In this document: positions 1 to 64,000 of the stretch, piece after piece | How positions within the stretch are numbered: the stretch's first letter is position 1 | Layout of the letters: each line of letters starts with the position of its first letter | Assembly: GCA_963555705.1 (NCBI GenBank) | Contig: OY743182.1 | Span: forward strand, 51,774,592-51,838,591 | Direction: 5' to 3' | Origin: Ligustrum vulgare | Taxonomy: Eukaryota > Streptophyta > Magnoliopsida > Lamiales > Oleaceae | Length of the DNA: 64,000 bases | Notes under the pieces: generated by a model | The model's database searches: none | What the model saw: the letters and a program-made list of their open reading frames with translations, nothing else | Told to the model about the DNA's origin: nothing | Translations under genes and position numbers: made by a program

Positions 1-555
1 CATTTATTCCTAATTTCATTGTCCAACTTTCAACCATAATTTCTCATTCATAATGAAATGATTTTACAAAATTAAATATAATACTTTCATCTACTCGAAA
101 CGTAGAATTTAATTGAATGTTTGTTTGGACCAATCGAACATAGGGTCCCACCCAATCTTGAGGTCAAAGTAGATTAATTTTCAACAGTCCCCACATGAAT
201 AAAAATTGTCATGACTATGCTAAATGCAATGCAGAGTTGATCAGAGAATACATGCGAAAAGCTTATTGCATTAGGAGATGTAACTTTGGCTTTTAACCTG
301 CCTTAGTCGAATACAATCGATTTTACTTGGCTAGTCAGTGAACTTGATATCTTGAACTGTCAAGCTATTAATGTAAACCAAGACAACAGTACACACGCCA
401 CACAACAACTTTCTTATCAATTCTTAGGTTCTCATAGTTTTGTTCATTTTGAGATCAACTGCTTTATGGTATTGTGTCTACGACGTATATGTATAGACTT
501 ACTAGTATACATACTATTTTGTGCCCTTTCGATAGCTAACTGATTGTTGCAATGA
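1..555. other. AT-rich flank, nothing recognised
   Basis: No convincing coding region, RNA gene or repeat is seen. The stretch abuts the decayed copia below and may be host intergenic DNA or an unrecognisable part of that element. Confidence 0.4.
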
Positions 556-1205
556 ATGCTAATTGTAGGAACCGGCTTAGGCCAGCACGAAATATCCTCA
601 AAGAAGTTACGAAACAATTCTACTTCTTCTTCAGCTTTGTCTAATGCTATAAATTATTATGATTTCAAAGTTGATCGAGCAATATAAGTCTTTTTGAAGA
701 TTTTCATGACACAGCCGCACCACTAAGTTTAAATACGTAATCACTTGTGGATTTAGAATCCTTCATATCATATATCCAATTTGCATCACAATACCCTTCT
801 AATATTGCTGGATATCTCATTTAATATAATACAAATTTCAAGGTGCATTTCAAATATTGAAGTACTATGTTCAATGCCATACGGTGGTCATTGCTTGGAT
901 TACACGTGTACCTACTCAATTTATTAACTGCGAACGCAATATCTGGATTGTGCATTTCATTAGATAAATTAGACTTCTAATAATCCGAGAATCTCTTAAT
1001 TAATGTATAAGTTCACTTCTATTTTTTGCTAAGTGAAAACTTGTGTCTACAGGAGTTTTGACAAGACTTTCATTAAGGACTCCAAATTTCCTAATGAGAT
1101 TCTGAGAGAACAAGGCCATTTTGAGTTCTAGAAATTCTAATTCCAAGAATTGCACCTACTACATCAATGTCTTTTATATCAAAATGTTTCATTAACATTT
1201 TCTTA

Positions 1206-1372
1206 GAGCCTGTTTGATAATGTGATTTTAAGAAATTTTTATAGTTTTTTTTTAAATGAATGTGTAGTTTAAAAATATTTGAAAAGTCAAAGACTGAGCT
1301 TGACTAAAAATGAATGGTTGAGATTGAGTTTGAAAAGTTGTTGTGAAAATTTTCATTTTACCAAATAGGCTC
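1206..1372. mobile_element. Tourist-like MITE, copy 1
   Basis: A 167-bp element starts GAGCCTGTTTG and ends CAAATAGGCTC, an imperfect terminal inverted repeat. It is flanked by TTA on the left and ATA on the right, close to the 3-bp TTA/TAA target duplication of PIF/Harbinger MITEs. It interrupts the copia RT relic. Related copies lie at 29072, 45198, 45722 and 48712. Confidence 0.75.
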
Positions 1373-1724
1373 ATAGTAGACATGATAATATCATAATTGC
1401 TACCCAGAATTAGTATATCGTCCACATATAAACATATTAAAACATATATTGTTGGTTTATTTTTACTATACACACATTTCTCACGTTAGTTAATTTTAAA
1501 CTCATTTAATAACATTGTTTTGTCAAACTTTTGGTGTCACTGCTTTGGGACCTGTTTTAATGCATATAAGGACTTAACGAGTTTACTAACATTTTTCTCT
1601 AGCCCATGAGAGACAAACCCTTTAGATTGCTTCATGTATATTTCTTCTTCTAACTCACCATTTATAAATGATGTTTTAACATCCATTTGATGGATTCAGA
1701 GATTATGTATGCAACAATTTTAAT

Positions 1725-2090
1725 CAGTGTTTAGAAAATTGGAAATTGGTTCGAACAGAAAAAGCCAACGAGTCAAAAGGTTCGACCGAGTTGAACCGGT
1801 TTCAATTAAAAATTATTTCTAAAATCACAAAACTTTCTAAAAAATAAGTTATTTTACAAATAAACAAATATTTACTCATTTAGAAAATCAATTCATATAC
1901 AAAGTAGCTTAAAACAAAAAAAATAAAAAAAAATCGGGTTTTAAAACCCGACTGAGTCAACAAGTTCCCCGAGTTAACCGAGAAAAATCGAGTTCTTCAA
2001 TCGAGTTTTTAACACCCGATTTTAAGCTTAAACCAGACTGGTATTCCGGTCGAACCAGCTGGTCCAGTCCGATTCGATTTTCAAACTTTG
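1725..2090. mobile_element. hAT-type MITE with 8-bp TSD
   Basis: A 366-bp non-coding insertion starts CAGTGTTTAGAAAAT and its other end, read inverted, is CAAAGTTTGAAAAT. It is flanked by an exact 8-bp duplication ATTTTAAT (1717-1724 and 2091-2098). It splits the copia RT reading between TLIKI and the following block, so the insertion point is precise. The interior has a poly(A) run and repeated cgggtttt/aaaacccg words, as in many Ac/hAT-derived MITEs. Confidence 0.8.
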
Positions 2091-2480
2091 ATTTTAATTA
2101 GGGTTCTAATCGAAATAATCCTTGTTACTGGTGAGTAAATATTAAAGAAATCAAGACCTTCTTTTTGTCTATATCCTTTTGATACCAAACGGACCTTGCA
2201 TTTATTAATAAATCCATTCAGATTTAACATTTTCTTGAAAACCCAATTGCAACCTAAAGGTTTATTTCCAAGTCGGAGATTAACCAACTTCCAAGTGTGA
2301 TTTTGCATTATCGATTCAACTTCATATTGATAGCTTCTTTCCAAAAAGGAGCCTCTGGTGACTAGTGTTGACATTGCTTCACTGAATGTCTTAAGTTCAT
2401 TATCGATTATGTAAGTTAGAATTTTAGAACCAAATGTCGTTAACCTTCAAGCCCTTTTACTGTGTATGGGTTCTTCATTT

Positions 2481-3099
2481 TTAATAATCATCTTTTTTCA
2501 TTATGATGTTTAGCATTACATACACCCAAGGCCACTGTAATTTATACAGTATCAACATGGCCACACCCAAATTAATTTTGATTTACCAAGTTGATCCAAT
2601 TTCATATAATGTTTCAATCAAATCATCTTATTAATGAACCAACATTTATTGAACAAAAAATCATTCGTGAACTAATGACTTGTTGACGTGTCCGTTTATT
2701 ATATCCAGTTGTATCAATATAAGTAAATAATCGTATTTTATCTTCAGTCAAACACATCTTCATCTACCTATAGGGATGATGAACTTTTTATTTTCAGCGT
2801 CACCAGAAATTTTGGAATCAAAACCATGATTGTAGGGATCGCAATCCTGGTCTCAGGATGATTTCGTATGGAAATTAGATTCATATCGCGTCATAATTTT
2901 TTACAGGACCAACAAGAGATCGTACATGATCGCAATCCTATACTTTATCTATAGTAAAATGTAATAAATAGCTCCACTTATTTACATGAAACGTGTGATG
3001 GCGTGCTTAAATTTTTTTAGAAAGAATGAAATTGAAATTTTTGAAGATAATCTTAGGAAAGATGATTATTTATTCATAGAGGGTGTTAGAGAAAGCAAC
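2481..3099. other. Unassigned AT-rich DNA
   Basis: The first ~250 bp may be further decayed copia sequence. No ORF, LTR or terminal repeat could be supported in the rest. Confidence 0.4.
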
Positions 3100-4040
3100 T
3101 CTCATCCACTCCAACCACCTCCCCCCACAATCATAGTTGATCACACAAAGTCACAGTTCGATCATAAAATCTAGTCGAAAAATTCACCCCACCCCACACA
3201 TAAAGTCACAGTCGGTCACTCAAAGTCATAGTTCGATCATAATTACAAATTTAATGGAAAAATCCACCTCACCTCACTCGCAAAGTCATAGTTTGATCAC
3301 ACCAGTCACAACTCAGTCACAATTACAAATTTATTAACAAAGTTCACCCCATCCCATCCCATCCCAATCCAACCTCACCCCACTCATAAAGTCACAATTA
3401 GGTCACAAAAAGTCATAGTTCGATCATAATTATAAATTTAGTTGCAAAACCCCACCCAGCCCACTCATAAAGTCACAGTTCGGTTATCCAAAGTCACAGT
3501 TCGGTTACAATTATTATAAACTTAGTAGCAAAATTCACCCCACCCCACCCATAAAGTCACAATTCGGTTACCCAAAGTCAAAGTTCGATCACAATTATAA
3601 ACTTAGTAGCAAAATTCACTCCACCCCACCCTACCTCACCTTACTCGCAAAGTCGCAGTTCGGTCACACTGTCACAATAACAAATTTCTTAGGCTACAAC
3701 TTATTTTTCGGTCATAAATTTTAAATTTTGTAAGTCACAATTTTTCTCAATCACAAAACTCAATTTAATTATTCACAACTTAACAAAAAAAATATGAATC
3801 ACAATTTATTTATTGGTCACAAGTCATAAATATTATAGAATCACAAATTTTTTAGGTCACAATTTTCACAAATCATAAATCTTCTTTGTCACAGATCAAG
3901 AATTTGATAGGTTACAATTTATCAAATTATTTGGCCACAACTCATTTGTTGGTCACAATTTATCGATTTCATGTCACACAATCTAATTCTCACTCACAAA
4001 CCACAAATTTTATAGATCACAATAATTAATTGGTCACAAC
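3100..4040. repeat. gtcacaa-rich degenerate minisatellite
   Basis: Tandem, imperfect units of roughly 75-110 bp alternate the words 'aaagtcacagttcg', 'atcataattataaa' and 'aaaattcaccccacccc' up to about 3680, then grade into shorter 'ggtcacaattta' words. The same gtcacaa style resumes at 25268-25330 on the far side of the old copia, which suggests that the copia inserted into this repeat block. Confidence 0.8.
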
Positions 4041-4240
4041 TGTTATAAAATATATATTTTATGTATAATGTGAATGACCATTATACCCTTATAAGTTTTA
4101 CATTATTACGATTGTGTCATTGTTCACCCCATAAATAGGGGTCTAATTCTTATTCTAATATACACCTAATGAGAAGCACTTCTCTCATTCTCTCAATTTC
4201 TCTATCTATTTCTTGTATTAGTTTTGATAGTTTTACAACA
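4041..4240 (+). repeat. 5' LTR of the old copia-like element
   Basis: Starts TGTTATAAAA and ends TTTTACAACA (10-bp inverted ends, one mismatch). It contains ataaataggg near 4131 as a TATA-like box, followed by a CT-rich leader. It is clearly similar along its length to 25067-25267. Confidence 0.8.
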
Positions 4241-4252
4241 TGTTATCAGCAG
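4241..4252 (+). promoter_or_regulatory. Primer-binding-site-like sequence
   Basis: TGTTATCAGCAG lies directly after the LTR end. This resembles the tRNA-Met-derived primer sites of plant copia elements but is not the canonical TGGTATCAGAGC. Confidence 0.5.
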
Positions 4253-5559
4253 AGTCTCTAGCCAATTGAGTAATATGACGGGAGTATGCTCTACAATTGC
4301 ATCTAAATGATGAACATCTGTATCAGAAACCTGATTATTATTATTCAATATTTTTCTTTCTTAGATCTAATGTTTTTGGTATTATAAAATATCTCAAATA
4401 TCGTAGATCTGAAAAGTTCAAGAAAGACGAAAACTTTTCAAACTATAAATCGCTGTAAAATCCAAAAAGTTTCAATAAGAGGAAAGAAAGAGGATATCAA
4501 TGATGTGCAATAAGAAAAATTGGAGAAATTATATAACCCAAACTTCTAAGGGTCCGTTTAATAGCGGGGGTGAGATTTGGGTGGAAATAAAATGAATTCC
4601 AGAAAATTGAATTCTAAGGAATTTATTTTCTTGAGATTTGGAAGTTTAATGTGTTTGATTGATTTAATTTGGTAGGTGAAAAAAGTGGAGAATTTTTCAA
4701 GTTTTATTGTTTGATTGACATTATTTTTCATGACAAATAATGTAAAATTTAGCAATTTCAAATGAAAATATTTTCCTTTTCCATGCAAGTTTTCTCACCA
4801 AAATGGTGAGAAAATATTTTCCAAGAAAATAGCCTAAGTTGTGCATTATATACTTGACCAAGAAAATTTTCCAATCAAACACAAAAAGATGGAAAACTTT
4901 TTTCTTGATGTGACATTTTTCTCGAAAATATTTACAATCAAACACACCTTATCTACCACAAGCAAGGAAAACGAATTCTACCTTTGCAATGCAAAGATGA
5001 TCATGTGCACTTCACAATGAAAATATTTGCCTTGCCAAAATTTACCTATCAAACACTCTATAAAGGCCAAAAGTGGGAAAATCAATTCCAATTCCATGGC
5101 AAATAACTCATATCAAAAACTACCTAAGTTTTTTTTTTTCTCCTCAAAATGCCATTAACTAGAGAGAAACTCATTAAATTTGAGAGAGGAGAGATGGAAA
5201 TTGCCAAGCCATTGATAATGCTTCTCTAGTAATTCAATACCCAAATGGAAGAGTAGACAAAATCTATTGCCCAGTTTCTGCTAAAGAACTCCGTTCTTTT
5301 ACGCAATGATTACAATTTATAAACAAATTTATAAACACAATTTTCGAAACTACTTTTTAATCACACATATTTTCTCTCTCCAATTTTTAACCATTGATCT
5401 ACCTCAAAAACACCAAAATATTTTAAAAAAAATTACGGCTCACCTAGTCGAACAATGAAAATGAACCTGGTCATTATGTTGCTCTTCTCCTCGCCATCAC
5501 TTTATACTCCTCCTCTATCTTTTCCCAAGTGATTTACAGAGATGATTTAAGAGATTTTA
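4253..5559. other. Interior of old copia-like element, non-coding
   Basis: No long ORF is seen. From about 4555 to 5060 there is an AT-rich MITE-like block with repeated 'aatcaaacac' and 'ggaaaat' words and a perfect hairpin at 4790-4814 (arms TTTTCTCACC and GGTGAGAAAA). A second block at about 5320-5410 resembles the interior of the MITE at 29072. Confidence 0.45.
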
Positions 5560-7030
5560 ACGAATTCCAATTAGCCAATTCAGCAATCTCATCACCCCCA
5601 ACAATACACTATTAACGACCCTTTCATCAAAATCCACAAATACAAACCCATTTAGGGATTTGTTTAAAGCGTACCGGAAGTGGGATTCTCAAGTGGGTTG
5701 TGATCGATTCAGAGAAAAACACAATAAAGTTTCAGGAAATAGGTCAATATCCTTGCAAGATTTTGAGGGTGAATTTCAGTGTAATGAGTTGAAGATGAAT
5801 CATCTCCTCCTCTTCAGAGGCGTGATGCATGGTGATCCACTTTGTGTATGCATGGATCTGGAAGCCGGCAGGAAGAGATCGGGCTACTAGGATATCTTTA
5901 TTAGTTATCATGCTAAAGATGATATCCAGTCAACATTGTTGGAAATGGGTCAAGTTTGACCAATAATTCGGGTGGGACCCGATACCCGTTTTGTGTGGGT
6001 GAATGGTCAAACGGTCCAACACATTCTACTTCATGAGTAGATATTCGTAATATATTTAATTTTGCAAACCATTTTCGGATGAATGAGAAATTAATGCTAG
6101 AGTGGGAACTTAATCCGACGTAGGAAGTTGAAATAATTTTGATCCAATTTATATATCTCAAGTTTGGATATGGGTTTGGGCCCCAAGAGGTACCCATAGT
6201 CTTTGGAAGGGGGAAGTTTTAGACAATGTTTAGACTAGTCCAAAGCATCCGCGCGCCCTGCCAGCTGGCCGGCCGACTCGGCATGAGCTCGAGCTCGTGT
6301 CGTGGGTCGTTCCTATATTCATTTTGGACAAAATAAATTAAAATTATTTATTTATTTTTATTATTTCCGAATTTCAAAATTAATTAATTGAAAAAGTGTG
6401 TCTTTTCAAGCCTACTCGAAACTGTTCGGACTAAAACAGACACAAACTAATAGTTGTGTCTATTCAGAAATAACCTTTCAAGGAGTTGCAACTCTTGGCC
6501 TCCAGCTTTTGGAAATCTATAAATAGGACCCTGATTTCTGAATTTCATCATCCAAAATCATTATTCATTTCTTTCTTGCATTTTGCCATAAAATATTTTT
6601 TGCATCAATAGTCAAGGGAGTACGAAACTTTTCTGGTTCATCGTTCTTGCTGTTTGGAGTACTTCTACACCGCAAGAGAAAGATTGTTATATCTTGGGAG
6701 GCGAGTAACGTCAACTGTAACCACTTTAGCAGGACAAAATCGTTTTTAAAAAATAGAGTCGAACTCTAGCCTCAATCTACTGTCTTTGCAATTTTATTGA
6801 GCATTTATTTGGTTTGCCATTTCCTTCTCTTAATTTCTAATTTTGTTACATATCTCACATGCTAAATAATATTTCTAACAAACATATGCAGGGACACTCT
6901 TCCACAACTATCGAAATTATCATTTATATATCACCCACCAAGAACAATAGGGGAGTTTTATGGTGGATGGTGTGGTGTCCACTAACTTTGTAGATGACAG
7001 CGAGTCAAGCATATTTGATGCAAAAGGTAG
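5560..7030 (+). other. Exon-like remnant split by a solo LTR
   Basis: Sequence at 5660-5890 reads openly for 76 codons with normal-looking composition (AYRKWDSQVGCDRFREKH, then LLLFRGVMHGDPLCVCMDLE). After removing the solo LTR and one TSD, reading may resume at 6886-7019, where a splice-donor-like AAAG/GTAGGT follows near 7025. I do not recognise the protein. It may be a captured host gene fragment inside the old copia. An accidental ORF is the alternative. Confidence 0.3.
5937..6880 (+). mobile_element. Solo LTR (copia-type), TSD AACAT
   Basis: A 944-bp sequence begins TGTTGGAAA and ends TTTCTAACA and is flanked on both sides by the exact 5-bp duplication AACAT (5932-5936, 6881-6885). It contains a TATA-like ctataaatagg near 6517 and no internal region, so it is a solo LTR left by LTR-LTR recombination. 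A GC-rich stretch with ggccggcc-type words lies near 6245-6305. Confidence 0.9.
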
Positions 7031-7574
7031 GTATTAATTTTACCTTGGTAATAAACTGAATTTATATTTCATATTTTAACTCGTTTAATTATGCACGATT
7101 ATTGATCATGTGATTAGTATTAACCCCAGTATTTGTTTACTTATATTTATACATGGTGGTATAACCTCAGTATTAATATTGTTAACATATATACGATGTG
7201 ATATTATTTTTATTTGATATTTCATAATATGGTACCAGAAGTTACCATTATTGAAAAGTTGTGGGAAGTTGATGAAAATATTTTATCAAACAATACTAGA
7301 AGTTACTTTTATCTGTATCGAAAAGACAGATGAAAATGAATTATTCAACAAGAAAAATGTTGATGTGTGATAAGCTAATATCACATGATAACACAGGTAT
7401 TGCTAATGTGAAAATAATCTCATCAATATTATGAGATGAATATTATGTGATTGAAATAAACAGATTGGATAAATATCAAGAAAATTTCTTGCACAAGCAC
7501 TTATGTACTCCAGAAGAAGAACATATTTACTCCAGAAGAAGTAAAATTCAATATTGAAACATACTAGAAGGATA
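7031..7574. other. Unassigned interior of old copia-like element
   Basis: AT-rich, with scattered 'ccagaagaag' and 'accagaagtta' words like those at 17447-17545. These may be traces of the element's original gag region. No ORF is supported. Confidence 0.4.
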
Positions 7575-7639
7575 TTATTATTGCTCTTGAAGAATCACAA
7601 AAGAGTCATATTGAAACATGTCAAGAAAATGGATACATG

Positions 7640-7849
7640 TGAAACACACAAAACAAAAGGGGGAAACATTAATAAAATCCTCAAAATTAGAGGTGTGTCT
7701 CAAGAGTAAGAATACTCTGTACTCTACCACCCCTAATCTTTTTGAGGTACACAAGGTTAAGTTTAAACATTTATAAAATTCTCAAAATTAGATGTGTGTC
7801 TCAAGAGTAAAAATATTTCATACTCTATCACCTCTAATCTTTTTGAAGT
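7640..7849 (-). repeat. 3' structured repeats of the decayed LOG copy
   Basis: Two tandem units, read on the minus strand, carry gagtgg-like 'agaggtg...tagagta' and 'tactctt...cacctct' arms that can pair as stem-loops. The tandem duplication here includes part of the LOG stop-codon region. Equivalent units follow the intact LOG at 36118. Confidence 0.6.
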
Positions 7850-8490
7850 TTACAAGGTTAAGTTTACATTAACTGGACTCCATTTTTGCCCGATTCCCCT
7901 TCCTTACGACCAATCTATCTTAACTTCTGCTGGATCTTGTATTGGAATATATGATTATAGCTTATCCAACAGTTCCTCAATAATAGGAGCATAAATGAGG
8001 ATCCTCCTAGAAAATGGAGAGATGAATCCTTATTCCACAACATAATCAAGAAAGATTAGGAAGCTATTAAAGAAACTGTAAACATTTAAAAGCCTCATAG
8101 GCTTGGTATGGAGATCTAGTTGAGCCCATGAGGTAATATTAAAGATTTCTTCTAAAGTAGCAAAACCTCCGGGCAAGGCTATGAAGACATCAGAACCATA
8201 TAGCATGCAAGTTATGCGTTCATAAATACTTCATGCCCTCGTGTTTTGCCCGCGATATTTCCAAAAGGAACAAGTATAACGCCTATCACTTTCGCTCTTT
8301 CTGTTTGAGAAAATTGAGAAACACAACCCATCAATCCACTGCTACCTCCTCCATACACTAGATTGATACCTTTCTCTCTCAACTTCTTTCCTAGATGCAC
8401 TGTTGCTTCTAAATACCCAAAATATTTTCCTACTTTTGATCTACAAAATGCACAGATAGTTTTGATCCGTCGTAGTTTTGATCCTTCCAT
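7850..8490 (-). pseudogene. LOG-like phosphoribohydrolase pseudogene
   Basis: Minus-strand homologue of the intact LOG ORF at 35464-36117. The first 90 residues are open and include LVYGGGSSGLMG. About 10 nt are then missing at HEV/IHER, shifting the frame, and three later codons are stops (corresponding to VEQG, KLQSY and WSQGR of the intact copy). The PGG motif is retained, but the following Gly-Thr is altered. The C-terminus VNVNLTL is still legible before the stop at 7850-7852. LOG enzymes release active cytokinin bases from nucleotide precursors in the cytosol; this copy is dead. Like its intact relative it has no introns. Confidence 0.9.
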
Positions 8491-8795
8491 CTTTTGAGAG
8501 TATAAAGAAAGAAAACTTACGATGAAATGTTATTTTAGGATACATGAGACTGTGAAAGTAATTAGCTTTTTAAACCTAAAAATCTTCACTAACTCACTGC
8601 TCATCTTTTTAAAAAGTGGCTATTTACTTTTGACTAAATGACACTACTTTTGATTACTCTAACATAATGCTCCATGAATTGACACTCTCTTTCAGTGGTA
8701 TCTCATTGACAGTCTGTTAATACACGAAAAATGAAAATATAAAATGCTTTGTTAAAATATGTATGTATACATACACTATACTAATTTACCTCATA

Positions 8796-9335
8796 TCAAT
8801 GTTGAATAGCTAAAACATCATCTTTTATAACAGATTGGCAAATAGGATATTTTGATATTATATTCTTGAGAACGGTCTTTCTCATCTTTGAATTGAGCCC
8901 ATAAAGAAAGTAGCTCACGCTGAACATATGCACAAAGGTGCGTTTCAAGAGTCAATCAAATATCATTCAAAGACCCTTACTCAGTCCATCCTTAATGAAA
9001 TTCATTTTACCATCTCGATTTCTGGATGTATATCATACTGATTTACAACGGGTGTCACATGTCTATTGAGTACATTTGTAGCAACATTTTATTCTTCTTG
9101 CTCTTCGCTTATCTGCAAAAGTACTCTTACCTAAACCAGACATGTGGCCAGAAAATGAACCTGGTAATTCACCAGCTAATCGAACATTTGCTTTGATCAA
9201 CCAACAAACATCTTCTGGGATACATTGATCCATTAGTAGCCTCAATCTTTCAAGTCAAGCTCGGTAATTCTTTTTCAAAATATTTACTGGAAGATTAGAA
9301 TAATATTTGCGAATGTTTGATAATATAACATCCAT
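8796..9335 (-). pseudogene. Virus NABP-like pseudogene
   Basis: Minus-strand homologue of the ORF at 34602-35153, starting ATG at 9335 (MDVILSNIRKYY). The basic arm GKSTFADKRRARR and the C-x2-C-x4-C-x3-C finger survive, but in-frame stops lie before LERLRLL and inside the finger (a Trp-to-stop at CTQ*TC). Frameshifts follow, and the reading ends near QSVIKDD. It lies 305 nt upstream of the LOG pseudogene, as in the intact cassette. Confidence 0.8.
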
Positions 9336-9420
9336 TTTTATGGATCTAATCTTCTTCTCAAATGATCTATTTAAATGCATTATTTAACGCGTAAAGAGCG
9401 GTGGCTCCTTTTTGGCATTG

Positions 9421-10738
9421 ATTTCACCAAGAAATAAGGAATAAAATATAAAAATGTGGGAACAAGAATTATTTTGAGATTATGCCCCCATTACCTTTTT
9501 TCAATGTAATAAAAGAAAATGGAAGATTTGGGGACAAGAATGAGAACATGAAATATTTTCTTGGATATTATTCCTGATTTTTCTCGGTATAATAAAAGAA
9601 ATCAAGCTGTACTGATTTTAACTATTGGACATTCATACGAGTGAAATAAATATTGTATTGAACCAGAAATTCATACGTACAAGTAAAATATATATTGTAT
9701 TGAATCAGAAGTTCATAAATACTGTATTGAACCAAATGTTTATACATAGAAGTGAAATGAAACTGTATTGAAGCAGAAGTTCTATAATGAACGGTTAAAT
9801 AATCTCGATTAAAAGCCTCAAATTATTTGCTATGAGAATAACTTGTATAGAAATTGTTTCTCATGAAGCAATATTCTATATATGTCAATATGATGAAACA
9901 AGGATTAGCTTGAGAAGTTTTATGATTTCAAAAAAGTGTGATATTTATATACACTCTAGCAAAACGCACTTAGATATATGATTGAGATAATATCCCTAAT
10001 TAGAAATGACATGTGTTGCGGCATTTTTAGCCGATTAATATAATATTAGATTTGCGAACATTATGGGAAAACACATGCCTAAAGTGTGATCATACCTGAA
10101 GCACAATGGCATTCGATTCCAAAAAGCAAATGCCTCTTGAATAATGAGATGAAATGGAATCGATAAATAAGTCGACTACATACATTACACAACTCTCTTG
10201 TGAAATTAAGGTTGATTAAATATAAAACAAGTTGACTAAATATAAAAATCCCAATATAGGGATCATTGTTATAGGACCTGAAGTCCAAATACTAAAATGT
10301 GTAAAGTCAGCAGTTATTTGCGCAAATGAAAAATATTACATAGTCGTAAAAGACAACTCGTTGCACACAATTTTTTTTCAAAAAACTGGCATAATATATG
10401 GTGGATGAGACTATAATCTAAATTAATAGCTTTGGCTCTTTGTTATACCTATGAGTGAGAACAAAATGTATGATTCTCATCTCAGTACATTGGGAGTATT
10501 CTTCGATGTACCAGTTGATCGCGGTACGTTGGGATTTCAAGTAAACTGATTATAGATTATATGTCGAAATTGATATTTATTTCAATGATTGATTACTTAT
10601 GCAAATTAGAAATTTTGATTTATAAAATGTAAGAACATACATGTATAATCATTGAAAGATTCAAATATACCCAGAGTAGTATCACTACAGAATGATACAA
10701 ATGGCCCATGATATAACATGTTGAAATTGGAGTATACT
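9421..10738. other. Interior of old copia-like element with short repeats
   Basis: Degenerate ~42-bp units built on 'tattgtattgaaccagaa' occur at about 9619-9790. The rest is AT-rich, with no ORF or RNA gene supported. The gypsy element inserts at its right end. Confidence 0.5.
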
Positions 10739-11521
10739 TGATGAGAATCCAGGGAGTCATTCGAGTCAAAGTCAAACAGGTCAACCCTTTATCAGAATAC
10801 CGGTGGGGCCCATGACAAGATCCAAGGCTAAAGAACTCCAAGAGTCGATGGCGGGACTCATTTTCAAGCTCCGAAATCAAGTTCACATGGAAGAGAGCAA
10901 GATCGAGGTCAATTGCCTAAGTTTTGAAGTTCAGGACATTTCGGTCGACCGAAACTTTGCAGGCTTTTGAGGCATAGCTTCAGGCAGGATCGGCCGACCT
11001 TTGTACAACCGAAACTGCCAATTCGGTCGACCAGTTGTTCGACCGAAATCGTTTCGGTCGACCAGTTGTTCGACCGAAATAGTTTCGGTCGACCAGTTCG
11101 GTCGACCGAAAGTCCCCAGAATAGAATAGCGGGGTTTTTTGTGCAATTTTACAAACTTTCTTTTCTTTCAATTTGTATATCTTCTTGTAAAGCCTCAAAT
11201 CCTAGTTAGTTTTTGGAACATTGAAGAGCACTCCTTGAGAGTTTGAGAGGTAAAAATCATTTCTTTATCTTGTAACATTTTCTTGGAATTTATTTCAACT
11301 TATATATTGAGGGCTTGTTCTTGTGTATTTGTTGATATTTATTCCACAAGTCTTGGTATTTGTCTTAATCTCTCCATTGGGCTAGGGTTAACTTTCCTTA
11401 GAATTTTGGTTAGGTTAAACTTGGGTCAAGATTTCTCATTTATTACCTATTTTAGCTTTCTTGGGTTGATACATTATTGTTGTGGGAATTTTTGGTTTAA
11501 TCACCAAAGGGGTTCGCATCA
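10739..11521 (+). repeat. 5' LTR of the gypsy element
   Basis: 783 bp. It includes the copy of the pol 3' coding end (about 10741-10970) and a palindrome-rich tract (about 10938-11110) built on TTCGGTCGACCGAA. Relative to the 3' LTR it has one extra ~33-bp repeat unit and lacks ~22 bp between two palindromes, which accounts exactly for the 11-bp length difference. Confidence 0.95.
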
Positions 11522-11523
11522 TT

Positions 11524-11535
11524 TGGTATCAGAGC
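11524..11535 (+). promoter_or_regulatory. Primer-binding site (tRNA-iMet)
   Basis: TGGTATCAGAGC, two bases after the 5' LTR, is complementary to the 3' end of plant initiator tRNA-Met, which primes minus-strand synthesis. Confidence 0.95.
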
Positions 11536-11991
11536 TTGGCTCTAAAATTGGTAATCCTATCTTTACATTTATTGTTGTTGTTCTTGATAGTCAAAAAAAA
11601 AAAAAACGAAAATTACAAAAAAATTGGGGGAAATTAGTTGCCCATGAATATTTCATGATTCCTACATATTGGGCATTGTTGTTATCATCAATTTGAAAGT
11701 TTCTTTGGGATACATTTGAACAAACACTTGAAAATTCCAAACTATTCAAGTTGCATCCTAAGTGTTTGACAAAATGTTTCAAAGAGTGTTTCCATATTGA
11801 ATCCTACATTTCAATTACCAAACACATTCCTATTTGAATTCCTTGTGTCTTACATCGAGTTATTGTGTCTATACCCTTGAAAATCTTATTGATCAATTTC
11901 AAATCCTTACTTCCTTGTATAATGGCAAGCAACTAAATTCTACTTTCTATTGTGTCAATCCTTCCCTTTGCTTCCTTTGTTATTACACTCC

Positions 11992-13128
11992 ATGGCTAAT
12001 GCACATACTTCCAGTGGACAAGATTCTAATGCACAAACTCAAGAGTTGAGGGATATGATACAAGCTCTCACGGTTACTATGGCGGACATGGGGGGAAGGT
12101 TGGAGGGTAGATTAGCAAGGTTGGAGACTAGGAGGGAAGTTCCACCTCCAAGGGATGATAATGTTAGGAGGGGTGATAGGAGAAGGCCTAGAGATGAGTA
12201 TGAGGATGATGATGTTGATGATGATGAATTGGAGAGTGAAGGGGGTAGTGACCAAAATTGGAACATGGGTAGGAATAGAGGAGGTAGGAATGTGAGGGGA
12301 GTAGGTCGAGGTCATGGGAGGAACCCTAGGGGTAGGGATGGAGTGGATGGTAACCTTGGAAGTATTAAGATGAAAATTCCTTCTTTCCATGGGAAGAGTG
12401 ATCTGGATGCCTATTTAGAATGGGAGAGGAAGATGGAATTGATTTTTGAATGTCATAGGTACTCCGAGGATAAAAAGGTTAAGTTAGCGGTAGTGGAGTT
12501 TACCGACTATGCCTTAGCTTGGTGGGATAATTTATTACTCACTAGGAGAAGGAATTTCGAGGGTAGTGTGGATACTTGGGATGAGTTGAAGAGCCTTATG
12601 AGAAAAAGATTTGTACCAAGTCACTACTATAGGGGGCTCTATCAAAGACTACAAACTCTTACTCAAGGAACAAAGGGTGTTGAAGATTATTATAAGGAGT
12701 TGGAGAAAGCTTTGATGAGGGCCGACATAGAGGAGGATAGAGAAGCCACTATGGCTCGATTTATGAGTGGGTTGAATAGGGAGGTAGCCAATGTGGTTGA
12801 ATTACACCATTATGTTGAGATGGAGGAGTTGGTACACATGGCTATTAAAGTGGAGGCTCAATTGAAGAAGAAGGAGCAATTTAAAAGAAAGGGACAAGAA
12901 AAATTCTTGGGGGGTCCTAGTTCCAATTGGAAGTCTAAGTGGGGGAGTGAAAGGGTTGATAAGGCACCACTTAAGGACAATATTGAAACCTCCAAGGGAA
13001 AGGAAGTTGGCTTCGTCAGGGATAAACCAAAGGTTGTTCCTACCACTTCTAGGAGTCGGGATATAGAATGCTTCAAGTGTAGAGGGCGGGGGCATTATGC
13101 TAGAGAGTGCCCTAACAATATAGGGTGA
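11992..13128 (+). CDS. Gypsy gag polyprotein
   Basis: 378 codons from the first ATG (MANAHTSSGQ). The N-terminal third is coiled-coil-like, then Asp/Arg-rich and Gly/Arg-rich. A retrotransposon gag core (about residues 125-280; LEWERKMELIFECH, ALAWWDNLL, FVPSHY) is followed by a CCHC zinc knuckle (CFKCRGRGHYAREC, about 13069-13110). Gag forms the virus-like particle and binds element RNA. The ORF ends with TGA at 13126-13128, overlapping by one base the ATG of the next frame. Related elements usually read through as one gag-pol ORF (ending CPNxRVMI), so a 1-nt shift near 13118 is more likely than a natural stop. Confidence 0.85.
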   Translation: MANAHTSSGQDSNAQTQELRDMIQALTVTMADMGGRLEGRLARLETRREVPPPRDDNVRRGDRRRPRDEYEDDDVDDDELESEGGSDQNWNMGRNRGGRNVRGVGRGHGRNPRGRDGVDGNLGSIKMKIPSFHGKSDLDAYLEWERKMELIFECHRYSEDKKVKLAVVEFTDYALAWWDNLLLTRRRNFEGSVDTWDELKSLMRKRFVPSHYYRGLYQRLQTLTQGTKGVEDYYKELEKALMRADIEEDREATMARFMSGLNREVANVVELHHYVEMEELVHMAIKVEAQLKKKEQFKRKGQEKFLGGPSSNWKSKWGSERVDKAPLKDNIETSKGKEVGFVRDKPKVVPTTSRSRDIECFKCRGRGHYARECPNNIG

Positions 13129-13817
13129 TGATTATCAAAAATGGGGAGTGGTACTCGGAAGATGAAGAGGACGAAGAGGGGGTGCCATGTAGAGGAGATA
13201 GTGACGACGAGGAAGAAGAGGTGGAGGGAATTGTTAGTCCACCCAAGTCTTTAGTCACCATTAGGTCTCTCAACACCCAAGCTAAGGTTGATGATGCGGT
13301 TAAGCAAAGGGAGAATATCTTCCATACTAGGTGTCTTGTGAAGGACAAAGCGTGTAGTCTCATCATTGATGGGGGAAGTTGCACCAATGTAGTTAGCACT
13401 AGTATGGTAGAGAGGTTGGGATTACCTTTAATGCCACATCCTAATCCTTATAAGTTGCAATGGTTGAGTGATTATGGTGAGTTGAAAGTAAGCAAGCAAG
13501 TACTACTTATTTTCAACATAGGGACCTATGAGGATCAAGTACTATGTGATGTGGTGCCCATGCAAGCTACACATATATTATTGGGGAGACCATGGCAATA
13601 TGATAGGAGGGTATTGCATGATGGTAGGAAAAATCGGTATAGTTTCCAAATGAATGGAAAACCCGTGACACTCCTACCTTTGAGTCCGGAAGAAGTTTAC
13701 AAGGACCAATTGAAACTCAAGAAGGAGGAGGAGGAGGAAAAAGAAAGAAGAAAAAAAAAGATGGAGTTGAGTGAGGGACAAAAGGAAAGTGAAAAAAAAA
13801 AGAGGGGAAAAAAATAG
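13128..13817 (+). CDS. Gypsy aspartic protease segment of pol
   Basis: 229 codons in the frame following gag. The acidic leader ([13 protein letters not shown]) is followed by a protease core with active-site IIDGGSCTN (about 13362-13388) and [13 protein letters not shown] in place of DTG/DSG is common in plant chromovirus-type elements. The protease would cut the polyprotein inside the particle. The frame ends in an A/G homopolymer region (about 13788-13817) and the RT continues in another frame, so a slippage-type indel is probable. Confidence 0.8.
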
Positions 13818-15935
13818 TGAGAAAAAAAATGAGGGGATGCAAGAAAAAAGAAAGAAAGCAAAAGAGATTGAGAAAAGAATGAATTTTTATGCGAGTAAAG
13901 GTGATGTGGAGAGAGCTTTAAAAGAAAATCATTCTATTCTTTTGATGGTGTATAAGGAGTCCCTCCTTACACTTGACGACCCTCACACTTCCCTCCCCAC
14001 TTTAGCTATTTCTTTGTTGCAGGAGTTCGAGGATGTCTTTCCGGAGGAGATGCCTAGTGGGCTTCCACCCATTAGAGGCATCGAGCATCAAATTGATTTC
14101 ATCCCCGGAGCCGTCATTCCAAATAGACCGGCATACCGAAGCAATCCAGAGGAGACCAAGGAACTCCAAAAACAAGTTGAGGAGTTGATGAGTAAAGGAT
14201 ATGTTCGTGAGAGCATGAGTCCTTGTGCCGTTCCCGTGCTACTAGTGCCCAAGAAGGATGGAACCTTTAGAATGTGCGTCGATTTCCGAGCCATTAACAA
14301 CATAACGGTAAAGTATCGACACCCCATTCCTAGGTTAGATGATACGCTAGATGAGTTGCATGGTTCGTGCATTTTTAGTAAAATCGACTTGAGAAGTGGA
14401 TACCATCAAATTAGGATGAGGGAAGGAGATGAATGGAAAACCGCTTTTAAAACTAAATATGGTTTATATGAGTGGTTGGTTATGCCCTTCGGTCTCACTA
14501 ATGCACCGAGCACTTTTATGAGATTAATGAACCATATTTTGCATGCATTCATTGGGAAATTTGTGGTAGTTTACTTCGATGATATTTTGCTTTATAGCAA
14601 AATTTTGAATGAGCATATTGAACACTTGAGGAGTGTGCTTGTGGTTTTGAAAGGAGAACAATTGTATGCTAACCTCAACAAGTGTAATTTCTGCATGGAG
14701 AGTGTGGTCTTCCTTGGATTTGTAGTTAGTACTAAGGGAATAGAGGTCGATGAGGAGAAGATCAAAGCCATTAAGGAATGGCCCACTCCCACAAGTGCCA
14801 CCGAGGTAAGAAGCTTCCATGGGTTAGCTAGTTTTTACCGTTGTTTTGTCGAGGATTTTAGCACACTAGCTTCACCACTTACCGAGGTTGTCAAAAAGCA
14901 TGTTGGGTTTAAATGGGGGGAGGCGCAAGAAAAGGCCTTTAATGAAATAAAGAACAAATTGTGCACTGCCCCGGTTTTATCCTTGCCTAATTTTGATAAA
15001 ACTTTTGAGATTGAATGTGATGCTTCAGGCACAGGTATTGGAGCAGTTTTGATGCAGGAGAAAAGGCCGATTGCCTACTTTAGCGAGAAGCTCAGTGGAG
15101 CCGCCCTGAACTACCCCACCTATGACAAGGAGCTCTATGGGTTGGTGAGATCGTTAGAGACATGGCACCACTACTTGTGGCCTAGAGAGTTCGTCATCCA
15201 CACCGACCATGAGTCATTGAATCACTTGAAGGGGCAAGGGAAGTTGAGCAAGAGGCATGCCAAATGGGTGGAGTACGTGGAAACTTTTTCCTATGTTATC
15301 AAATACAAACAAGGTAAGGAGAATGTGGTAGCTGACGCCCTTTCTCGAAGGTATGCTCTTATTACTACCTTGAGTGCTAAATTGTTGGGTTTTGAGAGCA
15401 TTAAGGACTTGTATGCGCATGATGCGGATTTTGCTAGTATATTTATATCATGTGAGAGGGTTGGATTTGGTAAGTATTATAGGCATGAGGGGTTTTTGTT
15501 TCGAGAAGGTAAACTTTGTTTGTCAAATTGCTCATTGAGGGAGTTGATGGTAAGGGAGGCCCATGGCGGGGGATTAATGGGTCACTTTGGGGTAAGGAGA
15601 ACCTTGGAAATCTTACAAGAACATTTCTTTTGGCCTAAAATGAGTAGAGATGTTGGGAGAATTTGTTCGAGGTGCATAACTTGTAGGAAGGCCAAGTCCA
15701 AGGTAGAACCGCATGGATTATATACACCCCTACCTGTCCCTAGTGAACCTTGGACGGAAATTTCTATGGACTTCATTTTAGGATTTCCTAGGTCAAAGAA
15801 AGGTAGTGATTCCATCTTTGTGGTTGTAGATAGGTTTAGTAAAATGGCGCATTTCCTTGCTTGTCATAAAACCGATGATGCCATTCATATAGCCGACCTA
15901 TTCTTTAGGGAGATAGTGCGACTCCATGGGTTCCT
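13818..15935 (+). pseudogene. Gypsy RT, RNase H and integrase N-terminal part
   Basis: The open frame spans 13771-16080, but only to about 15930 is it the real one. It shows RT blocks ([23 protein letters not shown], catalytic [12 protein letters not shown] near 14572), RNase H ([17 protein letters not shown] near 15010, HTDHESL, ADALSRR near 15330), the integrase HHCC finger (H near 15580, [11 protein letters not shown] near 15664-15700) and the first catalytic Asp (MDFILGFPR near 15763). One base is missing at 'catgggttcctagg' (about 15926-15940). After it the frame yields nonsense and the integrase continues in frame 3. In life the enzyme copies RNA to DNA and integrates it into the nucleus. 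Confidence 0.9.
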
Positions 15936-16889
15936 AGGAGCATTGTGTCGGATAGGGACGTTAAATTCCTTAGCCACTTTTGGAAGGTCTTGTGGGGGAA
16001 ATTGGGAACTAAACTTTTGTTTTCAACAACTTGTCATCCCCAAACCGATGGCCAAACTGAGGTGGTTAATAGAACTTTAACACAACTTCTTCGCATCGTC
16101 CTTAAGGGCAACCTAAAGAATTGGGAAGAATGTTTACCTTTTGTTGAATTTGCATATAATCGAAGTGTTCATTCTACTACTTCTTTTTCTCCATTCGAGA
16201 TTGTTTATGGTTTTAACCCTCTAACTCCTTTGGATTTGATTCCGTTACCTATTGATGAACGAGGTAGTTTAGATGGGAAAAGAAAGGCGGAGTTGGTAAA
16301 ATCTCTCCACGAGAAAGTCAAGCTCCAAATCGAGAAGAAGAACGAACAATATGCCTCCAGTGCCAACAAAGGTAGAAAACGAATGACATTTGAGGTCGGT
16401 GATTGGGTATGGTTGCATTTGAGGAAGGAGCGGTTCCCGAATCAAAGAAAATCAAAACTACAATCACGTGGTGATGGCCCCTTCCAAATCCTAGAGAAAA
16501 TCAATGACAATGCCTACAAGCTTGACCTTCCTGGTGAGTACAATGTATCGGCTTCTTTTAACATCTCTGACTTATCCCCTTTTGATGCAGGTGAAGATTC
16601 GAGGTCGAATCCTTTTCAAGAGGGAGGGGATGATGAGAATCCAGGGAGTCATTCGAGTCAAAGTCAAACAGGTCAACCCTTTATCAGAATACCGGTGGGG
16701 CCCATGAAAAGATCCAAGGCTAAAAAGGTCCAAGAGTCGATGGCGGGACTCATTTTCAAGCTCCGAAATCAAGTCCACATGGAAGAGAGCAAGATCGAGG
16801 TCAATTGCCTAAGTTTTGAAGTTCAGGACATTTCGGTCGACCGAAATGTCCTATGGTCGACCGAAACTCTGCAGGCTTTTGAGGGATAG
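15936..16889 (+). pseudogene. Gypsy integrase C-terminal part, extending into the 3' LTR
   Basis: This frame resumes the integrase core: second Asp (SDRDVKFL near 15945) and catalytic Glu ([10 protein letters not shown] near 16040-16065), then the GPF/Y-like stretch (RGDGPFQILEKINDNAYKLDLP). It passes through the purine tract and across the LTR boundary at 16631 without a stop and ends at 16889. The LTR-encoded tail holds IPVGPMKRSKAKKVQESMAGLI, similar in style to the C-terminal CR motif of CRM elements (recognition, not alignment). No canonical chromodomain is seen. Confidence 0.8.
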
Positions 16890-17402
16890 CTTCAGGCAGG
16901 ATCGGCCGACCTTTGTACAACCAAAACTGCCAATTCGGTCGACCAGGTGTTCGACCGAAATAGTTTCGGTCGACCAGTTCGGTCGACCGAAAGTCCCCAG
17001 AATAGAATAGAGGGGTTTTTTGTGCAATTTTGCAAACTTTCTTTTCTTTCAATTTGTATATCTTCTTGTAAAGCCTCAAACCCTAATTAGTTTTTGGAAC
17101 ATTGAAGAGCACTCCTTGAGAGTTTGAGAGGTAAAAATCATTTCTTTATCTTGTAACATTTTCTTGGAATTTATTTCAACTTATATATTGAGGGCTTGTT
17201 CTTGTGTATTTGTTGATATTTATTCCACAAGTCTTGGTATTTGTCTTAATCTCTCCATTGGGCTAGGGTTAACTTTCCTTAGAATTTTGGTTAGGTTAAA
17301 CTTGGGTCAAGATTTCTCATTTATTACCTATTTTAGCTTTCTTGGGTTGATACATTATTGTTGTGGGAATTTTTGGTTTAATCACCAAAGGGGTTCGCAT
17401 CA
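16631..17402 (+). repeat. 3' LTR of the gypsy element
   Basis: 772 bp, starting directly after the polypurine tract and ending GTTCGCATCA before the TSD. Palindromic TTCGGTCGACCGAA-type words cluster at about 16830-16995. Confidence 0.95.
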
Positions 17403-17407
17403 ATACT

Positions 17408-18819
17408 ATTATTGTAAATTATATTTGATATCTAGGCAATTGATTATTTACCAGAAGTGAATTCTAGAATTGGGAAATGAATAATGTTTAAATATTCACC
17501 ACAAGTGAATTCTAAACCTGATTATTCACTAGAAGTGAAACAATTCTAGATTTAAAAAATGCAATCGATCAAACATTGCTTAATATAGAATGTTATGATA
17601 TCATAAATGAGCTATGAACGATTTATATAAAGATCATCGTAAATGATATGTTTGATGAAAAGATTCGAGATTGCATCAATATACTTGTAATATTTCATGA
17701 AGGGAATAAATACGTGCTGCACTCTTTTTCCCTTAGCCGAGGTTTTGTCCCACGTGATTTTCCTAGCAAGGTTTTTAATGATGCAGCAGTTATGGTGTAT
17801 TAATGAGAATAATGTATTTTTTTCCCTTCGCAAAGGTTTTGTCCTGCAGGATTTTTCTAGCAAAGTTTTTGAGACATTATCATAACTATTTATGAGCTAT
17901 AATTCAACAACACATTTTTGTGCTGGAATGATATAACAAATGAAGAAATTCATAGCCACCTTATGAAAAGTGTAATGTCGATAAAAAGAATAAAACCATA
18001 TCAAGGTCCTAATTGTACGATTGAAAATTCAACTGTGCCAAGAGAGGCTACATCAGTATTTTATGATCCAGTCCATTCTATGCAAATCCTTGTTGCAATC
18101 GACAAATAATCCAAAAAATGTAGACTGTTCGGATCCATTAAGGTGTCATAGACAAAAGAGGGTTCAACACCTTCTCCGATTCGATTGACCACTTCCTGCC
18201 CCCAATTCCTTCCAGATACGTGAATTAGGAGGGATGTCATTGCTCAAAAAGTTCAAGTGGGTTTTCAGAACTTGGCCCACTTTATCTTCAAGCACTTCCT
18301 TGGAATCCCCCAGTTCCATTTGGGGAATGCCATTTCGTTTTAAGTAGTTCGAGTATGCTCTCGGGAAGATGGTTCAAAAGAAGACGCTTCTGGCATCTTA
18401 CAATCGAAACAAGAAAAGAATATATATATATATATATATTCCAGACGAAAGATGAGACCAATGTTCCAGAGGTTCATTAATACTTGGTTGTACACTTCAG
18501 GGAGAGAATCATGATGTACTCTTTTTTCTTCATCCATGTTTTGTCCTACAAGGTTTTCCTTACAAGGTTTTAATTAGACAACGACTGTATTTTTTTCCTT
18601 CCTTCGTGTTTTATTCCGCCTGGTTTTATTGGCAAAGTTTTAACGAGACAGCAATTCTGAATTCCAAGCTTCAACACATGATTTGTTCTACTTATCACTT
18701 GATGTCATTTCGAACAGTAGACTCATTGATTCATGATGACCAATACTAGGGAGAGTAGCTGTACTCTTTTTCCTTCGCTCAAATTTTATCCCACTAAATT
18801 TTTTTAGCAAGGTTTTAAC
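17408..18819 (+). other. 3' region of the old copia-like element
   Basis: Starts with 'accagaagtgaattcta' words (17447-17545), then has at least five scattered copies of a motif of the type ctttttccctt...ggttttgtccca...ttttcctagcaaggtttt (near 17724, 17820, 18525, 18590 and 18765). This style is familiar to me from the 3' untranslated ends of plant copia elements just before the polypurine tract. After the younger copia insertion it resumes at 25030-25066 and runs into the 3' LTR. Confidence 0.6.
18120..18535 (-). other. Exon-like antisense stretch, unidentified
   Basis: On the minus strand, 18340-18120 reads openly in pieces (for example FLSNDIPPNSRIWKELG), and 18535-18440 gives another short open piece, separated by a (TA) microsatellite at 18420-18439. 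Composition looks coding compared with the surroundings. I do not recognise the protein. It may be a captured gene fragment within the old copia. Confidence 0.3.
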
Positions 18820-19175
18820 TGTTGGGTTTAATCTTTTATGTGGGCTACATAGTTAATTACAATTATATGGGCTATCTAAATCAGTAGGGGCCAATTAAGT
18901 GTGATCTAAATATTGGGCCCTAGAAACATCTATTGGTATGAACTTTGCAATGTGTAAAGACCCGATAACCTAACTAGGATTGATGAAAACCAAATTAGCT
19001 ATTATAAAAGGACAACAATTGTGGTTATGGTCCCCAAGTCAAATTATAACTGTTCGTGTCATTCGTGTCCATCGCGAGAGGAAAATATGTTGAACAATAA
19101 GGAATTTGACTGTGAAAGATCAAACCCTGGTTTAATCAGATTCAATGGATCCATGTATGTTTCCAGTTTGTTATA
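18820..19175 (+). repeat. 5' LTR (partial) of the decayed copia
   Basis: About 350 bp closely match 24618-24970. Homology stops near 19175, whereas the 3' LTR runs ~50 bp further to its CA end. The end of the 5' LTR and the PBS are therefore missing or displaced. No TGGTATCAGAGC was seen downstream. Confidence 0.8.
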
Positions 19176-19399
19176 TACATACACGTTTGACTCCATTACG
19201 TGAGTATTATATGTATAACAATATTCAAACCTAATGCATACAGAAATCAAGAAATGCTTCCTACGGAATCCAGTTACATATTTGCATCAATTTTGGTTGT
19301 GTATATATATGGACTTTGGTTTGGTGTTGAATCTGATTTTCATGATTTTTCGAATTGGGTATTCAGCATATATATGTATACAGATTTAAAGTGTGGGCC

Positions 19400-19830
19400 A
19401 AGTGTATTATTGTGGTAATTTGGATGGAGAATTTGATTTTGGGTTTCTAACTGCCATGCCATGGATGAAATGTTGAATCTGAGAATATGTATATGGATAT
19501 GAATTGTTATTTGAGTTGGAGAAAACCAGCGCCGACGATGGACGGAGACGGAACAGAAGGTAGCCGCGCACGACTGCTGCCTGTCTTACTGCCACTGATT
19601 GTTGGTGTTGCGGCTTCGCTTCGCTGCGGACGCAGCCTGCTTGAGGTAGATGGTGAAGCGCCAGCGATGGGTGCTGCACCGATGGTACAGGCGAGCATCT
19701 TCGGTGATGGCGCTGCCCGATTTGCGGCGGCGGGGGTGGCAGCAGCTAGGGTTTGTAAACCTAGCTGCTGCGTAATTGAAGCATGGGCCTTCGTTGGAAA
19801 TAAAGTTAATTCGGGGGTTTGAAGTGCAAT
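19400..19830. other. GC-rich block of unknown origin inside the copia
   Basis: An abrupt GC-rich stretch (about 19525-19790) contains two overlapping open frames on opposite strands (111 aa plus, 90 aa minus), both low in recognisable motifs. It is unlike the rest of the element and may be captured genic or GC-rich leader DNA. Confidence 0.35.
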
Positions 19831-19884
19831 TTCCTATATTTTGATATGTTTTTTGCGCTTCAAGTCCTAGGTTATTAAGATTTT

Positions 19885-20475
19885 GATTTTGATCCCTGAA
19901 ATTATGGAATTAATAACTAAGCCCCCTAAAGTTACAAATTATTAAAGTTGGGGCCTTTAAAGTTAAGAGTTATATAATTAAGCCTATAAAGTTTGAGAAT
20001 TTTCTAAAATAGCCCCTTAAGTTTGGAGATTTTCTAAATTGGCACTTAAGTTTGGAGATTTCCTAAATTGGCACCTAAATTTTGGAATTCTTCTAAATTG
20101 ACCACTAGGGTTTTGTGAAATTGTAATTAAGCACCTTTAAAAAAGGATTTCTTTTGAACTGGCTACTAAAGTTTTATAAAATTTCAATTTAACCCCCAAA
20201 TTAAGGATTTCTTCATAATTGGCCTATGAAGTTTTGATTTATTCAAATTTGATCAATAAATTTTGGATTTTACAACTCCAAGTCCCTAAAGTTTTGAAGT
20301 TTTAGAATTTAGGCCCTCAAGTCTTAGATCCCTATAATTCTAGAATTATTGACCCTTGGGCTCTTAAAGTTACAGGAATTAGAATCAAACCCTTAAAATT
20401 TCTGGAATTAAATATTAGGCCCTTAAAGTTCTAGGAATTAAGAATTTGGCCATTAAAGTTTAGGATCTAAATCTT
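19885..20475. repeat. ~30-nt periodic degenerate array
   Basis: Around twenty imperfect units, each starting like 'ccctaaagtttgg' and separated by 29-32 nt (for example 19894, 19925, 19954, 19983, 20015, 20044, 20074). Similar arrays occur in unrelated sequence at 32005-32265 and, in inverted orientation, near 52174-52380. Confidence 0.8.
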
Positions 20476-20505
20476 CTTACTGTTAAAATCCTTCAGATCC
20501 ATCAA

Positions 20506-21245
20506 TTGTCTTGTATTTCGAGATAAATTAATCGAAACGACACATTGCCAAGTAATCTCTGTCGTGTAGATTTACTTATTTTGAAATATAAAAACGAATG
20601 TGTCTGTTGTTTTATGCGAGCAGTGATCGGCCCAAATGAAGGTTACTGTTTAGCCAAATGACAGACACACGTGCGTTAATAAATATACGATGATCATCGG
20701 ATTAATCATGTGAACAATGAGTCGGTTCAAAGAAAGGCTTATTGTTTGAAAGATTGAATAGTGTCTACCATTTATGCGAACAGTGATCGGCCCAAAGAAA
20801 TGTTATTATTTGGCCAAATGACAGACACAGGTGCGATTATAAATATATGATTATCATCAAGTTAATCATGTGGACGACGAGTCGATCGAAATAAAGGGCT
20901 ATTGTCTGACGTATTGAATACCGATATTTGATTATTGCATTAAGAGTATCTTGGCCAGATGAAATATGAAAATTGTCTTATATTTCAAAATAAATCGATT
21001 GAAACGACATGTTGCCAAAGTAACCTCTGTTGTGTAGATTTGTTTAATTTTGAAATGTGAAGATGCCTGTGTTTGTTATTTATGCAAACTTTGATTGGCC
21101 CAAAGTAAGGTCACTGTTTGGCCAAATGACAAACACACTTGTGGTAATAAATATGTGATTATTACAAAAGTATATCACGTGGATAATAAGTCGGTCCAAA
21201 GAAAGGCTTATTGTCTGATAGATTTATTGTGTATATTTAATTACT
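20506..21245. repeat. 467-bp tandem repeat with 160-bp subrepeats
   Basis: 'ttgtcttgtatttcgag' at 20506 recurs as 'ttgtcttatatttcaaa' at 20973. 'tttatgcgagcagtgatcgg' at 20611 recurs at 20771 and 21079. The units share words such as 'ggccaaatgacagacaca' and 'aataaatatatgat'. This is in the leader/gag-proximal part of the decayed copia. No ORF spans it. Confidence 0.8.
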
Positions 21246-22439
21246 GCATGGAGAATACCACTTACAAGTTGATATTTTTGTCCAAAGACTAAATATCAAT
21301 ATTGTGCTAGGTATCTTGTAATTGGGCCCACCATTATTTTAATTTTTCCTGATTTCGATTCAGTTATTGATTCTGCTTCTACAATATCTGTCATTAACTC
21401 TATTCTCATGTTTAATGGCACGAAATTCAAAATTGGAAAGAGAAAGTTATGATTGTTTTCGGTTACATGGATCTTGACCTTGCACTTTGGATAGAACGAT
21501 CACATGTTCTCACTAATATAAGTTCCATGAAATGGACGTAGAGAAGTGGGACCGTTCTAATCAAAGAGTCTTATGATCATGTAATGTTCCATTTAGAAAA
21601 TTATAGTGTCTAATCTTGCTTTTAAATTAAAGGCACGAAAGGTAGAGCGGTCTTTGGACTTGCTCGTGCATCTGGCTTTGCTTTCTCTTCATGTACAATA
21701 CAATCAGTTTAAAGTGAGTTACAACACCCAACTATATAAATGGACTCTTAATAAGTTCATATCTCACTGTGTGCAAGAAGAGAAAATACTTAAGCGGGAT
21801 AGGACAAAAAGTATTCACTTGTCAACAACTCATCAAAATAAGAAAAGGAAAATGGGGAAAGGAAGCTGCAGTTAAGGTACCACAAAATTGCAAAATAACA
21901 GAATAAGAAATTTACCTATTACTTTTGCAATAAAGGTGGACAATAAATAAGGAATGCCTCAAACTGGGTGTTAAGAAAGGTGTGCTTCTCGTTTTGGACA
22001 GATTCGAAGTTAATTTAACTTTTTTACCTATACACACTTGGTGAGTGATTCTAGTACTACCACTCACATGAGGGTGACTATGCATGGTTGCCTGTAAAGC
22101 TGACATCCAATTGATGCTGAAAGATTCATCTATTAGGGAAACGGTAATACAGTTACAGTTGAGGCTATAAGGAATTTTAGGTTATTATTAAGGACTGGTC
22201 ATTATTTGATTTTAGAAGAGACTTCTAAAGTATCGTCTTTTAGACGAAATTTGATTTATGTTTCTCATATTGAACAAATTCGGTTATTATTGTTCATTTG
22301 GAAACAATAAAGTTAGACTTTTCATAATTCAAATCTTGTTGGACCAATCATTTATCTTTAAATGATAACCTATATTTATTGGATAAACTTGCCTCGTATA
22401 ATGAAACTTTGCATATCAGTTAACATGGTACAAAACATA

Positions 22440-24140
22440 AATTAACTAATAAAGATTCCGCTGCATTGTGGCACAAGTACAAGGATATATGTCTAAACTG
22501 AGAATTGAGATAAGCTTGTGCCCTACAGAGTTCTTGAACCTTTTGACTTGACAGACTCTTGAGTCCATCGTGTCAAGTGCATAAAGGAAAATAGACAAAT
22601 ATCAGAAAATTGGGTGCCAATGACAATTTTGGTGTCTTGGAACTAATTCATACTAATATTTGTTGATCATTCTCTACGGTTTCTTGGAATGGACAATAGT
22701 ATTTTATTATGTTCATGGACGATTATTCAAACATTGGCTACCTATATTTGATTCACAAGTAACAATCTATGGACATTATTAAGGTCTTCAAAGCTGAAGT
22801 TGAAAATCAACTTGGCAAGAAGATTTAAAGTCGTCAGATCTGACAATGGTGATGACGTCCAGGACCTTTTGCTATATTCCTTGAGGATATTGAGCTTGGA
22901 GGGGAAGATAAGTTTAGAGACATTGTTTAAAGAGGAATTTATTTTCTTTTGCTGCTGTTGCTATTGATAATGATCATACTTCAATTTATGACATTGTTCA
23001 AGATGCAAATTCAGATTATCAAGATAATGTTGAGTATTTCCCAATTCAGATTGAAGGAATTGTTTGTGATGAACAAGCTCAACAACCTCAAGAACAAAAT
23101 GCAATTGAAAAGATCCATTAGAGAAAGAAGAAGTGTGGTTTTAGATAATTATATGATCTTTCTTCAAGAACATGAGTTTTGTATAAGGTAATTGAAGATG
23201 ATCCAATCAACTTCTATTTGGCCAAACAAAGTTCTAATTCTCAAAAGTAGATTGATATCATAAAAGATGAGATAAATCCATGAAAGACAGTGGCATTTAG
23301 GATCTCGTCAAATTTCCTGAAGGCATGACCCCAAAGGTTTCAAATGAGTATTTAAGACCAAGAGGGATTCAAAAGGCAATGTTGAGAGATGTAAGGCTCG
23401 ACTTGTTGTCAAGATTTTAATCAGAAAGAAAACATAGATTAGAAAGAGACTTTCTATGGTTTTATCGAAAGACTCTTTCAGGATAATGACGGCATTTGTT
23501 ATTAGATGGATGTAAAGATTGTGTTTCTCAATGAAGACATTGGTGAAACAATATGTATGGTGCAACCCGAAATTTTTTTGTTATGTAATACAAAGAAAAT
23601 GGTATGCAAACTAAATAAATTCATCTATTGTATCAAACAAGCTCCCCATCAACGGTATGACAAATTTTATCAAATTATTATCTCGTTTGTATTTGAGATA
23701 AATGCATTTGATGATTATATACCACAAGTTCAGTGGGAGTAAATGTAGCATTTCTGGTATGAAAGATTACTGATTAGTAGATACACTCAGTAATAAGGGA
23801 GACTAGTTTAGTCTTATTAAGTGCCTCGATATTGAGTTTGAAGTGATAAAGGATTAATATGCATGAGACTTCTTATACGTTAGCTATAGGAAGTCTTGTA
23901 TACAATCAAGTATGTACGCATCAGGATATAGCGTCATAGTGGGAGTATTAGTCAGATATTTAAATAATCCTGAGATGAATCATATGAAAGCATCCAAAAG
24001 GATTGTGCAATATTTACATAGAGCAAAACATTATTTGCTCAACTAAAGGAAATCAGGACATTTGGAGATCAATCCTGATTGTCAAGAATGAATTCAGAGT
24101 ACTCAGTTGTCTTTAGAGTGTAGGGACACAAACTCCATAT
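22440..24140 (+). pseudogene. Copia pol relic (integrase, RT, RNase H)
   Basis: A gag-pre-integrase trace (SAALWHKYK near 22458) is followed by integrase core traces (SWNG, DDYS, FKAEVENQLGKKI near 22670-22830), then RT (MDVKIVFLNEDIGETICMVQPE from 23506, KMVCKLNKFIYCIKQA) and RNase H-proximal traces (QVCTHQDIA near 23905, EMNHMKASKRIVQYL near 23975). Many stops and deletions are present and the catalytic YVDD block is not preserved. It is the coding remnant of the 18820-25024 element. Confidence 0.8.
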
Positions 24141-24617
24141 TGCAAATCTGCTTACCAAGGGTTTACAACCTAGGTGGTTCATGAGCACAATTCTCATATG
24201 GGTGTTGTAATTTGGCGTAATGCTGTTTTAGTAGGAGTTTGTACTTTGGTGCTCTTTAAGTGATACACACATTCTATTGTTGTTTTCTACAGAACTAAAG
24301 ATACGATTTATTTTCAAATTTAGCAGGAATAACGTTGGACCAGTTGGAAATAGGCATGTTTATGATCACATTGCATGTAATTTCCCTGCTACACATCCAT
24401 ACTTGATCTATGTCATTAAATGTGTTGGTACGGTGACCATTGATGGGTTTAGTTACCAATATAAGTGTAACGAAAGCCGCTACGATCCCATGTTGACACT
24501 AGAGATGGACCAGATTGTAACTAAGGGGATGTTTCAAAGCAAAATAGCATTTTGGTATGCACCTTAGGTTATAATATATAATTGTTTCGGATTACTCATG
24601 TAGCCTAAGTGGGAAAT

Positions 24618-25024
24618 TGTTGGGTTTAATCTTTTATGTGGGCTGCATAGTTAATTACAATTATATGGGCTATCTAAATTAGTATGGCCAATTAAGTGAT
24701 CTAAATATTTGGGCCCTAGAAACATCTATTGGTATGAGCTTTGCAATGTGTAGAGACTCGATAGCCTAATTATGGTTGATGAAAACCTAATTAGCTATTA
24801 TAAAAGGACAACAATTGTGGTTATGGTCCTCAAGTCAAATTATAACGATTCGCGTCCTTTTTGTGTTCATCGCGAGAGGAAAACATGTTGAACAATAAGG
24901 AATTTGACTGTGGAAGATCAAATCCTAGTTTAATCAGATTCAATGGATCCATGTATGTTTCCAGTTTATTATTCTTGATAATTTAGCATGATTGATCTTG
25001 GGCTATAGAGATTTAATTCTAACA
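24618..25024 (+). repeat. 3' LTR of the decayed copia
   Basis: 407 bp, starts TGTTGGGTT after the PPT-like tract and ends TAACA before the TSD TTAAC. Its first ~350 bp match the 5' LTR with a few percent differences. Confidence 0.85.
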
Positions 25025-25066
25025 TTAACAGGGCAGACAATTGTGTAATGAGTCATTCAAGAGGAG

Positions 25067-25267
25067 TGTTATAAAATATATATTTTATGTATAATGTGAA
25101 TGACCATTATACCTCTTAGAGCTTTACATTATTATGATTATGTCATTGTCCACTACTATAAATAGGGGCCTAATTCTCATTCTAATATACACCTAATGAG
25201 AAGAACTTCTCTCATTCTCTCCATTTCTCTATCTATTTCTTGTATTAGTTTTGATAGTTTTACAATA
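25067..25267 (+). repeat. 3' LTR of the old copia-like element
   Basis: Matches 4041-4240. It includes TATAAATAGGGG near 25157 and the CT-rich leader. The final CA appears mutated to TA. It is preceded by aagaggag, a polypurine tract. Confidence 0.75.
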
Positions 25268-25800
25268 ACTTATTTTTTTGTCACAAATATCATTATTTGC
25301 TTATTAGGTCACAATAATCAAAATCCTGCATTACCCTCCCCCAACCATGCAACCGCCGGCGCCGGTGCCATCGACGACTTTCGACACACCACAACCACCA
25401 CTACCGTAACCTGTACTACGACCACCGTCATTCACTACCACCTTCAATGCCACTACCAAGACCACAACGGCAAACATCACCACCACAACCCCCAACACAG
25501 TGCCCCCGTCGCAGCCAATCTTCAACCCACACCACCACCTCCAACGAATCACCACAACCACCACATCTGACGATTGGACAACCAAAGCGCTGCAATGGTC
25601 CAAACCTCCAACAAATAATTGCCACCACCACCTAGACCACAACACACCACCGCAGTTCGCGAACTACACCACCACCACACATCGCAAACAACACCACCAC
25701 CAACCAGAAGCCACATCGCTGCAAGAAACTGTACCACCAAAATCTCGCTCCTACTGCTAATACCGCAACAACCACAATCGTTTACAATGTTTTGATAACC
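25268..25800. repeat. gtcacaa words, then CAC-rich low-complexity DNA
   Basis: The gtcacaa style of 3100-4040 resumes briefly. From 25340 to 25740 the plus strand is rich in cac/acc triplets, giving spurious His/Pro/Thr-rich ORFs and Val/Gly/Trp-rich ORFs on the other strand. I see no evidence that either is a gene. Confidence 0.6.
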
Positions 25801-27335
25801 AAATATTTCACAAGTTACATAGATCGAAGGAACTTCACACTTTCTTTAAATGAGTAGAAGGTGAAGAGCGGCGGTGACGTCATCTCTGTTGAAGGGAGTG
25901 ACATTAAAAAAAAAATGATAAAGTGTCACAAAAAGTGATACCATGTCATTGTTTAGTTAAAAGAAAAAGTAAAAAGGTGTTATTGTTTTTATGTATGGAG
26001 AATGTGTAATGTATCTATTAGCATTTGTGAACTTGTATAATTTGTTAGTTAATGATAAATATTGTAAAAAATAAAAAATTGACCTTCAAGTAGAAAAAAT
26101 AACAAATTATCACTTTTTAGTTAAAAGAAAATGTGATAAAAAATGACATTATGTCCTTTTTTTTAAAAAAAAGGCACAATTATTCTAATATTTTGAATAA
26201 AATTAACCAATCGTGAATTTATTATAAGGTTTTAATTTACGTTCAGTTGAGAAAGTAACATGCGTATCAATTTTTTAAAAATAAGTGACATCATGTTACT
26301 TATTAATAAAAAAATGACAAAATTATTAATAAAAAAAAGTGATAAAAAACATTAAAAAAGTGGCACCCAACATTTACAAAGTATTTTTATTTCCTCAAAA
26401 TTTCAAAAAAGTTTTTTTGTAAAGGGTCCAAAAATAATAAGGGTATTTGTGTAAGTACTCCTTAAGTTATTGGGCCAATATTTGTCAATTGCAAAAAAAA
26501 AAATAATAATAATAATAAAATAAAGATTTTAAAAATTCTAGAGGGGCAAACGAAAAATATTATGGAGCAAAACTTAAAAATACACTACAAATTGATTAGA
26601 ATTAATGAACCAGTGAAAAATGTTGAAGGGGCGATTGCCACCCTGCCCCCGTCTAATTTCGTCTCGAATCATGTTAAAGATAAGATTCTAAATATCATTG
26701 TGACAATCCCATCATCAATTTCGCGTATAACTCAAATTTATTTTCTAACAATTTAAAGTGATAAATAAAGTAGATCAACTTGTCAAGCATGTCTTAAGTG
26801 ATGTAAATAAAGCAGATCAACTTGTCAAGCATGACAATATCATGTCGCCTAATAATCGCCAAATATCTTGCAACATATGAAAATGACACTCTAAATGAAA
26901 AATTAGGTTTGTTTCACCTGATTAAAGCACTTAATCATGAATGAATAAAATTAAAATAATAACTACAGAAAATTGTGAACGAGGAAAAAATGTTTCTTAC
27001 ATGTTTTTAGGTGGAATGTTTTGTACAAATATAGCATGTTTAAAAAGAGTACAGAAACACAGAGTATATTGAATTTCTAGAAAACATTCTTATAATATAT
27101 GGTCAAGAAAGGAACATGATTGGAAACTCAACAGTAACACGGTTTTTTATTTGGCTTCTAGACCGAAACGACTTTCCAGGGCCAAAGAACCATCACAGAA
27201 CATGAACGACTATCCCGATTTCTGAAACAAGTGCGTAATGTATTCAATTTAACACAAGATCAAAGCTAATAATCATCCTCTGGAAACTGATTTTCAAGCA
27301 AAACTTGAATGCTTCGTCAAAACTATTCTAGATTG
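25801..27335. other. AT-rich DNA downstream of mL43
   Basis: Contains an (AAT)n run near 26500 and a 29-bp direct repeat 42 bp apart (26763 and 26805, 'agatcaacttgtcaagcatg'). The last few hundred bases should contain the mL43 3' UTR on the minus strand. No other gene is seen. Confidence 0.5.
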
Positions 27336-27508
27336 TCACATCTGCAAGTCGGTTTTCCAAGTGCCTTGAACACTAGGATGTTTTGTAACGTGCCTAGTTT
27401 TCAGTTTCACCACCTTTCGTCCTAGTGCATTCCTTAGCCTGGTTGCGCACTGGTGTACGTCCTCAGGAGTCATATTCTTAACGCATACAACTCGCTCATT
27501 CTTGTTTT
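27336..27508 (-). CDS. MRPL43: mL43 exon 3
   Basis: 173 nt, preceded on the minus strand by 'tttatctacag' and ending in TGA at 27336-27338. It encodes the conserved C-terminal half, including GRKVVKLKTRHVTKHPS. Confidence 0.95.
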
Positions 27509-30500
27509 CTGTAGATAAAATCAATCCAAAAAAAAAATCGACTCAAAATTTAGAACTCGACTGAAAGCCTATTGGCCTGGCACCTGTACCAAAAAAGAAC
27601 ATGCACTAACTTGTGTGCTCAGGAGAGAAGGCACAGAAAAGCATCAATGGTTTGCTTTGATTATTGAATATCAAATATTAAATCACTCAAAAGAACATAG
27701 AACAAAAGATAAAAATGTAATATAGCTGGAGAGGAGAGAGGAGGAGCTTGAATTTTAATACTTCAATCACTTGGGGACAAAGATTTATAGTCGAGAGAAG
27801 AGTTAACTAAAGATAGACTATAGACATAGCTTCTAATTTGATTCTTACACAGTTTCCTTAACAATTAATTTTGACAGTGATAAAGAAAAGGCAAATACTA
27901 GTTTTAAATGGCCATGGTTCTGAATCAGCTATCCAGTCCCTAATGGCAATATAATTAGCAGAGAGAATTTTAATACAGTTTCATTAGAAGTATCTTATTT
28001 TTTCTACATTTTCTCCTCCTGTTCCTCCTCTATTTTTGCCATGAAATGATCACGCTAGGGATAGCTTTATACATCTTCATTCCCCCCTTCAAGTGTCAAC
28101 ATTTCTGGATACTATGTTTCCCGCTCCAGCATTAATTATTTGCAGGTGTTCAACTAGTTTGAGGTGTTGAAGAGTGTTCATCACCTGATTTGAGCTTCAA
28201 TATGTGTATTAATATGCTGTGCGAGCCTCCAAGCAAGAGAAAGTCTTCGGGGTAATATCTGTGAGGGAAGAATCGCAGCAATTCCCCAATCCTAACGAAG
28301 TAGTTCCTCCAGAATCCCCCTACTTCCCCTGCGACTCCTATTGCTATTATGACTGTTTACTTTTTAGGTGACTCCTAGTCCCTACTGCTTACCTTCCTTC
28401 AGGATATTAAAATATCTGGGACTTCGTTCTAGTTCCTCGCAAGCCACCAAGCCTTCCTCACATGGCATTGGAGGTATGTAAATATCTATTTTCATTCTAT
28501 AGAGAACTTTTGTTGGTAGTTTTTCCAACGGAAAGCATGGGAGAAAGAAATAACGCAGTATTCGAACACGCTGTGTTTTACTGGGAAGGATCGAACCATG
28601 GGAGCAGTGCTCGAAAACAAAGGGGCCACTCAGTCGTTGTCGCTGTATCCCGATCTGGATGCCATTCTCATCTCGACGTGATAAGTCAGAGGGACTAAAA
28701 GACTCATAAGGTTATAGTGCAGGATTAGTTCAATTTGAAAAATTAAATAATCTGTTGCACTTAGTGCTAGGCTTTCACTGTCGGTCCAGCCCGGGTGCTA
28801 AAATTGAACTTACTTTTGTAGTCATTATGATTGTATCGACTTGCGTCTATCCCTCTGTCTCTATAACCTTATTTTTGGGCGGGGATGGAGAATTTTTTGC
28901 TTTGCAATATGATTTATGTCAAGAGTCTGTCATCTTTCAAACGAGTTAATTAGGTTCTCCTGTTAGATTGTTGAAACTGATTCAGTTTTAATTCATTGTT
29001 CTACATTCTCATCCCATCACATTCTTGAAAGATGATATCAATTTGACTTGGAGCCCCCACCAAATACTTTAGTCTCTGTTTGGAAAAGTGTTAAAAACCA
29101 TGTTTTTAAACAACACAATTTCCCAAACCATTTTTTAACCACACATATTTTCTCTCTCCACTTATCAACCACATATTTTACCTCGAAAACATAAAAAAAT
29201 ATTTTATACACAAATATTTTAACAAACAGAGCCTTAGGTTGAGTAGCTCTACTAAATCTACTAGATGAGTCGGTGAAGAGAGAATAAGTCAATGAATAGA
29301 GAGAGCAGCAAACATGGATTACAATTGTGCAAGGTCATTAGAAGCAAATACAGAACATCTCTCCTTAGAATAAGGTCAAAAGAATCAAATAGGGACTCAA
29401 TTTAAATGGCTGGGAAAACTTTGTATCAAGAAGCTCATCTCACAAAAAACCTACATTTCTTTGAATCAATGAACAGGTCGGTATTTGGCAATAAGATTCG
29501 AATTTGGGAGACTATATCGAAGGATTCTACTCCTTTGGATTCTTCTTTTCCTAGATACCATAGACTAACTGTTGCACTCAGTGAATTTGTTTGATCCTAT
29601 CGGTTGCTCATTCAATTGGAAATTTAATTTTTTGACGCAATTTGTATCTAGAGAGCTCTAGATCTTATGCATTGTCGAGGAAATTGACAATTTTATCTTG
29701 ATCCATCTGATACAATCGGACCAGGCATCGAATAAGCAACGTCGAGCCATCGGCAATACGACAGTGATCTACATGCAAAACGGAGTAAGTTTCATGTTGG
29801 AATCGAGCTGAGAAGGCGAAAGGATCAAGTCGAGCCGAGTAATCAAAATTATTTGTGCAGAAAAGTCATTACGGCCGTAATGAAGATCCTTCACGGCCGT
29901 AACTCTTATAATCAAGGCCGTAAAAGCTATTATCACGGCCGTAACCAACTATTGGGGAAAAAGGAAGAAATTCAACAGAACAAGACTTACGGCCGTAAGT
30001 CGACTTACGGCCGTAAGTCTGAAAGTTACGGCCGTAACTAATGAAGTAGTTTTGGATCCGAGAGGCCATTACGGCCGTAAGTTTATTCTTCACGACCGTA
30101 ACTGAGTAGCAGCCAGATTTTCGAGGATTTTTAATTATTTAGTTTCCTTTTTTGGTTTTTAGGTTATTTTCCTAATTTAGTATTCTAGTTTAATTAGAAT
30201 TCTATTTTGAGTAAATTAGCGACTATGTTATTTTGCTTATTTATATTCTTTTCCATGATTATAAAAAAGACAGTTTAGTTTTGAGAATATTGAATTTGAG
30301 TTGAGAGAGTTTTCTCCAATTGAAAGGTTGAGAAGTCCCTTTGGTGTTCTTTGAGAACAAATCAAACTTATCAAATATTGTGAAAATATTTGTGGCGTTG
30401 AACTTATCAAATATTCGAGAGAATATTTGTAGCGTTTCCAATTAGAATCTTATCAAGGAAATTGACAAGTCCTTGTGGTGTTTCAAAAACCTTGGATCTC

Positions 30501-33500
30501 GATTTCGCATTTGTAGCGCCCCGAGTTCCGTATACCCGATTCACTACGTCATTTTCTGTCTAAATTTTTCGAATAATATTTTTGCGGAAGAAATAATTGA
30601 AATTCATTTTTGGCAACATTAAATAAACTGTAATGGCCGCTAAAATTGAAAACATTTATGAAACCATTTGAAATAGTAAATCGAACCATTAATATTGTAA
30701 AGAAATTGCCAATATCATAATTTCTCAAATAAATGAACTTCTCTAAATTATTCGATTGTTTGGAAAATACGGAAATCATTAACGTCAAACTTTCAACCGT
30801 TCAACGATTATTGCCACCATCATTCATCGCTCGCCACCGTCTCCGAAACCTGCAAAACTGTTAAAAGTAGGGTGAGTATTTCATGGGGGAAATACTCAGT
30901 AGACTCATCGCAAATTAATTTAATTTATAAGATGATTAAACACATAAATCCCGGCTCTTTATAAAACGGGCATTGATAGAGCTTCTTTATAAAACTGTTC
31001 TTGATAAAACTCATATTGTGCATTACAGCACGGGACATATTTTGCAAATCATATGCTCTTTGAAAACATCTCTTTGAAAACAGTTCTTTGAAAACCATAT
31101 ACTTATAAAACATTTTAATTATGCCAAGCATAATTTCTTTTGAAAGCATAACATAAGATAGGATTTAAATCCTCATAAACATAAGAATTTTACCGAACTT
31201 AGGTGGTAAGAATTCTTATGTAGTAAAATCATAATAACAGTAAGTTTTCATCATAACATAGGATAAAATCGAAATCCTCATAAACATAAGAATTTTACCG
31301 AACTTAGGTGGTAAGAATTCTTATGTAGTAAGTATACCAAGCATAATTTTTCTGAAATTCATAGGGATCAATTGCATCATAACATAAGATAGGATCGAAA
31401 TCCTCATAAACATATGCGACAGGAATTTTACCGAACTTAGGTGGTAAATCCTCATAAACATATGGAAAGATAGGAATTTTACCGAACTTCGTGGCAAATC
31501 CTCATAAACATAGGAGACACAAGAATGTTACCGAACTTAGGTGGCAAGAATTCTTATGTGTAGCGCTACTAAAACTCCGGTCCCCTTAACATATCATAAC
31601 TTATCATATGGGACCCAAAACAATCTTGGTAGATTGATTTCATAGCAATGATCCAAAAAAACATTTTCGTGAAGCATAGGGTATACTTACTTTTCGTAAA
31701 AACATAAAGTATATTTTCTTTTCATAAAAAAAACATACTTACTTTTCATAACAACATAAGGTATATTTACCTTTCATAAAAACATACTTGTTTTTCTTAA
31801 AAATTGACTTTCACAAGTCACATGACATTCATATGAAATCATAATTTAAATCAATTAATAAGTGCGAGTCTACCTCAAATCCGACGAGTGCAAAGTTGAG
31901 CGGGAATGACTTCAATTTCTTTAAATTCTCCGTACGCTTCGTCTTAGCCAATAAGTCACTTTAGTATATCGAATATATAGTTCAAAATGATAAATTATAA
32001 TTTGAGGACTAAAATTGATGTTTTGAAAGTTGAAGGATTAAAATGAATACTTTTGAAAGTTCAGGGACTAAAATAGATATTTTGAAAGTTGAGGGATTAA
32101 AATGAATACTTTTGATAGTTGAGCTTAAAAGTAAATCAGCAGGGACTGAAATGATAAGTTTGAAGCTAAAAGGACTGAATAAAACCTTTTTAAAGCTTTG
32201 AGGCTGAAATGGATGAGTTTAAAACAGTAGGGACTGAATTAAAACAATTTAAAACATCAGGGACTGATTTGCAAATTCTGGAAATATATCATTCAGATCT
32301 TTTACTCTCTCTCTCATTCATATCGATTTCACTCTCTCTCTCTCACAACTCGATCCAAGCTCTCTCTCTCTACCATTCTCTCACTCTCACGAAACGGAGG
32401 CTGCGAAGATCTGATTCTCCGATCTACAGTCGGCGATGTGCCGGCGTAAGGTGCGGCAAAGAAGGGGTTCCGGTTTTGAAAGAGTTTGGTGTGAGATGGG
32501 GATAAAAACCGAGGCTAAACTAGGCTTGAATCGCGATTAATCTCCGGTATTAAATCTGGCAGCGAAGGGCTTAAGGTTGAGGTAAGTATTTGGGTATTCT
32601 ATTTCTTTGGTTTTGGGTTTTGTTTTGGGTTTTGATTTGGGGATTGTGGAGTTGAAATTTTGGGTCGGAGGTTACGGTGGTGCGCGGACTTGGGCAGTAT
32701 TGCAGCGGTGGTGGTGTGATGAAGCTGGGTGGCCGCCGTGATGAAAATGATTGATTTCCTGTGGTTTGTGTATTCGGCTATGGGTTGCAGGTCGTGACTG
32801 TGGAGGTTGGTGACTGGTGGTCCAATTAGTTGTTCGGTGATAAACTGTGGTGATGGATTGTTGATGATGATGCAGTGTAGATGGTGGCTGGTGATGTTGA
32901 TTTTTTTGCAGTGATGAAACAGTGATGGCTTGCTGTTTCGGTTAGTTGCAAATTTGGCAGTGGTGGGTTTTGAATTGATAACTGTTGTGATGTCCTTAGG
33001 TGAATACGGTGAAACTGCCATTGGTGTTTCTTTGTTTGAGTAATGGTTATGAGTTGTAGTTGCTGCTGCAGATGGTTGGCGATGGCTGGATTGAGGAGTG
33101 CTGGTTGACCGTGGCTTTATGAATTGGCTGTGAATTGATTTCTTGGAGGTGTGACTGAGTTGTGTGATGGTGATTGAGGGTAGTGAACTGTGATGGTGGC
33201 TATTGTGTGATCGATATTGGAGGTTGGTAATGGAGCTGCTGGTGGTTCGCTGGTGCTGGTGATGAGATGATGAAGATGGGTTGTGAAATGGATGTTGAAT
33301 TGGAGAGGCAGGGGAGAAGTGTGGGCTAGACTATAAAAGGGGAGGAGGAAGATGACTTTCGGCGATAAAGGAAAAAGGTGCAGGGTTGTGGGGTTGGTCA
33401 GTGATGATGATAAAGATTCACAATCATTCAGAGTTGTGGGGTGATGTATAAAGAGAGGAGGCATATGACTTGAAAAGAAAAAAGAAAGAAAAGAAAATGG

Positions 33501-36500
33501 TTAATAGGGAACATGGGAAACATTAGAATAGAGGAAAAATCGTGGGTGGAAATGTAGGTTGGATAAATTTTTGATTATGATAAATATTGGACTAACTTTG
33601 ATTATGAAACGTATTTAAAACAGATACATTTTGGACTGAAAATGAATTTGAAAATAAATAAATATTGATATAAAAATTGAATTACGTATTTGGACTTAAA
33701 ATAATTTGAATAAGGAAAATTGAGATATTTTAATAAATTTGGAATTCAAAATGATTTTGAAAATAATACTTTGAATAAATAATTAAAATAACATAATTTT
33801 AGAAATTCGGATTTTAATTTAAAATCGAACAATTCGATATTTCTTGACTTGGCTAGACGAATCCGTCGCGGCGTTGACTTCAAAATAATAAATGAAATAG
33901 TAGCGACACGATTTTCTAAATATTAAAATAATTATTTATTGCATAAAAATTCTGGATCGCTATAATCTTACCTCCTTAAAATAATTTCGTCCTCGAAATT
34001 AAACTTACTTAATCTTATAATTTCTGAATACTTAATCAGAATCTCTTCTTCTTATCATCGAATATTCTCAAAATAATCAAAACAATTCCCAATCGTATGT
34101 AAAAATTTCATCATATCTTGTAGTATTCATGTAACTAGTCACTTATCATCGTATCATGTGACCTCAAATATTTGTATATATCTCTAAAATTTCAACAAAT
34201 CTTTCCAATATTTGTAACCCAAAATTCAGTAAACAAATATCTCCCAAAACTAAGATTCTATACTTAAATGTCACCACATTTCCTGCAAAGTATTTCTTTC
34301 ACTTGTATATACGTATGAATTCTGATTCAATACGGTACTCATTTTACTTTCCACGTATCATCACACTATACCAAGATTATCATTATTAAAACAAAATATC
34401 AGTACCCATAATCCAAGAAAATATTCCAAATCTCCAATCAAATCTCCTTTATCGATAAAATTTAACAGCGCATTACTTCTTGTCTCCTCTTTTCATTAAA
34501 ATAATCCTGCGCTTTCTTGGTGGTCACAACATCACGCGGATTCACTCAGATCCTTGCGCTTTTAAATAGTTAATGCTGGGAAGAGGTTGAATCATCAAAC
34601 AATGGATATCATCCTTTCTAACATTCGCAAGTATTATTCCAGTCTTCCTATGAATGATCTGAGAAAGATCTATAAAATAAGGCTCGAAAGATTGAGGTTG
34701 CTAATGGCTCATGATATTCCAGAAGATGTTCGCTGGTTGATAGAAGCAAAGGTTCGACTATCTGGTGAATTACCATCAACATTTCCAAAACATATGCCTG
34801 GTTTAGGCAAAAGCACGTTCGCAAAGAAACGAAGAGCAAAAAGACTGGGTGGTTGCTACAAATGTGCTCGTTGGAACTGTAATACACGTTGCAAATCAGT
34901 AGGATATTCTTCTACTAATCGGGATGATAAAATCGAATTCATAAAGGGTGGACTGAGTAAGGAGTCTTTGGATGATATTCGACTGACTCTTGAGACGCAC
35001 CCAAGTGGTTATGTACAACGTGAACTTCTCTCCTTATACGCTCAGTTTAACGAGGACAAAAATCGTTATAGTCTCCAAAATATAATATCGAAAGATCCTG
35101 TTTGCCAGTCTGTTTTACAAAATGAGGCTTCTGGCAGTTCAGCAATGTTATAAGGTAAATCTTTTAAAATATTTTGCTGCTTACTTTCACGCGTTTTGAA
35201 AATAAAATATATTTTCCTTTTCTCGAGTTTTGATAAAGCTGGAAATAAAATATTAAATCGCCGAAAGGTGACAGCCTCGATACGATAAAAATATTCAAAA
35301 GTGGGCTGATTTTGTCAAAAGTAAATCTTTACTTTTTCAGAATCAATCAAAAACAGTAAAATTTTTTTTTTTTTTCCGGCTTTAAATAGCCAAACATATT
35401 TCATAGTTCAGGCATCCCAAAATCACATCTTCTTCGTAAGTTTTCCCTTCTTTACTATCAAAGATGGAAGCACCAAAACTTCGACAGATCAAAACTATTT
35501 GTGTATTTTGTGGATCAAAAGTAGGGAAAGGCTTCGGTTATCTAGAAGCGGCTGTAGATCTTGGAAAGAAACTGGGGGAAAAAGGTATCACTCTTGTATA
35601 TGGGGGTGGTAGCAGTGGTCTAATGGGTTGCGTTTCCCAATCTGCTCTTGCAGAGAAATCAAAAGTAATCGGTGTTATACCTGTCCCTTTGGTAGATGTT
35701 GCAGGCAAAACACGAGGGCATGAAGTTCAAACCTTATCCATCCATGAACGCATAACTTGTATGCTATATGGTTCTGATGCCTTTATAGCCCTGCCCGGAG
35801 GTTTTGGTACCTTAGAAGAAATCTTTAACATTACCTCGTGGGCTCAACTAGATCTCCATACTAAGCCTATTGGGCTTCTGAATGTTAACAATTTCTTTGA
35901 TGGTTTGTTAACCTTTCTTGATTATGCTGTGGAACAGGGATTCATCTCTCCATTTTCCAGAAGGCTTCTTATTTCTGCTCCTACTATTGATGAACTACTG
36001 GATAAGCTGCAGTCATATATCTCAATACAAGATCCAGCAGGAGTTAAGATAGATTGGTCGCAAGGAAGGGGAATCAAGCGAAAATGGAGTCCGGTTAATG
36101 TAAACTTAACTCTTTGAATCTTAGAATAGGTGGGGGTAGAGTACGGAGTATTCTCACTCTCGAGACACCCCTCCATTTACTAGGATTTCCTTCATGTTTA
36201 AATCTTGTGTGTACTTCAAAGATTCCAGGTGGTAGATTACGGAGTATTCTTACTCTCGAAACACACCTCTTTGAAGGTTTCTTTATTTCCTCAAAAGATC
36301 AGAGGTGGTAGGATACGGCTACTCCGGAAACACATCTCTCATTCTGAGGATCTTTCCATGTTTTTCTCTTATGCTTTCGTGTGTTTCATGTATTTCCTTT
36401 CCAGTGTGACTCTTGTGTGTTCTCCTTATGAGAAAATAATAAAATCTCTGCTATCATCTACTAAATCTCGTTTGTGATGTAAATGATCTTGCATGTCTAA

Positions 36501-39500
36501 CCTTAATTCCTTTAGTGGATGCTTATCATATTATGCTCTTAATTCCAAATGATAAAATTCTGGATAGAGTCTCCCTTGTAATTTGGACTTATCCAAACCA
36601 TAAGCATACTTCAAAACTCACAATAATAAATAACTCCACATTTGATCACAACGATCTAAAAATATTGAAAATGATTCCAACACTTCAATATCATCAAAAT
36701 ATCCCATAATTCAATTCATAATTCCTCAACATAGAAATTTCAAATCATATTTTTCAATATCACAATATTACTTCCTTCCATACCTTAATTGGCTCAAAAG
36801 TTACTCATACTTATAAATATATGCCATAAATCATGTTCCCAAAATTTATTCACAAAGCCAAACTTCATAATAAATTTCTCTTCAACATAGAGGCATAATA
36901 AATTAACTCAACATAATATCCATTACTTAATTCTCAATAAAATCATATTATTCCCATTATGCTCAACACTCGTTTTCTTTTAAAAATTTCTCATACTCAT
37001 ACATTAAAGCATATAAGTTATGACAAAGCATAACAACATCATTATTTTCGAAGAAATACATTCTTATTTCTCATAAATCATAAGTATCCGAAATACTCTT
37101 CATTCTTTCTCATAAATCAATAAAATGAGTATTCGAAATACTGAAATAACTTTAAACATCATAAACTTCTTTACCTCGGAGTTGGTGGAACGAATGATGG
37201 CAGTGGCAATCTTCATCAATAAAATTTTTATAATGGAAAATATTTCTTGAAAATTCTTTTTGAAAATTTTTCCAGTCTACAGAAACGCAGACTAGCTCTG
37301 ATACCAACTTGTAGCGCCCCGAGTTCCGTATACCCGATTCACTACGTCATTTTCTGTCTAAATTTTTCGAATAATATTTTTGCGGAAGAAATAATTGAAA
37401 TTCATTTTTGGCAACATTAAATAAACTGTAATGGCCGCTAAAATTGAAAACATTTATGAAACCATTTGAAATAGTAAATCGAACCATTAATATTGTAAAG
37501 AAATTGCCAATATCATAATTTCTCAAATAAATGAACTTCTCTAAATTATTCGATTGTTTGGAAAATACGGAAATCATTAACGTCAAACTTTCAACCGTTC
37601 AACGATTATTGCCACCATCATTCATCGCTCGCCACCGTCTCCGAAACCTGCAAAACTGTTAAAAGTAGGGTGAGTATTTCATGGGGGAAATACTCAGTAG
37701 ACTCATCGCAAATTAATTTAATTTATAAGATGATTAAACACATAAATCCCGGCTCTTTATAAAACGGGCATTGATAGAGCTTCTTTATAAAACTGTTCTT
37801 GATAAAACTCATATTGTGCATTACAGCACGGGACATATTTTGCAAATCATATGCTCTTTGAAAACATCTCTTTGAAAACAGTTCTTTGAAAACCATATAC
37901 TTATAAAACATTTTAATTATGCCAAGCATAATTTCTTTTGAAAGCATAACATAAGATAGGATTTAAATCCTCATAAACATAAGAATTTTACCGAACTTAG
38001 GTGGTAAGAATTCTTATGTAGTAAAATCATAATAACAGTAAGTTTTCATCATAACATAGGATAAAATCGAAATCCTCATAAACATAAGAATTTTACCGAA
38101 CTTAGGTGGTAAGAATTCTTATGTAGTAAGTATACCAAGCATAATTTTTCTGAAATTCATAGGGATCAATTGCATCATAACATAAGATAGGATCGAAATC
38201 CTCATAAACATATGCGACAGGAATTTTACCGAACTTAGGTGGTAAATCCTCATAAACATATGGAAAGATAGGAATTTTACCGAACTTCGTGGCAAATCCT
38301 CATAAACATAGGAGACACAAGAATGTTACCGAACTTAGGTGGCAAGAATTCTTATGTGTAGCGCTACTAAAACTCCGGTCCCCTTAACATATCATAACTT
38401 ATCATATGGGACCCAAAACAATCTTGGTAGATTGATTTCATAGCAATGATCCAAAAAAACATTTTCGTGAAGCATAGGGTATACTTACTTTTCGTAAAAA
38501 CATAAAGTATATTTTCTTTTCATAAAAAAAACATACTTACTTTTCATAACAACATAAGGTATATTTACCTTTCATAAAAACATACTTGTTTTTCTTAAAA
38601 ATTGACTTTCACAAGTCACATGACATTCATATGAAATCATAATTTAAATCAATTAATAAGTGCGAGTCTACCTCAAATCCGACGAGTGCAAAGTTGAGCG
38701 GGAATGACTTCAATTTCTTTAAATTCTCCGTACGCTTCGTCTTAGCCAATAAGTCACTTTAGTATATCGAATATATAGTTCAAAATGATAAATTATAATT
38801 TGAGGACTAAAATTGATGTTTTGAAAGTTGAAGGATTAAAATGAATACTTTTGAAAGTTCAGGGACTAAAATAGATATTTTGAAAGTTGAGGGATTAAAA
38901 TGAATACTTTTGATAGTTGAGCTTAAAAGTAAATCAGCAGGGACTGAAATGATAAGTTTGAAGCTAAAAGGACTGAATAAAACCTTTTTAAAGCTTTGAG
39001 GCTGAAATGGATGAGTTTAAAACAGTAGGGACTGAATTAAAACAATTTAAAACATCAGGGACTGATTTGCAAATTCTGGAAATATATCATTCAGATCTTT
39101 TACTCTCTCTCTCATTCATATCGATTTCACTCTCTCTCTCTCACAACTCGATCCAAGCTCTCTCTCTCTACCATTCTCTCACTCTCACGAAACGGAGGCT
39201 GCGAAGATCTGATTCTCCGATCTACAGTCGGCGATGTGCCGGCGTAAGGTGCGGCAAAGAAGGGGTTCCGGTTTTGAAAGAGTTTGGTGTGAGATGGGGA
39301 TAAAAACCGAGGCTAAACTAGGCTTGAATCGCGATTAATCTCCGGTATTAAATCTGGCAGCGAAGGGCTTAAGGTTGAGGTAAGTATTTGGGTATTCTAT
39401 TTCTTTGGTTTTGGGTTTTGTTTTGGGTTTTGATTTGGGGATTGTGGAGTTGAAATTTTGGGTCGGAGGTTACGGTGGTGCGCGGACTTGGGCAGTATTG

Positions 39501-42500
39501 CAGCGGTGGTGGTGTGATGAAGCTGGGTGGCCGCCGTGATGAAAATGATTGATTTCCTGTGGTTTGTGTATTCGGCTATGGGTTGCAGGTCGTGACTGTG
39601 GAGGTTGGTGACTGGTGGTCCAATTAGTTGTTCGGTGATAAACTGTGGTGATGGATTGTTGATGATGATGCAGTGTAGATGGTGGCTGGTGATGTTGATT
39701 TTTTTGCAGTGATGAAACAGTGATGGCTTGCTGTTTCGGTTAGTTGCAAATTTGGCAGTGGTGGGTTTTGAATTGATAACTGTTGTGATGTCCTTAGGTG
39801 AATACGGTGAAACTGCCATTGGTGTTTCTTTGTTTGAGTAATGGTTATGAGTTGTAGTTGCTGCTGCAGATGGTTGGCGATGGCTGGATTGAGGAGTGCT
39901 GGTTGACCGTGGCTTTATGAATTGGCTGTGAATTGATTTCTTGGAGGTGTGACTGAGTTGTGTGATGGTGATTGAGGGTAGTGAACTGTGATGGTGGCTA
40001 TTGTGTGATCGATATTGGAGGTTGGTAATGGAGCTGCTGGTGGTTCGCTGGTGCTGGTGATGAGATGATGAAGATGGGTTGTGAAATGGATGTTGAATTG
40101 GAGAGGCAGGGGAGAAGTGTGGGCTAGACTATAAAAGGGGAGGAGGAAGATGACTTTCGGCGATAAAGGAAAAAGGTGCAGGGTTGTGGGGTTGGTCAGT
40201 GATGATGATAAAGATTCACAATCATTCAGAGTTGTGGGGTGATGTATAAAGAGAGGAGGCATATGACTTGAAAAGAAAAAAGAAAGAAAAGAAAATGGTT
40301 AATAGGGAACATGGGAAACATTAGAATAGAGGAAAAATCGTGGGTGGAAATGTAGGTTGGATAAATTTTTGATTATGATAAATATTGGACTAACTTTGAT
40401 TATGAAACGTATTTAAAACAGATACATTTTGGACTGAAAATGAATTTGAAAATAAATAAATATTGATATAAAAATTGAATTACGTATTTGGACTTAAAAT
40501 AATTTGAATAAGGAAAATTGAGATATTTTAATAAATTTGGAATTCAAAATGATTTTGAAAATAATACTTTGAATAAATAATTAAAATAACATAATTTTAG
40601 AAATTCGGATTTTAATTTAAAATCGAACAATTCGATATTTCTTGACTTGGCTAGACGAATCCGTCGCGGCGTTGACTTCAAAATAATAAATGAAATAGTA
40701 GCGACACGATTTTCTAAATATTAAAATAATTATTTATTGCATAAAAATTCTGGATCGCTATAGCATTGCCAATCTTCGCGTCGTGAATCTTGGGTCAAGG
40801 TCCTATCGTCAATTTTATCATTCCAGTATTTTAATTCTCGTGTTCTTGTTTATTTTCGTGTTTGATCTGATTTAGATATTTTCTAGGTTTTAATTGTGTT
40901 ATTTCCGCGTGTTTGTCGAGATTCCCCGATTGGGATCGCGTCACCATCTTTTAAGGGTAAGAGTTAGTGGTCCCTTGATTCTTTTGGGCTTCTATGTAGG
41001 AGTCTTGTTTTTATGCTTTGATTGACCTTGAAAAAGGTCTCATTGTTATTAACCATGCTCATTTATTTGCAGTTCAACTGTCCCACAGATTTTCTTGGCT
41101 AGTTTTCCAGAGGGGTATTAGAATTTCTGAATCATTGTTCCCTTCAAGGCATGTGATTTGTAAAGAATATCGACACAAATGTGGGAAATCCAGGAAATTG
41201 TGGGTCTCCACTGCTGGAAAATCTGTTGAACTTTGCTTTGGAAAAAAAAAATACTTTATGTTATGTACACATGGCATAAGTGTTACTGGCGTTTTAGGAA
41301 TAACACAATATTTGAAGGAAAATATGGCTTATTTGTCCCTGTGGGATGAGGCTAGATTTTAGCTTCTGTTTCAGGCTTTCAGCATTTATAAATAAGGAAT
41401 TTAAGGATTTCCTGTTGTCACTTTTAATTAGAAGTGTCTTTTGATGTAGTTTGTATTTGTATGTTTTAGATGTTAAGAGGATGTAATATCCATCGAGTCT
41501 GATTTGCTAGTAAATGAAACTAAGCTTTTAAAAATAAATTATTTCTTCCAGTACAAAAAAAAAAAAAAAAAGTTTCACAAGGCTCCTGGCATTTTTTTAA
41601 GCAAATGTAAAAACAGTGACAGAGTGCAATGACATACTATTTTGGAGCATGGATAAAAGTGCCTCAAGGAACTCTCTCTCTCTCTCTCGCTTTCAATCTC
41701 TACATGAAATCTTGAATTAATCATCCACGTACATTTCCTATATCTTCTTAACACATAGATCAAGTACCCAGCAGGAAAAATAAGTGAACTTACTCACTAC
41801 CAAAATAATTAATTAATGAGGATAAGAAAAAGCTCAGTTACTCATGTTGATTAGATGTATAGAAAACAGTCTGAAATGAAACTACCCCACATTTCTCCCT
41901 CCCGAAGGTTTGAAATAAAAATTTGCTCACTAACAGCAAAGAAATGCATTTTTCATTTATGCCAGTGCATCAAAGAACGCAGTATCTGGATGATCCATTT
42001 TTCAGTCAAACAAACACGCCTGCAGCATGTCTATATAATGATGATTATTAGGCCTGAAACCTACAACAGTGTTAGATGAAGAGTTGTGAATCAGATTCGG
42101 TTGATCCCAGACTACAGACAACTCTCCTGACACAGATTGTCTAACCCAAATGGAAGTTTGAAATAAAAAAAAATGCACACATAAAAAATCTAGTATGGAT
42201 AAATAGATGAAGAGAAAGAGAAAATTCTTACTGTATAAACCCTTCAAAAATGGATGATAACCACGATTGAGCTCGGTGATGACCTCTAGCTGAGGATTGT
42301 TTTCTTTAAATGCTGGCAATTGAGATTCCATAAATGCCCTAAACAAAATGAATGAATGAAATAATTAATCATGTTGCTAGCCTGTTGAATGAGATCATTA
42401 AAAAGAAACATTGATCCTTTTCCTCCATTAGGCATTAGATAACAGAGCGCCATTCTATTTTAATTTCTATCTGAATGATAATATTGTTGATTGTTATTTG

Positions 42501-45500
42501 TTATTTTGAGAATAATCCACGATGACAATGTGCTGAGCTGTGTACCATTTGAAAACAACAATCTTCCACTCTCCATTGATTGTGCTTATTTTAGAATAAA
42601 AACTTCAATTTTTAACACTGACATGTAACATCTCCCCATTACTTCTAGAACCCTCCATTAAATTTTATTTACTATAGCTAAATGATATACATTGATGTTA
42701 TATCCCAAAAAATAAATAAACATAACTAATTTACAAAATATATGACGTTTCAAAGTTGGATTTTTTTTTATCAAAGAGGCATAGAATATGAAAGGAAAGA
42801 TTTCTTCTAGATGCAAAGTTATAGGAAATAGGAACCTTAGTTCTTGTTGTTATATTACAAATTCCACTTCAAACACATAATATAAGTGATCACGCCAAAT
42901 AATGTTGATACACCCATAAATTTTATGTACTGAGAACATAATGTATATCTTTTTTTTGGGTAAAAGATATGTTACGTGTAATTATAAATAGTTGAAAATG
43001 ACAATCAAATTTATCAAAAATAGTTGCTAAGCAAGGAGAGCAGCAATCGCCTTCATGCCATCTTCATTCAGTTGAATGCCGTCTTCTGCATAGGATAGGA
43101 TTACTACTAAGAGCGCATTCTTCCTTCAAAGAGAGCTCTCTTTTGTGCTGAAGAATACATGGCGTCAAACGGTGCTAACATTCCTCTTCCATTGCAAAAC
43201 CCTTGGGCTTCCTCAATTGAGTATCCCATTACTTGCATCATGAAAACCACCACTAGCAATCCCTATGCTTCCTTCACCTTACAGAAGTCGGTTTTTCTAT
43301 TGTTTGATTTGCCAGGTTTGGTCAGCTGGACTAGCTATCACTCATCATGTATATTAGAGGATTTAAGTCCTACAATATAAAGCGATGTTCAATATTGCAA
43401 GTTATCCCTTGGCTGCACAGTGTACCAGAAAGAGGACCGCTACGATATATGAGCACTTGTGGCTACCAACCCAACTGCGCTATACTATACTTGACGATAG
43501 CTCCATACGGGATACAGCAAGTACCATATCGTAGAGTTTTATCTTTAAACGAAAGAGATAAAGCTACCTTAACCATTCTTCACTTGGTCTCCATATAAAG
43601 GAGACCTAAAGCTAGAAAGTGGAAATATGCTCTATTTAGGTCTGCTTCCCTCGGTCTACCTTTTTTAGTGCGCCCAGAGGAGCAACCCCTAGAGAACTAA
43701 GAAAGTGCCAAAGAGGGCCGTACGGTATCTCTTCATTAATTCTTTTTTTCTATGGCAAGTTCCTCATTGCTAGGACTCCTTATCCAAGGAGTCTACGCTT
43801 GCTTGTTTTAGGGTATTTTTAAAAGCAATTTCCGATTCTCAATCGGCGAAAGCCTCACACCTGAACCTTGAATCTGACCTAAGATGAAGAGGACTACACT
43901 AGGGCCATTCCAATGATCCTACGCTGCTGAAAGGCTAATCCTCTCTTTTAGGTACAAATCAAATCACTCAAGCAGGATCTCTTTCATGCACTGCAGACTC
44001 CTTACGGGTTAACTGCAAGAGCTTAAAGTTCAATCTCTACTATATAGGCACCTATCAAAAATATACTCCAAAAGCTTCGGGATAGAGGTCTCATTAGCCA
44101 AGGAAGACCCAAGCCAATCCACGTGGCTTGCTTGACGATCGTCAGCGATGAAGACATCGTAAATTGGTCTGTGGGCATTGCGATAAGTCTTTTGTCCTAC
44201 TACAAGTGCCGCGACAACCTTTACCAAGTCCGAACGATTGTCGACCACCAGATCCGCCAGTCTGCAATATTCACCTCGGCCCACAAGCACAAATCCTCGA
44301 CGCAGAATATAATCCCATAGTACTCCAAAGACTCAAATATAGTCAATCGAGAAGATGATAAGACCCTTGCAGAGTTCCCCTACAGCATAGAGCTTGGGAA
44401 GCTCTGATCTAATCAAGATCCGAACAAGGAGCACTTCTAGTCTTTCTAATGCTAATGCATTTTTCCTACATTTTATCTTTCTTTTAGTTGTGGTAGCTTA
44501 CACGCCAGCAAGATAGGGTGAAGCCAAAGCAATACCAAACAAAGAAAAGTTATTTCTACCTTATTAGTCAAGTCTAAACGTCCTTATTGAAAACTAAAGC
44601 GCTAACGAATAAGGGTGTATGTATCCCAGGTGAGCCAAGAGATTCACAGTGGGAGTAGATCATTTGAGCTACAAGCTTTGCGTGGTCTAATATCAGACAA
44701 CTCAATCCCTTGCTTCTTCCCTTATATTACTTACTAAAGCAAGATTTCGCCTTTATTGAGGAGATAAAAAACAAGCAACCTAATAAAGCGGAAAGAAGCA
44801 CCTTCTTTCTCAAAGTAAACTTTCTCCCTTCTTGCTTTAGTTTTCAATAAGGATCACGCAAGGGCGCTCATCTGGCTCCTTTCCTGCATGAAAGTTTCTC
44901 TTTTGGCGACTAGCTCCGCTAGCGCTTGGACTTGGATGGAAGCAAGCTAAAGCTACCTTAAATCAATCAATGAATGAAAAAAAAAAAAAAAAAATCGAAT
45001 GTCATATTCACAATTCATCTAAGCAGCAAGTTAGAAATATCTTTACCCCTTTTTTTTTTTTGGTAAAAGATATGTTACGTGTAAATTATAAATCGCTGAA
45101 AATGGAAGTCAAATTATCAAAAATAGTTGAGTGAGAAATCAAACATCCTGATGTACTATCTACATATATTAGCAATGCCAAGTACTTGATCATGTTAGCC
45201 CCTATTTGGCCTAGGAAAAAACTTCAAACTTTCTCTTCAAACTAATTTTCAATCATACATTTCTATGGGACCCACAATTTTACACACTTTTCAACAACTT
45301 TTCAACCACACGTTCAAAATTTTCTTCAATTTCTCCTACACCAAACAGGCTCTTAATTTCATATCTTCGACCAAATGTCATGTTTATGACATGGTTTCCA
45401 TGCATTTCGAGTGAACATGTTAGAATGGTGCATTTGACACTTATGTCCTACTTTTCCAATATTATGTTTGAACGTGTTGTAATAGTATATCTGACACTAA

Positions 45501-46963
45501 TGTCCTACTTTTCCAACATTATGCCTTCCACTTTGTGGTAGCCTAAGGGGGTGTATTTATTTCAGACTTTTATTTATGGAGTTTAAAAATTTAGGTGCAT
45601 TTTATTTCATAAAAGTCTTGAGATATTCAATATAGACTTTAATGAATTTTTAAAAGTCTTTAAAAGTTATGAGTTATTCAATTGAGACTTTAAAATCCTA
45701 CAATTTTTTGGGATATTCAGCGTCTGTTTGGCCCCCCAATTTTTGTGTAGTTTTTGTAATTTTTTGATAATGCGTAGTTTAAAATTGTTTGAAAAGTCAA
45801 ATATTGTAAGCTTGACTAAGAATAGATGGTTGAGATTGAGCGTTTTAAAAACCTGGTTTTAAAAAATTGGGGCTCAAATAAAGGCTCAATATATCAATAA
45901 CTTTAATAGAAATCCGTAAATAAGACTTTGTTGGACTTTTAGGTGGAAAATATAAGTAGAAATTTTTTTATCTCTTCTGTTTACCCTAAAACTTTCAAGA
46001 CTTTTTCATGACTTTCTCAATTCTCCATTGCCACTGAAGCAACAAGAGAGAATCACTAGACTCCAACTCTACACCATACCCAATCATGTTATCCTCACTG
46101 GTCGCGGCATAAATTATCTCTCCCCTAAAACTATCTCTCCTTCCTAAAAATATTTCTCCATTTTTTAGCACAAATAGTCTCTCCTAACTATTTACCGATC
46201 CTCCAAATCTGACCGCTAATTTTACGAGTCGTGTTAATTTATATTCACATTTGCAATCTATCAGTATTTTGATTTTTTCGGCTATGTAGAAAATGATTTT
46301 TTCTTGCTTATATTTACTTGTCATTATAATTACTTGTCAGGTGATTTATGCCTTTTGATTTGGAGGTTGCATGTAGATATGGTGGAGAATGAGATTGGAG
46401 AAATACATTTGTTAGCTAGCAGTTAACATAGATATCGACAACAATATGTAGAAACTTTAACTCCAAACAGCTAAAAATTGTACAAATGTATCCTAGTAAC
46501 CTAAGCATCACTGTCAAGTGAGGTCATGTTGAATAAATAAGTTCCAAAAGAAGAATAATTAAATTTTTTCCTGTACTTAGAGCAATTTTAAGCTACTAAT
46601 ATGTGTCAGTGCTAATACAGGGAGGAAATAAGAAAGAACTGGAGTAAAAACAAAATAATTATAAATAATTAGCTGCAATATTGCAATCTTACTAATTCAA
46701 TATCCCTTCATTTCCATATCCGATTTTTCTTGTCAAGAATAGACATGAAACCCACAAAATCTATCCAATTATACATGAACTCGGTAATCTTTCTCATCAA
46801 GAAATAAATACATTAATACCAGAAATTGAAAAGCATAACAAAAAAGGGGGAAAAAATATTCCAAATGAAGAATTCGCAATTACCTGATACCTCTGCTACT
46901 CCCACCCCAATTACAGTAGCTCACAATCAACTTTTGTAATTGCCAAACGCCTCTCAAAGCCAT
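27336..46963 (-). CDS. MRPL43: Mitochondrial large-subunit ribosomal protein mL43 (three exons)
   Basis: Join of 46884-46963, 42232-42338 and 27336-27508 on the minus strand. The 360 nt encode 119 aa plus stop, the normal length for plant mL43 (L51/S25/CI-B8 thioredoxin-like domain). The N-terminus is MALRGVWQLQKLIVSY. The middle exon reads ESQLPAFKENNPQLEV and the last exon NERVVCVKNM, GRKVVKLKTRHVTKHPS. Both introns have GT and AG ends and the phases join cleanly (AG/G, then A/AA). The nuclear gene product acts in the mitochondrial 54S/large ribosomal subunit. Intron 1 is 4545 bp. Intron 2 is 14,723 bp and swollen by nested retroelements. No disabling change is seen in the exons; whether so large an intron is spliced efficiently cannot be read from the DNA. 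Confidence 0.93.
27509..29071. other. mL43 intron 2, left part
   Basis: Mostly unique-looking sequence. 28200-28700 has higher GC and short open stretches on both strands with no recognised product. A possible old transposon fragment at 28050-28200 ('gacacttgaagggggg' on the minus strand) could not be confirmed. Confidence 0.4.
29072..29233. mobile_element. Tourist-like MITE, copy 2
   Basis: 162 bp, GTCTCTGTTTG...CAAACAGAGCC, with exact TTA duplications at 29069-29071 and 29234-29236. It lies in mL43 intron 2. Confidence 0.8.
29234..29702. other. mL43 intron 2, unassigned
   Basis: No feature supported. A 62-codon plus-strand ORF at 29406 has no recognisable motif. Confidence 0.4.
29868..30105. 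repeat. TTACGGCCGTAA palindrome cluster
   Basis: Nine occurrences of GGCCGTAA or its one-base variant, mostly as full palindromes TTACGGCCGTAA or CACGGCCGTAAC, at irregular 18-50 nt spacing inside the solo LTR (near 29870, 29891, 29914, 29933, 29986, 30004, 30025, 30069 and 30091). Confidence 0.9.
31180..31560. repeat. Hairpin repeats in the LARD-like LTR
   Basis: Five units share 'ccgaacttaggtgg'. Two of them (31180-31220, 31285-31325) form near-perfect stem-loops with arms CATAAGAATTTTACC and GGTAAGAATTCTTATG and a ~10-nt loop. The remaining three are degenerate. The same units recur at 37978-38358. Confidence 0.8.
32005..32265. repeat. ~30-nt periodic array in the LTR
   Basis: Nine units beginning ggactaaaat/gggactgaaa at 29-30-nt spacing, with one 49-nt step. 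Copied at 38803-39063. Confidence 0.9.
32291..32600 (+). promoter_or_regulatory. Captured promoter/5'-UTR-like segment in the LTR
   Basis: A ctctct tract (32291-32405) typical of plant transcript leaders is followed by GC-richer sequence and GAG/GTAAGT (donor at 32582) on the plus strand, that is, antisense to the element but towards the NABP-like and LOG ORFs. This is inference from composition. No TATA box or start site was proven. Duplicate at 39089-39398. Confidence 0.35.
33965..33985 (-). promoter_or_regulatory. Polypurine tract of the LARD-like element
   Basis: On the minus strand 'aaggaggtaagat' immediately precedes the LTR start, where plus-strand priming is expected. Confidence 0.7.
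33986..34480. other. LARD-like interior, AT-rich, non-coding
   Basis: No ORF or motif supported between the polypurine tract and the cassette. Confidence 0.5.
34561..34569 (+). promoter_or_regulatory. TATA-like box upstream of the NABP-like ORF
   Basis: TTTAAATAG 41 nt before the ATG at 34602, in context gcttTTAAATAG. The decayed copy keeps TTTAAATAG at the same place and the LOG ORF has the same word upstream. Confidence 0.4.
34602..35153 (+). CDS. Virus nucleic-acid-binding-protein-like ORF (183 aa)
   Basis: Starts at the ATG (MDIILSNIRKYY) that aligns with the start of the decayed copy; the frame is open a little further upstream but without an ATG. A helical N-terminal part (residues 1-55; LERLRLLMAHDIPEDVRWLI) is followed by GLGKSTFAKKRRAKR (68-81), a basic arm, and a finger C85-x2-C88-x4-C93-x3-C97, then NRDDKIEFIKGG and an acidic/polar tail. 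A Gly-Lys/Arg-Ser basic arm joined to a four-Cys finger is the hallmark of the small nucleic-acid-binding/cysteine-rich proteins at the 3' end of carlavirus, vitivirus and related betaflexivirus genomes, which bind RNA and act in silencing suppression. It is longer than those. It is not a CCHC gag knuckle. I infer an endogenous viral element or viral-type domain; a plant protein of unknown function is the alternative. Shares a cassette with LOG. Confidence 0.65.
   Translation: MDIILSNIRKYYSSLPMNDLRKIYKIRLERLRLLMAHDIPEDVRWLIEAKVRLSGELPSTFPKHMPGLGKSTFAKKRRAKRLGGCYKCARWNCNTRCKSVGYSSTNRDDKIEFIKGGLSKESLDDIRLTLETHPSGYVQRELLSLYAQFNEDKNRYSLQNIISKDPVCQSVLQNEASGSSAML
35154..35463. other. Spacer between NABP-like ORF and LOG
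   Basis: 310 nt, AT-rich, with a T-run, a TTTAAATAG box and a leader ending 'ctatcaaag' before the LOG ATG. Several words are conserved in the 305-nt spacer of the decayed copy. Confidence 0.7.
35378..35391 (+). promoter_or_regulatory. TATA-like box within a small hairpin upstream of LOG
   Basis: GGCTTTAAATAGCC, with GGCT/AGCC arms around TTAAAT, begins 86 nt before the LOG ATG. Its core TTTAAATAG equals the box upstream of the first ORF. Confidence 0.4.
35464..36117 (+). CDS. LOG: Intronless LOG-type cytokinin riboside 5'-monophosphate phosphoribohydrolase
   Basis: 217 aa, usual LOG length, one Rossmann-like domain. CVFCGSKVGKGFGY (residues 13-26), LVYGGGSSGLMG (44-55), IHER (93-96) and the signature PGGFGTLEE (111-119) with its catalytic Glu are present. 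GLLNVNNFFDGLL and SAPTIDELLDKL follow. The canonical HERKAEM block is HERITCM here, and the C-terminal tail (GRGIKRKWSPVNVNLTL) is unlike the best-known LOGs, so it is a divergent LOG-like clade. LOG enzymes hydrolyse iPRMP or tZRMP to the free cytokinin base in one step, in the cytosol. Known Arabidopsis and rice LOG genes have several introns; this one has none, fitting a retrogene or viral capture. It lies antisense inside an LTR element, downstream of the NABP-like ORF. Activity and expression are unproven. Confidence 0.9.
   Translation: MEAPKLRQIKTICVFCGSKVGKGFGYLEAAVDLGKKLGEKGITLVYGGGSSGLMGCVSQSALAEKSKVIGVIPVPLVDVAGKTRGHEVQTLSIHERITCMLYGSDAFIALPGGFGTLEEIFNITSWAQLDLHTKPIGLLNVNNFFDGLLTFLDYAVEQGFISPFSRRLLISAPTIDELLDKLQSYISIQDPAGVKIDWSQGRGIKRKWSPVNVNLTL
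36118..36455 (+). repeat. 3' structured tandem repeats of the LOG cassette
   Basis: Three units follow the stop codon at once. Each has aggtggtaga(g/t)tacggagtattc...actctcgagacacacctc, whose ends (gaggtg and cacctc, gagta and tactc) can pair. The decayed cassette has two such units. Homology between copies ends just after 'gaaaataataaaatc'. Confidence 0.7.
36456..37294. other. LARD-like interior, non-coding
   Basis: AT-rich, with no ORF of note, up to the minus-strand PBS. Confidence 0.5.
37295..37306 (-). promoter_or_regulatory. Primer-binding site of the LARD-like element
   Basis: GCTCTGATACCA on the plus strand, i.e. TGGTATCAGAGC on the minus strand, three bases inside the right LTR. 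This fixes the element's orientation as minus. Confidence 0.95.
37310..40762 (-). repeat. Right (5') LTR of the LARD-like element
   Basis: 3453 bp, the same as 30512-33964 wherever compared, including hairpin repeats (37978-38358), 30-nt array, CT tract and splice donor (39380). Confidence 0.95.
40949..42231. other. mL43 intron 2, right part, with a poly(A)-ended segment
   Basis: A 17-A run at 41555-41571 follows 'aaaaataaattatttc', and the 114-codon plus-strand ORF at 41018-41362 precedes it by about 200 bp. This has the look of a processed transcript or non-LTR insertion on the plus strand, but no TSD or known protein was found. A short (TC) run lies near 41672. Confidence 0.4.
42232..42338 (-). 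CDS. MRPL43: mL43 exon 2
   Basis: 107 nt, acceptor 'tttgtttag' and donor A/GTAAGA. Encodes AFMESQLPAFKENNPQLEV through FLKGLY. Confidence 0.95.
42339..42950. other. mL43 intron 1, distal part
   Basis: AT-rich intron sequence with no other feature supported. Confidence 0.5.
42951..45130. other. Organelle-like (probably mitochondrial) DNA insert between direct repeats
   Basis: A ~2-kb block of balanced base composition, unlike its AT-rich surroundings, lies between two ~76-80-bp direct repeats (42951-43026 and 45051-45130; shared 'gatatgttacgtgta' and 'caaaaatagttg', about 8 differences). From 43400 to 44950 its style (for example 'ctagctccgctagcgcttgg', 'gaaagtgccaaagagggccg') is that of plant mitochondrial intergenic DNA. 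No intact mitochondrial gene or tRNA was identified. A 19-A run lies near 44976-44994. Confidence 0.5.
45198..45352. mobile_element. Tourist-like MITE, copy 3
   Basis: 155 bp, GCCCCTATTTGG...CCAAACAGGCTC, exact TTA TSD (45195-45197, 45353-45355), in mL43 intron 1. Confidence 0.8.
45722..45890. mobile_element. Tourist-like MITE, copy 4
   Basis: Starts GTCTGTTTGGCCCCCCAATTT and ends AATTGGGGCTCAAATAAAGGCTC, an extended inverted terminus. Interior words (ttgaaaagtcaa, ggttgagattgag) match the copies at 1206 and 48712. The TSD is not clear. Confidence 0.6.
45891..46883. other. mL43 intron 1, proximal part
   Basis: No additional feature seen. Confidence 0.5.
46884..46963 (-). CDS. MRPL43: mL43 exon 1
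   Basis: 80 nt from ATG at 46963 to the donor ATCAG/GTAATT. Encodes MALRGVWQLQKLIVSYCNW. A 20-bp word (gcgtttggcaattacaaaa) occurs both just inside and, with one change, just upstream of the start codon. Confidence 0.93.
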
Positions 46964-47307
46964 CGTTTTTGTAATTGCCAAACGTCAATGTACCCAAGTC
47001 CAACAATCCTAGTTATATCCATTCATTCATAAAATATTAACTTTAGTTCGAAAGTACATATACACTACTCTTTTTAATATTACAAAAAAAAAAAAAACCC
47101 TTAATCAAGATCAAAACATTAATTTGACCCAAAAGTGACCTTACGTTATGACCAAAACACGTAAAATCATATTCGAAATAAACAATGAATTTCAATGCAC
47201 ATTAGAAAGTTTTCTTTTCTTTTAATTCAAACTCAAACCAAACATTACGGAACTCAATCTAACTTCACAAAAGTACTCAATTTAGAATTCTAACTATTCA
47301 AGATCTG

Positions 47308-47309
<2 letters not shown>

Positions 47310-47382
<73 letters not shown>

Positions 47383-47453
47383 CCCAAATCCGAAATTAAC
47401 ATTTAAAATACTAAATTTAAACAAACAATTCAAAACTGAAATTTGCATAAATC

Positions 47454-47490
<37 letters not shown>
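47310..47490. repeat. Dinucleotide microsatellites (AT)n and (AC)n
   Basis: A ~70-bp (AT) run at about 47310-47380 and a ~30-bp (AC) run at about 47458-47488 lie between the coding start of mL43 and its likely 5' UTR. Confidence 0.95.
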
Positions 47491-47499
<9 letters not shown>

Positions 47500-47504
47500 A
47501 AGGG

Positions 47505-47710
47505 GAGGAGTTTTACCGTTTGGGGGGAAGTGGTGGTGGCCGGTGAGGCTACAGGCACTGGAGGAGGGAGATGAGAGAGCGACCGAGGCGAGGCGAGGCG
47601 AGGCGGGGCGAGCTAGGGAGAGAGAAGCGGCTGCGGCTGCGGCAGGGGAGACGTCGAGAGAGTGAGGGAGAAAATAGGAGTGACGGGCTGGAGAGGGATA
47701 GGCTAGGTGT
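47505..47710 (-). promoter_or_regulatory. Likely promoter/5'-UTR of mL43
   Basis: A GC-rich block reads on the minus strand as a CT-rich leader, with an aggcg tandem run on the plus strand at 47586-47606, and ends at CAAACG/GTAAAACTCC, a plausible donor. This would make a 5'-UTR exon spliced over the microsatellites to the exon with the ATG. Inference from composition and one splice-like site. Confidence 0.45.
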
Positions 47711-48529
47711 TGGTTTTTTTTAACCTTTGTAATGTAAGATTACAAATCAAGTCCTCCAACTTTAGGTATTGTAAGATTTAGCCCAAACTTCTATTAATTT
47801 CAAAAAAATGCTACCAAACATTTTTCCCAAATTCAATTTATGAAATTTATGTCACTTACAAAATAATTATAATTAAATAGAAAATAGTATGCATAGGTAA
47901 TAAAATAAATAATTACACATAGAATTGCACGTAAAAAAATCATAATTTTCTAATTGACATATTAATCGTGACAACGTCCAAATCTTTCTATTGTAAAATA
48001 ATTCAAACTTTAAACAATAATTATTACAATTAAATAATTCATAATAACATAAACATACAAATTACATGAAATTCGAGAAAGCACGTAACGAAAAGTTTTA
48101 TAAACCAATTTATAAATAAGGCTATTTTTTAAACTACTTTTTAACCATGCACATTTTTTATCACCACTTTTTAAACACATATTTTACCCCAACTTCAACA
48201 AAATCCAATTTATAAATTGTTACAGTGTTAAAAAAAAAAACAGCCATACATTTTCAATGAATTCACAAATACTCTTCATATATCCATGGCTTGTTTTTAT
48301 GTAGTTATAAATTAAATTGTTTATAACTTATTCTCAACTTAAAGTAATTTTCTTTTCCGATTTAGAAGCGGTGGATTGTGAGGCTTTCAACTGCCAATTT
48401 AATGGAAAACAAAGATACTATTACAATATCAACGATATATATGCGACGATTCACTAGTATCTTAGCCTATGTTTGGCCCATATTTACTAATTGTTTATAA
48501 GTTTTTGAAGCACTTTTTGTTTATGTATT
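47711..48529. other. Unassigned AT-rich DNA
   Basis: Contains a MITE-like fragment near 48090-48245 ('aaccaatttataaataaggc') related in style to the Tourist-like family. No gene seen. Confidence 0.4.
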
Positions 48530-48711
48530 TTAAATGTATATTCAAGATCTTATCAACTTGGTTTGTTTGGAGGACACTTCTTATGTTGATACTCCTATGA
48601 AGGTAAATGTAAAATACTGGAAAGATGAAGGGGACCATCTGAGTGATCCTACTCTCTATCGGCGACTGGTTGGGAGTCTTATCTACAGTACTTGACCACT
48701 ACTTGACATTA

Positions 48712-48894
48712 TGAGCCCGTTTGGTAACAGTAAAAATTTTAGCTCAACTTTTCAAACACAATCTCAATCATCCATTTTTAGTCAAGCCTACAGTTCTTGA
48801 TTTTTCAGACTTTTTTAAACCACACATTCATAAAAAAATAAAAAATAAATAAAAAATCACAAAAATCAAAACTTTTCACATCACCAAACAAGCT
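48712..48894. mobile_element. Tourist-like MITE, copy 5
   Basis: 183 bp, TGAGCCCGTTTGGT...ACCAAACAAGCT, TTA TSD (48709-48711, 48895-48897), interrupting the copia relic. The interior is the inverse of the copy at 1206. Confidence 0.8.
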
Positions 48895-49112
48895 TTATAT
48901 CTCCTATGTTTTTCATCAAGTGGGTTAGTTTAGGTCTTCTCCTCGGCATCTCCATCTTGCTATAGTTCAACATATCATTCGCTATCTTCGTGATTCACCT
49001 ACTCGTGGGTTGTTCTTTCCTACAGGCTCATCCCTTCAACTTGTTTCCTATTGTGATGCTGATTAGGATAGGTGTCCGGATACACGTCACTTTACTATGA
49101 GTTGGTTTATAT

Positions 49113-49525
49113 ATTTAGGTGATGCATTAATTTCTTGGAAAAGTAAGAAATAAGATCGTGTTTCTAGATCCTCTACTGAGGCAGAGTATTGTGTCATGTC
49201 CGCGGGTTGTTCTAAAATCGTATGTCTCTTAGTCTTCTTGAGGAGATTGAATTTAGGTAATGCATTAGTTTCTTGGAAAAGTAAGAAACAAGACCATGTT
49301 TCTATATCCTTTACTGAGACAAAGTATCGTGTCATGTCTGTTGCCTGTTATGAAATTGTATGGCTTCGTGGTCTTCTTGAGGAGATTGAGTTTAGGTGAT
49401 GCGGTTTCTTGGAAAAGTAAGAAACAAGACCGTGTTTCTAGATCCTTTACTCAGACAAAGTATCGTGTCATGTCTGCTGCATGTTCTAAAATTGTATGGC
49501 TTTGTGGTCTTCTTGAGGAGATTGA
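49113..49525 (+). repeat. Triplicated RNase H segment (138-bp unit)
   Basis: Three tandem copies beginning near 49113, 49251 and 49390. The unit is 138 bp (46 codons), so duplication keeps frame, although small indels have since shifted it. Copies share 'tttcttggaaaagtaagaaa' and 'cttcttgaggagattga'. Confidence 0.9.
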
Positions 49526-49850
49526 GTTTCCTCATACCACTCCACTTCCTCATGTTGATAACACTAGTATTATTCAGATTGCAACAAATCCCATCTTCCA
49601 TGAACACACCAAACAAATTAAGGTTGATTGTCATTATATTCGTAATACCTTGGAAAATCAAGTGATATCGCTGCCTTACATTTCTTCTGATTTCCAAGTA
49701 CCTGATGTCTTCACTAAAGCCATGACTCGACAGCGACATCAATTTCTTGTCGGAAAATTGTTGTTGGTTGACTTACCAACGTCAATTTGAGGTTAAGGTA
49801 TACAATTTAGGTCATTCTCTATTATTTGTATATAGCCTAAAGATAAGGGA

Positions 49851-50889
49851 TCCATTAGATATATAGATAGCCTAAAGAGTTAGGGTTCCCACACATTTAT
49901 ATATCCATTTTATCTTGTGCAAGCTCTACCCACATGTCTTAGCTGCTTGACTTCTACTTGCATCCAATTGACTCCTAAAAATCCTCAAAGTATCTTCTTG
50001 TGATCCAATTCAATCATTGGATATTTGCAAGTTGGTCCATCGTGTTTAATTTACTCTTCAGTCCTTCAACTTCCAATTGCAACAATATAGTCTTCATACT
50101 TTCAAATCTTCTCGATTTGCTCATTTCAATTCTCAAATCCTTTAATTGGATCCTCCAACTCGTAATTTCTTCAAGATATAATTCAAAACCAATTATTAAA
50201 TCATCAAAGTCCAACAATCCCAGTTTCTGCCTATAAGGTTGTACTCACTTTCTTTCAATCAATAACCATTCTCTTGTCATCATAAATTCATCAAAACATA
50301 CCAACACAACTTAAATCAAGTTCATAGATTAAAGAGGTCATAAAGCACTCAAAATTAATGGATTAAAAGCCTCAAAATCGGGATGCTTACTTGTGTAAGA
50401 TTTCAGTTCCCATATTTTCTTTCCTACTTCTCTTCAGCTTCCTTGTTTTCCCTATCACTTGGGAGAATTTGAGGACATATTTAGGGATTTACTTTGTGTC
50501 TTAATTGTTAGAGATAAGGTTTAAAGGAGCTGGAGTCGTGATAATTACTTAGGAAGTAACAAGCTACAAAAGCACAAGTGTATATAAGAAAGCATGAGGT
50601 GGTAACTTCCTTTAAAATCTGATTTTGTACCAACACTCTCGTGTCCAAATCACGTGAACTTGACACATTTCAAGATTTTTACCATGTAATTTAATAACCA
50701 CAGGATCCTAATTTTTATTATAAAGTAATTTCCTTAACCGTTAATTCGAATTTGTTCCCGATTGACATCTGATCCACCGCTTATTTCTATAATTCCAACT
50801 TCAATACTTATCACTTCACTTGAGCTTAATAATATTACATCGTGTTCATACCATATTATACCTAATGTCCAAATTGTGTTACATACTTA
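49851..50889. other. Unassigned DNA
   Basis: Short overlapping ORFs at 50000-50236 on both strands show no recognisable protein. The first ~100 bp may be copia 3' UTR. Confidence 0.4.
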
Positions 50890-52570
50890 CTGTTCACTAA
50901 AATCGTATACCGCAAGTGCACGGTCCTCGTTCAAGTAGTAAAGTGGAATCGAAAAGTTCGGGTTATCGTACCCACGAGGATTGAGTGATTTGTAACTAAA
51001 ATTATTGATTTCATTTTAAAGAAAAGTCAAGTAACATAAAAATTTGGTTTGGTGGTGAATTACTAACTAAGTGACACAAATAAGAAACATGGCAATATGA
51101 AAACTAGTTAACTAAAGCAAATAGATAACAACATAAAACTTAGAATAAAACTAATTAATCTAAATAACTTGATGAAAATATAAACTTGATAATTAAAATA
51201 AGTTACATAACATAAAACAAAGTGAATTTAGTTTTCATAACTATACTAATTTCTTCTTTTCAAAAATCAATTAGTGGTAATTAATTAATCAACCAAATTA
51301 CATGAAAAATTTTAAAATCACCTAACTTGTGTAGTAAATTCCAATTACAACTTAAAATAGTAACAAATATTTAAAAGTTACAAAAACCTAAAACAACACT
51401 CATAATCATAAACACATAAACATAAATACCCAAGATCTAAAAACTACTTAAAATGCTTAAATAAAATTAAAATAATCAAACATTCCAACACAATAACATT
51501 TACCCATAATAAAACAACAACAACATTTAACAAACCACATAAACACATCAACAATACTCTAAATAAAGATTAAAAACAATGTAATAAAGAAAATTCCCCT
51601 TTTAGTAGAGTTTTGGAATAAAGGCTCAAGTATTTCTTTACTTTGAATTAAATTCCTCTACCATACATTAATATTCTCAACAACTCAACTCATAATGCTA
51701 TAAATGTATCATAAATGCAATGGGTTCTTAGATAAAAGGTAAAAACAACAACAACAACAACAAGCTTGGAAATAAGGAAAAACAAGTAAAACACAATAAT
51801 TTCTTAACTTAAAACATTAAACAACAAGAATTAAAGAGTAATAATCAAAAGAAAAATACAAAAAAATTGAAAATGGGCAAGAATAAAACCTAACCCTAGC
51901 AAAATGGGGATGAAAACTATTTATACTAGCTCCAAATTGATCCAAAAACCTCAAAAAATGCAAGGATCTGCGTACTTCAGCATTCTGGGCGAACCGGGTC
52001 GACTGGGTTGACCCGGTCCGACCCGGACATTTATTTATTTATTTTATAACCTCGCTCGATTCATTTCCGAGCCCAACTTTGGCCTCGGGTCCGTTTCGAG
52101 ACGTGGTTCTCGCGCGCTGCTCGGTTCAAGCCACGCGTTTGCGTGGCTCAGCTGGATGATGATTTTGCAGTTTAGTCCCTTCCGTAATTGCCATCAAGTC
52201 CTCCATCTTTTCATCTCGAGCAATTTAGTCCCCAACTTCTCAAAAAAAATTCAAATAGGTCCTTCTAAAATTGCACTTTAGGTCCTTCAACTTTTGAAAT
52301 CTTGCAATTTGGCCTCTTGTTTAATTGCGCAGCTTGTCCAAGACTTCCCGGAAGTGACAAAATGGTCCCCAAACTTGGAATTTCAGCAAAATCTTCACTC
52401 CTTTTGTAATTCTTGGCCTCAAACTTGGACATTAACCTATTTAAACACAAAATATGCATAAATTAGTAGATATTTGCTCAAGATATTCCAAAATATGCTA
52501 GTTTCAAGGTATAAAAAGTGTATAAAAATGCACTTAACACTTACTAGGTTTTAGGATAGCCTTAATCAAT
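50890..52570. other. Probable transposon-derived block
   Basis: 'accgcaagtgcacgg' at the left and 'aaaaatgcacttaacac' at the right give an inverted word AAGTGCA/TGCACTT. Between them are an A-rich stretch with a (CAA)n run near 51745, a GC-rich stretch with repeated 'gacccggtccgacccgg' words near 52000, and a 30-nt periodic array. The left motif is familiar from plant repeats, but I cannot assign a class. Confidence 0.35.
52174..52390. repeat. ~30-nt periodic array (inverted relative to 32005)
   Basis: 'agtccc/aggtcc/ggcc' units at 52174, 52197, 52227, 52257, 52280 and 52311: steps of 23 or 30 nt. The reverse complement resembles the ggactaaaa...gaaagttga units of the LARD-like LTR. Confidence 0.7.
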
Positions 52571-53739
52571 TTGAAATAAAAGTGTAAGATCTCACCGATC
52601 ATAAATACGATGTTTCCAAATTATCGTTGAGTAACAATTCATTATCCACCACTTGATCAATCTAATTTTCCACAATAGCTCAACATAAAATTGATCACCT
52701 AAGTCAAGAAGTTTGAAGAATAATACCTTAAAACTTCAATAATTGAATGTATTATGTATCATTTCAACATAAAGCACAATGAATTATTAATGTAAATGCA
52801 AATGGAAATGTCAATAATATGTGATGCATGAATGATATTGGCCAAGTTTTAGTTTCAAGTTCGGGGTATTACAAACGTAATAGAACAACGAATGTTCCCT
52901 AAAAGCTTTTTTGGTATATAATGGTCTTGATTGCACATTGACATAAACTTAGGTTGGTAAGGTGAAATGGGGTCCACAGTAGCCCATTAAGTGCTCATAC
53001 ACTATCTGAAATAGATTTTTTTAGGGATTTCTTAAAGATAGAAGCAAGCTAGTCTCCGAATATGCTTCGGGCCACTTCTTTGGAAAAGGTAAAATTTTCA
53101 TTTTCAGAGAGCTTAATTTCAAGAGATGACTTGTAGAAAAATAAACAAATATTGCCTTGTTTTTTCATAGATTGTTTTGAAAAGGGACGTTATGTCTTTA
53201 TTGTCAAGACTATTGTTGAGGTAGCACCTATTTATATTAGTTAAATTAGATAGAAAATGAATTTTTAAATGGCATCTCGCTCATCAAAACCTAAAACTAA
53301 TATTCAATTATTTATTATATGCCTAGCAAAATTATCCTCCTTGTTTATCTTTCATTTTCTTTATGTTTTCTCATTTAATGTTTTTCCGAGCACATTTAGA
53401 CTCTAGGTTCATATAAAATATAGTATCTCACATGTTTAACGCCGTTGTTTTCCCTAGTAATTTTTTATATTTGTATACCGACATCTATCAAAGTCACTGT
53501 GTGAAGAACCCGTATAGGTGAAAACTAGTTGTAGCTACCAACTATCCATAGCATACATGAGTGTACATTTGATCTTGTTTAGTTATTAAAATAATATTCA
53601 ATTAGTTTTATGCTGATCTTGTTTAGATTTGTAGTGATCTTCAAATATTAATCTATATTCTAAAAGTTCATTTTGCATATTAGTTTTTTTGGATGTATTT
53701 CTACTTAATCTGAAGACTCTGATGCCATACATGAGCTAT
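52571..53739. other. Unassigned AT-rich DNA
   Basis: No exon of the BAGP1-like gene or other feature could be supported here. Confidence 0.4.
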
Positions 53740-54560
53740 TTCCATCTTTCAGGTAGAGTCAGATATATGTTTGCATCATTCTGGAAAAGAAACCACACAT
53801 TGAGAGCTTTACAGCTTACAGTAAAGAACTATCATGCAATGCTAGAAGCTGAGAATATGTTTTACCCTTTGTTCTTGTTTAATCTTCGATTCTCTTCTTC
53901 CACATCTATAATATTTCTTGGTTTTTAGAGATATAATAAAGTCCTTTCGATTTAGGATGATTTAACTTGAAACCTATTGATAGTAAGCAAGTCAAATTTG
54001 CAAGAGGTCTTCTCTCATTCATAATCATATGATTTTGTATAATCTGAATATAGGAATTCTTTTCAAGGAAATCTTATTTTTCAAATGTAAAGTGTTTGAC
54101 TGAATCGGTTGCAGTTTTAATTCCTTACATTTATAGATTTAGTTAATTAGAAATAAGATTTTTTTTAGCGAACTGAACGTCCACGTGTGACACTCGGACA
54201 CGGGACATGAAGTGGGAAACAACTGTAAACAAACTAATATATATGCGTGAAGTATATGATAAATTATACATTTATGTTTTAAGTGATAAGCTTCTATCAA
54301 ATGAGTTACTACTATGGCTTTTAGGAATATATAGATTGTTCTACCAAGGTAAGAATTTTAGGTGATCTTCTAGTAGACTTTTCCAACTTTTGATCTTATT
54401 TGTGAAAACAGGAAGAGGAACAGTCATCATTGCGCCATAGCAACTCTGTCAGAGGAGTGAAATAAAATTTAAGCTTCCTGAGCAAAGTGTGCCTAAGGTT
54501 GAAAAGTTTCAACCATTCATCAAAGAGGATGTTCTTTCTAGCATTTATAATGTGTGTGCA
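53740..54560 (+). pseudogene. C2-GRAM-VASt (BAGP1-like) gene fragment, two exons
   Basis: Exon-like 1 follows 'ccatctttcag' and reads [20 protein letters not shown] then [11 protein letters not shown] (to about 53853). Exon-like 2 follows 'gtgaaaacag' at about 54411 and reads EEEQSSLRHSNSVRG, then, after a shift at 'gtgaaataaaattt', KLPEQSVPKVEKFQPFIKED to about 54558. These match, from memory of the family, the segment from the end of the GRAM domain to the linker before VASt in BAG-associated GRAM protein 1. No donor follows exon 1 and neither C2 nor VASt exons were found, so it is probably a broken gene. In the family the protein is membrane-associated and works in BAG6-dependent immunity. 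Confidence 0.65.
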
Positions 54561-56229
54561 AACTAATAGTTCTACTTTTTGTTACCATATTTTAACATCA
54601 TATTGATTAAATTCTTTATTATTTACAAAATAATTTTCAGTGGCATTCAATCGGTTAGGAGTTCGGGTCGTCACTTATGTGGGGATTTATTCTGGGCTCA
54701 AGGACCAACCTCAAGGCGTATGTTTAGAAGTGATCTTGAAAGTTTACAAAGTAATGTTACAAATGGTTCATTTGGAGTATATTTTCCTTTTTTCTTGTCT
54801 TTATTGTAATAAAATACCTTCTATTTATAGGAAACAACTAATTCAAGGCAAATGATGATTATTAGTTGTCATTTTCAGACCTTATTGGGCCCCTCTAACC
54901 CAGGATATGGTGATCCACAATTTGTGACACCTGCTGCACGTGTCCCTTCTTGCAGAAGTATGGAGAAAAGTTGCTATTTTATTCAAGTTTTGAGACTAAA
55001 TGAAACTCACTTGCTAAGTGTTGAGTACCTTATGAACACCAAGTCATTCCAAAAGGAGTAAATAGGAGTTCAGGTTGGTGAACTTTGAACTGACGACAGA
55101 TCTGTCGTGTTGCCTAATTGATAATTGTATGATTGAATGCATCATAACATTCACATTTGGACTATGAATATATTCGGGTAATGTTTGTGGTAGACTTAAT
55201 TTGTCTTGTCTTGTCTTAGAAAATAAACTTAAATATGTTAGCTTTATCGAATGTCAAGAACGCATGAATGAGCTATAATTTGAGAATTTTAATAAATATC
55301 AATAGGTGAATTAGAATTTCAATACATTCACTCATATATTCACAAACCTCAATTTACATAATAGCAATTTTAGTCTAATTCAAATAAATAAATAAAAAAT
55401 CATTTTTTATATTTCATACATTCATTAGTAAACTAATAACTAATTAGTAGAACTTATTCCTCATGGAAATGATAATCTTAACTCACAAATCTTATTACTT
55501 GGTTTTACCCAATTGGGCTTGACCTTGACCTTGGACTTGTCCTTGGCCTTGTAAACTGTCAATTATATCAACAATGGTTCCCTAAGGTCTGAATTGAATG
55601 AGCTCAACTTGGACATTAAACCTCGGTCATAATGAACAGCTGTTTCATTTTCTTCTTCAACAAGCTTCACTCGTTTCTAGGCAATGATTACCAACTGTTA
55701 CATTATTTTGTACGCGGAAAAATATAAGCCCAACGATAATGGATTTTTTTACGAGTCTTATATTGTTTCGAATTCTTTCTCAATCTAATCCATTTATTTG
55801 GGTTTTATCCAACGACTGGGATCATCTTCCTAAAAAGGTGAATTTTCGTATTTACCTTTCATTTGCTTTCTTCTCCAAGGAATTTCTACAATTTTCTATA
55901 TTTTCTGGAAAAGCTTCAATCAAGTTCCTTAAGGCTTTCACAGTTATTCTTGCTACCGGTTCTTTTCTTATTGAATCTTCTCTGCTCTCCTTGTTTCTTA
56001 TTTTCTTGTTTAGACAGTTCTACTATCGATTTCGGTAGATTTGTTTGGTTGGAAGTTGCTGGTAGTGTTAGGAGGATTTTATTTGTTTGTGGTTTTTTTA
56101 GTTATACGAGTTAGGGGAGTTTGATAAGTCGAGGAATGCAATATGGGAAGATCCTTATTGCTTTTCCTTTGATGGTGGTGAATCCATCCAATGAGAGGGT
56201 CACTATAGCCTCACGAGGAGATAAAAGTG
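54561..56229. other. Unassigned; short exon-like stretches
   Basis: Open stretches at 54640-54810 and 54880-55060 (LGPSNPGYGDPQFVTPAARVPS) follow acceptor-like sequences but were not recognised. 55739-56114 has hydrophobic overlapping ORFs that are probably spurious. Confidence 0.3.
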
Positions 56230-57000
56230 GGAAAACCATAAGCTCAACAAGAGATGCTAGCTAGTCTTCGAAGAGAGTTTGAGTGGGAGGCTAAAAAATA
56301 TGAGAAGGTGGTAACTAAGGGGGACCTTAAGAGTTGGAGAAGAAAGTATAGGATCCCGAAAGAGATTGAGCTCGCAGTTCCTCTTTATGTGGATAAGTCT
56401 TGTGATCCTTCAATGGGTCATATGAAAGTTAATAGGAACATGCTCGAAGCGAGGCTTAGATTGCCCATTTCCCAAGTGCCTAGGAAGTTTTTCAGTCCTG
56501 GAGAATAGTTCCATTTCAGTTGACTACGAACGAATGGAGAACCTTGGTAGGAATTATTATACTTTAGGATGAACTAGGGTTTGGGGAGCTAAGTGTAGAG
56601 GAATGCCATTCGTTGTATAGTTTTAAGCACGATGGTAAGGACTCTGAGTTCTATTACACTAGTGCCCGACCTAAACAAAAGAAAATCTTATTATGTCTTT
56701 TGGACTCCATTAAGGAGTGGAAGATTTTCTATTTCAAGGTTTCTGGCTCTTGACAATTTTTAAGGGCGATCTAGCTATAGAAGTAAACATCAATGCTAAC
56801 TTTAGGGTTCTGAGTAAGTCAATTTCATGTTTTCTCCGTTCTCTACACTTGAGTTTAACCTTAATAGTTTTCCTTACCTTGCAGGTTATGAGAGATACAA
56901 TCACACTTTCAAGTCCAAGGAAAGGAAATAAGAGCTAGGGAGTAAGCTAATTTTTAGAGGGACTGCAAATATCTGATAACAGACGACAATTTGTTCAAGG
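56230..57000 (+). pseudogene. Gypsy-type 'transposase 28'-like gag remnant
   Basis: RRKYRIPKEIELAVPL, GHMKVNRNMLEARLRLPIS, then after frame breaks LTTNEWRTLVGI, ELSVEECHSLYSFK, SEFYYTSARPKQKK and SIKEWKIFYFKVSG. This order (YRIP...LRFPL...NAWR...F..LY.LK...YYFS.RP...KGWK..FFFV) is the plant 'putative gypsy type transposon' domain (PF04195), recognised from memory. Stops break it into pieces. Confidence 0.6.
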
Positions 57001-57541
57001 TCAATCTCCTTGTTGAGAAGCTCGAGTTTATTCCCCCCTCCCAAAGAAAAGTAAGTATGCCTTTATGGAATTTTTCATAAGTTATTTGCTGACAACTGGA
57101 CATCTTTGTTTTTTGCATAAAAAAAGGAAAACAATCAATGAAGAATTTGAGGGCATATCATGGAGGGCAAGACTTCAACAAAATCACACATAATGCTGCA
57201 TCCAGCTAAGGTGAAAAGAGAAAAACTCTTGCTATTGAGGGATTGGCCATTGATAGGTCTTCGAAAGTGGTGTCTGTAACCTTCATCCCGGAGGAGATGA
57301 TCATTAGTACATAGAGACCAAACCCCATTGAGGTTGAACAGTTGATCTCGAATCCACAATTTTATGATTTTCCATCCTCATCCTCCAAAGAGCAAGAATA
57401 GGAGCCCTTCTTGGGCAATATTGATGATGAGGAGATTGATTTAGTTACAACAAAGGGGGAGAAGCCCAACCGTTGAGGGACTTATATAGAAGTAACTCCC
57501 CTCAATGACCCTAGCCTCCATAATACGAATCATGGCAGGCT
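57001..57541. other. Unassigned, probably retroelement-derived
   Basis: May continue the gag remnant to its left. No motif supported. Confidence 0.35.
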
Positions 57542-57976
57542 TGATAGAAAGATCAACAATCCAGGCCAAACCAAAACTACAAGTATGTTCGAAGTGCTTC
57601 AAAGATCAAACATAGAGTGGTTGAAGGAAAGTTAAAGATGGTACAAGTGATGAGGACCGAGAATCGAGTTCAAAATCAAGAAGTTGGAGAATTTGAACCA
57701 CGCGACCACGTGGTGCAAAAGGAGGCGCGATCACGCCATGCCTGGAAAAAAAGACCCGAGAGTTTTCGGTCCTTCCATGCGATCGCGATCATTATGCCTG
57801 CGAGATTGTGCAGTACAATTTTTTAGGGTTTCGCGAGTTTTTAGGTTAAATTTCATTTTTACAGTAAGGCTCGGGTTTCCATGTTATCATCTGTTCCAAC
57901 ATGAATTCGAAATTTTCCTGGCGTTCAAATCATATTTCTACGTGTTCTTTATGATTCCCCTCCCGGGATCACATCA
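57542..57976 (+). repeat. Internally deleted gypsy LTR, plus orientation
   Basis: Starts TGATAGAAAGATC and ends GGGATCACATCA. Its left ~290 bp are the inverse of 59390-59690 and its right end matches the end of that LTR (58958 side). The middle ~350 bp are missing. Confidence 0.75.
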
Positions 57977-58576
57977 GTCCATCTTTCTTAATATTCATAT
58001 CTCCAGACTCAAATTTTAAATCCCCTAAAATGTCACTTTCACCCTTTTGTAATTTAGCCTCAGCCTCCCTTTCACTCTCCCTCTTTTTTAACTTCGCTTC
58101 TTTTCTAGCCTTCCGCTCATATTTCATCATTTCCTCATAAATTTCAATTCGAATCTTCAAAAGTGCCCTCGCATTAATCTCTTCTTCCCTGTCACCCCAA
58201 TTCTAACCCGAGGTTTATGGTTACGCCTGTATTTCCTATCACGCCTATCAACCCATTTTCTCCTCCTTACTAGACTAGCCATAGGTATGTTTCCACTTTC
58301 ATTTTCACAATCTATTTCCTCAACATTATCATCCCCAACTCCATACCTAGGGTTAAAGTCATAAGTTCGCGGTCCCCTAACATTAGGGCGCTTCTTTGAT
58401 TTTTCCTTACGCATTCGAGCAGTTTCTGCACTATGCATATCCATTGAGCTATTAATCTTCCCCAACTCCGCATCCAATTTCTCAAACTATTTCTCAAATC
58501 GTTTCTCCAACATTGCCAGCAGTTGAAATTGTTGGTTATCTTTCCTAGAAGATGATTTTTCTCGAAGTTTAGACAT
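57977..58576 (-). pseudogene. 5' part of a gypsy gag, minus orientation
   Basis: Reads leftwards from ATG at 58576 (MSKLREKSSSRKDNQQFQLL), with a stop at about 58490, then EKLDAELGKINSSMDM, RKKWVD-like basic stretches, and, after a shift near 58160, a Lys/Glu-rich helical stretch (YERKARKEAKLKKRESEREA). It stops abruptly where the plus-oriented LTR begins. Confidence 0.6.
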
Positions 58577-58943
58577 TTGGAATGGAATTGAATAATTTGA
58601 CACAAGGATTAGAATGAATTTTAATTTTAACTTGGAAGGCAAGGAATATCAAGAATTTAAGGAAATTCAAGAAAGTGGTTTTTGAATTTTGGAATTTTTT
58701 TTTGATGAATTTTCGGAATAAATAAAAAAATTTAAAAAATTAATTTGGACGAAAAATAGACGTAAAAACAATTTTTGAATTTTTCTGGATATTTCTCTAG
58801 ATCAAATACTCAAAAAACCCAAGAACATGAACTAAAGACTCAAACTATAAAAAAGGATATGAATGATTTTTATGTGACAAACTCTATGATAAACACATAA
58901 AAATCAAACTAGGATAGAAACAAAAACCTGAATTCAGATTCCA

Positions 58944-58955
58944 GCTATGATACCA
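58944..58955 (-). promoter_or_regulatory. Primer-binding site, one-base variant
   Basis: TGGTATCATAGC on the minus strand, two bases from the LTR end at 58958; it differs from the iMet site by one base. Confidence 0.85.
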
Positions 58956-58957
58956 AA

Positions 58958-59690
58958 TGATGTGATCCCGTTCGGGACGCTAGCGGAATTAATGTTGAAC
59001 GCTGAGAAAGTTTCGAATCTAGGTTGTTGATGAACGATGGCATGGAGACACGAGCCTCACGACTTAAGAACCCAAGGTATATTAAACATTAGACCCGTTA
59101 AGATGCGGAGACAAGAACTCATATGGGTTGAACGCCGCAAAGATTGTCCACGCCTTTGATAAGTTCGAGTTTGGTGAACACCACAAAGATTCGAATAATC
59201 TTTGATAAGTTCGGGAATGTTCAACAAGAACAATATTTGAGAGAGAAAAACTTAATAAAAATTTTTATTAATCGAAGTCTTTCTATTACATTGAATGAAA
59301 AGGAATATAAATAAACAACACGGAATTAAATAAGCCTTAGCCGCTATAGAAGCCCAAAATTAACCCTAAAACAAGTAAAAATGGAATTTAACCTAAAAAC
59401 TCGAGAAACCCTAAAAAATTGTACTGCGCGATCGCGTAGGCATAATGGCTACGATCGCGTGGAAGGGCCGAAAACTCTCCGGTCTTTTTTCCAGGCATGG
59501 CGCGATAGCACCTCCTTTTGCACCACGGGGTCATGTGGTACAAATTCTCCAACTTCTTGATTTTGAACTCGATTTTCGGCCCTCATCACTTGTACCATCT
59601 TTGACGTTCCTTCAACCATTCCATGTTTGATCTTTGAAGCTCTTCGAACATACTTGTAGTTTTAGTTTGGCCTTGAATTGGTTGTGTTGG
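58958..59690 (-). repeat. Gypsy LTR, minus orientation
   Basis: Ends ...GGGATCACATCA (minus strand) at 58958 beside the PBS. It includes paired 'gaatctttgtggtgttca' and 'gcgatcgcg' words and an AATAAA-like signal region. The outer end is uncertain (about 59690). Confidence 0.75.
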
Positions 59691-60662
59691 ATGATTTTTG
59701 TAGAAATCTGTGCTATTGGTATATTGTGAATTATGAAACTTTACTTGACTTATATTTTGACACAATCTGTACCTTCATCTCTTGAATTCAGTAACATTCA
59801 TGGTTAATGTTTTATTTAGCTCCTTATATGCCCGCTTCTCCCCATCCAAACTTCAACTTATATTGATTTTGGCTAAAGTTTTGTCTCTGTCATTGTGTTG
59901 TTGATCTTAGGCTCTTCGAATACCAAGTATGTTTGTTAACTTTTTTAGTCATGAAGAATTATGTTTGATTTTCTGCTAACAATAGGATGAAATGAGTAGT
60001 TTAATTTTTTGAGTAAGAGAACTAAATTTTTTCAAGTGGAAATGACTCAGCCATGAAGGAAAATGGACTATCTAGAAGAGAAAATACATCTAAGTCGACC
60101 CCACCTAGAAGAGAAAAAAGTTCATTGTTTCTTTTCCTTTTTTGGGGGAAATTTGTTTCTATTTCTCTAAGTAACGGAGTGTTGAAAAGCAATAAAATGG
60201 AAGTAATGACATAAACTACGAAATTTAATCCTTATGAAGGTTCGATATACCCAAACTCATAAATTTTGCAAAGAGTTTCCCTTTGATCAGCTTATGCCAT
60301 TAAATAATTGATATATAGCCTTTCCAAATCCTTGAAATTGTAAAATTTATTGATGTAGGATTCTAGCATGGTTAAGTGGTGAGTTTTGTTTCAAGCACAT
60401 AGACATTTGCACAAGGTATTCAAATTTTGTTGAAATTCTTTGATATTTTTAATGTTTATTTACATCACTCACTATGTTTCTCGTGCCAAGTAAATTGGCA
60501 TGTGTATCAATACCTATTGGCCTTTTATTGGAAGTGTCTCTTAGTTTCTATCTTAGTCTTTAAAATCCTTTTAATCTTGTGTTTTTATCTTGATTAGCAA
60601 GTGTTAGATTTGTCTTTTCCAACTCAGCCCATTATTTAATGACAGACTTATTTTTGTTATAG
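59691..60662. other. Upstream region of the hAT gene
   Basis: No clear exon. A start exon for the transposase may lie here, since the BED exon is preceded by an acceptor at 60661-60662 and lacks an ATG of its own. The hAT left terminus was not found. Confidence 0.4.
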
Positions 60663-63083
60663 ATTTCGGATTCTCAAAGTAATAACCACCCTAACCCTAG
60701 CACTACAGCACGTACAAGTGTTGGTAGTAGTACTAGACAAGTACCACCCAATGACCATAATAATGATGTTGATCAGCCCCCACAAGAATCTCCAGTACAA
60801 GTAGATGCGTGTCAAGATCCAATTGAACTTAGTGAAGAGGAGAACAATAGAAATGAACGTGTTGGTGCGAAGAGAAAGTCCAGATTTCATTCACTGGTAT
60901 GGAAAGATTTTGAGAGAGTAAAAATTGGAGACGATTGGAAGGCCGTTTGCAACCATTGCAAGGCTAAATTAGTTGGCGATACTAGCAAAGGTACAAGTCA
61001 TTTGAAAAACCACATCAAATGATGTCCTCTTCGTAGACAAGTAAATAGTAATACTCGGCAAGGAATATTGAATTTCACAAAGTGGTAAATGTAGGATGAA
61101 TACGTACACATTTGATCAAGAAAAGTGTAGGACTAGTCTAGGGAAGGCTATTGTTTTACATGAATATCCAGTGTCCATAGTTGATCACATTGGGTATAAA
61201 AACTTTTTGAATGACCTCCAACTGATGTTCAAGGTCCCTTCTCGTAATACCATTAAGAGTGACATTTTGAAAATGAATGACTACGAGAAATCCAAAATGA
61301 TGACAGCATTGGAGGAGAATGTGAGTCGAATTGAAGTCACTACAGACATGTGGACCGCCTCAAATCAAAAGAAAGGATTCATGGTAGTAACATCCCATTA
61401 CATAGATGATTCCTGGACTCTACAGAGTCGCATTATGAGGTACATTAATGTTATAAAATATCTAATATAGCTTGCTTTTATTTTTTACAAGTTTAATTTT
61501 ATTTCATTTTTCTTTTATAGGTTTGTGTATGTTCCATGTCCACATACTGCAGATGTGTTATCCCAAAATTTAGTTGGTCGCTTACTTGATTGGAACATCG
61601 ACCGTAAGTTATCTACCTTAATTGTAGATAATTGCACAACAAATGATGCCATGATAAATCTTATTTTAAGTGAGCTTCATAGTCATACTCTTTTGTTGGG
61701 TGGTGAGCTATTTCATATGCAATGTTGTGCACACATACTAAATTTGATTGTGAAAGACGGTTTGGATGTGATTTCATCAAGTGTGGAGAAAATTAGGGAT
61801 AGAGTTTCCTACTGGACAGCTACACCTAAGAGATATGAGAAATTTGAACAATTTGCACGTCAATTAAAAGTAAGGTGTGAGAAAAAATTGATGCTTGACT
61901 GTAAGACTCGGTGGAACTCGACCTACCTCATGCTTCGTACTGCCTTACTATATAAGGATGTTTTCCCTCGTTTGAAGCAACAGGAGACCCAATATAAATG
62001 TCTACCTAGTGATGACGATTGGGAATTGGCTAAAGAAATAAGTGCTAGATTAGAGGTATTCTTTACGGTGACTGAATTGTTTTCTGGCACGTCTTATCCA
62101 ACTGCTAATACGTTTTTTTCCAAATGTTTGTGCAATAAAGTTTCCGTTGTATAAGTGGCTTGAATCTCCTTATCGGGTGATTCAAATGATGGCTACTAGT
62201 ATGATTGATAAGTTTAACAAATATTGGAGTGAGATTCATGGAATTTTGGCCTTGGCAACAGTGTTGGATCCTAGGTATAAGATGAAACTAGTAGAGTATT
62301 ATTACCCTCTAATTTTTAAAGAACAATCTTCATACGAGATTGAAAAACTTTGTGACCTTTGTCAGAGGTTGGTGCAAGAGTATGATGGATTACAGAATTC
62401 TAGTGGCAATGTTTCTAATTCTTCTAGTCATTATCAGCCAGAGTTGTCTACTAGTATAATGGAGTGTCTATTGGAGGGATTTTATGAATTTGTTTCTACT
62501 ACCTCTACTTCTGGCAATGTGAAAACTGAACTTTATCATTTTTTGGAAGAGCCTATATTGCCTCGGTCAAATGATTTTGACATTTTAGTATGGTGGAAGG
62601 TAAATGCAATCAAATATCCTACCTTGTCTAAAGTTGCACGGGACGTGTTGGCCATTCCGGTGTCTACTGTGGCATTAGAATCCACTTTCAGTACTAGTAG
62701 CAGGTTTTTGAGTCCACACCGGAACATGCTTCACCCCAAAACCTTGGAGGCATTGATGTGTGCTAAAGATTGGTTATGGGCCGAAATTCACAGTAAGACA
62801 TTCCATTTATATTTGATATGGCATACTGGCATTTTAACTCTTAAGTTAATGTGTTTAATGACTAAATATTTATGTTTTTTTTATAGAAAATTCAACTCCT
62901 TCTCAATACGTCGGATGTTGCACAAGGTTCAGTGACGAGAAAATTGAGGAGGTAAGTGTAATGTCCATTTCATATCATTTAAAAAACAATTTAAGTAATG
63001 TTATATGAAACATACCTATTTTCTTATTTCAGGAACTGTCTGCTGTCGTCTCTAGCTCAAACATGGACACTCTTGATTCTTGA
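60663..63083 (+). pseudogene. hAT transposase (BED zinc finger, RICESLEEPER-like), disrupted
   Basis: BED finger (WKDFERVKIGDDWKAVCNHCKAKL, then HLKNHIK) ends in a stop at about 61019, followed by a frame break near 61085. DUF-type core: YTFDQEKCR, TDMWTASNQKKGFMVVTSHYI. Intron 61440-61520 (GT-AG) joins IM to RFVYVPCPHTADVL, TLIVDNCTTND, MQCCAHILNLIVKDGL, TRWNSTYLML. One extra T in the run near 62113 shifts the frame; the next frame continues with FPLYKWLESPYRVIQMM and the C-terminal dimerisation domain (VWWKVNAIKYPTLSKVARD, VALESTFSTSSRFLSPHRN). Introns 62793-62886 and 62952-63032 lead to a terminal stop at 63081-63083. hAT transposases cut and paste DNA; this copy is inactive unless the breaks are bypassed. 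Confidence 0.9.
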
Positions 63084-63339
63084 GCAAACGAAGTGAAACT
63101 TGATGATACAAAATCTTGTTGTGTTTTGTAATTTTTATTGCCAAATGTTTGTGTTTTAATATGTTATCTTTTGTTCAAGTCATATTTAAACATATTTAGT
63201 GCTTTTGAGTGTTGAATTATGGTTGCATCAGGTGATTAATTTGTGGAATGATGTTGATTGTGATTGTAGAATATGCAATGTTAATTTGGTTCTTCAGTTT
63301 TGTCGTTTGATTGTTGTTGAATGTGCACATTCATTTGTT

Positions 63340-63475
63340 AAACAGGGGAAAAAAAGGATAGGATAGGCGGATTGGGGCATGATCCGCCCCGACCAGACGG
63401 ATCGCTGGGTGGATCGGATCACTACTATTGATCGTCGGGGCGGACACGGATCGGGGCGATCCGCCCCGTTGCCAA
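63340..63475. repeat. GC-rich subterminal region, probable hAT right end
   Basis: Dense cggatc/gatccg and ggggcg/cgcccc words (for example ggatcggggcgatccgcccc) stand out from the AT-rich surroundings and end near 'gttgccaacgcta'. Subterminal repeat clusters like this are typical of hAT ends. No matching left end was seen. Confidence 0.5.
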
Positions 63476-64000
63476 CGCTACTTTAAAGGGGTTTTCTCAT
63501 TCAAATGCTTTCATCATTTAATAGTAATAATTACTTAATTCAACTACTGAATATCTTTCTTTCTTTTTAAATTATAACTAGTGGTGGTCGTACGATGCAC
63601 GAGATGCGATAATAATTTTGTATATAATAGCGTCGAAGGGTAAGAAGATTGCAAAGATGAAGAAAAAGACAAAAAGAGAGGGTTATGCTAACAAATATAT
63701 TACACCTTAACTAAAAAAAAATGTTTTAAATCAGAACATTCATAAATCATTATTTAATCTAGTTGATTATTTAGGATTCAGATGTGACACGAAAACATAT
63801 AAAATCTTACAAAAACAATGAAAATATGAAATAAGTAATGTACGAAATCTTCACATCGATATTAAGATCTTGCTATTACGACTTTTTTTTAGTCTTCATA
63901 AAATTCATGAGTTTAGGGAGATAAAATTGACAAATGAAAAGTTCGATGACTAATGATAAATTTGACAATTGGAAAGTTTGATGACTAGATGGTAAATTTC
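63476..64000. other. AT-rich flank, nothing recognised
   Basis: Ends with '30-nt'-style words such as 'gacaaatgaaaagttcgatgactaatgataaatttgacaattgg', two or three imperfect units of another periodic repeat cut by the window end. Confidence 0.4.

Follow-up and report, generated by a model that had tools for sequence, protein, structure and literature searches.

The window analysed here, a stretch of 64,000 nucleotides of Ligustrum vulgare (GCA_963555705.1, contig OY743182.1), contains what is very probably a helper-dependent LTR retrotransposon that carries two selected accessory genes in antisense orientation, one encoding a protein of a viral nucleic-acid-binding family (NABP, ORF 1) and the other an intronless LOG with an EAR-like tail (ORF 2). 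The features of the element, together with an older copy of the gene pair in the same window, are as follows.

30507–30511, no strand: target site duplication GCATT, left copy (sequence reading)
30512–33964, minus: 3' LTR of the element, window-left, 3453 bp, identical to 37310–40762
33965–33981, minus: polypurine-like tract TTTTAAGGAGGTAAGAT adjoining the 3' LTR (sequence reading)
34561–34569, plus: TTTAAATAG, possible TATA box of ORF 1 (9-mer count not above chance)
34602–35153, plus: ORF 1, viral-NABP-family protein, 183 aa from ATG, antisense to the element (Pfam)
34854–34892, plus: zinc-finger-like C-x2-C-x4-C-x3-C, residues 85–97 of ORF 1 (alignment A1)
35381–35389, plus: TTTAAATAG, possible TATA box of ORF 2 (sequence reading)
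35464–36117, plus: ORF 2, intronless LOG, 217 aa, antisense to the element (Pfam)
36076–36114, plus: LOG C-terminal tail KRK-WSP-VNVNLTL, basic stretch and EAR-like end (tail comparison)
36126–36345, plus: three imperfect repeats 3' of LOG, with similar ones in the decayed copy
36438–36443, plus: AATAAA, possible poly(A) signal of the predicted LOG transcript (sequence reading)
37295–37306, minus: primer binding site TGGTATCAGAGC, 3 nt behind the 5' LTR
37310–40762, minus: 5' LTR of the element, window-right, identical to 30512–33964
40763–40767, no strand: target site duplication GCATT, right copy (sequence reading)
7670–9694, minus: older decayed NABP–LOG copy, 72–75% identical at the DNA level, both ORFs broken by stops and frameshifts

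The initial annotation had described two intact ORFs on one strand in a mobile cassette, and had proposed for them either the endogenised end of an RNA virus carrying a LOG taken from its host or a plant cassette assembled by retrotransposition. Both ORFs are present as described, 310 nt apart, and the mobile unit is borne out by two flanking LTRs that the annotation had missed, which show 0 differences over 3453 bp when the window is compared with itself and their limits are read. The direct LTRs, the 5-bp target duplication and the primer binding site are those of an LTR retrotransposon. The site TGGTATCAGAGC, which we take to be of the initiator Met tRNA type, has 3 matches at no more than one mismatch in the window against 0.13 expected, and the purine tract at 33965–33981 is presumably the PPT, assigned by its resemblance to plant Ty3 elements. 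Since TGGTATCAGAGC lies behind the right LTR and the purine tract before the left LTR, the sense strand of the element is the minus strand; ORF 1 and ORF 2, both on the plus strand, are thus antisense to it. Gag and pol are absent from the 3.3-kb interior; apart from ORF 1 and ORF 2, 30512–40762 holds no ATG ORF above 140 aa, two ORFs of 140 and 115 aa have no Pfam match, and a scan of the interior against Rfam gave no match up to E 0.5. As such, the carrier (30512–40762) is a non-autonomous LTR retrotransposon of the LARD type with Ty3/gypsy-like signals. At the commonly used rate of 1.3e-8 per site and year, one difference in 3453 bp corresponds to about 11,000 years; the complete identity of the LTRs thus marks the element as very young.

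Other mobile sequences lie in the same window. A further Ty3/gypsy element occupies 10739–17402; it has frames for gag and pol, LTRs that are 92% alike and a primer site at 11524–11535, and self-comparison of the window found no match between its LTRs and those of the NABP–LOG element. A hAT transposase remnant of two frames lies at 61525–62935, the second frame matching Dimer_Tnp_hAT (1.8e-31) and the first having no Pfam match, and a 136-bp unit is repeated three times at 49113–49529, in an ORF without a Pfam match and within the apparent end of a polyprotein that we assume, from its look, to be copia-type.

ORF 1 is a virus-type NABP, as had been proposed. It carries the basic arm GKSTFAKKRRAKR and the finger C85-x2-C88-x4-C93-x3-C97, of which C88 and C93 are invariant, and C85 and C97 conserved in at least 90%, across the 27 rows of alignment A1. 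Residues 16–120 match PF05515 (Viral_NABP) at 3.4e-7 with 30.9 bits (curated cut-off 23), PF01623 (Carla_C4) matches at 5.1e-6 with 26.8 bits (curated cut-off 20.9), and the two families are likewise found at E 0.01 in 25 and 24, respectively, of the 27 relatives in A1. The best match in BFVD comes from Grapevine Kizil Sapak virus, presumably a betaflexivirus; it is an RNA silencing suppressor with 39% identity over 59 columns but an E-value of 0.66. The predicted NABP structure is poor (pLDDT 68.1), which counts against our preferred explanation, and fold searches with this model gave no significant match. The box TTTAAATAG noted upstream of each ORF in the initial annotation does occur at both places; however, this 9-mer appears 4 times in the AT-rich window against 2.3 expected, and at least 4 times in 18 of 100 shuffles, so that it was rejected as a meaningful common box, its copies being plausible as TATA-like boxes. 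A scan for bacterial-type promoters and terminators over 34400–36500 remained at shuffle level and was uninformative.

The family match of ORF 1 fits the idea that the pair is the endogenised 3' end of an RNA virus with a captured host LOG, all the more as betaflexivirus genomes carry their NABP gene near the 3' end. However, the pair is enclosed by LTRs, target duplication and primer binding site, with a polypurine-like tract beside the 3' LTR, it exists in many near-identical copies in the assembly, and within the element no polymerase, movement or coat ORF lies beside it. In addition, a relative of ORF 1 is found behind a Ty3/gypsy integrase (contig L001, see below), and two scans of IMG/VR with the NABP, the second using two peptide patterns, yielded 7 and 143 pattern stretches and 0 relatives. 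A viral end is thus largely refuted and would be very surprising here; an endogenised betaflexivirus was rejected, as other viral genes next to the NABP were not found and LTRs are present. The plant cassette of the initial annotation comes nearer to the truth than the virus, although the pair looks less like a one-off retrocopy than like a long-standing component of retroelements that is kept by selection.

ORF 2 was correctly recognised as a LOG. Its match to PF03641 (1.3e-33) identifies it, at the level of sequence, as an intact member of the cytokinin riboside 5'-monophosphate phosphoribohydrolase (LOG) family, and the nearest solved structure is that of At2g37210. It contains PGGFGTLEE, and over 28 aligned rows R96 is nearly invariant and E118 and E119 are invariant; we take the conserved Arg and Glu to have a catalytic role. 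The exact form PGGxGTxxE is missing in 10 of the 107 LOG relatives of 205–225 aa among the matches listed. Ordinary plant LOG genes normally have introns, whereas ORF 2 has none.

The C-terminus sets these LOGs apart. The EAR motif, which recruits TOPLESS-type corepressors, is defined as LxLxL or DLNxxP, and LxLxL occurs within the last 15 residues of 92 of the 120 LOG relatives listed (it is missing in 28), with a basic stretch ahead of it in 89 of the 120 and KKRKLDLTLSL as a typical end. In contrast, neither the LxLxL tail nor its combination with a basic stretch was found among the 120 listed LOGs of LOG1/3 type. The window LOG itself ends in KRKWSPVNVNLTL, a degenerate EAR-like form, VxVxLxL (VNVNLTL), and SPVNVNLTL is present in four of five old copies from the same genome, those readable at the tail. 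Both this imperfect form and the 28 relatives without LxLxL count against our preferred explanation. A LOG tree of 53 rows, sampled from these subfamilies (33 rows that we name element-type, 19 of LOG1/3 type, and LOG8), separates the element-type LOGs from the others by a branch supported at 100/100, so that a single old capture suffices. Behind the LOG, in the young and the decayed copy alike, the repeats may form a short hairpin, which was weakly better than shuffles in five stretches (z −0.04 to −1.94); with folding this weak, RNA hairpins were rejected as an account of these repeats.

The element has amplified recently. Copies were sought in the assembly of 1,384,917,791 bases on 51 contigs, in searches whose first-look candidates are not copy numbers. 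ORF 1 as query gave 8,795 such candidates; the 150 scored lie on 18 contigs, and every one of them is full length, free of stops and 99–100% identical. The non-coding query 36460–37300 gave 1,823 candidates, and the 40 scored are likewise 99–100% identical. Neighbouring NABP copies form 23 pairs on the same strand at a spacing of 6.2–6.9 kb, as expected for arrays with common LTRs. Triple runs spaced at 6.5–6.9 kb were seen at C2:76948056–76961667, C5:20669350–20683660 and C8:22921778–22935491, as if elements were joined through common LTRs, and one locus (L030, G000:C21:7514378), which has the region behind the LOG but only 25 bases of the LOG and no NABP, is a truncated or recombined element.

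The pair is also old. The decayed copy, read from 9694 to 7670 on the minus strand and missed by the initial annotation, retains TTTAAATAG at 9367–9375 (minus) and has TTTAAAAAG at about the place of ORF 2's box, and a tandem repeat at 7664–7866 behind its LOG resembles the repeats at 36126–36345. Used as a query, it gave 4,125 candidates, of which 40 were scored, its own place included; 30 other places at 80–86% identity span nearly all 1,690 bases of the pair, and the remaining nine are partial or fragmented. Since such older places hold nearly the whole pair, NABP and LOG have travelled together for a long time.

LOG is under purifying selection, and NABP is so less cleanly. Codons were compared with the window copy at 46 loci (L002–L039 and L070–L077, with L011 being the window copy), 45 of which contain the LOG, which played no part in choosing the loci. 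Among distinct LOG codon changes in the 45 sampled copies, 22 are silent and 5 are replacements, one of them a stop (dN/dS about 0.07, one-sided p 5.6e-10); each replacement is confined to one copy, while 14 silent changes are common to at least two copies. For NABP there are 9 silent and 3 replacement changes (p 1e-4), in a sample that is biased, as 16 of the 46 loci had been selected for being the top NABP matches, and in 29 others (L010–L039) coverage is limited to the last third. In addition, we compared five old copies, namely the decayed copy of the window and the next four places by match list, all five with stops. Against each other, their differences at codon positions 1/2/3, summed over ten pairs, are 252/213/243 for NABP and, with a slight third-position excess, 278/245/313 for LOG. 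Where the five agree and the window copy differs, the counts are 16/7/37 for NABP and 8/3/27 for LOG. Thus, dead copies drift, and the lineage that is still mobile preserves both proteins.

These counts bear on the view that NABP and LOG are passive passengers, transduced once, whose intact frames merely reflect a recent burst. As the scored copies are 99–100% identical, intactness by itself is indeed weak evidence of function. However, mere passengers would not account for the 22:5 ratio in LOG, nor for the 14:0 ratio among its common changes; the silent excess recurs on the branch to the old copies, for which the near-even differences among the old copies serve as a control, and full-length predicted relatives about 50–70% identical occur in several plant orders. 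We therefore give passive carriage little credence. If an element depends on a helper, selection on its proteins would require cis-preference or few masters, which counts against our preferred explanation. Another alternative is a domesticated pair at a host-selected master locus, from which mobile copies were spun off; selection without gag and pol is easier to explain for a host gene, and the family could descend from a small number of master copies. Such a host pair is nevertheless unlikely, since the relatives are multicopy, with 38 of the 120 listed LOG rows coming from Reevesia pubescens, and the 150 scored NABP copies are spread over 18 contigs. A helper-dependent retrotransposon with two selected genes of its own remains the explanation that we prefer.

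Relatives of both proteins are found in rosids and asterids. ORF 1 has 352 relatives at E 0.01, from 404 candidates; those named among the 120 matches listed come from Orobanche hederae, O. gracilis, O. minor, Striga hermonthica, Populus, Acer and Xanthoceras, and the remaining ones listed are unnamed contigs; the named relatives closest to ORF 1 belong to Orobanchaceae. ORF 2 has 7,214 relatives at 1e-10, the best 120 of which include named ones from Xanthoceras, Diospyros, Reevesia, Diplodiscus, Populus, Parasponia and Primulina. Many of the LOGs annotated as host genes in Reevesia and Diplodiscus have the element-type tail and may be retroelement genes, in which case counts of the LOG family there may be inflated. 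The wide distribution of the plant NABP family in rosids and asterids would also suit a transfer of the NABP from plant retroelements to betaflexiviruses, or an older source common to both; this is compatible with our preferred explanation, although we consider it rather doubtful.

The initial annotation had asked whether the pair recurs side by side, and had named as findings that would speak against it either the lack of a viral NABP profile match together with a clear match to a conserved plant family, or adjacency nowhere else. Its proposal withstood both: the profile matches are given above, and adjacency is found in the older copies of the same genome as well as in three Orobanche gene models (P0017, P0018 and P0022), in which NABP and LOG domains are fused in one protein and which thus place the two next to each other in that genus. 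In these models the NABP is joined to a piece of a LOG, and the annotation presents what are probably element genes as genes of the host. In addition, NABP and LOG matches fall on equally long contigs of at least 1450 nt in 5 pairs (8723, 4511, 2128, 1558 and 1514), against 0.45 expected and at most 3 in each of 200 shifted controls, which is indirect evidence that both lie on the same contigs; the 1514-nt pair is the weakest, its proteins coming from different sources (jgi and ena). Before this length filter there were 9 pairs, where the shifted controls averaged 2.8 and reached 8 at most; those at 873, 905 (twice) and 1018 nt were dropped as too short for both full ORFs.

A possible source of the pair is indicated by L001 (DAIEQH010000041.1), a plant-like contig of 3,330 bases that is filed under a Nomurabacteria MAG and is probably plant retroelement contamination of a public genome record. 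A frame of 466 codons, which ends at 1594, encodes the H2C2 and integrase core domains of a Ty3/gypsy integrase and is followed about 190–200 nt behind and in the same sense by an intact NABP (start 1787 or 1799) that is 67% identical to ORF 1; no LOG was found between this NABP and the contig end. From sequence features we take both the integrase of L001 and the gag found with its relative in the own genome, L082, to be Athila-like. Two Athila-like elements similar to LOGL4 were reportedly described by Steinbauerova et al. in 2011. With the L001 integrase as query, the assembly of the window gave 31,051 candidates, of which 91 were scored (best 73%), and neither NABP nor LOG was found within 1.5 kb of the Athila-like integrase at any of 30 own-genome loci, so that the Athila-like elements of this genome were rejected as carriers. 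The evidence for an Athila origin thus consists of the single contig L001 and the published LOG domains of Ty3/gypsy elements from Citrus and Populus. On this evidence, the pair may derive from sequence lying behind pol in Athila-like elements, into which an NABP, from betaflexiviruses or in common with them, and a host LOG would long ago have been incorporated.

As to what the two genes do, we tentatively propose, while giving it less than even chances, that silencing suppression and cytokinin together help the element to spread. ORF 1 and ORF 2 would be transcribed antisense from promoters of their own. The NABP may dampen RNA silencing, act as a nuclear regulator, or both, like the carlavirus NABP p12, and the LOG would increase active cytokinin in the cell, while its tail may direct the enzyme into the nucleus and towards corepressors of the TOPLESS type. 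The cytokinin that LOG produces stimulates meristems, and both proteins together could favour dividing, weakly silencing cells of meristem or germline, in which helper proteins would copy the element. A helper-dependent retroelement with two acquired effectors that aid its spread, one a virus-type silencing suppressor or regulator and the other a cytokinin-activating LOG that an EAR tail would make nuclear and corepressor-binding, is a conceivable picture rather than an expected one. If true, it would mean that plants harbour selfish DNA which interferes with their hormone state as well as with silencing, and that the module is common to retroelements and perhaps the source of the NABP for RNA viruses.

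Two aspects of the element are already in print, namely LOG domains in Ty3/gypsy elements and antisense extra ORFs, one of which has its own promoter. In PMC9289625, a LOG (YgdH) domain is listed for Ty3/gypsy consensuses of Citrus sinensis and C. clementina and, without the copy filter, of Populus trichocarpa, and Steinbauerova et al. 2011 is cited there. These cases are alike in having a LOG-family domain as an extra, and Populus LOGs are among the matches of ORF 2; however, in the relevant part of that paper (section 12) neither an NABP partner nor a tail nor a test for selection is mentioned, and the present carrier lacks gag-pol. Extra antisense ORFs are described, in the portion of PMC7264820 concerned with them, for Grande, in which the ORF has its own promoter, and for RIRE2, Retand and PvRetro13. 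These share with the present element an extra ORF antisense to it, but are gag-pol elements with the ORF between pol and the 3' LTR, and their ORFs have no clear protein similarity except for an SMC domain in PvRetro13, whereas here two clear families are present. A further related case is that of the Phalaenopsis Ty3/gypsy elements with an ALKBH5-like RNA demethylase ORF (PMC9289625), in which a retroelement also gained an enzyme ORF of a domain known in betaflexiviruses too, although the enzyme is another one, the element has gag-pol, and the case concerns one orchid genus.

On the viral side, the p12 of chrysanthemum virus B is described in PMC7588395 as a nuclear transcriptional activator and cytoplasmic silencing suppressor, and Chiba et al. 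2011 found a betaflexivirus replicase-like sequence in cucumber in a paper (PMC3136472) whose relevant text contains no NABP terms. In the portions of the open-access literature that concern such elements, we found no report of the NABP partner, the pair in an element without gag-pol, the LOG tail or the selection.

What the extra ORFs in LTR elements of plants do is not settled. Here both ORFs have recognisable families, the LOG is open to enzyme assay, and the signal of selection indicates that both matter despite the missing gag and pol. That the pair is kept by selection hints that a genomic parasite uses both genes for spreading; the element thus offers a case in which the use of a plant hormone pathway by a transposon can be tested, as well as a lead on the origin of betaflexivirus NABPs. 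ORF 1 resembles the carlavirus and vitivirus NABPs in its profile match over about 105 residues and in its basic arm and Cys finger, but those belong to RNA viruses, whereas ORF 1 sits in a retrotransposon beside a LOG. LARDs have long LTRs, PBS, PPT and many copies without gag-pol, and their interior is regarded as non-coding. The present element shares their long LTRs, PBS, PPT-like tract, many copies and lack of gag-pol, but in place of a non-coding interior it encodes two proteins under selection.
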